From positions 1-43,881 of the forward strand of contig NZ_CAJYBT010000031.1 in NCBI RefSeq assembly GCF_913064665.1: a DNA stretch of 43,881 bases, read 5' to 3'. The notes beneath the pieces were generated by a model. It made no database searches. It was not told the origin of the DNA and saw only the letters and a list, made by a program, of their open reading frames with translations. The stretch comes from an uncultured Thioclava sp. Lineage in GTDB: Bacteria > Pseudomonadota > Alphaproteobacteria > Rhodobacterales > Rhodobacteraceae. Position 1 is the first letter of the stretch. Each line of letters begins with the position of its first letter. The position numbers were made by a program, and so were the translations under genes. Shown here piece by piece: positions 1-43,881 of the stretch.

Positions 1-448
1 TAGGCGCTGGTGTGCAAGCGTCCTCGCGAGACAGCCCCCTGCATACCGCGGCGCGTATGAGCTCCGATCATCTCCGAGAACTGCTGCGCGCCAAACCCGC
101 CAAGCAGCACCTTGCAGAAATCCTGCGGCCCCTCTTTCACCGAATGCAGATCGACGCCCTGGAATTGGAGGAGATCGTAATAGCCGAGCGCATCGGCGAC
201 CTTGCGGGTTAGACGGTCCAGCGCCTCCACCACGACGACATCGACCTCGCCTCGCCCGATCGCGTCCTTCATCTTCTGGAAGCCGGGTCGGCGCATGTTG
301 CGGCCCGTCTTCTCGCGGTCCTCAAAGATCGCAACGACGGTCCAGCCGTTGCGGTCGCATTCGCGGCGCGCCATGGCGATCTGGTCTTCGATGGAGGTAG
401 CCTTTGCAGGCTCGACGAGTAGCGGGCGTAGATGGCGGCGCGTGTCAT
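1..448 (-). pseudogene. Serine recombinase (resolvase/invertase family), N-terminal part, frameshifted and cut by window edge
   Basis: Reading leftward from ATG at 448, the first frame gives MTRAAIYARYSS, the resolvase N-terminus with the catalytic serine in the ARYSS motif, but runs out of homology near 401-403 and stops at 269. The +1-shifted frame resumes exactly there with ATSIEDQIAMARRE, then FEDREKTGRNMRRPGF, the ALDRLTR motif and SEMIGAHTRRGM, and stays open to base 1. One extra G in the minus-strand AAAGG run (401-402) would restore a normal recombinase, so this is a one-base deletion or a sequencing error. Known: family members with this domain order are usually around 500 residues or more; only about 148 are here. 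It integrates or excises DNA through a phosphoserine link. The start overlaps the stop of the 59-residue ORF (ATGA). Confidence 0.85.
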
Positions 449-624
449 TGGGCGGTCCTTTCGGTCGGGGCGGTGGTGCTGTTGGCGGGCGTGGCGGTCT
501 CGACAAAACGCCGGGCGGCGGCGCGGCCGAGAAGCGAGACAAGGCCGGTCGGCGCGATCTCGATCCGGGTGGGTCCGCCGGGGTTATCGTTGGCTGCGGT
601 CAGTGTGGTCGTTGGTGCCTGCAT
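445..624 (-). CDS. Small 59-residue protein coupled to the serine recombinase
   Basis: Starts MQAPTTTLTAANDNPGGPTR and contains a short amphipathic stretch, IEIAPTGLVSLLGRAAARRF, then a Thr/Pro/Ala-rich tail ending TERTAQ. A GAGGA ribosome site lies just upstream of the ATG at 624. The stop codon overlaps the recombinase start as ATGA, which indicates translational coupling. Function unknown. It could be a recombination directionality or regulatory partner, but nothing in the sequence proves this, and its tail is low-complexity. It is too short to be called by usual length cut-offs. The reading frame shows the same third-position GC preference as the recombinase, which supports it being real. 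Confidence 0.6.
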   Translation of the reverse strand: MQAPTTTLTAANDNPGGPTRIEIAPTGLVSLLGRAAARRFVETATPANSTTAPTERTAQ

Positions 625-638
625 GTTTTTTCCTCAAA

Positions 639-661
639 GTTCGTGTCGTAGATTCACGAAC
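639..661. promoter_or_regulatory. Inverted repeat upstream of the recombinase operon
   Basis: GTTCGTG at 639-645 and CACGAAC at 655-661 form a perfect 7-bp inverted repeat with a 9-bp spacer. It lies 15 bp upstream of the start codon of the 59-residue ORF and directly abuts its ribosome site, so it could be an operator or an mRNA hairpin masking initiation. The flanking 662-780 stretch is AT-richer and may hold the promoter. No regulator is known for it. Confidence 0.4.
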
Positions 662-784
662 ATTCCGCGTGGCCCCTTTGATCAAAGCGAGTTTTCGGAA
701 TAAATGAGGCGTGCAGGCCTAACTGTTTGATTCTGCGTAAAAGAAAATTCGAAATTCGTTGTATTTTCGAGTTTGACCTCTCGA

Positions 785-822
785 AAAAAGGGGGCGCAGA
801 TCCCTTGGAGAACCCGCGCCCC
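785..822 (-). terminator. Rho-independent terminator after the 135-residue gene
   Basis: On the minus strand GGGGCGC (822-816) pairs with GCGCCCC (797-791) around an 18-nt loop and is followed by a six-T run (789-784). It begins 18 bp after the stop codon at 840. Confidence 0.75.
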
Positions 823-839
823 AAGTTGGGTGGTTTGGC

Positions 840-1247
840 TTATCTGCTACCCCACCGAATACGGCGGAGATCTTGCTCCGCCGCGATTAGATCCGCGACG
901 CGCTGCGAGAGGGTCAGCGCCGTCGTGAGAGCATCGCGAAACGCCTCTACCGTCTCGTCGGGAAGGAAGGCTTCGAGCCGGTAGATGCAGAGCGTAATCT
1001 CGGCCCGAACCCCGTCGCGGATCGTGTCGCGCAACTCGAGTCTGCGTTCGAGCGCAGTCAGCTCGGTGGCGATGTCTTCTGCGACCCCTTCGGATAGCTC
1101 GGAGACAGATTGCAGAGCTGCACGCAGGGCGCCGGTCGCATCGGCTGCGATGTCCTGGATCCGGTCGATATCCGGGGTCCGCTGATCGGGGGATGAAAGA
1201 ATGATCCGGTGGGTATTGCCACTGGGGATGATGTTGGAAACGCGCAT
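840..1247 (-). CDS. Unknown 135-residue alpha-helical protein of the mobile element
   Basis: ATG at 1247 is preceded by a strong AGGAG site; an upstream in-frame ATG at 1313 lacks one and would overlap the previous gene. The first 25 residues (MRVSNIIPSGNTHRIILSS) are loosely structured. The rest looks fully helical, with heptad-like spacing of Ala, Leu and Ile and many Glu/Asp/Arg, and ends DLRRIRWGSR. No enzyme motif, signal peptide or membrane segment is visible. It follows the PemK/MazF-like gene by 71 bp on the same strand and is closed by a clear terminator, so the two probably form one transcript. Its acidic helical nature would fit a binding partner, but a toxin partner would more usually be encoded upstream. 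Function not recognised. Confidence 0.65.
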   Translation of the reverse strand: MRVSNIIPSGNTHRIILSSPDQRTPDIDRIQDIAADATGALRAALQSVSELSEGVAEDIATELTALERRLELRDTIRDGVRAEITLCIYRLEAFLPDETVEAFRDALTTALTLSQRVADLIAAEQDLRRIRWGSR

Positions 1248-1318
1248 TTGGGAACTCCTGTTGAGAGAGGGAAAGGCGGCAGCGTCGGGCGAACTGACGC
1301 TGCCGGAAGGCATCAGCG

Positions 1319-1864
1319 TCAGGTGCCGGTGATGACCGCCCGCGCTGCGGCCCGGGCGCGGGCCTGAATCAGCGATTTGCGCTCATCGACGCGGGCACGG
1401 CGGCGTTCCGCGCGACGCTCGGCAGCGATATCGGCCTCGGCTTGAAGCCGCGCCTGGATCTCGCGCATCCGCGCCAGCGGACGTCCGGTCAAGCGCCCCA
1501 GAACCGGGGTGCGAAAGATCGGGCTGACGGCGAAAGCGGAATGGTTGGTGCGCACAATCACGATGCGATCACCACGAAACGCCGTCGCGCGTTCAAGCCC
1601 GGCCAGCCGCGCATCGCGCGAGCCAAGCGGGATCGCATAGCCCTTGCGGACCTTTTCGGTGACCGAGGTGCCGTAGGCGATGGTGAGCCAGCGCTGTCCG
1701 GCAATCGTGGCTGCCGCAAGGACGAGACAAGGACGGGCCTTTGGTGTGGGGCCGCTCTTGCCCTCGTTGGCCGGAAAGTGGAACGAGACGATGTCGCCAG
1801 AGCGCACGGTCTCGGACCAAGCCTGCGTTGCTTTCTCGGGCGCGGCAGGAAGGTTGTCGAACAT
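1319..1864 (-). CDS. PemK/MazF-like protein with basic C-terminal extension
   Basis: The core matches the PemK/MazF fold pattern: GDIVSFHFP at residues 23-31 (the strand that opens the barrel), KARPCLVLAAAT at 42-53 (the conserved R-P-x-L-V-L strand), then TIAYGTS and GYAIPL. Known: MazF/PemK toxins are sequence-specific mRNA endoribonucleases, generally about 110 residues. Here 181 residues are encoded, and the last 60 are a highly charged Arg/Ala/Glu helix (MREIQARLQAEADIAAERRA and on). The ATG at 1864 has a GGAGA site 7 bp upstream and is preferred over 1876 and 1915. No antitoxin gene is evident just upstream, where repeats lie, so an RNA-binding or non-toxin role is also possible. Confidence 0.65.
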   Translation of the reverse strand: MFDNLPAAPEKATQAWSETVRSGDIVSFHFPANEGKSGPTPKARPCLVLAAATIAGQRWLTIAYGTSVTEKVRKGYAIPLGSRDARLAGLERATAFRGDRIVIVRTNHSAFAVSPIFRTPVLGRLTGRPLARMREIQARLQAEADIAAERRAERRRARVDERKSLIQARARAAARAVITGT

Positions 1865-2089
1865 GGGATTCTCCATTTTTGGGAAAGATCGACACGCTCC
1901 CGTTCCGTCCCCCACGGGGTGTCCGGGTTTTGGTCGCGCGTCATCCCGACCGCGCGAGCAAAACCTGGACGCCTCGGTGGCAATTCATGCGCAACCGCTC
2001 GGGCCTTGGCCCGCGGTCCGTCAGGATCCGGCGCAATGCTGGTGGGGGTTCGGGGGAGGCGCGCCCAAGCGGCCTCCCCCGGGCGAAGG

Positions 2090-2290
2090 GGGTGTCCAGA
2101 GGGGGAGTGCAGAACGACGACCCTCTGGTCGCGCAGACAGCGGCCGGGGGGTGTCCAGAGGGGGCGCCGAGCGCCCCTATGGTCCGTCGGAAGACGCCAG
2201 GGGGAGGCCGGAGGGGGAGTGGCGAACGACGCCCCAACGGTCCCGCGGACGGCGCGGGGTCCGGGGCAGCGCCCCGGCGAACGGCATCTG
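2090..2290. repeat. Cluster of GC-rich degenerate hairpin repeats
   Basis: At least four units of a related motif follow one another. Near 2094-2134 CCAGAGGG pairs perfectly with CCCTCTGG. Near 2153-2182 CCAGAGGGGGCGC pairs imperfectly with GCGCCCCTATGG. At 2206-2241 a diverged copy carries GGAGGGGGAGTGGCG before ACGCCCC. At 2252-2278 GGGGTCCGGGGC leads into GCGCCCCGGC. The units share the phrases GGGGTGTCCAGAGGGGG and GAACGACG. The surrounding 1865-2574 stretch has no supported gene; 2300-2574 is AT-rich with no visible signal. Such units recur between genes of alphaproteobacterial accessory DNA; their role is not established here. Confidence 0.6.
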
Positions 2291-2574
2291 ATACGCAGGG
2301 CCAACGGCCCGGAGTGTCAGATGCTTAGTGAGTAATGGTATGCCTTAGTCGCGTATTCGTTCTCCTGAGCAAAGCTTTCTCGAAACAAGACGACAGCAGG
2401 GGGGGCAAGAAAGAAGGTTTCGGAAGCTCGTCAAAACACGAGATGTAAAATAGCGACGATCATCTAATTTTTCGAAACTGAATCGGCGAAGCGCAATCGA
2501 TAAAATGCAAGAAGCAGGCAGACCTCGATCGAACATTCTCCGTAAGGAAACCCAAAACGGTCTGCATAATGAAT

Positions 2575-3060
2575 CTACCCCAGAAAATGGGCGCCAAAAT
2601 CTCCAATGAATTTCCTATATGCCTGAAAAAAACGTTCCACTTTAGTTCGTGTGGCATTCCTTGAGTTTGTAGTTTGATGAGCGATAGCCTTTCGCAAGCC
2701 AACCAGATCAGAGATCGTATTGCCGACTGAGCCCTCCTCGCTCCAATCTTGCCTCAAGCGGCGAGAGTAATCTTTGTCGAATAGCTCAATTAACAACAAG
2801 ATTTTTTCTTTATCTGGATTCTGAAACTGTTGACAAAGGCGAGAGACAGCTGCACCCATTTTTGCATCTGACTTATTATTCGCATGCAAAACGAGAACCT
2901 GCTTTATATTTTGTTCAAGGCGACCCGCGATTGCCACGCAAAGATATTCGTAAATCATACTATTGGCTTCACCCGTGAACTCATCAGGCAAAAACTTTGC
3001 GGTATCTAACATCGAACGCAGCCGATCTATATCTGCGCGTATCTCAAGAGGGAGCGGCAT
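2575..3060 (-). CDS. HEPN-domain protein, putative RNase partner of the DUF262 protein
   Basis: A 161-residue all-helical protein with the HEPN catalytic signature R-x4-H at residues 123-128 (RKAIAH) inside the helix VGLRKAIAHQT. The preceding helices (YEYLCVAIAGRLEQNI, KILLLIELFDKDYSRRL) fit the four-helix HEPN bundle. Known: HEPN proteins with Rx4-6H are metal-independent RNases in toxin-antitoxin and abortive-infection systems, and one HEPN group is recurrently coupled to DUF262 proteins. The start at 3060 overlaps the end of the DUF262 gene by 17 bp; an alternative ATG at 3087 would overlap by 44 bp. The tight overlap implies coupled translation and probably a complex. The AT-rich codon use differs from the flanking chromosome, pointing to horizontal transfer. 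Confidence 0.75.
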   Translation of the reverse strand: MPLPLEIRADIDRLRSMLDTAKFLPDEFTGEANSMIYEYLCVAIAGRLEQNIKQVLVLHANNKSDAKMGAAVSRLCQQFQNPDKEKILLLIELFDKDYSRRLRQDWSEEGSVGNTISDLVGLRKAIAHQTTNSRNATRTKVERFFQAYRKFIGDFGAHFLG

Positions 3061-4156
3061 CGGAAAAAGCCTGAAGTGCTTTGTCAAATCGTTTGGTTAC
3101 GTTATCCTCAAGAGACGTGCTACTAGAAATCACATCTAAATATTCCGTATCTTTCTCAATCGCAGCGTATGCGGCCCTGACAGCCTCAAGATCTTCGTTT
3201 GCGCTGGTTTCAAGCGCAATAGCGAGCGCCACGCTGAAACTATCATAGAACGCAGCATTCAGGGCGCGACCTCCCGGCCGAAACGGCTTCGGACCCAAGG
3301 CGCGAACTGTCACATCGTTAAGTCTAGCCCAGACCCTCTTAATCTCGTCGGCATCTTTTGGCGCAATATCTTTGTGTTTCGTCATATAATTCGTCAGAAA
3401 ATTCTTCATCGGTCGCGAATATTTCTGACGTTCATTATAGAAGGTGAAGAAACGTAGGATCAACTCCACATCTTTGAGACGAACGCTCTTCTTGCCAAAT
3501 ATACTTCGCCAATTCGAATCGTCGTTAAGCTCAAAAAGTAGAGTATTGAAATCTCCGTGCGCAACACAGGTTCTGATTTCCTGTGGCGAAAGTTTCATGC
3601 CGCCGGTATTGATGCGCTCAAAGACCTCATAAACGCTATCCATATTATCTGTTGGCGTATCTTGTTTGAAAATAGTTGCATGAACCACGGCATCATCTAA
3701 CCGCATCTGGTCGTCTTCATCCAGCTCATCATATGTCTTCCCATCCCAATCAGTCTTTAGCCCGGTAAGCTTAAACTTCCGATCATTGAACAACCCTTTG
3801 TAAAACTTTTCGAGAGACTTAAGCCTTTGCTGCCCGTCTATCACAAGATGACGCTGTGAATCCTGTTCTTTATAAAGAAAAATTCCCGGCACCGGCAGCC
3901 CTAGAAGCAAGGACTCGATGAATTTAGAAGCGTCATTCTGGGACCAAACATATTTCCTTTGAAAAACTGGTATATAATATTGTTCGCGCTCAATTTTCTT
4001 AACCAAACTTTCTACAGTATGGTCGACACCGAAAGAAGAAATAGTAAAAAGCAGCCCGGATCCACTTTCGTCGGTAGCCTCAGAATCGTCCTGAACATTT
4101 TTGATATCATCAAGTTCGTCTTGTAAGATTTCCTCCATTTCTTTTTCGGATGACAT
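3044..4156 (-). CDS. DUF262 (GmrSD-like N-terminal) family protein
   Basis: A 370-residue protein with the DUF262 hallmarks: YIPVFQRKYVW at residues 61-71, the nucleotide-binding or hydrolysing motif VIDGQQR at 105-111, and VFERINTGGMKLSPQEIR at 178-195. An acidic, probably disordered leader covers residues 1-35. Known: DUF262 shares the ParB/sulfiredoxin-like fold, forms the nucleotide-driven half of GmrSD type IV restriction enzymes, and occurs in many defence genes. Here the usual C-terminal HNH nuclease (DUF1524) is absent; the C-terminus is helical, so the nuclease function may be supplied by the overlapping HEPN gene. ATG at 4156 is chosen because GAGGA precedes it; the ATG at 4183 has none. 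AT-richer than the chromosome around it. Confidence 0.85.
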   Translation of the reverse strand: MSSEKEMEEILQDELDDIKNVQDDSEATDESGSGLLFTISSFGVDHTVESLVKKIEREQYYIPVFQRKYVWSQNDASKFIESLLLGLPVPGIFLYKEQDSQRHLVIDGQQRLKSLEKFYKGLFNDRKFKLTGLKTDWDGKTYDELDEDDQMRLDDAVVHATIFKQDTPTDNMDSVYEVFERINTGGMKLSPQEIRTCVAHGDFNTLLFELNDDSNWRSIFGKKSVRLKDVELILRFFTFYNERQKYSRPMKNFLTNYMTKHKDIAPKDADEIKRVWARLNDVTVRALGPKPFRPGGRALNAAFYDSFSVALAIALETSANEDLEAVRAAYAAIEKDTEYLDVISSSTSLEDNVTKRFDKALQAFSDAAPS

Positions 4157-4207
4157 AAGGATTCCTCTTCTTAATGCGATCATTGTGCTTTCTTCGAGTT
4201 TACACTC

Positions 4208-4239
4208 AGCTACGATGGTAGCAAGCTACAATGCCACGT
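4208..4239. repeat. Short direct and inverted repeats upstream of mob, possible oriT
   Basis: AGCTACGATGGTAGCA is followed immediately by AGCTACAATGCCACGT, so AGCTACrATG repeats with a 16-bp period. Within it GTAGC (4218-4222) and GCTAC (4225-4229) form an inverted repeat across AA. Known: MOBV relaxases nick at inverted repeats just upstream of their own gene. The site lies about 290 bp before the mob start, between divergent transcripts. No canonical MOBV oriT sequence was recognised, so the assignment is tentative. Confidence 0.3.
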
Positions 4240-4312
4240 TCTTCGCACCCTCAGGTTTAGAATCCATTCATACCGACCGATCTCCTTTTTCCATTCGGAA
4301 ACGGAGATCGAT

Positions 4313-4480
4313 ATGTCCTTTCATCAATCGCTCGGAGGCTTTGACCCAGTATCGGGCGCGCACCCAATTGTCCTCATCTTTCGCGAGATGTTCCCGCATC
4401 AGCTGCACCGCTACGACCTGCACGTGCGTAGCTGTAAAGGCAGAACACCCCCCCATCTGTCCAATCGAACTTTCACTTTC
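4313..4480 (+). pseudogene. Degenerate duplicate of the mob 5' end
   Basis: After a GGAG ribosome site, the ATG at 4313 opens MSFHQSLGGF, then PIVLIFREMFPHQLHRYDLH. The intact mob gene 214 bp downstream opens MSMHQSID, then PVVLRFAELYPQQLNRYRMH. The identities in MSxHQS, PxVLxF, PxQLxRYxxH and the later HLSNRT versus HVDPSRT show common origin. After residue 56 the frame loses any resemblance and runs on, overlapping mob in another frame, to a stop at 4648. It is either a relic of a tandem duplication or insertion of a second mob-like element, or a short leader-like peptide. There is no sign of the catalytic region. Confidence 0.55.
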
Positions 4481-4526
4481 ATCCCCTCCGCCCATTTCCC
4501 GACGGCAACCCAATCAGGAGGCCGTC

Positions 4527-5954
4527 ATGTCCATGCATCAATCTATCGACGCATCCGCTGGTGCGTCGGTATCATCACCCCGTCCCGTCGTGCTGCGCTT
4601 CGCCGAACTCTATCCGCAGCAGTTGAACCGCTATCGGATGCACGGTGATCGCAAACAGCAGGAAGATCGACTGGACCATGTCGATCCGAGCCGCACTCAA
4701 CTGAACAGGCAGATCCTCGGCTCCCCGAACTGGCACAAATAGCTGACGCAAGCAGTCCGCCTCGCGAGCCTTGAGAATATCAATCAGGAAGTCGAGGGGC
4801 TTCGCGCGGCCAAGCGCCACAAGGAAGCGGATCGGCGCTTGATTGAGGGGCCGCGCGATCCGTGGCGCAAATCGAAATCCGGTCCGTTGCGTGAGTTCAT
4901 CATCACCGCAAGCCGAGAGTGGTTCGTTCCCTCGCAGGACGACGCCCGCTTTGTCGGGACAGACGAAGAAAAGGCGACCGCGCGACAGAAACTGATCGAG
5001 GAACGCGAAGCTCAGTTTCAGGACTTGGCGATTGAATGGCTGCGATCGCGCTTCGGCAACCAGGTTCTGCACGCGCGCGCTGATCGCGACGAGACGACAT
5101 TCCACATCCATGGGGTGATCGCCCCTTGGACGGAGAAGCACTCGAAACGCAGCGGCACACAGCGGCTTATCCAACCCTCATCTCATCCGCTCTTGAAGGA
5201 TTACGAGAAAGCGCAGGACGACATCGGCGCGTTTTTCGCCTCACTGGGGCTGACGCGTGGGGAACGTCAGGCAGCGGCGCGCCGAAAGGCGAAGAAAGCG
5301 AAAAAGAACGACCCGGCCGTCATCATTCCGCGTCGCAAGAAACATGTCCCGGCGCATATCTGGCGGGCGAATGAAGAGGTCCGCTTGGCGCGAGAAAAGG
5401 CCAAGGTCGAGGCCGAGAAGAAGAAGCTCGAAGCGAAACGCGAACGCTCGGAACAATTGCTGCGTGATGCCAAGCGCCAACGAGAATCTCTGATCGCGGC
5501 CACCGAGCGCGCCGAAGCGCGCGAAACTAACGCAAACGAAGTGATCGAGATTGCCGAGCACGCGGCAGCAGGAAACCTCATTCCGGCCGAAAACGACCGA
5601 ATGACGGTTTCACCGCGCGTTCCTTCGAAGTCGCGGGAGCGCGATCGTTTGGAGCGCTTACTATTAGCACCAGGCAGTTCGGCACGAAAACTACTGATCC
5701 ATCTGGGCGGTGCCTATCGAGCCTTCCGACAAGGGGCAGCCCAACAGGCAGAAAAGTCTGTCGCCGCGCGATTGGCTGCGGTCGAGCAGAAGGAAACAGC
5801 CCTCGACCAGCTGCGCGCCAAGATGCTTGCAGCTCTCCCATCAGGCCTGCGAAAACATTTCATCGCAGACACGCAGATCGAAAAAAGGGCGGTCGAAATC
5901 ACGAACAAGAAATTGAAAAACAACAATAAAAATAACGATCAAAAAAACCGCTAA
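4527..5954 (+). pseudogene. mob: MOBV (Pre/Mob) relaxase split by an in-frame TAG
   Basis: ATG at 4527 follows a perfect AGGAGG. The first 71 codons give the Mob_Pre N-terminus (PVVLRFAELYPQQLNRYRMH, then HVDPSRTQLNRQILGSPNW) and end at TAG 4740-4742. The same frame continues at once with 403 codons of relaxase: EGPRDPWRKSKSGPLREFII, then VLHARADRDETTFHIHGVIAP, which holds the HxH metal-binding histidines of motif III, and a long coiled coil (LAREKAKVEAEKKKLEAKRE) and basic tail. Known: MOBV relaxases nick oriT and start plasmid transfer. One base change (GAG, AAG or CAG to TAG) would explain the break. Readthrough or a TTG restart at 4839 would produce only partial activity, since motif I is upstream. 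Full length would be 475 residues, normal for the family. Confidence 0.85.
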
Positions 5955-6023
5955 ATTGGCTTTCGTGCGGGGTCAGGGGCTCCATTTTTGCTTTCGAACC
6001 CGCCGCAAACATAGGAGCACGAC

Positions 6024-6377
6024 ATGACCGTTCAATTTCCTCAATCGCAGCAAGATCGCATCTTTCAGAAATATCTGAGTCTCCAGAACAAGGTCGCACA
6101 GGTGGCAGAAAAAGAGCACAAGGCGCAATTGCGTCGGCGCCGTTATGTCATTGACGCCTTCGGAAAGTGGCTCGACAAGACGCCGCGCGTTCAGGTCGAG
6201 GCCTTCCTCGAAACACTCTCTGGTGCGTCCAGCGCCGCTGACAGCAAGCGGATTGCGGATTACCTCGCGCAACTACCTCCCGAACCGGAGGCCCCCACTT
6301 CGCCCTCACCTGCGGCACCGCAGGCCACGCCTCGGGAAAAGCCTAAGGAGAGTGCAGCGGATAGCAAGGACAGCTGA
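6024..6377 (+). CDS. Small mob-linked protein of unknown function
   Basis: A 117-residue product with a strong AGGAG site 6 bp before ATG. Residues 1-55 are charged and helical (QDRIFQKYLSLQNKVAQVAE, HKAQLRRRRYVIDAFGKWLD), followed by a short helix ending DYLAQLPP, then a Pro/Ser/Ala-rich disordered tail. It follows the relaxase gene by 69 bp in the same direction and shares its terminator, so it is probably a relaxosome accessory or regulator. No zinc finger, ribbon-helix-helix or conjugal TraD motif can be identified with certainty, although the small size, basic helix and place after mob recall TraD/TraC-like accessory proteins. Function unproven. Confidence 0.65.
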   Translation: MTVQFPQSQQDRIFQKYLSLQNKVAQVAEKEHKAQLRRRRYVIDAFGKWLDKTPRVQVEAFLETLSGASSAADSKRIADYLAQLPPEPEAPTSPSPAAPQATPREKPKESAADSKDS

Positions 6378-6426
6378 ACGGCAATCGCTTCTTCCCCGCG
6401 CGGCTAATCGCGCGCAATGGATCGTT

Positions 6427-6454
6427 AAAGCCCGCCAGTGTTCTGGCGGGCTTT
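6427..6454 (+). terminator. Perfect hairpin closing the mob operon
   Basis: AAAGCCCGCCAG and CTGGCGGGCTTT form a perfect 12-bp stem with loop TGTT, 49 bp after the stop of the small gene. The 3' arm ends TTT and is followed by CAAAAT, so the U-tract is short but the stem is strong and A-tract-flanked, which would let it act in both directions. Confidence 0.8.
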
Positions 6455-6547
6455 CAAAATGTTGCTGCCCTCAGAAACAAGGCGCTACGATATGACAATC
6501 AACGGCCAAGCAAGGCCCCCCTTTCTGCCTGACCTGCGCGCCCCGTC

Positions 6548-6970
6548 TTATGCTTCGCCCGTCAACCCTACGGCTGCGATTCCAGCCAAAGCCGCCTCAG
6601 CGTCATTATCCGAGGTATCGCCCGTGACACCCATCGCGCCGATCACCGCGCCATCCTCGCCCCGGATCAAGACGCCGCCGGGGACGGGGCAGGTCTGCCC
6701 GCCATAAATGCCGTTCACAGCGGCCATGAAATAGCCCTGCGCCTCGGCGCGTGCCATTTGCGCCTTGCCGCCCATGCCCAGCATCACCGCGCCGTAAGCC
6801 TTGGCGCGCGCAATCTCGAACCGCCCCGGCGCCGCGCCATCGTCGCGCGCAAAAGCCTGCAAATGCCCGCCCGCGTCCAGCACCACCGCAGAGAGCGGCT
6901 TCCAACCCGCATCGACCCCGGTTTGTAGGGCCGTATCGATCATCGTTTGCGCTTGTTTGAGGGTGATCAT
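6548..6970 (-). CDS. glcG: GlcG/HbpS family haem-binding-like protein
   Basis: A 140-residue protein spanning the whole GlcG/HbpS domain: [14 protein letters not shown] at the start, [19 protein letters not shown], then [34 protein letters not shown] and the end [14 protein letters not shown]. Known: this family (COG3193) is often encoded beside malate synthase G and glycolate oxidase; some members bind haem and others act in redox sensing, but the biochemical role of GlcG itself is not settled. The ATG at 6970 overlaps the glcB stop as ATGA and is preceded by GGAAGAG within glcB, so the two are translationally coupled. There is no signal peptide, which indicates a cytoplasmic form. Confidence 0.85.
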
Positions 6971-9132
6971 AGTTGCTCTTCCTTGAATTGGGCGCGGCGC
7001 TGATGCAGCACCGGCTCGGTATAGCCCGAGGGCTGAACGGTGCCTAGAAAACACAGATCGCACGCGGCCTGAAAGGCGAACCCGTCATAGCCCGGCGCCA
7101 TCGGCGTGTAGCTGGGATCGCCCGCGTTCTGGCGGTCCACAATCGCGGCCATCTTGCGCAGCGCTTGCATCACTTGGATCTCATTGACCACGCCATGTTC
7201 GAGCCAATTCGCGATCGCTTGACTTGAAATCCGGCAGGTTGCGCGGTCTTCCATCAAGCCGACATCATGAATGTCGGGTACTTTCGAACAGCCCACGCCC
7301 TGATCGATCCAGCGCACGACATAGCCCAGAATGCCTTGCGCGTTGTTTTCGATCTCTGCGGTGATTTCGGCCTCGGAATAGTTCTTGCCTGCCGCCAGCG
7401 GGATCGTCAGCAGATCGTCAAGACGGGCAGGGCGGTTCATCGCCACGATCTCGGCCTGACGCTTTGGCACATCGACCTTGTGGTAATGCGTGGCATGCAG
7501 CGTCGCCGCTGTCGGGCTGGGCACCCAGGCGCAATTTGCGCCCGCCAGCGGATGGGCGATCTTTTGCGCCAGCATATCGGCCATCCGGTCGGGCATCGCC
7601 CACATTCCCTTGCCGATCTGCGCCCGCCCGGCCAGCCCGCAAGCCAACCCGATATCGACATTGCGATCTTCATAGGCCTCGATCCAGGGTTGCCCCTTCA
7701 TCTCGCCTTTGCGCAGCATCGCACCTGCCTGCATTGAGGTGTGAATTTCATCGCCCGTGCGATCAAGGAAACCGGTATTGATGAAGGCCACCCGATGGCG
7801 CGCCGCGCGGATACATTCCTTGAGGTTGACCGAGGTGCGCCGTTCTTCGTCCATGATGCCAAGTTTGACGGTATGGGCGGGCAGACCTAGCACTTTTTCA
7901 ACATTATCGAAGATTTCGCAGGCGAATTCGACCTCTTCTGGCCCGTGCATTTTAGGTTTTACAACATAAACCGAATTTGTGATCGAGTTGCGCGGCCCTT
8001 CGGTTTTCTTCAGATCATGCATTGCGCAGAGCGTCGTGAGCATCGCATCCATCAGCCCTTCGGGGGCCTCGCCCCCGTCGCGGGTCAGGATCGCAGGGGT
8101 GGTCATCAAATGGCCGACATTGCGCACCAGCATCAGCGCGCGCCCCTTGAGTGTGACCGGTTCACCACCCGCTCCGGTAAAGCGCAAATCGCCCTCCAGA
8201 CGGCGGGTGAAGGTCTCATCGCCCTTGCGCACCTCTTCGCGCAGATCGCCTTTCATCAGGCCCAACCAGTTGGCATAGGCCTGCACCTTGTCCTCGGCAT
8301 CGACACAGGCCACCGAGTCTTCGCAATCCATGATCGAGCTGATCGCCGCCTCAAGGATCACATCGGCGATATCGGCCGGATCGGATTGGCCAACGTCGGT
8401 GTCAGGGTCCAGCACGATACAGATATGCAACCCGTTATGGGCGAGCAAAACCTGCGACAACGCGCCTTCGGCATCGGTATTGAACCCGGCAAACTGGTCT
8501 GGATCGGCCAGCCCGGTCTCGCCCACCGCATTCTCGACGAAAAACACGCCATTCTCGACGCGCAGCGCGGTCACATCGGCCCAAGAACCGCCTGCCAGCG
8601 GCGCGGCCTCGTCGAGAAACGCTTTGGCACGGGCCACAACACGGCCCCCGCGCTCGGGGTCATAGCCTTTGCCTTGAGGCAGATCACCCAAGGCATCCGT
8701 GCCATAAAGCGCATCGTAAAGGCTGCCCCAGCGCGCATTGGCCGCATTCAAAGCATAGCGCGCATTGGTGATCGGCACGACAAGCTGGGGGCCGCAAACG
8801 CTGGCGAACTCCGGGTCGGTCGCCGGGGTTTCGATGGTGAAATCCGGGCCTTCGGGCAGCAGATATCCGATCTCGATCAGAAACGCCTTATAGGCGTCGA
8901 ACGAAAACCCGCTGGCGCGATGATGGGCGTGCCAATCATCCAAAAGCGATTGGATTTCTTCGCGCTTTGTCAAAAGCGCGCGATTCTTTGGTGCCAAGCT
9001 GTGCAGCAGTTGCGAGAAACCGTCCCAAAACGCCTGAGTTTCAACCCCGGTGCCCGGGAGCGCCTGATCCTCGATGAAGGACGCCAATTCGACCGCGACT
9101 TTCAGCCCGGCGCGTTCTACCCGTTGAGCCAT
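6967..9132 (-). CDS. glcB: Malate synthase G
   Basis: A 721-residue protein, the usual length for malate synthase G, which condenses glyoxylate with acetyl-CoA to malate in the glyoxylate shunt and glycolate use. Recognisable segments in order: N-terminal clasp ([20 protein letters not shown]), TIM-barrel strands with [32 protein letters not shown]-like segment [15 protein letters not shown], the substrate-binding [20 protein letters not shown], the [17 protein letters not shown] helix, [15 protein letters not shown] and the C-terminal plug ending with [28 protein letters not shown] lies 1-8 bp before the ATG. It is transcribed with glcG and divergently from pepN; a candidate operator lies upstream. 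Confidence 0.97.
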
Positions 9133-9212
9133 GCTCTCCTCCTGATATGTTTAAGCCATAGATGTGGCGCGACGGCGCAAGAGTCCAGAAAATTTCCGCT
9201 TCAACTGCGAAT

Positions 9213-9235
9213 ATTGGTAAAATAGTTAGACCAAT
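9213..9235. promoter_or_regulatory. Inverted repeat in the glcB-pepN divergent region, candidate operator
   Basis: ATTGGT (9213-9218) and ACCAAT (9230-9235) form a perfect inverted repeat with an 11-bp AT-rich spacer, 81 bp upstream of glcB. The half-sites resemble the TTGGT/ACCAA halves bound by FadR-type GntR regulators such as PdhR and GlcC, but the spacing is longer than in their classical sites. The rest of 9133-9427 is AT-rich promoter-like sequence without a convincing gene. Confidence 0.35.
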
Positions 9236-9427
9236 TTATAGATTTTTGAACTATTTCGCGCTAGCTTGGCCAAAGATACCCCGTTTATAAGCGTGCGACA
9301 CGGTGGCACCAGCGCCTGCACGCGCAGGATAACTGTTTCTTGTTCGCGTTGTTGGTTGTGAAATGCAAGGTCGCCTTTTAACTGATGGGGCACATTCACG
9401 AGTCGCGGGTTTGACCCAGAGGTGATC

Positions 9428-11986
9428 ATGTCTCAAAACACCGTCACAAAGCTGCTGTCAGAGTATCAGCCTTTCCCGTTTGACCTTGAAATGGTGCGGC
9501 TTGATTTTCAACTTGATCCCAAGGCGACGCAGGTGCGCGCGCGCATCTCGATGCGCCCGTTGCGTGCGGCCGCGCCCCTGGAACTTGACGGCGAGGGCTT
9601 GGTGCTGCGCAAGATTTCGGTCGATGGCCGCGTGCTGGCGCGCACCGAATATAGCCAAAGTGACACGGGCCTTGTGATCCATGCCGCAGCCTTGCCCGCG
9701 CAACCCTTTATGTTGGAAACTGAGGTCGAGATCGCGCCCGCGTCCAATACCGCGCTTGAGGGGCTCTATATGTCGAACGGCATGTATTGCACGCAATGCG
9801 AGGCTGAGGGGTTTCGCAAGATCACCTATTATCCCGATCGCCCCGATGTGATGGCGCGCTTTCATGTGACGGTTTCGGGCCCGGGGCCGGTGCTGTTATC
9901 CAATGGCAACCCGGTAGTGCAAGAGGCTGGGCGCGCCGAATGGCTCGATCCTTGGCCCAAACCCGCCTATTTGTTCGCACTGGTCGCGGGCGATCTGGTG
10001 GCGCATTCGGGATCATTCACCACGATGTCTGGGCGCGCGGTTGCGCTCAATATCTGGGTGCGGGCGGGGGATGAAACCCGCTGTGCCTTTGCGCTAGAGG
10101 CGTTGAAGCGCTCGATGGCATGGGACGAGCAGGTCTACGGTCGCGAATACGACTTGGACATTTTCAATATTGTCGCCGTCGATGACTTCAATATGGGCGC
10201 GATGGAGAACAAGGGGTTGAACATTTTCAACTCTAAATGGGTTCTCGCCTCGCCCGAGACGGCGACCGATGGCGATTATGAGCGTATTGAGGGCATCATC
10301 GCGCATGAGTATTTCCACAACTGGACAGGCAACCGGATCACCTGCCGGGATTGGTTCCAGCTGTGCCTCAAAGAGGGGCTGACAGTCTATCGCGACCAAA
10401 ATTTCACCGCCGATATGCGGCTGGGCCCGGTCAAGCGGATCGAGGATGTGATGGCGTTGCGCGCGCGTCAGTTCCGTGAGGATCGCGGCCCGCTCGCCCA
10501 TCCGCCACGCCCCGATCACTACAAGGAAATCAACAATTTCTACACCGCAACCGTCTATGAAAAAGGCGCTGAGATTGTGGGGATGTTGCGCCATCTGGTC
10601 GGGGAAGAAGGCTATCGCGCGGCGCTGGATCTGTATTTCGAACGCCATGATGGGCAGGCCTGCACGATCGAAGATTGGTTGCAAGTGTTCGAGGACAGTT
10701 CGGGGCGCGATCTGCGCCAGTTCAAGCGCTGGTATACGGACGCGGGAACCCCGCGTCTGACGATCGCGGATAGCTTTAAGAACGGCACATACACGCTTGA
10801 GTTTGAACAAAAAACCGCTCCGACACCCGGTCAGGACGACAAACCGCCGCGCCATATCCCGATTGCGGTCGGATTGCTCTCGCCGCAGGGCAAGGATTTG
10901 ATCGAAACTACGATTTTGGAGATGACCGAGGCGCGCCAGAGCTTTGTCTTCGAGGGGCTGGCAGAGCGGCCCGTGCCCTCAATTCTGCGTGGATTTTCTG
11001 CACCCGTCGAGCTGGATTTCGCGCCGGAGGCCGCACCCGATCTGGCGTTCTTACTGGCCCATGACAGCGACCCGTTCAACCGCTGGGATGCGGGCGGGCG
11101 CTTGGCGTTGCAGACGGTCGTCGCGATGGCGCAGGGCGGGGCGGTGGATCCGTCCTACAGTGCCGCGATCGGGGCGCTGCTCAAGGATGGGGCCGCCGAT
11201 CCGGCCTTTAGCGCGCTGTGCTTGCATCTGCCCTCGCAAGATCAGATCGCGCAGGCGCTGCATGAGGCGGGTAAATCGCCCGACCCAGAGGCGATTTATC
11301 AGGCGCGCGAAACGCTTGCACAGGCTTTGGCTGTGGCCCATGAGGCGGCGCTGAGCGAGCTGTATGAGGCGATGGCCGTTACCGGCCCTTATCGCCCCGA
11401 TCCCGAACCGGCAGGGCGGCGCAGCTTGCGTCTTGCGACCCTTTCGCTGCTAAGCCGGATCGACGGTGGCGCACGCGCGCGGACCCTGTTTGACGCGGCC
11501 GATAACATGACCGAAAGCCTTGCCGCTTTGGGCCTTTGCATCAGTGCGGGCGTGGGCGAGTCGGCGCTGGCGCAGTTCCGCGCGCGTTGGCAGGGCGACC
11601 GCTTGGTGATGGACAAATGGTTCAACACCCAACTCATCGCCAGCAAGCCAGATCCGGCCCTGTCGCGGGCGCAAAGCTTGGTGCAAGACCCGCTTTATGA
11701 TTGGAAAAATCCCAATCGTTTCAGGTCTTTGATGGCTGGGTTCTCGGCCAATCACGCTGGGTTTCATCGTCAAGACGGTGAGGGTTATCGCTTTTATGCC
11801 GACTGGTTGCTGCGGCTTGATCCGCTCAACCCGCAGGTGGCGGCGCGGATGTCGACCGCGTTCGAGACTTGGGCGCGCTATGATTTGCAGCGCCAATCGC
11901 TGATGCGCGCACAACTAATGCGGATCGCGCAGACCGAGGGTCTGAGCCGCGACCTGTCAGAGATGACGGCGCGGATGCTGGGCTGA
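9428..11986 (+). CDS. pepN: Aminopeptidase N
   Basis: An 852-residue M1 family zinc aminopeptidase removing N-terminal residues from peptides in the cytoplasm. The N-terminal beta domain carries GLYMSNGMYCTQCEAEGFRK and ITYYPDRPDVMARF, as in bacterial PepN. The exopeptidase motif GAMENKG is at about residues 257-263, and the zinc motif HEYFHNW at 292-298 is followed by the third ligand in LKEGLTVYRDQNF. The Ig-like and C-terminal helical domains (DUF3458-type) complete it. ATG 9428 has AGGTG upstream and is preferred over the in-frame GTG at 9422. It stands alone between the divergent glcB and its own terminator. Confidence 0.96.
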   Translation: MSQNTVTKLLSEYQPFPFDLEMVRLDFQLDPKATQVRARISMRPLRAAAPLELDGEGLVLRKISVDGRVLARTEYSQSDTGLVIHAAALPAQPFMLETEVEIAPASNTALEGLYMSNGMYCTQCEAEGFRKITYYPDRPDVMARFHVTVSGPGPVLLSNGNPVVQEAGRAEWLDPWPKPAYLFALVAGDLVAHSGSFTTMSGRAVALNIWVRAGDETRCAFALEALKRSMAWDEQVYGREYDLDIFNIVAVDDFNMGAMENKGLNIFNSKWVLASPETATDGDYERIEGIIAHEYFHNWTGNRITCRDWFQLCLKEGLTVYRDQNFTADMRLGPVKRIEDVMALRARQFREDRGPLAHPPRPDHYKEINNFYTATVYEKGAEIVGMLRHLVGEEGYRAALDLYFERHDGQACTIEDWLQVFEDSSGRDLRQFKRWYTDAGTPRLTIADSFKNGTYTLEFEQKTAPTPGQDDKPPRHIPIAVGLLSPQGKDLIETTILEMTEARQSFVFEGLAERPVPSILRGFSAPVELDFAPEAAPDLAFLLAHDSDPFNRWDAGGRLALQTVVAMAQGGAVDPSYSAAIGALLKDGAADPAFSALCLHLPSQDQIAQALHEAGKSPDPEAIYQARETLAQALAVAHEAALSELYEAMAVTGPYRPDPEPAGRRSLRLATLSLLSRIDGGARARTLFDAADNMTESLAALGLCISAGVGESALAQFRARWQGDRLVMDKWFNTQLIASKPDPALSRAQSLVQDPLYDWKNPNRFRSLMAGFSANHAGFHRQDGEGYRFYADWLLRLDPLNPQVAARMSTAFETWARYDLQRQSLMRAQLMRIAQTEGLSRDLSEMTARMLG

Positions 11987-11997
11987 TCGAATAAAGA

Positions 11998-12031
11998 AAG
12001 CCGCGCCCAAGGGTCCCCTCGGGCGCGGCTT
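11998..12031. terminator. Bidirectional terminator between pepN and the oxidase operon
   Basis: AAGCCGCGCCC (11998-12008) pairs with GGGCGCGGCTT (12021-12031) around a 12-nt loop. It starts 11 bp after pepN and ends 18 bp before the stop of the convergent cytochrome gene, so it serves both. AT-rich flanks lie on both sides. Confidence 0.8.
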
Positions 12032-12049
12032 CATATTTGGCGCAATGGC

Positions 12050-13099
12050 TTAGTTCGCGGCGGGCGCGGGCTTGGGATAGCCGGTGCCCAGAACCACGCC
12101 ATCCACCGTTTCACCGTAAAAATCCTCGCTGCTTTTGTGCCATTTCTTATCGGCCTCTTGCAGCGTGATCGCCCCGGTCTGGCGCGGATCCTTGGGCCGG
12201 GGGTGGCTGTCGAGAAAGGTCGCCACGTCCCACGCCTCTTGCGCGCTGAGTTTGCCGGGTTCCGACAGCGGCATGTTGTGCTGGATAAAGGCCGCAGCCG
12301 AGCTGGCCTTGTGCATGCCAGCCCCCCAGTTGAAGCTATGCGGGCCCCAAAGCGGTGGGAAAACCGTCTTGCCGTTTACATCGGTCTGGCCCAGTCCGTC
12401 CTTGCCGTGACAGACCGCGCAGTTGGCGGCAAACACCTGTGCCCCGCGCTCACGCGAGGGGGGCAGTGCGGGTTTGTCAATCTTGCCAAAGCCTGCGCCA
12501 TCCGGCGTCTCGCCAATCGGTAAGCCTTTGGACATCCAGTAGAAATACGATTGCAAATCGCGATACACATCCGAGCCGTAGGGCGGCGGCCCACCCGAGG
12601 GCGAGCCTTGCGCGTTCATCGAATAGGTGAAGCAGCCCTTGATCCGATCCTCCATGGTGTTCACCATTTTATTCTTGGAGCGGTATTTCGGATAGACCGG
12701 ATAGGCCGCCCACATCGGCGCGGAAAAGGCTTGTCGCCCGGCATCGAGGTGGCAGTTCGAACAGCTCAGGTTGTTGCCCACGAAGTCATGCGCATTGGTC
12801 CCGGTTGCGGTGAAAATCGCCATGCCGCGGCGCACCGAGGCCCCGAATTCGTCGTTCGGGATGGTGCTTTCGGGGGGCGGCGTGAACAGGTCGGCCATCG
12901 CGCCCTTGGGCGATGCCGCCGGCACGGATTTCTGTCCCGTCAACCAGCTTGGGGCAAGGCCGAACTCAAGCACAAGCGAACCCAGAACCGCCAGCGTCAG
13001 CCCCCCGCCGACCGCAAGGATCGCCCGGATCGCGGTGCGCCCGCCCTTGGCACTATCTGGGCCAGGGGGCGTGGTGTCAGAGGGGTGCTTACTGGACAT
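12050..13099 (-). CDS. TsdA-like dihaem cytochrome c, putative thiosulfate dehydrogenase
   Basis: A 349-residue protein with one N-terminal membrane anchor (residues 23-48) and two haem c sites: LSCSNCHLDAG (CSNCH at 113-117) and NCAVCHGKDGLG (CAVCH at 227-231). Between them stands EDRIKGCFTYSMNAQG, whose Cys156 sits in the position of the unusual axial cysteine ligand of TsdA haem 1 (known from Allochromatium). TsdA couples two thiosulfates to tetrathionate. The ATG at 13099 has AAGGAG upstream and overlaps the triheme gene by 11 bp, making it the last gene of the oxidase operon. The anchor instead of a cleaved signal is compatible with direct electron delivery to the oxidase. Other dihaem SoxA/TsdA relatives remain possible. 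Confidence 0.7.
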   Translation of the reverse strand: MSSKHPSDTTPPGPDSAKGGRTAIRAILAVGGGLTLAVLGSLVLEFGLAPSWLTGQKSVPAASPKGAMADLFTPPPESTIPNDEFGASVRRGMAIFTATGTNAHDFVGNNLSCSNCHLDAGRQAFSAPMWAAYPVYPKYRSKNKMVNTMEDRIKGCFTYSMNAQGSPSGGPPPYGSDVYRDLQSYFYWMSKGLPIGETPDGAGFGKIDKPALPPSRERGAQVFAANCAVCHGKDGLGQTDVNGKTVFPPLWGPHSFNWGAGMHKASSAAAFIQHNMPLSEPGKLSAQEAWDVATFLDSHPRPKDPRQTGAITLQEADKKWHKSSEDFYGETVDGVVLGTGYPKPAPAAN

Positions 13100-14378
13100 T
13101 CGTGGTCTCCTTGAGGGTAGGGGAAACGGCCAGTGCCGTCTTGGCATTTCCCGCAGCAGGGGGCAGCGAGGCGAGATAATCCGCCACCGCGCGGCGATCC
13201 TCATCGCTCAAGGCTTTGCCAATCCCGGCCATCAGGCCAAGCGGGGAATTGTGGCGCGCACCACCGGCCCACATCGCGAGTTGATGCGCGATATAGGCAG
13301 GTTGCTGGGCGGCCAGGCCGGGGAATTGTGCCCCCACACCAATGCCCGACGTGCCGTGGCAGGTGAAGCAGGCGGGCACGTTCTTGGAATAGTCGCCCGA
13401 AAGCGCGAGTTGCTCTCCGCGTGCCAGATCGCCCTTGAGCGCGGGTTGTGCGCCCGACGGGCTGCTCATCGCGCCGTAGTAATTCGCCAACTCGGTAATT
13501 TGCGTCTCGCTCAGCGATTTCGCCACATAGGCCATCGAGTCGCTGATCCGCGTGCCTTTGCTGAAATCATGCAGTTGTTTGGCCAGATAGGCAGGGGCAA
13601 GCCCGGCAAGGCGGGGCACGGTTTGCGTGCCTTCGCCCTTGTCGCCGTGGCAGCTCGCGCAAGACCAGATATTGGCCGTGCCTTGGCTGGCCAGACTGGC
13701 CGTAGCGGTGGCCTCGGGGCTTGGGGCGCTGGCGTTTTCGCTGGCGGGTTGCGGGGGGAGGCCATTGATCAGGCTTGCCAGACCTGCGCCGCCATCCCAA
13801 GGGTCCATATCTTCGCTCGCCGTGCGGATCTCGGCCACCTGATCTGGAGAGACCGTGGAGTTCATGCCGTTGAGATCGGTGGCGACGTAATCGGCGATAG
13901 CCGCGATCTCGGTATCGCTAAGGACCGAGCTGAAGCTGGGCATCTCGCCGTCGTAATTCGCCTTGTCCACGATCAGCGGCCCGCCGATGCCGCGCATCAC
14001 GATCTGGCTGATGGCACTCGCGCCACCGGCTTTGATCACATCCGAGGCATGCAGCGGCGGGATCGCATCGGCGACCCCTTCGCCCGCATCGCCATGACAG
14101 CTTGAGCAGTTATCGGCAAACAGCGCCTTGCCCGCGCCCGTGTCCGGCGCAGCCGTGCTGGCGGCGGGGCTTGCGACGCTGGCCGTTTTCTCGCCCAAGG
14201 CGGCGCGTTCCTTATCGGCGAAATGGCCCGCATTGCTGGTTTGCACCAAGGTCACAACGCCCCAGATCGCCAGCGCAATCGCGATCCAATACACCGGCAG
14301 CGGGATCAGGCGGGGCTCTTCATAGGGTTCGAACGTCTCATCGGGGAGCCGCGGGTCTTGCTTGTTCTTTTTGGACAT
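13089..14378 (-). CDS. Membrane-anchored triheme cytochrome c, CcoP-type N-terminus fused to cytochrome c4-type dihaem
   Basis: A 429-residue protein. Residues 1-25 are cytoplasmic and acidic (LPDETFEPYEEPRLIPLP), followed by one membrane helix (29-46), as in CcoP/FixP. Haem sites are CSSCH at 91-95, CASCH at 240-244 and CFTCH at 337-341. The first domain ends with the single-haem CcoP-like pattern GEMPSFSSVLSDTEIAAIAD. The second and third form a tandem with PRLAGLAPAYLAKQL and FPGLAAQQPAYIAHQL, each the LAG-x-Y-x-QL pattern of cytochrome c4. Known: CcoP normally has two haems in about 290 residues. Here a soluble electron donor appears fused to the oxidase subunit. GGGAGACGAG precedes ATG 14378. 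It lies 17 bp after ccoO. Confidence 0.8.
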   Translation of the reverse strand: MSKKNKQDPRLPDETFEPYEEPRLIPLPVYWIAIALAIWGVVTLVQTSNAGHFADKERAALGEKTASVASPAASTAAPDTGAGKALFADNCSSCHGDAGEGVADAIPPLHASDVIKAGGASAISQIVMRGIGGPLIVDKANYDGEMPSFSSVLSDTEIAAIADYVATDLNGMNSTVSPDQVAEIRTASEDMDPWDGGAGLASLINGLPPQPASENASAPSPEATATASLASQGTANIWSCASCHGDKGEGTQTVPRLAGLAPAYLAKQLHDFSKGTRISDSMAYVAKSLSETQITELANYYGAMSSPSGAQPALKGDLARGEQLALSGDYSKNVPACFTCHGTSGIGVGAQFPGLAAQQPAYIAHQLAMWAGGARHNSPLGLMAGIGKALSDEDRRAVADYLASLPPAAGNAKTALAVSPTLKETTNVQ

Positions 14379-14395
14379 CACTCGTCTCCCTTGGC

Positions 14396-15049
14396 TCACT
14401 GCGCAGCCTTGGCGGCATCGGTTTGCGGCATTTGCCGGGCGTCGATCTGGGCATAGCCATTGTCGCGCAGCCCATCGCCGGGCGGGGCATAATCATGCTT
14501 CATGCCTTGCAGGTAGCTCACCAGATCAAGCGCATCCTGATTGGCCACGATCACCCCGGTTTTGGGCGCGTAGGCGGGGGGCAGTTTGACCACCACATCC
14601 GTAGGGCCTGCCTTGTCCTTATGGGTGAACAGGAACGGATAGGCGGGCATGATCGACCAGTTCGAAATTGCGCGCGGCTGATAGAGATGGGTCAACTGCC
14701 AATCCTGCGAGGGCAGGCGATCCCCGATATTCATCAGATCGGGTCCGGTGCGCATCGTGCCCAGCTGATGGGGCGCGTCATAGGCGTAATCGCCCGCAAC
14801 CGAGGCCCGACCCCAACCGCGTTCGCCATCGGGGGCCTGCGCCTCATCGCGGGGCTGCTGGCTGTGACAGTAAAGGCAGCCCATCGAGACATAAACCGCG
14901 CGCCCGCGCGCCTCGGCCGCGGTGTAGGGTTTGAGCCCGGGGGCCACCCCGTCGGCGGCAATCTGCATGCCCGGCACGATCACCAGCAACAGAGTGGCAA
15001 AGGCCAAAATGGCCAGCGATACAATCGCCAGAGGAAGATAGCGGTTCAT
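14396..15049 (-). CDS. ccoO: cbb3-type oxidase subunit II, monohaem cytochrome c (CcoO/FixO-type)
   Basis: A 217-residue protein with one N-terminal membrane helix (residues 6-30) and a single haem motif, GCLYCHSQQPRDE, exactly where CcoO has its GCYxCHSQ. Downstream APHQLGTMRTGPDLMNIGDR and SIMPAYPFLF give the conserved G-x-x-R-TGPDL segment and the methionine ligand in IMPAYPF, both CcoO hallmarks. It passes electrons from the outer cytochrome to the catalytic subunit. The start overlaps the ccoN stop as ATGA. It is close to the usual CcoO length of 200-240. The C-terminal 25 residues (ARQMPQTDAAKAAQ) look disordered. Confidence 0.88.
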   Translation of the reverse strand: MNRYLPLAIVSLAILAFATLLLVIVPGMQIAADGVAPGLKPYTAAEARGRAVYVSMGCLYCHSQQPRDEAQAPDGERGWGRASVAGDYAYDAPHQLGTMRTGPDLMNIGDRLPSQDWQLTHLYQPRAISNWSIMPAYPFLFTHKDKAGPTDVVVKLPPAYAPKTGVIVANQDALDLVSYLQGMKHDYAPPGDGLRDNGYAQIDARQMPQTDAAKAAQ

Positions 15050-16620
15050 TGGGCAGCCACCATGGTTTCGGTTTCAAGGTCACGCGTGCGCTTGGTGAAG
15101 GCGAGGGCGATCAGGTTCACCGCCAGCAGGATATGGCCAAGCGTCATCAGCCCTCCGCCCAGCGAGCGTCCTTCGAGATAGGGTTTGAGCAGCGTCACGC
15201 TATCAGCAAAGGGGCGCGTCGCATCCATCATCGCCAGACCTTGCAGCACGCCGCCGATGGTCAGCGAGAAGAAGTAGATCGCGAACCCCACTACCACCAG
15301 CCAGAAATGCCATCCGATCAGGCGCGGGAAGGGAAAGTATTTGCCCGTCGCGCGTGGCACGATCTGATAGATCGCCCCGAACAGCACGAGGCTGACAAAG
15401 GCATAGGCCCCCAAATGCGCGTGCCCGATCGTGTATTGCGTGAAATGGGTGATCGTGTTGACCGAGCGTAGCGCCTCAATCGAGCCCTGGAACGAGGCGA
15501 TGGTGTAGCTCAGCGCGCCAAACCAGATGAAGCGCAGCGGCATCGACGCCTTGAGCGCCCACATATTGCGCGCCACCGTCACGTGCTGGTTGATCGCCAC
15601 CGCGATGACGGGCACGAACATCATGATCGAATGCACGATCGACAGCGTTACCAGCCATGTCGGCACCGGCCCGCCGATCAGGTGGTGAATGCCGACCTGG
15701 CTGTAAAACAGCGCCAAGGCCCAGAACCCCACCAGCGACACCGCGTAGGAATAGATCGGTTTGCCGATGATTTTCGGGATGAAGTAATAGGCCGTGCCTA
15801 CGCCCAGCGGCGTCAGCCACAGGCCCAACACGTTATGGGCAAACCACCAGTTCATCGTGGCTTGCTCCACCCCCCAATGCAGGCCGGGGATATTGGCGAT
15901 GACGAATAGCACGGGAAACCACAGCACGGCGGCCAGGAAATACCAGCCCGAGACGTAGATGTGATGCACCGTACGTGCGCGCGTCGTCGCGATCAGGGGG
16001 GCTACGAAACAGGCCGCGCCAATGGCCAACGCAATGTCGATCTGCCACGGGATTTCCAGCCATTCCAGCCCGTCGGTCCAACCATTGGCAATCGCTGCCA
16101 CCCCGGCAACCAGCGCGAGGTTCCAGATCAGCGTGCCCAGCTTGACCATCCAGCCCAGCCGCAGCGGCGTGTGAAAGATCCGCGGGATGATCCAGAAGAT
16201 CGCGGCCAGCCCGGCTTGGCTCGACCAGCCAAAGATCACCGAGTTGAGATGCACGGTGCGCATCCGCCCAAAGGTCATCTGCGCCGAGCCGCTCATCAAA
16301 TCGGGCAGGTTCAGTTCCAGCGACGCCGCAAGCCCGTGAATCGAGCCGTAGATCAGCCAAAATACCCCCATCCCGATTAGCCACATCACTGGCCCCGAGG
16401 ATGATTTGTCGATGCCGCTGCGCTCGGTATCGAAATGGTGGGGTTGGGTGGGGGGGGCGATCTCGGCCCCTTCACCGGGCTGAAAAATCGAGCGGGCATC
16501 GTCTTGGTCAGGCGCGTGAACCTGTTTGTTTGCGATCGCCCAGATCAATGCCGACAACGCCAGAAGCGAGACGACAAAGCTTAGGGTAAGCAACAGGCCG
16601 AGCGTGGGGGTGATTTGCAT
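15046..16620 (-). CDS. ccoN: cbb3-type (C-family) haem-copper oxidase catalytic subunit with CcoS-like N-terminal extension
   Basis: A 524-residue polytopic protein, longer than the usual ~475. Haem and copper ligands are all present: His124 (RTVHLNSVIF) and His402 for low-spin haem b, His400 for haem b3 (YTIGHAHLGA), His262 (WWFAHN), His312 and His313 (GIHH) for CuB, and Tyr306 (LFYSQVGIHH) at the cross-linked tyrosine position. This pattern fits an oxygen reductase rather than a NorB-type nitric oxide reductase, whose helix carries extra glutamates. Residues 1-50 add a membrane helix followed by ALIWAIANKQVHAPDQDDAR, similar to the maturation protein CcoS. No ccoQ, ccoG or ccoI genes lie nearby. 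First gene of a four-gene operon. Confidence 0.88.
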   Translation of the reverse strand: MQITPTLGLLLTLSFVVSLLALSALIWAIANKQVHAPDQDDARSIFQPGEGAEIAPPTQPHHFDTERSGIDKSSSGPVMWLIGMGVFWLIYGSIHGLAASLELNLPDLMSGSAQMTFGRMRTVHLNSVIFGWSSQAGLAAIFWIIPRIFHTPLRLGWMVKLGTLIWNLALVAGVAAIANGWTDGLEWLEIPWQIDIALAIGAACFVAPLIATTRARTVHHIYVSGWYFLAAVLWFPVLFVIANIPGLHWGVEQATMNWWFAHNVLGLWLTPLGVGTAYYFIPKIIGKPIYSYAVSLVGFWALALFYSQVGIHHLIGGPVPTWLVTLSIVHSIMMFVPVIAVAINQHVTVARNMWALKASMPLRFIWFGALSYTIASFQGSIEALRSVNTITHFTQYTIGHAHLGAYAFVSLVLFGAIYQIVPRATGKYFPFPRLIGWHFWLVVVGFAIYFFSLTIGGVLQGLAMMDATRPFADSVTLLKPYLEGRSLGGGLMTLGHILLAVNLIALAFTKRTRDLETETMVAAQ

Positions 16621-17274
16621 AGGCTGGCTCCGGTGTCAGACAGGGCCCGGGTGCGGAAGGTCGAAAACGAAATGATGCGTCATTGCTCGTGCCTCCCTTG
16701 CCCGGTTAGCGGTTATTGTTTTTGAGACATCACGCCCGCGTGATCGGATTCATTATATTCATATTTTTGCACATATTGGGCAGACTGCCCCGCGCGATGA
16801 GATCCGATCACAAAGGCGCGGCGGCGGGCCGCGTCTCAATCTGCGCTATGGTGGTGTGCTCACAGCGCCGCGACCACTCCACCTCACGCAATCATGATAG
16901 GTGTTGATCGCGGCGCGAGCGGGGCGAAAAACGGGAGATGCCTGCAGCTTTCGATACGCCTTGTTTTATTGGCTCACGGTCGACGGTTTTGACACTCTGT
17001 AGGCTGCTGGAACGATTACAAATACGCCACATCTGCGTGATATTGGCCTCACATACCGCGTGATCTGGCTTGAGGGCGTGTCAAATGACACCCTCCTGAC
17101 GCGCGCTCGGGGACGCGGCGCCGCTTTGGTCCCGGTCATTTTGTACCATCCCGACAGGGCTGATTCTGTGGTGATCAACACTGTTCGAGATTGCACGAAG
17201 GCTCTTGCCAAAGGAGGCGTAAAACGCCATCGCAAAGGCGTATTTTTAGCTTGTGACAGGGACGGCCTGAGCGT
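16621..17274. other. Long intergenic region between the oxidase operon and mprF
   Basis: About 650 bp without a supported gene, between divergent transcripts. The centre (16700-16800) is AT-rich (ATTATATTCATATTTTTGC) and likely holds the oxidase promoter. A 16-bp palindrome is listed separately. No FNR box (TTGAT-N4-ATCAA) was seen, which is notable beside a cbb3-type oxidase. Open frames on both strands here lack ribosome sites and codon bias. Confidence 0.5.
16729..16744. promoter_or_regulatory. Palindrome upstream of the oxidase operon
   Basis: ATCACGC and GCGTGAT form a perfect 7-bp inverted repeat with a 2-bp spacer, 109 bp upstream of the ccoN-type start. The half-site GCGTGAT recurs at 17035-17041 and 17058-17064. 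It could be a dimeric regulator site; no named regulator was matched. Confidence 0.35.
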
Positions 17275-17334
17275 GTGAGTGAGGCCCGTGTGAGTAAGGC
17301 CCGTGTGAGTGAGGCCCGTGTGAGTAAGGATAGG
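17275..17334 (+). repeat. Four tandem 15-bp repeats before mprF
   Basis: GTGAGTGAGGCCCGT is repeated four times with alternating G/A at position 8 (GTGAGTGAG, GTGAGTAAG, GTGAGTGAG, GTGAGTAAG); the last unit ends GATAGG and supplies the AAGGA ribosome site of mprF. Each unit contains an in-frame GTG, so if translation began here it would add VSEAR-type pentapeptides to MprF. Unit number could vary by slippage. Confidence 0.8.
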
Positions 17335-17337
17335 GCG

Positions 17338-20019
17338 ATGACGCAAAAACCCGAGGCAAACCCGACCAAGGCCCGCAACGCCGATCCCGCCGCCGATCTG
17401 CGCGCCGATGCGCACCCGGATGTGGCCCAAACAGCCCCCTTTGCCCGACTTCAGCGCTGGGCCGAACATCCGCTTATCAAGCTGGGTTTGCCGTTGCTGG
17501 TGCTGGGTGTGGCGATTTTCGTGCTGCACAGGCTGGCGGGCGATGTCAGCCCGAAACGCGTCGTGGCCGATATTTCCGCGGCCAGTCCCAAGGCGCTGCT
17601 GCTTGCTCTGGGCGCGACCACGCTCAGCTATCTTGCGATTGCCTTTTACGATGTGATTTCGCTGGGCGCGGTTGCGCCGGGCATCGTGGCGGCGCGCGTG
17701 GCCTATCTGGTGGGCGGAGCGGGCTATGCAATCTCGAACTTGCTGGGCGTGTCTTATCTGACGGGCGGGGCAGTGCGGCTGCGCACCTATGTTGCCGCGG
17801 GCGTGCCGTTTCATCGCGCAGCCCTCGCGCTTGGCACTTCATGGAGCGGGTTTTGGACCGGGCTTGTCGCGCTGCTGGGCCTGTTGATGATGTTTCATCC
17901 CAAGGGCCTCTCGGCGGTGCTGCCGATTGCGCCGGGGCTTGAGGCTGCCAACGGCGTTGCGCTGATTGCGGGGCTAGGCGCGGTGATGGTGTTCTTGGGG
18001 CGGCGCGCGCGCCATGTGCGTTGGCGCGGGATCGAGGCGGATCTGCCGCGCGCCTCGACGGCCAGCCTGTTGATGCTGGCGGGTATGGCCGATCTGCTGT
18101 TTGCCTCACTTACGCTCTGGGTGCTGCTGCCGCCCGATCTGGGGGGCAATTTCGCCTATTTCTTCGTGATCTTCATGGCCGCGATTGGCCTTGGCATTGC
18201 CAGCCATTCGCCCGGCGGTTTGGGCGTGTTCGAGGCGACGGTGATCGCGGGCCTCGGGGCTGGCGCGCGCCCTGATTTGCTGGCGGCATTGGTGCTTTAT
18301 CGCGTGGTGTACACGCTTTATCCGTTTGCAATCGCTACGCTGGGGCTGGCGGCGGGGTGGCTGTGGGCGCAGCGCCATCGCCTTGATCACGCCGCCGATC
18401 TGGCGCTTGCGATCATGGGGCCGTTGATCCCGCCTTTGGCGGCGGGCGTGGCACTGGTGTCGGGCGTTTTGTTGATGCTGTCGGGCTCGGTTCCGGCCGA
18501 GCATTCGCGCCTTGAATTGTTGCGCGATGTCTTGCCGCTGCCGGTGGTCGAATTCTCGCATCTCACCGCAAGTGTGACGGGGGTGATGCTGATCGTGCTG
18601 GCGCGCGGGCTGTTTCAACGGCTGACGCGCGCTTGGGTGATGGCGCTGATCTTGCTGGGCGTTGGCATGGTGACCTCGCTGGTGAAGGGGCTGGAATGGG
18701 GGCAGGCACTGACGATGGCGATTTCGGGCGCGCTGCTGATCCTGTTTCGCCAAGCCTTTTACCGGGTGCAGGACGCGTCGATCTTTCGCCTCGATCTGCG
18801 GTGGTTCGTGTCCGTCACAGCGTTGGTCGCAGCGATCACATGGATCGGGTTTTTCGCCTATAAACATGTCGAATATCGCGACGCATTATGGTGGCAATTC
18901 GCATGGAAAAGCGATGCCTCGCGGTTCTTGCGCGCGACGGTGGGGGCCTCGGTGGCGCTGGCGATCATCGCGCTGGGCTCGATCCTGAGTGCGCGCAAAC
19001 GCCTGCGCATGCGCCAGCAAATCCCCCAAGCGGTGCGCGATATTCTGGCGCAATCAGATGATGCCGAGGCGCAATTGACCCTGATGGGCGACAAAGAGGT
19101 GCTGCTCGATCCCGAGAACCGCGCCTTTATCGCCTATGCCGATACCGGGCGGGCGCTGATTGCGCGTTCTGATCCCGTGGGCGAGGAGGAGGCCGCGATT
19201 TCGCTAATCTGGGCCTTGCGCGAAAAGGCCGATCGCAGCGGGCGGCTTTGCGCGTTTTATGGTGTCTCGCCGCGCTTTTTGCCCACTTTCCTCGATATGG
19301 GCCTGTCAATTGTGAAAATCGGTGAGACCGCGCGCATCGACCTTGAGACCTTCACGCTGGACGGCCCGAAGAAGAAAAACTTCCGCTACGCGCTGAGCAA
19401 AGGCCGGCGCGACGGATTCACGTTTGAGATCATTCCCGCCGCGCAGGTGCCCGCGCATCTCGACGCGCTGCGCGCCATCTCCGATGCGTGGCTGGCGCAA
19501 AAGCAGGGCGAAGAGAAAAGCTTTGCGCTGGGCGCGTTCACCGATGACTACATCGTCAATTTCGACTGCGCCGTCTTGCGAGACCCAGACGGCAAGATCG
19601 TGGCTTTTGCCAACCTTTTGATGGGCCATGGGCGCGAGCTGTGCATCGACTTGATGCGCTATGATGCGGGCTGTCCGGGCGATGGCATGAACCAGTTGTT
19701 CACCGAGTTGATCCTGTGGGCGCAGGCCAACGGGTTCAAATGGTTCCGCCTTGGCAATGCGCCGTTTTCGGGGATCGAGCGTCACCGCCTTGCCTCGGTC
19801 TGGAACCGGCTGGGCGGGTTTCTGTATGAACATGGCGAGCGGCTTTACAGATTTGAGGGGTTGCGCAGTTTCAAGGAAAAATGGGACCCGGTCTGGTCCC
19901 CGCATTATTTGGCGAGCCCCGGCGGGCTGGCCGTTCCGCGCGTGCTATATGAGGTCAATGTGCTGATTTCAGGGGGCGTGCGCGGATTGGTGCGCCGCGA
20001 GGGCAAGGAGAAGGGCTGA
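17338..20019 (+). CDS. mprF: Bifunctional phosphatidylglycerol lysyltransferase/flippase MprF
   Basis: An 893-residue protein with the two-part MprF layout. The first ~560 residues hold about 14 membrane helices of the flippase and UPF0104-type region (GNFAYFFVIFMAAIGLGIAS, then SPGGLGVFEATVIAGLGAG). The C-terminal ~300 residues form the cytoplasmic DUF2156 acyl-transferase domain (RAFIAYADTGRALIARSDPV, FCAFYGVSPRF-like CAFYGVSPRFLPTF, KGRRDGFTFEI, and near the end RLGNAPFSGIE and FKEKWDPVW). Known: MprF transfers lysine or alanine from tRNA to phosphatidylglycerol and flips the product, protecting against cationic peptides. ATG 17338 is taken over GTG 17275 because AAGGA precedes it and the intervening sequence is simple repeat. 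The stop overlaps the next start. Confidence 0.93.
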   Translation: MTQKPEANPTKARNADPAADLRADAHPDVAQTAPFARLQRWAEHPLIKLGLPLLVLGVAIFVLHRLAGDVSPKRVVADISAASPKALLLALGATTLSYLAIAFYDVISLGAVAPGIVAARVAYLVGGAGYAISNLLGVSYLTGGAVRLRTYVAAGVPFHRAALALGTSWSGFWTGLVALLGLLMMFHPKGLSAVLPIAPGLEAANGVALIAGLGAVMVFLGRRARHVRWRGIEADLPRASTASLLMLAGMADLLFASLTLWVLLPPDLGGNFAYFFVIFMAAIGLGIASHSPGGLGVFEATVIAGLGAGARPDLLAALVLYRVVYTLYPFAIATLGLAAGWLWAQRHRLDHAADLALAIMGPLIPPLAAGVALVSGVLLMLSGSVPAEHSRLELLRDVLPLPVVEFSHLTASVTGVMLIVLARGLFQRLTRAWVMALILLGVGMVTSLVKGLEWGQALTMAISGALLILFRQAFYRVQDASIFRLDLRWFVSVTALVAAITWIGFFAYKHVEYRDALWWQFAWKSDASRFLRATVGASVALAIIALGSILSARKRLRMRQQIPQAVRDILAQSDDAEAQLTLMGDKEVLLDPENRAFIAYADTGRALIARSDPVGEEEAAISLIWALREKADRSGRLCAFYGVSPRFLPTFLDMGLSIVKIGETARIDLETFTLDGPKKKNFRYALSKGRRDGFTFEIIPAAQVPAHLDALRAISDAWLAQKQGEEKSFALGAFTDDYIVNFDCAVLRDPDGKIVAFANLLMGHGRELCIDLMRYDAGCPGDGMNQLFTELILWAQANGFKWFRLGNAPFSGIERHRLASVWNRLGGFLYEHGERLYRFEGLRSFKEKWDPVWSPHYLASPGGLAVPRVLYEVNVLISGGVRGLVRREGKEKG

Positions 20020-20342
20020 TGATCCCCAATTTCAAGGACCACGCCGCCAATGAGCGCACCTTTCTGGCGTGGTTGCGCACCGCTATCGCCATCGTGGGGG
20101 TCGGCCTGACCGCGTCAAAGCTGACCGGGGCGCAGATGCCCGGTTGGTCGGATGTCGCGATGATCGGTTCGGGGGGCTTGGTGGTGGTGCTCGCTTTTTT
20201 GCGGATGCATCTTTTGCGCCGACGCATTGATGCCGAGGCCGAGCTGGACGGGCTGAGCCGGAATTGGCCCGATGTGGTGCTCGTGGCGTTGTTGATCGCG
20301 ATTGTGGTGCTCACAGGGATATTCATTGCCCATGTCGCTTGA
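20019..20342 (+). CDS. DUF202 (YidH-type) small membrane protein
   Basis: A 107-residue protein with the DUF202 signature ANERTFLAWLRTAIAIVGVG at residues 10-29, in which the ERTFLAWLRT motif begins helix 1, followed by two further membrane helices (DVAMIGSGGLVVVLAFLRM and VVLVALLIAIVVLTGIFIAH). Function unknown; members sit in the inner membrane. The ATG shares its A with the mprF TGA, and GGAG lies just upstream within mprF, so the two are translationally coupled. A link to envelope lipid homeostasis is an inference from this coupling only. Confidence 0.9.
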   Translation: MIPNFKDHAANERTFLAWLRTAIAIVGVGLTASKLTGAQMPGWSDVAMIGSGGLVVVLAFLRMHLLRRRIDAEAELDGLSRNWPDVVLVALLIAIVVLTGIFIAHVA

Positions 20343-20400
20343 GGTCTTGAACTTGCCCGGCGACGCTGCATTTATGGCGCGAAATCAGGGAGGATAGGCG

Positions 20401-21246
20401 ATGAAACTGCTACGTTTTGGCCCGAAAGGGGCGGAAAAACCGGGACTGCTGGATGATCAGGGCGTGATGCGCGACCTGTCGGGACAGGTGGCCGATATCG
20501 GTGGCGCGGTGCTGTCAGATGACGGGCTTGCCGCGATTGCCGCCCTTGATCCGAGCTCGCTGCCGGAGGTGGCCAAAGGCACGCGTCTGGGCACGCCGAT
20601 TGCGGGCACAGGCAAGATGATCTGCATCGGGTTGAACTATGCCGATCACGCCGCCGAGTCGGGGTCGAAAGTGCCTGACGAGCCGCTGATTTTCATGAAA
20701 GCGACCTCTGCGATCCAAGGCCCCAACGACCCGATCGTGATTCCGCGCGGCGCTGAAACGCTGGATTGGGAAATCGAGCTGGGCATCGTCATTGGTACGG
20801 CGGCGAAATATGTCAGCGAGGCGGACGCGCTCGATTATGTCGCAGGTTTCGTGCTGGCCAATGATGTCTCTGAGCGCAGCTATCAAAAAGACCGCGCCGG
20901 GCAATGGACCAAAGGCAAAAGCTGCGACAGCTTTGGCCCGCTCGGGCCGTGGCTTGTGACGCGCGATCAGGTGGCCGATCCGCAAAACCTGTCGATGAAA
21001 CTGAGCGTCAATGGCGCGGTGATGCAGGACGGCTCCACCGCGACAATGGTGTTTGGCGTGGCCAAGCTGGTGAGCTATCTGTCGCAATTCATGACGCTGC
21101 ATCCGGGCGATGTGATTTCAACCGGCACTCCGCCCGGCGTCGCGATGGGCATGCCCACCCCGCGCTACCTGCGCCCCGGCGATATTGTCGAGCTGGAAAT
21201 CGAAGGCCTTGGCCAGCAGCGCGCCGAGGTTGTCGCCGATACCTGA
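20401..21246 (+). CDS. Fumarylacetoacetate hydrolase family protein
   Basis: A 281-residue protein with an N-terminal ~60-residue cap and the complete FAH domain: ICIGLNYADHAAESG at 74-88, PLIFMKATSAIQGP, the metal-ligand segment DWEIELGIVIG (two of the acidic ligands), GFVLANDVSERSYQ, KSCDSFGPLGPWLV and the closing STGTPPGVAMGM. Known family activities include fumarylpyruvate or acylpyruvate hydrolases, ureidoglycolate lyase and 2,4-diketo-3-deoxy-L-fuconate hydrolase; length and cap resemble the last two, but the neighbours give no pathway, so the substrate is open. Strong GGGAGGA ribosome site. It has its own terminator. Confidence 0.9.
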   Translation: MKLLRFGPKGAEKPGLLDDQGVMRDLSGQVADIGGAVLSDDGLAAIAALDPSSLPEVAKGTRLGTPIAGTGKMICIGLNYADHAAESGSKVPDEPLIFMKATSAIQGPNDPIVIPRGAETLDWEIELGIVIGTAAKYVSEADALDYVAGFVLANDVSERSYQKDRAGQWTKGKSCDSFGPLGPWLVTRDQVADPQNLSMKLSVNGAVMQDGSTATMVFGVAKLVSYLSQFMTLHPGDVISTGTPPGVAMGMPTPRYLRPGDIVELEIEGLGQQRAEVVADT

Positions 21247-21273
21247 TCTGGGTGGCGCAGATTAGTCCGATAT

Positions 21274-21303
21274 GGGGCGCGGGAGGATCCTGCGCCCCGT
21301 TTT
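21274..21303 (+). terminator. Rho-independent terminator after the FAH family gene
   Basis: GGGGCGC (21274-21280) pairs with GCGCCCC (21292-21298), and the loop contains a palindromic AGGATCCT. It is followed by GTTTTC, 27 bp past the stop codon. Confidence 0.75.
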
Positions 21304-21309
21304 CATGGC

Positions 21310-21621
21310 TCAAACCAGCGGCGCAGGAGCGTGCAGTGAATGCGCGTGCCCGAGCAATTCGTTGATGACGCCATTGGGAAACCGCCGCTGCAAGGTGACG
21401 GCATAAGGCGCCTCGACGATCTCGAGATCAAACGGGGCCGAGGCCAGCAGCCCCTCGCGTAACTCATCGGCCAGCACGCCCGCGGGCGTGATCGCAAGCC
21501 CCGCATCCTCGCGCGCCAGCAGGCGCAAATGGGTGGCGCAGGTCCGGATCACACCCGAGGATCTGGCTTTTGCCAGACCGGTATCGATTGGCCCGATCTC
21601 ATTGCAGAGCGGATCGGCCTT
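21310..21621 (-). pseudogene. LysR-type regulator C-terminal fragment
   Basis: The minus frame gives ADPLCNEIGPIDTGLAKARS, then GVIRTCATHLRLLAREDAGL and AITPAGVLADELREGLL, which resembles the end of a LysR substrate-binding domain (the pattern S-T-H-L-x-R-x-L-x-x-x-G-A-G-x-A-I-x-P-x-x-x-L-A-D-E). It ends in a stop at 21310. No helix-turn-helix N-terminus is found in any frame upstream, where coding resemblance is lost. It therefore looks like a remnant. Confidence 0.4.
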
Positions 21622-22194
21622 TGGGCATGGTGGGCATTTTGATACGGGGCAGGCGCTCTGGCCCTCGGCGGGCGGTTCGCCCTATGACTCGTGGCGCGCG
21701 TTTGCGCTGCGCGATTTGTCGCCGGGGCGGCATGGGCTGGCGGGGTTTTGCGGCTTTGTCGTGCGGCTTCCCAAGGATACGCGCGACCCGGTCGCCTTTG
21801 AGATGCTGGTGTTCGCGCTGGTATGGGAGGCCGCGTTGCTGCAACGCCATACCGCGCCGCTTGAGCCGGGACTCGATCTTCGGATTGATCTGGCGCAGCA
21901 AGAGGCCGCAGAGCGCGCCGTAGAGCGCGCGCCTGGCGCGGGTTCACCCCGCCCCCGCTGCGAAAACGCCCGCTGTTCAGGCCGCATTCTGCCTTGATTC
22001 CAGCGCGTAGCAATGCAGGGCCTGCGGCGGGCATGCGGGCGATGTGAATGCGCGGCTTTTGGCGGGCTGCGTGACACAGTGAGCGATACGCTACGCCTGT
22101 TTGACGATGGGCTCAGCGATGTTCCACAGGCGCGGCTGGCGCAGTTGGGGGGGGCGATGCCAGTTTGCGTGCCCGAGACAAAGCCGATCTCGCG
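21622..22194. other. Degenerate stretch without a supportable gene
   Basis: The plus strand stays open in one frame from about 21488 to 21997 and reads in part like protein (PYDSWRAFALRDLSPGRHGL, then GFCGFVVRLPKDTRDPVAFE), but it has no start with a ribosome site, overlaps the LysR-like fragment and matches no family known to me. Beyond 22000 both strands are broken. I regard this as a gene graveyard between the FAH gene and tex. Confidence 0.4.
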
Positions 22195-22470
22195 CAGCCC
22201 CGAGGGCAGCGTCGCGCGATGCACCTGCGCAATCGATGTCGCCGCGATCAGGCGGGGCTCGAATGTCGTGAGGCGCTTGCGCCAGTTGGGTCCCCGTTAC
22301 GCGATCAGGATGCGGCTGAATTGCTGGGGCGGCATGAAATGAACTCGCCCCGTGCCAGCCTGCGCGCGCCTTCGCCCTGGGCCCCTGCCGCCACACCCCC
22401 GGCAATCTGGCCGAACACGAACAACCGCGACAGGCGCCCTTGCGGTGAGGGCAGGGCGAGGGCGCATAAA
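22195..22470 (-). pseudogene. Decayed ABC1/UbiB-type kinase fragment
   Basis: On the minus strand one frame reads LALPSPQGRLSRLFVFGQIA, then GARRLARGEF, the N-terminus of ABC1 (COG0661) kinases found in this bacterial group. It then jumps to another frame at MPPQQFSRILIA, a TAA stop, and on in the same frame through RGPNWRKRLTTFEPRLIA and ATSIAQVHRATLPSG, the ABC1 signature usually written IAAASIGQVHRA. About 60 residues expected between the two parts are missing, and nothing recognisable follows. Deletion, frameshift and stop together show a true pseudogene. Intact relatives act in ubiquinone synthesis or stability. Confidence 0.65.
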
Positions 22471-22600
22471 GGTGGGCAAAACCGGCATGTTTGAAGCTCT
22501 CCAACGGCGTGAGGAGCGGCGTCTTGCACCTGTTGGAACGGATGCGCAGGATCGCGCCTCAAGGCTCAGTCGCGATGACTTCGTGGCGCGCGTCTCTGCG

Positions 22601-22846
22601 TTAGACGTGCTTGTCGCGCATGCGCAGCATCTCGCGTTCGATCGAGTCGATGGCGTCAGGCTCGCCCGCGCGGGCACGCGCAATTGCGCCTTCAATACGC
22701 GCCCATCCGGGGTGATCGTCGGCAATCAGATGGCCCCCCATATGCGCCGTCACAAGCGCATGGGCATAGACCGGGCGGTATTTGGCGCGCCGGATCGCCG
22801 CATCGCGCCAATTGCGCAGCCGTTTGTGATAGCCGATCCCAATCAT
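22601..22846 (-). CDS. Small hypothetical protein downstream of tex
   Basis: An 81-residue basic, helical protein starting MIGIGYHKRLRNWRDAAIRR and containing HALVTAHMGGHLIADDHPGW, then ARIEGAIARARAGEPDAIDS. The sequence looks genuinely protein-like (alternating amphipathic helices, no low complexity) and has the codon bias of its neighbours. It lies 31 bp after tex on the same strand and is probably cotranscribed. The ribosome site is weak, so the start is uncertain. I do not recognise the family, and no catalytic motif is visible beyond several histidines. Confidence 0.55.
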   Translation of the reverse strand: MIGIGYHKRLRNWRDAAIRRAKYRPVYAHALVTAHMGGHLIADDHPGWARIEGAIARARAGEPDAIDSIEREMLRMRDKHV

Positions 22847-22877
22847 GCGATTGGATTTAGGGGCGCGCGCGGGGTGT

Positions 22878-25199
22878 TCAACCGCGCGGGGTTTTGGGCG
22901 ACTGCTTTAACGCCTCGGCAAGGGCGGAGCCGAATGCGCCCTGACTGGCGGGGGGCGCTTTTGGGGCGGGCGCGGATCGCGGCGTGTGTTTGGGTTTGGC
23001 CGTTTTCGGCGTATCCGAGGCCGGCGCAGCGCCCCCGTCCTTGCGCATGCTCAGACCGATCCGCTTGCGCGCCACATCGACCTCGGTGACGCGCACGCGC
23101 ACCACATCGCCCGCCTTGACCACCTCATGGGGGTCTTTGACGAAACGATCCGCAAGCTGGCTGACATGCACCAGGCCATCCTGATGCACGCCGATATCGA
23201 CGAAAGCCCCGAAGGCCGCGACATTGGTCACGGTGCCTTCCAGCGACATGCCGGGCTTGAGATCGGTGATCGCGTCGATGCCTTCGGCGAAGGTGGCGGT
23301 CTTAAAGCTTGGGCGTGGATCACGGCCCGGTTTCTCCAGCTCGCTCAGGATGTCGCGCACGGTGGGCAGGCCGAAGGTGTCATCGACGAACTGCTCGGCG
23401 CGCAAGCCCGACAGCGCGGCTTCATCGCCCATAATCGCGCGAATGTCGCGCCCGCAGGCCTGCACGATCTTGCGTGCCACACCGTAAGCCTCGGGGTGGA
23501 CAGAGGAGGCATCAAGCGGCTCGCTCCCGTCATTGATGCGCAGGAAACCGGCGCATTGCTGGAACGCTTTGGGCCCGAGACCCGCCACCTTGAGCAGCGC
23601 CTTGCGGCTGGCAAACGCCCCGTTGGCGTCGCGATGGGCCACGATAGCTTGCGCCAGCGATGGCCCGAGACCTGCGATATGGGACAGCAGCGGCGCGGAG
23701 GCCATGTTGAGATCGACGCCCACCGCGTTCACCGCATCCTCGACCACAGCGGCGAGCGATTGTTCCAGGCGGCGCTGATCGACGTCATGCTGATACTGCC
23801 CGACCCCGATGGCTTGGGGTTCGATCTTGACCAGCTCTGCCAGCGGGTCTTGCAGGCGGCGCGCAATCGACACCGCCCCGCGTAGCGACACGTCGATATC
23901 AGGAAATTCCTGCGAAGCGAGTTCGGAGGCCGAATAGACCGACGCTCCGGCCTCGGACACGATCACTGGCGTCGGGCGCGTCACCCCGGCGGGCAGGTGT
24001 TTAAGCACTTCACCCACCAAACGCTCGGATTCGCGGCTTGCCGTGCCATTGCCAATCGCGATCAGCGCCACGCCATGCTTGGCGATCAGGTGTTTCAGCG
24101 TCTCTTCCGATCCGCGCAGATCGTTGCGCGGTTGGAACGGGTAGATCGTGGCGGTTTCGAGCAGCTTGCCTGTCTCATCGACCACCGCAATCTTGCAGCC
24201 CGTGCGGATGCCCGGATCAAGGCCCAGCGTCGCGCGCGCGCCCGCAGGTGCAGCCAGCAGCAGATCACGCAGGTTGCGCGCGAAAACGTCGATCGCCGCG
24301 TCATGGGCGCGCTTGCGCAGATCGGCCATCAGCTCGATGAACATCGACAGGCTGAGCTTGACCTTCCACGCCCAAGTCGCGGCGTCGCGCAGCCAGAGAT
24401 CGCCGGGGGCCTGACCGGGAATGCCGATCTCGGCGGCGATGATATCAAGGATGCGGGGCAGGCAGGTTTCGGGATCGGGGCCGATATCGACGCTCACGAT
24501 TTCCTCTTTCGAGGCGCGCAGGATGGCAAGCGCGCGATGCGAAGGGATCGTGGCCCATTTCTCGCTATGATCGAAATAATCCGAGAATTTCGCGCCGGCC
24601 TCTTCCTTGCCCTTGATGACGCGGGCGGTGATCAGCGCGTCTTGCTGCAAGACCTGGCGCAAACGGCCAAGCAGTTTGGCGTTTTCGCCAAGCTCTTCGA
24701 CCAGAATGTCGCGCGCGCCGTTCAACGCGTCTTTTTCAGTGGCGACTGCCTCGCTCAGATAGCCGCTTGCCAGCAGTTTTGGCTCGGCGTGCCGATCCGC
24801 CAGAATAGCGCGCAGCAGCGGCTCGAGCCCGTTTTCGCGTGCGATCATCGCCTTGGTGCGCCGCTTGGGTTTGAAGGGCAGATACAGATCCTCAAGCACC
24901 GCCTTGGTGTCCGCCTGCGCAATCGCGCGCGCCAGATCGTCGGTCAGCTTGCCCTGCGAGGTGATCTCGCCAAGGATGCTGGCGCGGCGCTTTTCCAACT
25001 CGCGCAGATAGTCCAGCCGCTCGGCCAATTGGCGCAGTTGCGTGTCGTCCAAGCCGCCGGTCGCCTCTTTGCGATAGCGCGCCACGAAGGGCACGGTGTC
25101 GCCGCCATCCAGCAACGCGACCGTCGCGGTGACCTGCTCGGGGCGGGCGCCAATGTCACTGGCGATGGTGCGGGCGATGCGGTCTGTGACGGCGGTCAT
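22878..25199 (-). CDS. tex: Tex family S1 RNA-binding transcription accessory protein
   Basis: A 773-residue protein of standard Tex length. It has the N-terminal Tex helical domain (DTVPFVARYRKEATGGLDDT), the YqgF/RNase H-like domain (LGLDPGIRTGCKIAVVDETG), helix-hairpin-helix repeats (SAPLLSHIAGLGPSLAQAIV, KVAGLGPKAFQQCAGFLRI) and a C-terminal S1 domain (GMSLEGTVTNVAAFGAFVDI). A low-complexity Pro/Ala/Lys tail ends SPKTPRG. Tex binds nucleic acids and affects transcription; it is a bacterial relative of Spt6. ATG 25199 is chosen because GGGAG precedes it and homologues begin about here; an in-frame ATG further upstream at 25292 has no such support. Confidence 0.95.
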   Translation of the reverse strand: MTAVTDRIARTIASDIGARPEQVTATVALLDGGDTVPFVARYRKEATGGLDDTQLRQLAERLDYLRELEKRRASILGEITSQGKLTDDLARAIAQADTKAVLEDLYLPFKPKRRTKAMIARENGLEPLLRAILADRHAEPKLLASGYLSEAVATEKDALNGARDILVEELGENAKLLGRLRQVLQQDALITARVIKGKEEAGAKFSDYFDHSEKWATIPSHRALAILRASKEEIVSVDIGPDPETCLPRILDIIAAEIGIPGQAPGDLWLRDAATWAWKVKLSLSMFIELMADLRKRAHDAAIDVFARNLRDLLLAAPAGARATLGLDPGIRTGCKIAVVDETGKLLETATIYPFQPRNDLRGSEETLKHLIAKHGVALIAIGNGTASRESERLVGEVLKHLPAGVTRPTPVIVSEAGASVYSASELASQEFPDIDVSLRGAVSIARRLQDPLAELVKIEPQAIGVGQYQHDVDQRRLEQSLAAVVEDAVNAVGVDLNMASAPLLSHIAGLGPSLAQAIVAHRDANGAFASRKALLKVAGLGPKAFQQCAGFLRINDGSEPLDASSVHPEAYGVARKIVQACGRDIRAIMGDEAALSGLRAEQFVDDTFGLPTVRDILSELEKPGRDPRPSFKTATFAEGIDAITDLKPGMSLEGTVTNVAAFGAFVDIGVHQDGLVHVSQLADRFVKDPHEVVKAGDVVRVRVTEVDVARKRIGLSMRKDGGAAPASDTPKTAKPKHTPRSAPAPKAPPASQGAFGSALAEALKQSPKTPRG

Positions 25200-25332
25200 T
25201 TGGGGCTCCCTGCGATTATCGAAGGGCCGTGATAGCGCCGCAAACCGGGGCCGCCAAGCCCCGCAGTCGCGTCCGGTCAAAAAGCTGCTCATTCGTGGGG
25301 CAGGAGGAGAGCGCGGTGCTCAATCCGAAACA

Positions 25333-25358
25333 CGGGCCGCGCATGTCCGCGCGGCCCG
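25333..25358 (-). terminator. Terminator of the tct transporter operon
   Basis: CGGGCCGCGC and GCGCGGCCCG form a perfect 10-bp stem with a 6-nt loop, 7 bp after the tctA stop. On the minus strand it is followed by TGTTTCGG, so the U-tract is weak and termination may be partly Rho-dependent. Confidence 0.7.
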
Positions 25359-25365
25359 CATTGTC

Positions 25366-26904
25366 TTAATCGCGCAGGCTGCCTTCTTCGTCGCTGCGCG
25401 CTTTCATGCGATCACGCAGGATTCGGCCAAAGAAGATCGGCGCGAGGAAGCCAAGGATTGCGATGATCCACAGCCCGATCGCCAGCGGGCTGCCCACCAG
25501 CACCCACCAATCGCCGTTGGATATCTGCACCGCGCGGCGCAGATTGCTTTCCATCGGGTTGCCCAGCAGGATCCCGAGGATCACCGGCACCAGCGGCACG
25601 TCGAACTTGCGCAACACCCAGCCGACCACGCCAAAGCCGATCATCACCATCAGATCAAAGCTCGACCCCGAGATGCCGTAAATCCCGACGAAACTGACCA
25701 TCGCAACGATCGGCATCAAGATCCGCGGCGGGATCAGCAGCAGGCGGGTGAACACCCCGACCATCGGAATGTTGAGCAACAGCAGCATGAAGTTGGCGAT
25801 GAACAGCGCCGCGATCAGCCCCCAGACCACATCGGGGTTTTGCGTGAACAGCAGCGGCCCCGGCGTGATGTTGAGGCTCAGCAGCACTGCCAGCAGCACC
25901 GCTGTGGTGCCCGATCCCGGCACGCCAAGGGCCAGCATCGGCACCAGCGCGCCGCCAGCAGCCGCGTTATTGCCCGCCTCAGGCGCGGCCACACCGCGTG
26001 GATCGCCCGTGCCGAATGTGCCTTCGCGATCCACCAGCCGCTTTTCCATCGAGTAGGAAATAAACGATCCCAGCGAGGCGCCAGCGCCCGGCAAGACGCC
26101 GGCCAGAAAGCCAAGCCCCGAGGCGCGCAGCATCGTCGGGAAGCAGCTTTTCACCATCGCCCAAGGCGGGGTGATGCGCCCAATCTCGACCTTGCGCCCC
26201 GCCGCATCGGATTCGCCGTGGCGGTGTTCGAGAAAGACGAAGACCTCGGACAGCGCAAACAGCCCGACAATCGCGACAAGGAAATCGATCCCGTCGTATA
26301 GATGCACCTCGCCAAAGGTCATGCGCGGCACGCCGGTCTGCGTATCCACCCCGATCATCGCCAGACCTAGCCCCAAAGCGGCGGCGAACGCGGCTTTGGC
26401 CTGATTGGACGAACTCACCCCGCCCAGCGTCATGAAGGCCAGCGCGAACAGTGCGAAATACTCAGCCGGACCGAACAGCAGCGCGATCTTGACCAGCTGC
26501 GGGGCGAGCAGGATCAGCCCCCAAGTCGCCAGAAACGCGCCCACGAAAGAGGCGATCCCCGAAATCGACAGCGCCTCGCCGGCCATGCCTTTTTGCGCCA
26601 TCGGATAGCCATCAAGACAGGTCATCATCGCAGGCTCGTCGCCGGGAATATTGAGTAGGATCGAACTGATCCGCCCGCCATACATCGCGCCGTAATAAAC
26701 GCTCGTCAGCAAGATCATCGAGGGCGTCGGGCCAAGACCCAGCGTGAAGGCCAGCGGGATCAGAATCGCGACGCCATTAGAGGGGCCAAGACCGGGCAGC
26801 GCGCCCATGATCGTGCCCAGCAGGCAGCCAATCAGCGCCAGGCCGATATTTTGCCACGTCATAGCAACATCAAATCCGTGGGCAAGTTGAGCAAGGGTAT
26901 CCAT
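25366..26904 (-). CDS. tctA: Tripartite tricarboxylate transporter, large permease TctA
   Basis: A 512-residue permease with about 12 membrane helices and the TctA hallmarks: GTIMGALPGLGPSNGVAILI at about residues 31-50, VYYGAMYGGRISSILLNIPG, then GDEPAMMTCLDGYPM, and the repeated glycine-rich loop LGVPGSGTTAVLLAVLL. Known: TctA with TctB forms a secondary transporter driven by an ion gradient and fed by periplasmic TctC; substrates include citrate and other di- or tricarboxylates. GGGAA precedes the ATG. It lies 12 bp after tctB, last in the operon. The substrate cannot be read from sequence. Confidence 0.95.
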   Translation of the reverse strand: MDTLAQLAHGFDVAMTWQNIGLALIGCLLGTIMGALPGLGPSNGVAILIPLAFTLGLGPTPSMILLTSVYYGAMYGGRISSILLNIPGDEPAMMTCLDGYPMAQKGMAGEALSISGIASFVGAFLATWGLILLAPQLVKIALLFGPAEYFALFALAFMTLGGVSSSNQAKAAFAAALGLGLAMIGVDTQTGVPRMTFGEVHLYDGIDFLVAIVGLFALSEVFVFLEHRHGESDAAGRKVEIGRITPPWAMVKSCFPTMLRASGLGFLAGVLPGAGASLGSFISYSMEKRLVDREGTFGTGDPRGVAAPEAGNNAAAGGALVPMLALGVPGSGTTAVLLAVLLSLNITPGPLLFTQNPDVVWGLIAALFIANFMLLLLNIPMVGVFTRLLLIPPRILMPIVAMVSFVGIYGISGSSFDLMVMIGFGVVGWVLRKFDVPLVPVILGILLGNPMESNLRRAVQISNGDWWVLVGSPLAIGLWIIAILGFLAPIFFGRILRDRMKARSDEEGSLRD

Positions 26905-26916
26905 CGCGCGTTCCCT

Positions 26917-27348
26917 TCAGAAGTCGAACGGGCCACGGGCCAGCGACAGCCCGAGGATCAGGTGAAAGACGATATAAATCCCGACCGAAATCGAGACGCC
27001 CGCGATGACCGAAGACAGCAGCCCCGACCCCAGACGCCAGCTCAGATAGGCGGCGGCAAAGGCGGTGGCGAACACGAAACCGATCTCGGGCAGGACTTGG
27101 GCATAGAGCATCAGCACGATCACAGCCGCGCCGATTTCAACCAGACGACCCAGGGGCGGCCAGACCGGTTCGTGATCAGGGCGCTGCTCAATATAGGCCG
27201 AGGCCCCGCCAAAGATCGCGGCAACGATATAGGGAAATGCCTTGGGGCCAACGGTATCGCTCAGGAAGCTTTCCTGAATTTGACTGGCGGCGTAGGCGTA
27301 AAAGATGGCCAAAGCCAAGCCAAAGGCGCCGAAAAACCGGTCGCTCAT
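26917..27348 (-). CDS. tctB: Tripartite tricarboxylate transporter, small permease TctB
   Basis: A 143-residue protein with four predicted membrane helices, the usual TctB size. The first helix starts FGAFGLALAIFYAYAASQ, the loop has SFLSDTVGPKAFPYIVAA with the conserved G-P-x-x-F/x-P of TctB, and the last helix is SVGIYIVFHLILGLSLARG. A strong GGAGGG site precedes ATG 27348; the in-frame ATG at 27402 is upstream of any such site and falls in the hairpin region. Partner of TctA in the membrane. Confidence 0.9.
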   Translation of the reverse strand: MSDRFFGAFGLALAIFYAYAASQIQESFLSDTVGPKAFPYIVAAIFGGASAYIEQRPDHEPVWPPLGRLVEIGAAVIVLMLYAQVLPEIGFVFATAFAAAYLSWRLGSGLLSSVIAGVSISVGIYIVFHLILGLSLARGPFDF

Positions 27349-27378
27349 AAAACCCTCCAATGGTGTCAAAGTGAGGCG

Positions 27379-27441
27379 GCGCGCTGGTAATCCAGCGCGC
27401 AAAACGATGCTCTGGGGCGGTAAAATTTTCGCCGCCCCAGA
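27379..27441 (-). promoter_or_regulatory. Two perfect hairpins between tctC and tctB
   Basis: TCTGGGGCGG/CCGCCCCAGA (27411-27420 with 27432-27441, 10-bp stem) begins 10 bp after the tctC stop. GCGCGCTGG/CCAGCGCGC (27379-27387 with 27392-27400, 9-bp stem, 4-nt loop) follows, with a GTTTTGC stretch between them. Such structures commonly stabilise the upstream message or attenuate readthrough, giving more binding protein than permease. Confidence 0.75.
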
Positions 27442-27451
27442 AGATCTGTGA

Positions 27452-28447
27452 TTACTTCAGTATGCCGATCTCTTTCGAGATGTCCTGAATTTGCTGCACG
27501 GAATTGGCGACGAATTTCTGAAAATCGGCACCTTGCAGATCCAGCGGTGCAAGGCCGTTGGCCTCCATCACTTTCTTCCACTCGGGCGAAGCATAGACAG
27601 CCGCGATCTCTTTGGTCCAGTAATCATAGGCCGCATCCGACATTTTGCCCGGAGCGTAGAAGCCACGCCAGTTCGCGCCGACAGCGTCGATACCCTGCTC
27701 TTTGGCCGTCGGGATATCGGCAAACTCACCGCCCAGACGCTCGGGGGCCAGCACGGCCAGAACGCGCACATCGCCCGACTGAATGAAGCCCTTGGTTTCC
27801 GACAGATCGCCGGTAAAGGCCTGCACCGAACCTGCCAGCAATTGCGTGATCGCCTCGCCGCCGCCGTCAAAGGCGACATATTTGACCTTGCGCACATCGG
27901 TGATTCCATCGGCCTTGGCCGCGATCAGAACCTTGAGGTGATCCCAGCCACCAACAGCCGACCCACCCGCAAACGCGACCGAGGTCGGGTCCGCCTTCAC
28001 CGCGTTCAGCAGATCGGGCAGGGTCTTGTAGGGGCTGTCCTTGTCCACCGCGATCACACCGTAATCGGCGCCAATCGAGGCCAGCCAGCGCACCTGAGAC
28101 ATGTTGTTGCCCGGATAAGCGCCCTGCGCCAAACGGGTTGCGGTGGCCGAGCTGGCCGCCACGATCAGATCATTGTCGCTGTCGCGTTTGTTCACGACCT
28201 CGGCGAATGCCACGCCACCGCCGCCACCGGCAAGGTTGGACACTTGCATCGTTTGTTTGATCAGGCCGAGGTCCTGCATCGTTTTGCCGACCTGACGGCA
28301 GGTGAAGTCCCAGCCGCCGCCGGGATTGGCCGGCGCGATACATTCGGGGTTTTCGGCCGTGAAATCAGCGGCCATTGCCGGGGCTGCAAAGCCAGCGACA
28401 GCCAAAGCAGCCGTTGCAAACGCAAGGCGGGTTGCCTTGAAGATCAT
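27452..28447 (-). CDS. tctC: Tripartite tricarboxylate transporter, periplasmic binding protein TctC
   Basis: A 331-residue protein with a Sec signal peptide (MIFKATRLAFATAALAVAGF, cleavage likely after APAMA at about residue 26) and the TctC/Bug fold: APANPGGGWDFTCRQVGKTM, the conserved ligand-loop pattern P-x-x-P-G-G-x-x-D; VSNLAGGGGGVAF; FAGGSAVGGWDHLKV; and WRGFYAPGKM near the end. TctC binds the carboxylate in the periplasm and hands it to TctAB. GGAGGA precedes ATG 28447. It is the first gene of the operon, divergent from the two-component system. PECIAPANPGGGWDFTCR contains two cysteines that may form a disulfide. Confidence 0.94.
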   Translation of the reverse strand: MIFKATRLAFATAALAVAGFAAPAMAADFTAENPECIAPANPGGGWDFTCRQVGKTMQDLGLIKQTMQVSNLAGGGGGVAFAEVVNKRDSDNDLIVAASSATATRLAQGAYPGNNMSQVRWLASIGADYGVIAVDKDSPYKTLPDLLNAVKADPTSVAFAGGSAVGGWDHLKVLIAAKADGITDVRKVKYVAFDGGGEAITQLLAGSVQAFTGDLSETKGFIQSGDVRVLAVLAPERLGGEFADIPTAKEQGIDAVGANWRGFYAPGKMSDAAYDYWTKEIAAVYASPEWKKVMEANGLAPLDLQGADFQKFVANSVQQIQDISKEIGILK

Positions 28448-28617
28448 GTGAAGTCCTCCAGTCATCATTGCGGGCAGTTGTCGCGGGCCCGATCCGCATT
28501 CCCCGATCGCACCGCACTTTGCGGTCTCCTCGCGATCAGTTAGAACGGACGTTACGCGGCCAAGCTGTCAACAACCTGTCACCCGGCGCCGCGCCCCGAA
28601 CGAGGAGAGATCAAGCG
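28448..28617. promoter_or_regulatory. Divergent promoter region tctC/tctD with direct repeat
   Basis: A 170-bp region between divergent ATGs. CTGTCA at 28565-28570 is repeated at 28576-28581, giving an 11-bp period (one helical turn), as is usual for OmpR-type response regulator sites. It lies about 40 bp before the response regulator start. This is a candidate TctD-type operator; no consensus from another species was used. Confidence 0.4.
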
Positions 28618-29289
28618 ATGCGCGTGTTGATCGTCGAAGATGCGCAAGACATGGCCGAGGCGGTGCGCACGCATCTGCATCGTGCCGGCATGACTTGCGA
28701 TGTGGCCAATGATTGCGCGCGCGCCGAGGATTGTCTGGCGGTGACGCGCTATGATGCGATTGTGCTGGATATCCATCTGCCCGATCGCCCCGGAACCGCG
28801 CTGTTGCGCGATTTGCGCGCGCGCGGTGAACGCATGCCGGTCTTGATGCTGACGGCGTTGTTTTCGGTCGATGATCGGGTGTCTGCGCTGGATCTGGGCG
28901 CGGATGACTACTTGGTGAAACCTTTCGATCACCGCGAGTTGGAGGCGCGTTTGCGTGCCCTGATCCGGCGCGGTGCCGACACCAAAAGCGAAGAGATCAC
29001 GCTGGGGCAACTGGCATGGAACCCCGCAACGCTGAGCGCGCGCCTTGATGACACGCCCCTTGCACTGACCCGGCGCGAGACGGTTTTGCTGGGTCTGTTG
29101 ATGCGCAATAGCGACCGGATCATGAGCAAGGAAAATCTGTATGAGGGGCTGTTTTCCTTTGCCGATGTCGATGTCGGTTTGAATGCGATTGAACTTTATG
29201 TGGCGCGGCTGCGCAAAAAGCTGGCGGGCTCGCATGTGGTGATCGAAACCCATCGGGGCTTGGGCTATCGGATGCAGATTGATGGCTAG
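28618..29289 (+). CDS. tctD: OmpR-family response regulator, TctD-type
   Basis: A 223-residue regulator. The receiver domain has the acidic pocket in VEDAQD (residues 6-11), phospho-acceptor Asp51 in IVLDIHLPD, the threonine in MLTALFS and the lysine in LVKPFDHRE. The winged-helix domain carries LTRRETVLLGLLMRN and the recognition part VGLNAIELYVARLRKKL followed by THRGLGYRM. GAGGAGAG stands before ATG 28618. Divergent from tctCBA, the classical arrangement by which TctD activates transport genes in response to the carboxylate. Confidence 0.92.
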   Translation: MRVLIVEDAQDMAEAVRTHLHRAGMTCDVANDCARAEDCLAVTRYDAIVLDIHLPDRPGTALLRDLRARGERMPVLMLTALFSVDDRVSALDLGADDYLVKPFDHRELEARLRALIRRGADTKSEEITLGQLAWNPATLSARLDDTPLALTRRETVLLGLLMRNSDRIMSKENLYEGLFSFADVDVGLNAIELYVARLRKKLAGSHVVIETHRGLGYRMQIDG

Positions 29290-30673
29290 GTCCGCCGCGA
29301 TCGAGGGCGCGACTGCCTCGCTCAAACGCCGCGTTATCATCGGTGTTTTGGCGCTGTTGCTGGTGGGGGGCGCGGTCGCGGCGCTGGCGGCATTCGGGTA
29401 TGGCCGGGCGGCGGCACGCGAAAGCTATGATCGGCTGCTTTTGGGCGCGGCCAATGACATTGCCGAGGCGATCTCGATTCAAAATGGCGCGCCGGTGGTG
29501 GATCTGCCGGTGGCGGCGTTCCAACTGCTGGCCCTCGCGCCCGATGATCGGATTTATTACTCGGTGCGCGGGCCGGGCGGAGAGGTGCTGACCGGGGCGA
29601 CCGGCGCGCTGCCAAACCCGACCCCGACCGACAGCCCCAGTTTTTTCGATGCCAGCATGGCCGATGAGCGCGCGCGTTTTGTCACGCTGTCGCGCCGCTT
29701 TGCCGAGCGCAGTTTTTCCGGCACTGTGTCGGTTACGGTGGGCCAGACCCTGCGCGCGCGCACCGAAATGGCGCTTGGGCTGACCCGCGATGCGTTGATT
29801 GCCGCCGCGATTGGGGGGATTGCGCTGCTGGCGGCGGCGGTGTGGGTGATTGAGCGCGCGATGCGTCCGCTGCGCCACATTGCCGATCAGCTCGCTGGGC
29901 GCGACCCGCATGATCTGACGCCGATGGACGCGGCGGTGCCTGCCGAGGTGGCGGTGATGGTGGGCGCGATGAACCGCTTTATGGCGCGTCTTGATCGTCA
30001 AGTGGCCGCGATGCGTAACCTGATTTCGGACACCGCCCATCAACTGCGCACTCCGGTGGCAGCGCTGCGGGTGCAGGCCGAACTGGCGAGTGCCGAGGAA
30101 GATGACGCAAGGCGCGATCTGATCCTGACCCGTCTGCAACGGCGCACCCGGTCTTTGGGGGAGTTGCTGGATCAGATGCTGTCGCGTGCGCTGGTCATTC
30201 ACCGCACCGATGCGGCGCGCCGGGTGTCGCTGGATCTGCGCGATGTCGCGCTGGATGTCATTGAGAGCCGCGATCATGAGCTGGTCGCGCCCAACCGCGA
30301 TGTGGTGCTGGAGATCGGCGAAGCGGCGGTGATGGTGATGGCGGACACGCTTTCGCTAAGCGAAGCGTTGCGCAATCTGCTGGGAAATGCGCTGAAACAC
30401 GGGGCAGGGCGGGTGCGTGTCGGGGCGAGCCGAGAGGGCACGCGCGCCTGCCTGTGGGTCGAAGATTCCGGCCCCGGCCCCAGCGCGGCTGTGCTTGAAC
30501 GCATCGGAGAGCGGTTTGAGAAAACCGCCGCCTCTGTGGGCCAAAGCGCAGGGCTGGGCCTGTCGATTGCGCGCGCGGTCGCGCAGGCGTTTGGCGGTGA
30601 ATTGTTGTTGGGCGCCACCGCGCAGGGCTTTCGCGCAACGATTTCCTTGCCCGCGCAAGAGGAGCAAATATGA
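29282..30673 (+). CDS. tctE: Sensor histidine kinase, TctE-type
   Basis: A 463-residue membrane kinase with helix 1 at about residues 16-40 (VIIGVLALLLVGGAVAALAA), a ~130-residue periplasmic sensor domain, helix 2 at about 170-192, a HAMP-like linker (RPLRHIADQLAGRDPHDLTP), the H-box with His253 (DTAHQLRTPVAALR) and the ATPase boxes N (LRNLLGNALKH), G1 (VEDSGPGPS) and G2 (GLGLSIARAVAQAFGG). It phosphorylates the adjacent regulator. The start overlaps the regulator's end by 8 bp, and the stop overlaps the next start as ATGA, so the three are coupled. Confidence 0.92.
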   Translation: MARSAAIEGATASLKRRVIIGVLALLLVGGAVAALAAFGYGRAAARESYDRLLLGAANDIAEAISIQNGAPVVDLPVAAFQLLALAPDDRIYYSVRGPGGEVLTGATGALPNPTPTDSPSFFDASMADERARFVTLSRRFAERSFSGTVSVTVGQTLRARTEMALGLTRDALIAAAIGGIALLAAAVWVIERAMRPLRHIADQLAGRDPHDLTPMDAAVPAEVAVMVGAMNRFMARLDRQVAAMRNLISDTAHQLRTPVAALRVQAELASAEEDDARRDLILTRLQRRTRSLGELLDQMLSRALVIHRTDAARRVSLDLRDVALDVIESRDHELVAPNRDVVLEIGEAAVMVMADTLSLSEALRNLLGNALKHGAGRVRVGASREGTRACLWVEDSGPGPSAAVLERIGERFEKTAASVGQSAGLGLSIARAVAQAFGGELLLGATAQGFRATISLPAQEEQI

Positions 30674-31710
30674 CCCGTCTCATGATGCTGGTGATTGCGT
30701 TGATCTCGGCGGCGGCGCCCGCGCTTGCCCAGCAAGACGGCCCCGAGGCGCGCGCCCGGTTTGGCCCTGCGGATGGGCCCGCGATGGTGTTGCGCTCGAC
30801 CACCGATATTGCCGTGCTGGGGCCGACGCTCATGGATTTCACCGCCCGCAATCCCGGCATTGCGGTGAACTATGAGCAATGGGGATCGAACGCGCTTTAT
30901 AAAATCAGCCAGCGCGATTGTGAGGCGGGACACAGCCGCGCCGATGCGGTGCTGTCCTCGGCGGTGCATCAGATGGTCGATCTGGTCAATCGCGGCTGTG
31001 CGGGGTCGTATCGCTCGCCTGCCAGTACCGCCTTGCCCGCCGCGCGGCGCTGGCGCGATCAGCTTTGGGGCGTCACGCAAGAACCCGCCGTGATCATCTA
31101 CAACACCCATCTCGTGCCCCCCCAAGACGTGCCCCACACCCGGTTTGCGCTGCTTGATCTGATGCGGCGCGCCGAGGCGCGCTATCAGGGCAAGATCGCG
31201 ACCTATGAGATAGAGGCCTCGGGCCTTGGCTATCTGTTTGCCTTTGAGGACAGCCTTGAGGCCAGCACTTTTGGCGCCTTGATGGAGGGGTTCAGCCGGG
31301 CGGGCGCGGTGGCGACCTGCTGCTCGGCCGAGATCATCAAGGGCGTCTCAAAAGGCGAATATGCGATCGCTTACAATGTGTTGGGGTCTTATGTGAATGC
31401 ACGTCGCGACCCGAATGTCGGGGTGGTCTGGCCGCAGGACTACACCTTGATCCTGTCGCGCGGCTACATGATTCCCAAGAGCGCCGAGCAGGTCGACTCC
31501 GCTCAGAAATTGTTGGATTTTCTGCTGTCCGCGCGCGGCCAAGAGGACCTGCGCGCAGCGGGTCTTTTGGTCAGCGGCGAGCCTGAAGACAGCGCCACCC
31601 CCGCCAGCGCCCTGCACACAATCGCGATTTCTCCGGTTCTGCTGGTGGCACTGGATCGCCAGAAACGCGCGCAGTTCATCGCGCGTTGGCGCGCCGCGTT
31701 CGGGCGCTGA
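30670..31710 (+). CDS. Periplasmic extracellular solute-binding protein in the sensor operon
   Basis: A 346-residue protein with a signal peptide (MTRLMMLVIALISAAAPALA, cleavage after about residue 20) and the fold of Fe3+/phosphonate-type binding proteins: STTDIAVLGPTLMDFTARNP, then EQWGSNALYKI, AVLSSAVHQMVDLVNRG, WGVTQEPAVIIYNTHLVP, KGEYAIAYNVLGSYVNAR and PQDYTLILSRGYMIPKSA. No permease or ATPase genes adjoin it. Its ATGA overlap with the kinase gene suggests that it acts as a ligand-loaded partner of the sensor domain, by analogy with the PgtC/PgtB signalling pair (inference). Four cysteines (CEAGH, RGCAG, TCCSA) could form disulfides. Confidence 0.85.
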   Translation: MTRLMMLVIALISAAAPALAQQDGPEARARFGPADGPAMVLRSTTDIAVLGPTLMDFTARNPGIAVNYEQWGSNALYKISQRDCEAGHSRADAVLSSAVHQMVDLVNRGCAGSYRSPASTALPAARRWRDQLWGVTQEPAVIIYNTHLVPPQDVPHTRFALLDLMRRAEARYQGKIATYEIEASGLGYLFAFEDSLEASTFGALMEGFSRAGAVATCCSAEIIKGVSKGEYAIAYNVLGSYVNARRDPNVGVVWPQDYTLILSRGYMIPKSAEQVDSAQKLLDFLLSARGQEDLRAAGLLVSGEPEDSATPASALHTIAISPVLLVALDRQKRAQFIARWRAAFGR

Positions 31711-31727
31711 TCCCACGCGCGAGGCCG

Positions 31728-33005
31728 CTAGCGTTTGGGTGCGCGGCGATGCGTGGTGTTCGGGCGACCCGGCAGGTTCAGTGCCGCATCCCCGCGCGCG
31801 CTGCGGGCAATCACCTTGCCCTTTGAGATCACCGCCAGCCGGGCAGGGCGCAGCCGCACGGCCTCGACCGGGTTGGCTGCATCCAGCACCACCAGCGAGG
31901 CCAGCGCCCCTTTGTGCAGCCCGTAATCGGGCAGGCCGATGATCTGCGCATTGCTCTGGGTCACCATCGTGAAGCAGCGCGCCATCTCATCGGGGTGGCT
32001 CATCTGCGCGACATGCAGCCCCATGAACGCCACATCCAGCATGTCCGCCGTGCCAAGGCTATACCACGGGTCGAGCACGCAATCCTGCCCCCAGCCCACG
32101 GGAATGCCCATCGCCTGCATTTCCTTGACGCGCGTCAGCCCGCGGCGTTTTGGAAAGCTGTCATGGCGCCCTTGCAGCATGATGTTGATCAGCGGGTTGG
32201 GGATGGCGGCAATCCCAGCCTCGGCGATCAGGGGCAGTAGCTTCGAGACATAGTAATTGTCCATCGAATGCATCGAGGTCAGATGGCTGCCCACCACCCG
32301 GCCTTGCAGCCCCAGACGCTGGGTCTCATAGGCGAGCGTCTCAATATGGCGGCTCATCGGATCGTCGGTTTCATCGCAGTGAATATCGACGCGCAAACCG
32401 CGATCCGCCGCGATCTCGCACAGATCGCGCAGGCTGTCCGCGCCCGCCTGCATGGTGCGCTCGAAATGGGGAATGCCGCCGACCACCTCGACCCCCATAT
32501 CCAGCGCGCGGATCAGGTTTTCACGCCCGTTCGGGGCGCGATACAGCCCGTCCTGCGGGAAGGCGACCAGTTGCAGGTCGATATAGCCGCGCACCTTTTC
32601 ACGCACCTCCAGCATCGCGGTTACGGTGTTGAGGTGATCAGGCGTGGTATCGACATGGCTGCGGATCGCGAGCAGCCCCATCGAGGCCGCCCAGTCGCAA
32701 TAGTGCAGCGCGCGCTGCACCATCTCATCCACGGTGGTCAGATCGCGCAGCTCGCCCCAAAGCGAAATCCCCTCCAGCAAGGTGCCCGAAGCGTTCACCC
32801 GGGGCAGCCCGTAGCTGAGCGTGGCGTCAAGGTGGAAATGAGGATCGACAAAGGGCGGGGCGACCAGATCGCCCGCAGCCTCGATCACCTCGTGGGCCTC
32901 GGCGGCAATTCTGGGCGCGATCTCGACGATGCGATCGCCCTTGATCGCGATATCGGCCACGCGCCCGTCGGGCAACGTGCCGCCCTTGACCAGTAGATCG
33001 AACAT
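31728..33005 (-). CDS. codA: Cytosine deaminase / amidohydrolase
   Basis: A 425-residue amidohydrolase of CodA length. Metal and active-site motifs in order: FVDPHFHLDATLSYG (HxH ligands), then GLLAIRSHVDTTPDHL, VDIHCDETDDPMSRH (His ligand plus the catalytic Glu pattern), VVGSHLTSMHSMDN and GWGQDCVLDPWYSLG (Asp ligand). Cytosine deaminases convert cytosine to uracil; related enzymes act on isocytosine, creatinine or other pyrimidine-like rings. Its start shares bases with the stop of the permease gene (TGATG), making it the last gene of a nucleobase/nucleoside import operon, which supports a salvage role. It converges on the binding-protein gene with only 17 bp between. Confidence 0.9.
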   Translation of the reverse strand: MFDLLVKGGTLPDGRVADIAIKGDRIVEIAPRIAAEAHEVIEAAGDLVAPPFVDPHFHLDATLSYGLPRVNASGTLLEGISLWGELRDLTTVDEMVQRALHYCDWAASMGLLAIRSHVDTTPDHLNTVTAMLEVREKVRGYIDLQLVAFPQDGLYRAPNGRENLIRALDMGVEVVGGIPHFERTMQAGADSLRDLCEIAADRGLRVDIHCDETDDPMSRHIETLAYETQRLGLQGRVVGSHLTSMHSMDNYYVSKLLPLIAEAGIAAIPNPLINIMLQGRHDSFPKRRGLTRVKEMQAMGIPVGWGQDCVLDPWYSLGTADMLDVAFMGLHVAQMSHPDEMARCFTMVTQSNAQIIGLPDYGLHKGALASLVVLDAANPVEAVRLRPARLAVISKGKVIARSARGDAALNLPGRPNTTHRRAPKR

Positions 33006-33949
33006 CAGCGTTCCCCTTTGTTGAATGTCACCATCAGCGCAGCAGGCACCTCGGCACGCCGCGACATCACCACCAGCGCGAGGATCGACAGGATATAGGG
33101 CATCATCAGGAATAGCTGATAAGGCACCACCGCGCCGATCGGAGTTTGTTGTAGCCGGATTTGCAGCGCATCAAACGCGGCAAACAGCACCGCCCCCAGC
33201 AGCGCCTTGCCCGGCTTCCATGCGCCAAACACCACCAGCGCGATGCAGATCCAGCCCCGCCCGTTGACCATATCGAAAAAGAAGCTGTCAAAGGCCGAAA
33301 GGGTCAGGAAGGCCCCGCCCACCGCCATGAACCCCGATCCCACGATCACCGCGCCCATGCGGATGGCGGTGACCGACAAGCCTTGGGCCGCGACCGCCTG
33401 CGGGTTCTCGCCAGCCGCGCGTACCGCCAGCCCCAGCGGCGTGCGGTAAAGCACCAGCGCCACCACGATCACCAGCAAAAATGCGGCATAGGTCAGCGGG
33501 GTCTGGGCAAAAAACGCCGGGCCAAGCAGCGGGATTTGCGACAGGATCGGCACCTCAAACGGCTGGAAGGCCGTGATCTTGGGGGGCGAGGAGACCTCGG
33601 GGAGCACCACGCGATAGGTGTAAAAGGTCAGCGAGGTCGCCAGCAGCGTCACCCCAATCCCCACAACATGCTGCGAAAGCCCGAACGGCACCGAAAGTGT
33701 GGCGTGCAACAGCCCAAAGGCCATGCCCGCCGCGAATGCCACCGCAACCCCGCCCCACAAAGGCAGCCCGGCCCAGACCGCGATCCAGCCCGCGAAGGCC
33801 CCCGCCACCATGATCCCCTCAATGCCAAGGTTGAGAACACCGGCGCGCTCGCAGATCAGTTCTCCCAACGTGGCGAAAATCAACGGCGAGGCGATGCGGA
33901 TCGCCGCGGCCCAAAACGCGGCTGAGGTCAGGATGTCGATCAGATCCAT
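33005..33949 (-). CDS. BMP-family ABC transporter permease 2
   Basis: A 314-residue permease with about 8-9 membrane helices and the BPD_transp_2 motifs: TLGELICERAGVLNLGIEGI at about residues 26-45, GLSQHVVGIGVTLLATSLTF and RAAGENPQAVAAQGLSVTAI (the coupling-helix segment that meets the ATPase). Known: paired with a second permease, an RbsA-like ATPase and a lipoprotein or Tat-exported BMP protein, it imports nucleosides (NupPQ, YufPQ type). Its start overlaps the stop of the other permease by one base. Confidence 0.92.
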   Translation of the reverse strand: MDLIDILTSAAFWAAAIRIASPLIFATLGELICERAGVLNLGIEGIMVAGAFAGWIAVWAGLPLWGGVAVAFAAGMAFGLLHATLSVPFGLSQHVVGIGVTLLATSLTFYTYRVVLPEVSSPPKITAFQPFEVPILSQIPLLGPAFFAQTPLTYAAFLLVIVVALVLYRTPLGLAVRAAGENPQAVAAQGLSVTAIRMGAVIVGSGFMAVGGAFLTLSAFDSFFFDMVNGRGWICIALVVFGAWKPGKALLGAVLFAAFDALQIRLQQTPIGAVVPYQLFLMMPYILSILALVVMSRRAEVPAALMVTFNKGER

Positions 33950-34998
33950 CAGTCCCTCACCACGCGGAATTTGCTTAGCAAGATCGCCAGAACCATCATC
34001 AAAAGGGCCGAGGCCAGCATGATATCGGCCAGATAGCTGGGCACACCAAGCGCGCGGCTCATCGCATCCGCCCCGACAAAAATCGCGGCCACGAATAGCG
34101 CCGCGACCACCACCCCAAGCGGGTGCAACAGCGCCAGCATCGCCACCACGATCCCGGTATAGCCATAGCCCGGACTGAGATCGAGCGTGAGCGAGCCCTT
34201 CAGCCCTGCCACCTCGGAGAACCCTGCCAGCGCGGCCAACCCGCCCGACAGCAGCGCGGTTTTGAGGATCACGCGCGTCACCGGAATGCCCGCAAAGCGC
34301 GCGGCTTCGGCGTTTTGCCCCACGGCGCGCATCTCAAATCCCAGCGTGGTGCGGGTGTTGATCACCCACAGCACCAGCGCCGAAACCAGCGCCAGCACAA
34401 ACCCCCAATGCAGTCGCAAACCCTCGATGATGCGGGGCAGGCGGGCCTCGGAGATCAGACGCGCCGATTTCGGCCAGCCCATCCCCATCGGGTCTTTCAG
34501 CGGCCCTTCGAGCAGGTAGGACACGAACAGCAAAAAGATGAAGTTGAACAACAGCGTGGTGACGACCTCATCGACGCCAAAGCGGGTTTTCAGCAGCGCC
34601 GGGATCAGCAACAGCAGCGCGCCCGCGAGCATCGACGCCACACCGATCACCACCAGCAGCGGCAGGCTGGGCCAGTGCAGCGCCCCGGTGCCCAGCATCA
34701 CCGTCACCACTGCGCCCGCGTAAAGCTGCGCCTCCGCCCCGATATTCCACAGCCGCGCGCGAAAGGCGACGGCCACGGCCAGCCCGGTAAAGATCAGCGG
34801 TGTCGCGCGGTTAAGCGTTTCGAGCAGCGCAAATTTGCTGCCCGCCGCGCCTTTGAGGATCGCGCCAAACACTGCAAACGGATTGCCCCCCGCGATCAGC
34901 GCCAGCAGGCTGGCCACCAGAAAACTGCCCGCAATCGCCAGCGCGGGTGGGGCAAGACGGCGCATAAGGCCGGGATTGGCGATCGGTTCAAGACGCAT
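33949..34998 (-). CDS. BMP-family ABC transporter permease 1
   Basis: A 349-residue permease, usual for the larger YufP-type subunit. It shows ATPLIFTGLAVAVAFRARLW and NIGAEAQLYAGAVV at about residues 65-95, a hallmark of the family, VDEVVTTLLFNFIFLLFVSY, and the coupling segment RAVGQNAEAARFAGIPVTRV. ATG 34998 is preferred because GAGG stands just upstream and it overlaps the ATPase gene by 11 bp; the in-frame ATG at 35019 has no site. Forms the heterodimeric channel with the neighbouring permease. Confidence 0.92.
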   Translation of the reverse strand: MRLEPIANPGLMRRLAPPALAIAGSFLVASLLALIAGGNPFAVFGAILKGAAGSKFALLETLNRATPLIFTGLAVAVAFRARLWNIGAEAQLYAGAVVTVMLGTGALHWPSLPLLVVIGVASMLAGALLLLIPALLKTRFGVDEVVTTLLFNFIFLLFVSYLLEGPLKDPMGMGWPKSARLISEARLPRIIEGLRLHWGFVLALVSALVLWVINTRTTLGFEMRAVGQNAEAARFAGIPVTRVILKTALLSGGLAALAGFSEVAGLKGSLTLDLSPGYGYTGIVVAMLALLHPLGVVVAALFVAAIFVGADAMSRALGVPSYLADIMLASALLMMVLAILLSKFRVVRD

Positions 34999-36532
34999 GG
35001 GCCACCTCGGCAAAGCCATCGCCCGCCATCCAACGCCCCAGCGCCTCGGGGGCCATCGTGCCGCGCGCGAAAGCGGGGCTGAGGCGGCCTTGCGAGATCA
35101 CATGGATCACATCCGACAGCGTCATGATCTCATCGAGATCCTCGGAGATCAGCAGCACCGCCGCGCCCTGTTCGCGCGCCTCGGCCAAGCGGGTATGCAC
35201 ATAGTTGAGCGCGCCGATATCAAGGCCGCGCACGGGTTGGTTGGCCAAAATGATGCGCGGTCTGGTCTCCAACACGCGGCCCAAGATCAGCTTTTGCATA
35301 TTGCCCCCCGAGAGCAGGCGAATGGCGGTGTCAGGGCCGGGGCATCGCACGTCATAGGTCTGGATCAAGGCCTCGGCATGCGCGCGCGCGGCAGCCCAGT
35401 CCAGCCAGCCATGGCGGGCAAAGTCGCTGGCATAGGTTTCCAGAACGGCATTCTCGGTCAGATCGAAATCGGCGATTGTGCCAGTGTGGTGGCGATCTTC
35501 GGGAATGCGCCCGATCCTGCGGGCAAGGGCGCGGCGCGGCGACCAGTCGGTGATCGCTTCGCCCGCAATTTCCAACTGACCCGAGCTGGGCATCGCCAGC
35601 CCCGAAATCAGGTCTGACAGCGCGCCCTGACCATTGCCAGACACGCCTGCAAGCCCGGTGATCTGCCCGCCATGCAGCGTCAGCGTCACCGATTGCAACC
35701 CCGGCGCGTGGCCCTCGCCCTTGCTGGAAACGCGGCTTAGACGCATCAGCGCGGGGCCGGGGGGCATTGGGGCGATCTTGGGCGACGAAACCGCGCCGCC
35801 CACCATCAGCGCGGCCAGTTCCTCGTGCGAGGTGTCAGCGGTCGCGCGCTCGGCCACAAGGCGACCATGACGCAGCACCAGAACGCGATGCGAAATCGCC
35901 ATCACCTCATGCAGCTTATGCGAGATGAACACGACCGACAGCCCCAGCCCGATTGCCTCGCGCAGGGTGGCAAACAGCGCGTCACTTTCCTGCGGGGTCA
36001 GGACGGCGGTCGGCTCATCCAGAATCAGGATGCGCGCGTCGCGATAGAGCGCCTTCAGGATCTCGACGCGCTGGCGTTCGCCCACCGAAAGCTGGCCGAC
36101 CTTGGCATCGGGATCGACGGCGAGATGAAAGCGTTTTGACAGATCGGCAATCCGGGCCTTGGCCGCGCGGGCGCGCAGGCGCGGGGCTGTCAGCGCCTGC
36201 GTTCCCAGCACGATATTTTCCCACACCGTCAGATTGCCCGCGAGCGTGAAATGCTGATGCACCATCCCCACGCCCGCATCGAGGGCTGCGCGCGGATTGC
36301 CCGGCGCGAGGCGCTGGCCAAACACCTCAACCTCGCCCGCATCCGCGCTATATTGGCCAAAGAGGATGTTCATCAGCGTGGTTTTGCCCGCGCCGTTTTC
36401 GCCCAGCAGCGCGATCACCTCGCCACGGCCCAGCGAAAAGCTGACATCGTCATTGGCGCACAAAGCCCCAAAGCGTTTGGTGATATTGCTAAGGCGCAGC
36501 ACGGGTTGCTGCGCCTGATCGCTCGCGGTCAT
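34988..36532 (-). CDS. BMP-family ABC transporter ATPase, two nucleotide-binding domains
   Basis: A 514-residue RbsA/YufO-type ATPase with two ABC domains in one chain. Domain 1 is complete: Walker A GENGAGKTT, Q-loop region GVGMVHQHFTL, signature LSVGERQRVEI, Walker B LILDEPTAVL. Domain 2 has a degenerate Walker A (GVSGNGQGALSDL), signature LLSGGNMQKLILGR and a Walker-B-like IILANQPVRGLD in which the usual Glu after Asp is absent, normal for this family with one catalytic site. It drives import by the two adjacent permeases. It begins 2 bp after the binding-protein gene. Confidence 0.94.
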   Translation of the reverse strand: MTASDQAQQPVLRLSNITKRFGALCANDDVSFSLGRGEVIALLGENGAGKTTLMNILFGQYSADAGEVEVFGQRLAPGNPRAALDAGVGMVHQHFTLAGNLTVWENIVLGTQALTAPRLRARAAKARIADLSKRFHLAVDPDAKVGQLSVGERQRVEILKALYRDARILILDEPTAVLTPQESDALFATLREAIGLGLSVVFISHKLHEVMAISHRVLVLRHGRLVAERATADTSHEELAALMVGGAVSSPKIAPMPPGPALMRLSRVSSKGEGHAPGLQSVTLTLHGGQITGLAGVSGNGQGALSDLISGLAMPSSGQLEIAGEAITDWSPRRALARRIGRIPEDRHHTGTIADFDLTENAVLETYASDFARHGWLDWAAARAHAEALIQTYDVRCPGPDTAIRLLSGGNMQKLILGRVLETRPRIILANQPVRGLDIGALNYVHTRLAEAREQGAAVLLISEDLDEIMTLSDVIHVISQGRLSPAFARGTMAPEALGRWMAGDGFAEVAHAS

Positions 36533-36534
36533 GT

Positions 36535-37563
36535 TCAGGCGGACTTGGGTTCGGCGTCGTTGATTTCAACGGTGAACGTACCGTCCTTGATCGCCGCGGT
36601 TTGCGCAGTGACCTTATCGAGTGCCGCTTGCGGGATCTTGCCTTCAAACGTGCCGAACGGGGCCAGCGAACAACCGCCCTCTTTCATAAAGGAATACATG
36701 CCGTAATCGGCGGCGCTGAAACTGCCCGCGCGGATTTGCTCAATCGCGTGATCCAAGGTTGGCTCGAAATGCCACAGCGCCGAGGCGACGACCGTATCGG
36801 GATAATCGGTCTGGGTGTCGATAACATTTCCAATGGCCAAAACGCCCTTTTCCTTGGCCGCGTCGGATACGCCAAAGCGTTCCGCATACATCATATCCGC
36901 ACCGTTCTCGATCATCGCATAGGCGGTTTCCTTGGCCTTGGGCGGATCGAACCAAGACCCGATGAAGGCGACCTGAAAGGTGATATTCGGGTTCATCTCG
37001 CGCGCGCCCGCCATGAAGGCATGCATCAGACGGTTCACCTCGGGGATCGGAAAGCCGCCGACCATCCCGATATTGCCCGCTTTCGACATCGCTCCGGCAA
37101 TGATTCCAGACAGATACGAGGCGTCTTGAATGTAGTTGTCAAACACCGACAGATTGCCGATTGCCGGGTCTGGTTTGAACGATGAGCCCAGCAGGAAGGC
37201 CACATCGGGATAGTCGGCTGCGACCTCGCGGGCCTCTTGCTCGACGCCGAAAATTTCGCCCACGATCAGGTCATAGCCGCCCTCGGCGTATTCGCGCATG
37301 ACGCGTGGGTAATCGGTATTGGCGGTGTTTTCGGAATAGGTGTAGCTGACATCGCCGCGATCTTGCGCGGCCAAGGCGGCAAGGTGGATGCGGCTGACCC
37401 ATTGCTGCTCGACCGGGACGGTGTAGATGCCCGCCACTTTCAGCGGCTTGGCATCTTGCGCAAAACCGCGCCCCGGCATCGCCCCGTAAAGCGCGGCTCC
37501 GGCAAGGCTTGTTTGAAGAAATGTGCGGCGCGAGGGGGCATTGAAGCGGGTCTTGGCAGCCAT
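36535..37563 (-). CDS. BMP-family (BmpA/PnrA-like) nucleoside-binding protein with Tat signal
   Basis: A 342-residue periplasmic binding protein. A twin-arginine signal is visible (SRRTFLQTSLAGAALYGAMP, cleavage near GFAQ at about residue 36), unusual compared with lipoprotein versions. BMP-domain landmarks are VAGIYTVPVEQQWVSRIHLA, then REYAEGGYDLIVGEIFGVEQ, VGGFPIPEVNRLMHAFMAGA, NPNITFQVAFIGSWFDPPKA and DMMYAERFGVSDAAKEKGVL. It binds purine or pyrimidine nucleosides, or nucleobases, for the downstream importer; coupling with cytosine deaminase favours a pyrimidine or nucleobase ligand. AGGAGA stands before the ATG. First gene of the operon. Confidence 0.93.
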   Translation of the reverse strand: MAAKTRFNAPSRRTFLQTSLAGAALYGAMPGRGFAQDAKPLKVAGIYTVPVEQQWVSRIHLAALAAQDRGDVSYTYSENTANTDYPRVMREYAEGGYDLIVGEIFGVEQEAREVAADYPDVAFLLGSSFKPDPAIGNLSVFDNYIQDASYLSGIIAGAMSKAGNIGMVGGFPIPEVNRLMHAFMAGAREMNPNITFQVAFIGSWFDPPKAKETAYAMIENGADMMYAERFGVSDAAKEKGVLAIGNVIDTQTDYPDTVVASALWHFEPTLDHAIEQIRAGSFSAADYGMYSFMKEGGCSLAPFGTFEGKIPQAALDKVTAQTAAIKDGTFTVEINDAEPKSA

Positions 37564-37895
37564 GACTCAGGTCTCCTGTTTCGGGTATTCACGCAGTATT
37601 GCAGAGATTTGATCAAGTGGTGAAACTTTTTGGTCTGCGACGTCAATCGCGCGCGGCGCAAGCGTGGTGGCCGGACCCGAAATTCTGGCGGCGTGCCCCC
37701 TTATGGATCGTCTTGCGTAAATTTTATGCACGCGGACACGAAGGCGAAAAGCGATCTCTTCGCGCGTGCTGAGCATTATGTCGCGCTCACATGGTGTCAC
37801 AAACGCTTGATTGCGCTGGAAACCGGCTCTATCAATCGGGCATGGGACGTAATGCGACAGCCGCCTGCACGCAAAGCACAAAGCCGGATGGTGAT
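37564..37895. other. Intergenic region between BMP operon and the NosL cassette
   Basis: About 330 bp between divergent genes. TTGATCAA near 37610 is a short palindrome close to the BMP start. The rest shows no recognisable terminator, RNA or gene. The frame of the DUF2946-like gene remains open upstream to 37791, so its 5' end could extend into this region. Confidence 0.4.
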
Positions 37896-38336
37896 GTGAT
37901 CGGCCCGCATTTGCGGGGTCGGTTTGCGCGTTTGCGCCGCACGCTTTGGGTGCACGTTTTCGCGCTGTTTGCGATGTGCGTTCAGGTGCTGTTTTACGCC
38001 GATCACATCGGTGCTGCCGCAGCCGCCGAGATGGGGCGTGCCCCCGCAGGAGCGCGCCTGGGCCTTTTGCAGATCTGTACCGGCGAGGGCATCATTCTGA
38101 TGACGCCCGATGGGCGCACCGTGCCCAATGCGCCCGCCCATCCCGGCCATGACGGGGGGCAATGTTCGGTTTGCACCAGCGCCAGTGTGTGCGGTTTTGA
38201 TGCCCCTCCCGCGATGGCGATGCCGATTTTTCAAGCGCAGTTGATCGTGCCCGCGCGGGTGGTTTTGCCCGCACCCCCGGCGCGAATTCTGCTTGCACGC
38301 ACCCTTCGACCGATCCGCGCGCCCCCAATCCTGTGA
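37896..38336 (+). CDS. DUF2946-like small membrane-anchored protein
   Basis: A 146-residue protein as drawn. A basic stretch (RGRFARLRRTL) precedes a membrane helix (WVHVFALFAMCVQVLFYADH), then an outside part with LQICTGEGIILMTPDGRTVP, a His-rich HPGHDGG and the cysteine cluster CSVCTSASVCGFD, a DUF2946-like pattern. DUF2946 proteins often lie beside copper-related genes. The GTG at 37896 is chosen for a GGATGG site 5 bp upstream; ATG 37842 in the same frame would add 18 residues but has no site. It precedes the nosL-type genes in the same direction, with 133 bp between. Metal binding through the Cys/His cluster is inferred. Confidence 0.65.
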   Translation: MIGPHLRGRFARLRRTLWVHVFALFAMCVQVLFYADHIGAAAAAEMGRAPAGARLGLLQICTGEGIILMTPDGRTVPNAPAHPGHDGGQCSVCTSASVCGFDAPPAMAMPIFQAQLIVPARVVLPAPPARILLARTLRPIRAPPIL

Positions 38337-38469
38337 CGCGATCCCTTCGCGATGGCCCTCTGCGCGCGTGAAAACGCCGCGATCGGGCCCGCGCGACTCT
38401 TGCCCATTTTGACTATTTTCGTGTCGCCGGCCTGTCGCCGAGCGCGCCTTAAGTTCACAGGATAACACC

Positions 38470-39072
38470 ATGAAACGTCGTGACTTTCTGATCACTACCT
38501 CTACCGGGATGCTGCTGGCCGCCACCCAAAGCGCAAATGCGGAAATGACGATGCCGCAATCGCCGATGGCTTGGACCGATGAGAACGGGCTCGCCCGGTT
38601 TCTGAAAACCGACACCGACCCGCTGACCAATGAGTTCGAGAAATATCCCCGCTGCCCCTATTGCGGGATGATGCGCAAGATGTTCAGCCAGACCCGCCAC
38701 CTGATCGTCTATGAAGACGACGCGGTGGATGGCACGTGCTCGCTGCATTGCGCGGCGATCAGCTTGGCGCTGAACCTCGATCGCATGCCGAAGGTGATCT
38801 ATGCAGGCGACGCCGGGGCCGCAGGCGAGGTCAAGCCGCTCGTCGATAGCGCCGCGATGACCTATGTGATCGACCCCGCCCGACCCGGCACGATGACGGC
38901 CGTGTCGAAATACGCCTATGCCGATAAGGCGCAGGCCGAGGCCGCCGCTGGCCCCGATGCCAAGCTGGCCGATTTCGATACCGCGCTGGTGGATGCCTAT
39001 AACGGCATGGCGCAGGACACGATCCGCATTCGCAAACGCCGTGCCGAGCGGCGCGCGCGCGCGGGTAACTAA
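38470..39072 (+). CDS. NosL-family protein 1, with CPYCGMM and CSLHC sites
   Basis: A 200-residue exported protein. The N-terminus MKRRDFLITTSTGMLLAATQ looks like a Tat-type signal, cleaved near SANAE. NosL-type copper site: RCPYCGMMRK with Cys62, Cys65, Met67, Met68; a second cysteine pair is in DGTCSLHCAAISLAL (Cys90, Cys94). Known: NosL carries Cu(I) to nitrous oxide reductase through conserved Cys/Met residues. The second half (YVIDPARPGTMTAVSKYAYA) fits the NosL beta fold, and the tail is strongly basic (RIRKRRAERRARA). AGGA precedes the ATG. No nosZ is in the window, so the client is unknown. A hairpin follows before the second NosL gene. Confidence 0.85.
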   Translation: MKRRDFLITTSTGMLLAATQSANAEMTMPQSPMAWTDENGLARFLKTDTDPLTNEFEKYPRCPYCGMMRKMFSQTRHLIVYEDDAVDGTCSLHCAAISLALNLDRMPKVIYAGDAGAAGEVKPLVDSAAMTYVIDPARPGTMTAVSKYAYADKAQAEAAAGPDAKLADFDTALVDAYNGMAQDTIRIRKRRAERRARAGN

Positions 39073-39080
39073 GCCCTGAT

Positions 39081-39107
39081 GCGCGCCCGGTATCGCGCCG
39101 GGCGCGC
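39081..39107 (+). terminator. Hairpin between the two nosL-type genes, probable attenuator
   Basis: GCGCGCCCGG and CCGGGCGCGC form a perfect 10-bp GC-only stem with loop TATCGCG, 8 bp after the first nosL-type stop. There is no U-tract (AAGCC follows), so it is more likely a stabiliser or attenuator than a full terminator. Confidence 0.6.
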
Positions 39108-39136
39108 GCAAGCCTCCTTTGCTGAAAGGACATCTC

Positions 39137-39676
39137 ATGTGTCAGTCCTGCGATGAAACCCGGCCCTCGCGCCGCGCCGTTTTGGGCCAGTTTGCCGCGA
39201 TCACTGCGGCGCTGGGTCTGGGAGTTGTGCCTGCGCGCGCGGATGCGCCGCTGGTCGATCTGCCCCCTCCCGGGCCGCAAGATACCTGCCCGGTCTGCGG
39301 CATGTTCGTGGCGAAATACCCCGAATGGATCACCACGGTGCTGTTTGCCGATGGCCATGCCGATCATTTCGACGGCCCCAAGGATTTCTTCAAATACTTG
39401 CAGGATATGGGGAAATACGCCCGTGGACGTACCGCCGATCAGATTGTTGGCATGGGCGTGACCGAATATTACGGACTTAAGCTGATCGACGCGCATGACG
39501 CGATCTACGTGCTTGGATCGGATGTGCTTGGCCCGATGGGGCATGAGCTGATCCCGCTGATGAACCGGGCCGATGCCGATGATTTCACCAAGGATCACAA
39601 GGGCAAGAAAGAGGTCGCGTTCGGCGATGTGACGCCCGATATGCTTGTGGTGCTCGACGCGGGCGGGGCGATATGA
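39137..39676 (+). CDS. NosL-family protein 2, with CPVCGM site
   Basis: A 179-residue exported protein. Residues 1-36 hold a Tat-like signal (SRRAVLGQFAAITAALGLGV, then ARADAP), unusual in that MCQSC at 1-5 adds a CxxC before it. The NosL site TCPVCGMFVAKYPEW has Cys51, Cys54, Met56. The following WITTVLFADGHADHFDGPKD and FFKYLQDMGKYA match the NosL domain better than paralogue 1, and it closes with GHELIPLMNRADADDFTKDH. AAAGGA lies 7 bp before ATG 39137. The stop overlaps the next start as ATGA. Probably a periplasmic Cu(I) metallochaperone; divergence from paralogue 1 suggests different partners. Confidence 0.88.
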   Translation: MCQSCDETRPSRRAVLGQFAAITAALGLGVVPARADAPLVDLPPPGPQDTCPVCGMFVAKYPEWITTVLFADGHADHFDGPKDFFKYLQDMGKYARGRTADQIVGMGVTEYYGLKLIDAHDAIYVLGSDVLGPMGHELIPLMNRADADDFTKDHKGKKEVAFGDVTPDMLVVLDAGGAI

Positions 39677-40011
39677 ACATGCCGCGCCGCCGCTCTGGCC
39701 CGGTCTTTGTTGGCTTTGGTGTGCTCGGCGCGGCGCTGCTGTTCGAGCTGTATTTCGTCGCTTTCGCGGGCCCCGCGACCCGCGCGCGCCTTGATCGCGA
39801 AGCCGGGTTGGTGGCCGATCTTGGCTTGACGGACATCGCGCTGTTTACCGAAGCGCGCTACACCCGCCACCCGTCGCTGGCCGATCTCAACACCCCGTTT
39901 CAGGACCATCCGATGGCCTTTGACCACTTCCCATCGGGCTCAATCATGCCCGTGCCCCGGCTGCCCGGCGAGGGCTGGCTAATCTTTCAACCCAAGGAGC
40001 GCGGCCAATGA
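39673..40011 (+). CDS. Small membrane-anchored protein of the NosL/ABC cassette
   Basis: A 112-residue protein: basic N-terminus (MNMPRRRSG), one membrane helix (PVFVGFGVLGAALLFELYFV), then a periplasmic part of about 80 residues containing ARYTRHPSLADLNTPFQDHP and MAFDHFPSGSIMPVPRLPGE, rich in His, Met and aromatic residues but with no cysteine. It overlaps both neighbours by 4 bp (ATGA), so it is an integral member of the operon. Family not recognised. The single anchor and His/Met content would fit a metal relay or a periplasmic adaptor for the ABC permease, but this is inference. Confidence 0.75.
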   Translation: MNMPRRRSGPVFVGFGVLGAALLFELYFVAFAGPATRARLDREAGLVADLGLTDIALFTEARYTRHPSLADLNTPFQDHPMAFDHFPSGSIMPVPRLPGEGWLIFQPKERGQ

Positions 40012-41150
40012 TGACCTGGGCCCGACGCCAGCGCGCGCTGGCCGATTATACGCTGGCCGCCCTGTCGCGCCGCAAGGGTAAGAATATCGCGCTGGTTGCG
40101 ATCTTTTCGCTGGTGGTATTCGCGCTGTCCTCGGCGATGTTTTTCGCCGCCGCCTTGCGCCATGAAACGACGGTTGTGCTGCGCGATGCGCCTGAAATCG
40201 TTGTGCAAAAGCTGATCATGGGGCGTCAGGATCTGATCCCCGGCGATGTGGTGGAAACGATCGCGGGGTTTCGCGGCGTGACCTCGGCCAAGGGGCGGCT
40301 GTGGGGCTATTATTACGACCGCATTAACGGCGCGAATTACACCGTTATGGTGCCCGACGATCCCGCGCTGATCCCGCCCGTGGGCTATGTCGCGGTGGGC
40401 GAGGGCGTGCCGCGTGCGCGTGGTCTGGCATGGGAGGGCGCGCCGCTGTTCCTGTCGCGCTATGAGGGCGATCTGAAACGCTTTGACGTGGATCGCACCT
40501 TCAGTCGCGACTCGGCGCTGATGACGGCGGATCTGGTGTTGATGAACCCGCAAGATTTCCGTGCGTTTTTTGACATTCCCGAAGGGCTGTACACCGATGT
40601 GGTCGCCACCGTGCGCAACCAGAATGAGGTCGCGACTATCGTGACCAAAGCCTCTAACGCCTCGCCGCAAATGCGCTTTGTCACCCGCGCCGATATCGAA
40701 CGCACCTATCAAAAGCTGTTCGACTGGCGCGAGGGGCTGCTGGTGGTGCTGGCGGGCGCGGGGCTGCTGGCCTTCGCAATTTTCGCGGCTGAAAAGGCGT
40801 CGGGCCTGTCGGCGGAAGAGGCGCGCGAGATCGGCATTTTGAAAGCCGTGGGCTGGGACACGCGCGACGTGATTGCGATGAAGATGTGGGAGGGCGGGCT
40901 GGTCTCGCTGGGCGCATTCCTGATCGGCACGGTCGCGGGGTTTGCGCATGTGTTCTTGTTCGATGGCGTGCTGTTCGCGCCCGTGCTGCGTGGCTGGGCG
41001 GTGATTTATCCTGATTTCGCGCTGGCTCCGCATATCGACGGGGTGCAACTGATGACGCTGGCCTTGCTGACGGTCGTGCCCTACATGGCCGCGACCGTGG
41101 TGCCGGTCTGGCGCACTGCCTCGGGTGATCCCGATGCGGTCATGCGATAG
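40008..41150 (+). CDS. MacB/LolCE/FtsX-type ABC transporter permease
   Basis: A 380-residue permease with the FtsX layout: helix 1 at about residues 24-48 (IALVAIFSLVVFALSSAMFF), a periplasmic domain of ~190 residues beginning AALRHETTVVLRDAPEIVVQ, and three C-terminal helices (GLLVVLAGAGLLAFAIFAAE, GGLVSLGAFLIGTVAGFAHV, LMTLALLTVVPYMAATVV). The coupling segment AREIGILKAVGWDTRDV is the classic motif of this family. Type VII ABC systems transmit ATP-driven motion to periplasmic domains instead of moving small solutes, so here it may power a periplasmic metal or thiol transfer or extract a protein. It overlaps the previous gene by 4 bp; one copy only, so it would form a homodimer. Confidence 0.9.
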   Translation: MMTWARRQRALADYTLAALSRRKGKNIALVAIFSLVVFALSSAMFFAAALRHETTVVLRDAPEIVVQKLIMGRQDLIPGDVVETIAGFRGVTSAKGRLWGYYYDRINGANYTVMVPDDPALIPPVGYVAVGEGVPRARGLAWEGAPLFLSRYEGDLKRFDVDRTFSRDSALMTADLVLMNPQDFRAFFDIPEGLYTDVVATVRNQNEVATIVTKASNASPQMRFVTRADIERTYQKLFDWREGLLVVLAGAGLLAFAIFAAEKASGLSAEEAREIGILKAVGWDTRDVIAMKMWEGGLVSLGAFLIGTVAGFAHVFLFDGVLFAPVLRGWAVIYPDFALAPHIDGVQLMTLALLTVVPYMAATVVPVWRTASGDPDAVMR

Positions 41151-41160
41151 GAGCGGCAAG

Positions 41161-41871
41161 ATGATTACCCTGAACGCGGTTACCAAACTGTATAATGAGG
41201 GCCGACCCAATGAATTCGCGGCCCTGCAAGAGATCGACCTGACGCTGGCGCGCGGCGCGATGAGCGTGCTGCGCGGGCCTTCGGGGTCGGGAAAGACCAC
41301 GCTTTTGTCGATCCTCGCCTGCATGGCGCGCCCGACCTCGGGGCGGGTCAGCATCGATGGCGAGCTGGTGTCGGGGCTGCCGGAACGCTTTTTGACCGAG
41401 CTGCGGCGCACCACATTCGGCTTTGTGTTTCAACGCTTTAACCTTGTGCGCGGATTGACGGCGCTGGAAAACGTGATGCTGCCCACGGTGCCGCTTGGCG
41501 CGGATTACGGCCAGACGCGCGACAAGGCAATGGCGCGGCTTGAGGCGCTGGGGCTGGCCGATAAGGCCGCCATGCCGATTGAACACCTGTCGGGCGGCGA
41601 GGCGCAGCGCACCGCGATTGCGCGCGCGTTGATTAACGACCCGCCGATCCTGATTGCCGATGAGCCGACCGCCAATCTCGACACGGCCTTGGCCGAGAAA
41701 TTTCTCGCCATCCTCGCCGAAGAACGCGCAGCCGGACGCACCGTTATTCTCACCAGCCACGACCCGCGCATCTGGGAGGCCGAGGGCGTAGACCGCATTG
41801 TCACCCTGCGTGACGGGCGCATCGTCGAGGGTGAATTGGCTGAGGGCGTTTTGGGTGAGGATGTCGCATGA
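41161..41871 (+). CDS. LolD/MacB-type ABC transporter ATPase
   Basis: A 236-residue ATPase with all functional motifs: Walker A GPSGSGKTT, Q-loop FGFVFQRFNLV, signature LSGGEAQRTAIARAL, Walker B ILIADEPTANLD and the switch histidine in ILTSHDPRIWE. Its size and the FQRFNLVRGLTALENVMLP segment place it with the LolD/MacB group that pairs with FtsX-type permeases. AGGAG lies 7 bp before ATG 41161, 10 bp after the permease gene. The stop overlaps the next ATG by 4 bp. Energises the neighbouring permease. Confidence 0.93.
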   Translation: MITLNAVTKLYNEGRPNEFAALQEIDLTLARGAMSVLRGPSGSGKTTLLSILACMARPTSGRVSIDGELVSGLPERFLTELRRTTFGFVFQRFNLVRGLTALENVMLPTVPLGADYGQTRDKAMARLEALGLADKAAMPIEHLSGGEAQRTAIARALINDPPILIADEPTANLDTALAEKFLAILAEERAAGRTVILTSHDPRIWEAEGVDRIVTLRDGRIVEGELAEGVLGEDVA

Positions 41872-42866
41872 TCTTTCAGCCTCCGATCCTCGCGCTGCTG
41901 ATGGTGGCGGCTTTGGCGGCGCTGGTTGCGCTCTGGAGTGGGGCCTTCGCGATCCGCGTGCTCGCGCGCTGGGACATGGCCAATATGAGCCGCGCGCAGC
42001 TCCGCATGGAACGCATGGCCGAGCTGGTCTCGACCCTGTTTGGCGCGGTGATGCTGGCGGAACTCGCGGCGCTATTGCTGTTCGTGTTCAATTCCGACCG
42101 GATGGCCTCGCTGTTTGTAGGCGCGATGTGTGCGGTGGGCACGCTGAATGTGAACGCTTACGGCTTTCCCGCGCTTTATCTGAAGATCGGGGTGTTTTTC
42201 GCCGCAACGCTCTGGCTGATTTTGGATCACGCCGATCGGTTGGGGCGGGATTTTCCGCTGACAAAAGTGAAATACGCAGCCCTTCTGGCGATTGCGCCGC
42301 TGATCCTTGCCGATGGCGCGACCGAGCTGGCCTATTTCCTCAACCTGCATACCGATGTGATCACGTCCTGCTGCACCAAACTGTTCACGCCCAATAATCC
42401 GGGGCTGGCCAATCACATGGCTTCGATCGGTGAGGGCACGGCACTGGTCTGGCTGAGCGTCATCGCGCTGGCGGTGGCGGGCAGCGGGGCCTATGTGATG
42501 CTGCGCAAGCGGGGCTATTGGATCTATGCGCTGGCTTCGGGGGCGCTGTTTGTGGCGGGGTTGACTGCGATTGTCGCGACGATTTCGCTCTATATCTATG
42601 AAGATCCGAACCACCATTGCCCGTTCTGCATCCTCAAGCCGGAATACGGGTATTTCGGCTACGTCCTTTATGTGCCGCTGTTCTTCGCAACAGCGATGGG
42701 GCTGGGGGCGGGACTATTGCAGCCCTTCGCAAACATCCCAAGCCTCAAGGGCAAGTTGCCCGGCCTGATCGCGCGCCAAGTGGTCTGGTCGATGATCGGC
42801 TTTGCGCTGTTCGGGCTGGCGGTGATCTGGGCGATTGCACGCTCGCATCTGATCCTGTTCGGCTAA
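41868..42866 (+). CDS. Polytopic membrane protein with Cys-Cys and HHCPFC sites
   Basis: A 332-residue inner-membrane protein with about eight helices. Two cysteine pairs stand out: ITSCCTKLF (Cys168, Cys169) and PNHHCPFCILKPEYGYFGY (His249, His250, Cys251, Cys254), both placed between predicted helices and so possibly on the same face. Other conserved-looking parts are ADGATELAYFLNLHTDVITS and GVFFAATLWLILDHADR. The family has no function known to me. Placement at the end of a NosL/ABC operon and the Cys/His clusters suggest Cu(I) or disulfide exchange across the membrane, in the manner of CcdA or VKOR proteins, though it resembles neither in sequence. It converges on the next gene with a 3-bp gap. 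Confidence 0.8.
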   Translation: MIFQPPILALLMVAALAALVALWSGAFAIRVLARWDMANMSRAQLRMERMAELVSTLFGAVMLAELAALLLFVFNSDRMASLFVGAMCAVGTLNVNAYGFPALYLKIGVFFAATLWLILDHADRLGRDFPLTKVKYAALLAIAPLILADGATELAYFLNLHTDVITSCCTKLFTPNNPGLANHMASIGEGTALVWLSVIALAVAGSGAYVMLRKRGYWIYALASGALFVAGLTAIVATISLYIYEDPNHHCPFCILKPEYGYFGYVLYVPLFFATAMGLGAGLLQPFANIPSLKGKLPGLIARQVVWSMIGFALFGLAVIWAIARSHLILFG

Positions 42867-42869
42867 GGA

Positions 42870-43334
42870 TCAGCGCGCCGGCAGCGGCCCGCCCATATCC
42901 AGCCCCGTGGGCATAGCGCCCGCGCGCGCCGTCTCGATGCGTGCCCAAAGGGCGGGGTCGGCCTCATCTGCGGGCCAAACGCCGGTCAGCGCATAGGCAA
43001 AACGCGCCGAATGGCGGGCCTCGCGTTCGATCTTGTCGATGAAATCCGCGCCGTAATCTGTGATCAAATCCTCTAGCGGACCCGCAGAAAGCATCACCAC
43101 CTGCCAGATCGTCTTGCACCCCGCGAGCGCCTGACGGATGAACGCCCAAAGCACATCCGGATGCTCGCGCAGCTCGAACACGCACAGCACCGACCACGGG
43201 AAATCCTCGCCCTCGGGTTCATCGCGGTTATCGGCCAGCCACAGCGCCACAAGCGCCTCGACCGAATGCACATCTTCGGGCGCATCGGCGGCCTTGCACA
43301 GCACGGAAACCAGTTCGAGGGGCAGAGGTGTCAC
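42870..43334 (-). CDS. DUF6869-like hypothetical protein
   Basis: A 154-residue cytoplasmic, acidic protein. The segments LREHPDVLWAFIRQAL, AGPLEDLITDYGADFIDKIE and RHSARFAYALTGVWPADEAD resemble the DUF6869 pattern (E-H-P ... W-x-F-I, A-G-P-L-E-D-L-I, A-R-x-x-x-x-F ... L-x-G-V-W). It starts with GTG at 43334, which overlaps the prfC stop as GTGA, and AAGGAG stands upstream within prfC, so translation is coupled. Function unknown; proteins of this type are often encoded as isolated small genes. A link to translation through prfC is only positional. Confidence 0.75.
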   Translation of the reverse strand: MTPLPLELVSVLCKAADAPEDVHSVEALVALWLADNRDEPEGEDFPWSVLCVFELREHPDVLWAFIRQALAGCKTIWQVVMLSAGPLEDLITDYGADFIDKIEREARHSARFAYALTGVWPADEADPALWARIETARAGAMPTGLDMGGPLPAR

Positions 43335-43881
43335 TGCATCATCTCCTTGGTGGCTGACAATGTGACGCCCTCGTAATCACGCGCCACGCGGTCGATGTCC
43401 CATTGCAGACGAGTGAGGAACACCACGTCTCCATCGTGATCATAACTAATATGCTGCTTGTTGGCATTCACCAGTTTCTCAACTGCCGCCTTATCGCCCT
43501 GCACCCAACGCGCAGAGGTGAATTGGCTGGCTTCAAAACGCACGGGGATGCCGTATTCCAGCTCGATCCGGCTGGCCAGTACCTCGAATTGCAGCGCGCC
43601 GACGACGCCCACGATAAAGCCAGAACCAATCGCGGGTTTGAACACCTTGGCCGCGCCTTCCTCGGCAAATTGCATCAGCGCCTTTTCCAGATGCTTGCCC
43701 TTCATCGGGTCGGTTGCGCGCACCGATTGCAGCAATTCGGGCGCGAAGCTGGGGATGCCGGTGAAATGCAGCACCTCGCCCTCGGTCAGCGCGTCGCCAA
43801 TGCGTAGCTGGCCGTGGTTGGGAATGCCCATGATGTCGCCGCCCCAAGCCTCTTCGGCCAGCTCGCGGTCGGCGGCCAGAA
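43331..43881 (-). CDS. prfC: Peptide chain release factor 3, C-terminal part (cut by window end)
   Basis: The last ~183 residues of RF3. Recognisable are EEAWGGDIMGIPNHGQLRIG, then DALTEGEVLHFTGIPSFAPE, the end of domain II, and domain III with MQFAEEGAAKVFKPAIGSGF, then VGVVGALQFEVLASRIELEY and FEASQFTSARWVQGDKAAVE. RF3 is a GTPase that recycles RF1 and RF2 from the ribosome; its GTP-binding domain lies beyond the window edge. The C-terminus ends LSATKEMMQ. It is translationally coupled to the DUF6869-like gene. Confidence 0.95.
   Translation of the reverse strand, partial: LAADRELAEEAWGGDIMGIPNHGQLRIGDALTEGEVLHFTGIPSFAPELLQSVRATDPMKGKHLEKALMQFAEEGAAKVFKPAIGSGFIVGVVGALQFEVLASRIELEYGIPVRFEASQFTSARWVQGDKAAVEKLVNANKQHISYDHDGDVVFLTRLQWDIDRVARDYEGVTLSATKEMMQ

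Follow-up and report, generated by a model that had tools for sequence, protein, structure and literature searches.

Gene content of the locus

The window, meaning the whole analysed stretch of 43,881 nucleotides from an uncultured Thioclava sp., carries seven open reading frames between positions 37896 and 42866. All were confirmed and lie on the + strand, co-directional as the original prediction had it.

37896–38336, + strand: probable CruR-type (DUF2946) copper-responsive upstream ORF; near miss to PF11162, CXXC-47-RAPP-2-stop; start codon tentative
38337–38469, + strand: 133-nt intergenic leader; C-over-G stretch entering from the upstream ORF
38470–39072, + strand: NosLa, exported NosL paralogue with CPYCGM, CSLHC and Met142 (PF05573, Foldseek)
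39137–39676, + strand: NosLb, exported NosL paralogue with CPVCGM and GPMG (PF05573, NosL chains); ATG 39137 is the probable start
39673–40011, + strand: small protein, anchored by what looks by eye like a single N-terminal helix; recurs in relatives and matches no Pfam family
40008–41150, + strand: FtsX-type (type VII, LolCE-MacB-like) ABC permease (PF02687)
41161–41871, + strand: ABC ATPase of the FtsE/LolD/MacB group (Pfam ABC_tran, NCBIfam)
41868–42866, + strand: polytopic membrane protein of 332 aa, assigned to no known family, with C88, C168-C169 and H249-H250-C251-P-F-C254

We counted three 4-bp overlaps (NosLb/anchored protein, anchored protein/permease and ATPase/332-residue protein), where four genes had been described as joined in this way; a 10-bp gap separates the permease gene from the ATPase gene, and 64 bp separate NosLa from NosLb. 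The motifs that had been named, CPYCGMM, CSLHC, CPVCGM, Cys168-Cys169 and HHCPFC, are all present as described.

The proposal of two divergent NosL paralogues was borne out, both proteins scoring above the PF05573 cut-off of 24 (NosLa, 30.4 bits, E = 5.6e-7; NosLb, 94.8 bits, E = 7.1e-27). The CXXCXM motif is formed by C62, C65 and M67 in NosLa, with a second Met at M142, and by C52, C55 and M57 in NosLb, with a second Met at M135 (in a count that begins one residue before the NosLb ATG). The NosLa model (pLDDT 85) had NosL chains as all of its top five Foldseek matches (probability 1.00, TM-score by query length 0.42–0.49), and NosLb matched the NosL chains 7osf, 7znq and 7og7. No lipobox Cys was seen by eye in either protein. 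A NosL profile search of the window's own genome listed only NosLb and missed the divergent NosLa, so further divergent NosL proteins may be encoded elsewhere in that genome.

In Pfam, the permease matched FtsX (E = 6e-9) and the ATPase matched ABC_tran (E = 4.2e-31). The permease reached 23.9 bits against the lolCE equivalog (cut-off 362.45) and the ATPase 174.5 against the LolD equivalog (cut-off 307.75); with scores so far under these cut-offs, a role in lipoprotein release was rejected. The MacB model gave 180.2 against a cut-off of 966, and the ATPase and permease are encoded by separate genes, not fused. The anchored protein had no Pfam match up to E = 1; its conserved pattern is LTD..L....ARYxRH...AD....FQD.P....HFP.G.

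Searches of Pfam, NCBIfam and PDB with the 332-residue protein, which has eight predicted helices, gave nothing significant (best E-values 0.26 in Pfam, at chance level, and 0.086, 0.51 and 0.099), and its confident structural model returned 0 PDB matches in Foldseek at E <= 0.001. All 28 sequences share C88, C168, C169, H249 and C251; C254 is present in 27 and H250 in 26. The five invariant residues fall on the predicted periplasmic face, the ligand loops lying on the side poor in K and R. If the copper-supply reading proposed below is right, the protein would represent a previously undescribed family of membrane proteins whose Cys/His face is conserved.

Conservation of the cassette across genomes

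The genes for the permease, the ATPase and the 332-residue protein follow one another in the same order in all 28 loci from other genomes, with the anchored protein ahead of the permease in 25 and NosL genes nearby in 26; two loci (L072 and L074) have neither NosL nor the anchored protein within the DNA examined. The co-occurrence of the 332-residue family with NosL and FtsX-type genes that the original prediction implied is thus conserved, and a chance gene cluster was rejected on this ground. All seven genes are kept in the window's own genome, in G088 and in Thioclava indica (L003); per-gene identity of the window cassette is 86–97% to T. indica and 56–79% to G088. Spread on known plasmids was also rejected, as tblastn found no match at 1e-5 among 72,556 plasmid records. 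We found no published description of a NosL-NosL-FtsX-ABC-membrane protein system in the literature, in keeping with the suggestion that the set may be undescribed. These genes form a conserved system with a probable role in copper, independent of nosZ.

A probable CruR-type leader at the head of the putative operon

The first gene had been taken for a DUF2946-like anchor with a CSVC site. The likeness to DUF2946 stood, at a level just below the family cut-off (PF11162, E = 1.3e-4, 23.1 bits, cut-off 23.7), while the anchor role gave way: judged by its motifs and position, the gene very probably encodes a regulatory leader of the CruR type, and it looks like a copper sensor of a known type. 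Published CruR features are a CXXC motif, 45 residues (within 1–2) and an RAPP motif close to the C terminus. Here, C90-S-V-C93 (38163–38174 region) is followed by 47 residues, RAPP (codons 38316–38327), two residues, the stop codon (38334–38336) and the 133-nt gap to NosLa; the upstream neighbour lies on the opposite strand, an arrangement that fits the first gene of an operon. The C-over-G stretch, from about 38268 to 38345, starts inside the last part of the upstream ORF and is moderate, since 116 of 2000 regions drawn at random from the window reach its C>G maximum; the leader RNA fold is unremarkable (z = -1.58).

A CruR-type leader came first in all seven alphaproteobacterial copies seen, with CXXC and RAPP in the window, L002, L003, L009, L010 and L018, and with CXXC and RGPP in L011. 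The 47-residue spacing recurs in L002, L003, L009 and L010, and is 45 residues in L018. An ORF with CXXC and RAPP/RGPP was not found in 23 stretches from other classes; the leader of L076 has RAPP and lacks CXXC. In Bordetella pertussis, the CruR leader leaves its operon on under copper scarcity and copper turns the operon down. CutF-type relatives of CruR work in the opposite sense (PMC9973294), which makes the sign of cassette regulation uncertain.

Relation to nosZ and candidate clients

The original prediction noted that nosZ is absent from the window, and no match was found in the whole draft assembly either (94 contigs, 99.99% complete); a nosRZDFY operon just outside the window, which might have accounted for the NosL proteins, was likewise not indicated, there being no nosZ elsewhere in the draft genome. 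Pfam identified no NosD or NosY-type permease among the seven cassette proteins. A fragment of a nos operon was rejected as an explanation, since the genome has no nosZ.

The cassette could instead work on its own to help mature nitrous oxide reductase, and persist as a relic where nosZ has been lost. Among the 31 carriers, 16 have nosZ and 15, including the window's own genome, G088 and T. indica, do not. Carriers are enriched for nosZ in the Pseudomonadota sample (5/7 against 56/391, Fisher p = 0.0012, kinship ignored), and the Myxococcota sample gave 4/9 against 25/137 (p = 0.077, kinship ignored); this over-representation makes a link to denitrification possible. However, the absence of nosZ from 15 carriers means that nitrous oxide reductase is not an obligatory client, and three of these genomes still keep all seven genes. 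In the 16 nosZ-bearing carriers, moreover, nosZ and the cassette sit on different contigs or are over 0.9 Mb apart (the order of contigs in the drafts is not fixed), and in G325 and G305 the nosZ region has a separate NosL-like gene of its own; a by-eye NosL candidate near nosZ in G250 (L035) had no Pfam match at E <= 1e-4 and was left out of the counts. We therefore consider a maturation aid unlikely.

NosL had been described as known only for nitrous oxide reductase, which proved too strong. The available part of a report on Parageobacillus describes a NosL-NosDFY locus without NosZ, whose authors suggest a different copper recipient (PMC13068155), and among 14 control genomes NosL family matches occurred in Bacillus subtilis and Haloferax volcanii and nosZ family matches in none. 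The cassette is also a caution against using nosL-family genes as a marker of N2O reduction.

The window's own genome encodes four COX1-type oxidases, assigned by model or by eye as CcoN, CyoB-like, CtaD-like and a divergent CcoN. With all four COX1 matches assigned to oxidase types, NO reductase was rejected as a client in this genome; a COX1 match in G088 appeared NorB-like by eye, and no NCBIfam model named it at E <= 1e-60. NirK was rejected as a shared client, as it passed the cut-off only in G245 among 13.

Copper- and thiol-related neighbours

The cassette's link to copper is well supported. P-type ATPases above the copper model TIGR01511 occur in four extended clusters (L019, L021, L069 and L070), the same proteins also passing the cadmium-family model TIGR01512 at lower scores, and MbnP and MbnH genes lie divergent from NosLa in L049. 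In the G548 cluster, a TonB receptor bears the CxxxM site CPNHM. This receptor did not score as an OprC equivalog (copper-receptor model TIGR01778, 124 bits against a cut-off of 472), and it scored higher on two models of heme receptors, TIGR01785 and TIGR01786, all under cut-off.

Other neighbours would suit a system that is mainly a thiol-disulfide relay, comprising a TlpA-like thioredoxin, TauE/SafE, the 332-residue protein and NosL, in which the ABC unit drives conformational change and copper is involved indirectly. Of the 28 loci, 11 encode AhpC-TSA/thioredoxin-fold proteins and at least 8 encode DsbD_2 TauE/SafE proteins; the 332-residue protein is Cys-rich, and both NosL paralogues have CXXC. 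We regard such a relay as improbable, because the CruR-type leader, the copper-type P-ATPases and the MbnP/MbnH neighbours indicate copper, and the available text of a study that discusses the CXXCXM motif of NosL states that NosL proteins bind Cu(I) (PMC6530538). Efflux or detoxification of copper or another soft metal could fit the P-type ATPases over both copper and cadmium models, the RND transporter (ACR_tran, 649 bits) and HlyD-type adaptor that L023 encodes divergently from NosLb, and the frequent position of CutF-like leaders ahead of Cus-type efflux genes (PMC9973294), but it is very unlikely, given that the CXXC/RAPP leader is of the CruR type, whose operon copper turns down, and that inspection of the listed loci by eye showed RND genes solely in L023, the most divergent copy.

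Proposed function

We propose, with a probability of roughly 0.6, that the cassette is a copper-starvation-induced machine for handling Cu(I) in the cell envelope that supplies cuproenzymes. The CruR-type leader peptide would sense copper so that the operon is transcribed only when copper is scarce, and the two exported NosL proteins would act as periplasmic Cu(I) carriers. Mechanical work on periplasmic partners may come from a type VII ABC unit made up of the FtsX-type permease and the ATPase, assisted by the small anchored protein. The 332-residue protein would be the partner in the membrane, either accepting or donating Cu(I) or holding the carrier thiols reduced. Copper would thereby reach membrane and periplasmic cuproenzymes; the likeliest clients in the window's own genome would be its four heme-copper oxidases, and elsewhere nitrous oxide reductase may be one. 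What the sequences show is which genes are present, their conserved order, the leader motifs, the NosL motif and, for NosLa, the fold, the invariant residues and the copper-related neighbours; induction by copper limitation, supply rather than efflux, ATP-driven transfer and the identity of the clients we infer.

A more specific version, which we offer tentatively as possible, is that the anchored protein, the FtsX-type ABC unit and the 332-residue protein constitute a new ATP-driven transferase that takes Cu(I) from NosL carriers or loads it onto them at the membrane, serving in copper famine cuproenzymes other than nitrous oxide reductase, chiefly heme-copper oxidases. How copper is routed to periplasmic and membrane cuproenzymes under scarcity is known only in part. 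If our proposal is right, the cassette would provide an ATP-powered copper route that employs NosL outside N2O reduction, and the CruR-type leader would predict its regulation.

Comparison with known systems

The cassette shares with the B. pertussis CruR operon (bp2923-bfrG-bp2921) a DUF2946-type leader, with CXXC and an RAPP motif by the stop codon separated by 45–47 residues, that heads the operon with a long gap before the next gene. Downstream, a TonB receptor and PepSY_TM are found there, whereas NosL, ABC and 332-residue protein genes are found here; NosL does not figure among the genes named in the available part of the published synteny account. The type VII ABC systems LolCDE, MacB and FtsEX resemble the cassette in pairing an FtsX-family permease with an FtsE/LolD-type ATPase, but its proteins fall far under the curated LolCE and MacB cut-offs and its partners are copper-related. 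The Parageobacillus locus likewise combines NosL with an ABC system without nosZ, although in the part of the report available it has NosD, NosF and NosY where the cassette has the FtsX unit and the 332-residue protein (PMC13068155). The NosDFYL complex also places a NosL Cu(I) carrier alongside an ABC transporter (PDB titles 7osf-7osj, 7znq). Unlike it, the cassette has no NosD-like gene, an FtsX-type permease, two NosL paralogues in which no lipobox Cys was seen by eye, and a 332-residue membrane protein and an anchored protein instead, and it does not need nosZ. The best reading is that the cassette would be analogous to NosDFYL, built on another ABC superfamily.

Gene content and conservation of the cassette

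The seven ORFs of the cassette, three of whose junctions are 4-bp overlaps, all run in one direction. They are flanked by long ORFs on the opposite strand, at 36535-37563 and 42870-43334. The window comes from contig 31 of a draft genome with 94 contigs. The genes follow in this order:

37896-42866, + strand: DUF2946-like ORF (the leader), NosLa, NosLb, 112-aa anchored protein, FtsX-type permease, ABC ATPase, 332-aa membrane protein

The cassette is a conserved unit. The 332-aa protein was present in 4 of 292 genomes in a sample of the order, 7 of 398 in a sample of the phylum, 11 of 321 from the class of genome G548 and 9 of 146 from the phylum of a Myxococcales MAG (locus L004). With three further loci, one of them found again in the last sample, and with double counts removed, the carriers totaled 31 genomes. 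We profiled the neighborhoods of 28 loci outside the window, six of which had served in building the profiles; two carriers with matches at contig ends (G736 and G782) were left out. The original prediction turned on the co-occurrence of the 332-aa family with NosL and FtsX-type genes in other genomes, and this was borne out: the order permease, ATPase, 332-aa protein was kept in all 28 loci, with the anchored protein immediately 5' in 25 (exceptions L053, L072 and L074) and a same-strand NosL gene within the stretch read in 25, or 26 if L019 is joined with L024, which puts NosLa and NosLb about 15 kb downstream. The complete seven-gene set occurred in identical order in L002, L003, L009, L010, L011 and L018. 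Identity to the window's 332-aa protein was 94% in L003 (Thioclava indica) and fell as low as 26% in L023, the most divergent copy.

L072 and L074, from two genomes of one genus, have permease, ATPase and 332-aa genes with neither anchored protein nor NosL in the DNA read; the upstream side of L074 is a contig edge. In L071 (13180-15471), two ORFs sharing their first 55 residues, the one tested being an ISL3-type transposase, lie between the 332-aa gene and the cassette's thioredoxin gene.

Copper-related and redox genes near other copies

Other loci carry extra neighbors (P-type ATPase, thioredoxin, TauE/SafE, MbnP/MbnH, TonB receptor, RND), none of which is in the window's cassette. P-type ATPases in L019, L021, L069 and L070 scored above the copper model TIGR01511 and also, with lower scores, passed the cadmium-family model TIGR01512. 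AhpC-TSA/thioredoxin proteins were found in 11 of the 28 loci (L019, L020, L021, L022, L050, L068, L069, L070, L071, L073 and L075), and DsbD_2 (TauE/SafE) proteins in L019, L020, L021, L022, L068, L069, L071 and L073, with L070 added by eye. Several TauE/SafE-like genes (GHC[V/I]GMCG by eye) flank the cassette beside the copper-type P-ATPase in L069 and L070. In L049, MbnP and MbnH are divergent from NosLa. The TonB receptor of G548, which falls under all curated cut-offs and scores higher with heme-receptor models, carries CPNHM, fitting the CxxxM quoted as part of the OprC site in an excerpt of PMC7558416. Counting against a copper-supply reading, RND transporter and HlyD-type adaptor genes are divergent from NosLb in L023 (12616-16742).

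NosL paralogues and the 332-aa protein

NosLa and NosLb each have CXXCXM and a second conserved Met, residues discussed as Cu(I) ligands (PMC6530538, in part). By sequence, NosLb weakly matched solved NosL chains (E 0.003-0.004) and NosLa matched none; in the structure comparison, the five top PDB matches of the predicted NosLa model (pLDDT 85) were all NosL entries (best E 7.9e-4). CSLHC occurs in NosLa alone, with C90, S91 and C94 invariant in 13 sequences.

The 332-aa protein had no significant relative by sequence in Pfam, NCBIfam or the PDB, and its AlphaFold2 model (eight long helices, pLDDT 88, pTM 0.87) gave zero Foldseek matches in the PDB at E <= 0.001. Across 28 sequences, C88, C168, C169, H249 and C251 never vary, C254 is kept in 27 and H250 in 26. 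All seven lie in loops on one side of the model, where K+R number 4, flanks included, versus 13 on the opposite side; by the positive-inside rule, the conserved Cys and His are therefore predicted to face the periplasm.

The leader and regulation

In the window leader, CXXC (C90, C93) is followed by 47 residues, RAPP, two residues and the stop. The spacing is also 47 in L002, L003, L009 and L010, and 45 in L018; the L011 leader combines CXXC with RGPP. Leader and NosLa are separated by 133 nt in the window, by 133 nt in L003 and L010, and by 120, 141 and 279 nt in L009, L011 and L018. Against Pfam DUF2946 the window leader scored 23.1 bits, narrowly under the cut-off of 23.7. No ORF of at least 50 aa with CXXC and terminal RAPP or RGPP was found in 23 stretches from the remaining loci. 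Directly 5' of the anchored protein in L076 (11513-11920) is a DUF2946-like leader with terminal RAPP and without CXXC, possibly sensor-less or differently sensing.

Rho entry sites have an excess of C over G. Such a stretch at the 3' end of the leader ORF was equaled by 116 of 2000 random window regions, and in relatives by 121 (L018) to 1158 (L011) of 2000, so it is only suggestive as a putative Rho entry site.

At the CruR leader, copper relieves a stall and transcription then ends (PMC9426467, in part). CutF, a relative with CXXXC, responds to copper in the opposite way (PMC9973294, in part), so the sign of regulation here rests on the CXXC/RAPP similarity. Induction of the operon by copper scarcity is, on this similarity, fairly probable.

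Relation to nosZ and oxidases

We sought nosZ as PF18764. It was found in 7 of 10 carriers of the first set (absent from G088, G292 and the window's own genome, G000), 0 of 3 of the second, 4 of 9 Myxococcota carriers (G665 being common to these two sets) and 5 of 10 newly added carriers. The original prediction had remarked on the absence of nosZ from the window; in all, 16 of 31 carriers have the gene. An identity as the nos maturation set would fit the enrichment of nosZ among carriers of the phylum sample (5 of 7 versus 56 of 391 others, Fisher p 0.0012) and, less clearly, of the Myxococcota (4 of 9 versus 25 of 137, p 0.077), both tests ignoring kinship and draft incompleteness. We reject it because of the distribution of nosZ in carriers and because, among seven nosZ regions fetched, at least those of G325 and G305 have a separate NosL-like gene near nosZ by profile. 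Cassette and nosZ may possibly be linked by a common lifestyle or by some auxiliary function of the cassette.

Two nosZ genes (long frames of 774 and 768 aa) lie about 4.7 kb apart in L034 of G548 (5948-12952), where genes resembling c-type cytochromes were noticed by eye in the vicinity. NirK scored above cut-off in G245 alone of 13 genomes. G000 has four COX1-type oxidases:

CcoN, over the model cut-off
CyoB-like, below the cut-off
CtaD-like, by eye
12050-16620 of the window, - strand: divergent cbb3-like oxidase cluster with CcoN-like protein (265.7 bits versus the ccoN cut-off of 583), FixO, c-type cytochrome and SoxA/TsdA-type cytochrome

Proposed role and comparison with known systems

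We propose that the cassette is linked to copper, with a probability of roughly 0.85. During copper famine, ribosomes stalled by the leader would allow expression of the operon; NosLa and NosLb would take up periplasmic Cu(I), and the type VII ABC unit (permease and ATPase) with the anchored protein would pull on the 332-aa protein or NosL, handing Cu(I) on at the membrane. Thioredoxin-type neighbors, where loci have them, might hold the cysteines reduced. This ATP-driven hand-over is advanced tentatively.

We found no description of the cassette in the literature searched, on NosL chiefly and DUF2946, a coverage largely outside subscription papers. Excerpted sources tie NosL to N2O reductase in beta-proteobacteria (PMC6769254), place one NosL of Bizionia argentinensis close, in gene order, to a TonB receptor, CcoG and a P-type ATPase (PMC11213822), and note NosL among CutF-like gene neighbors (PMC8456105), whose supplement may possibly include copies of the cassette. 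For a NosDFY-NosL locus without NosZ, a different client has been proposed (PMC13068155, in part). The NosL of N2O reductase is a lipoprotein, whereas NosLa and NosLb are, by eye, without a lipobox Cys.
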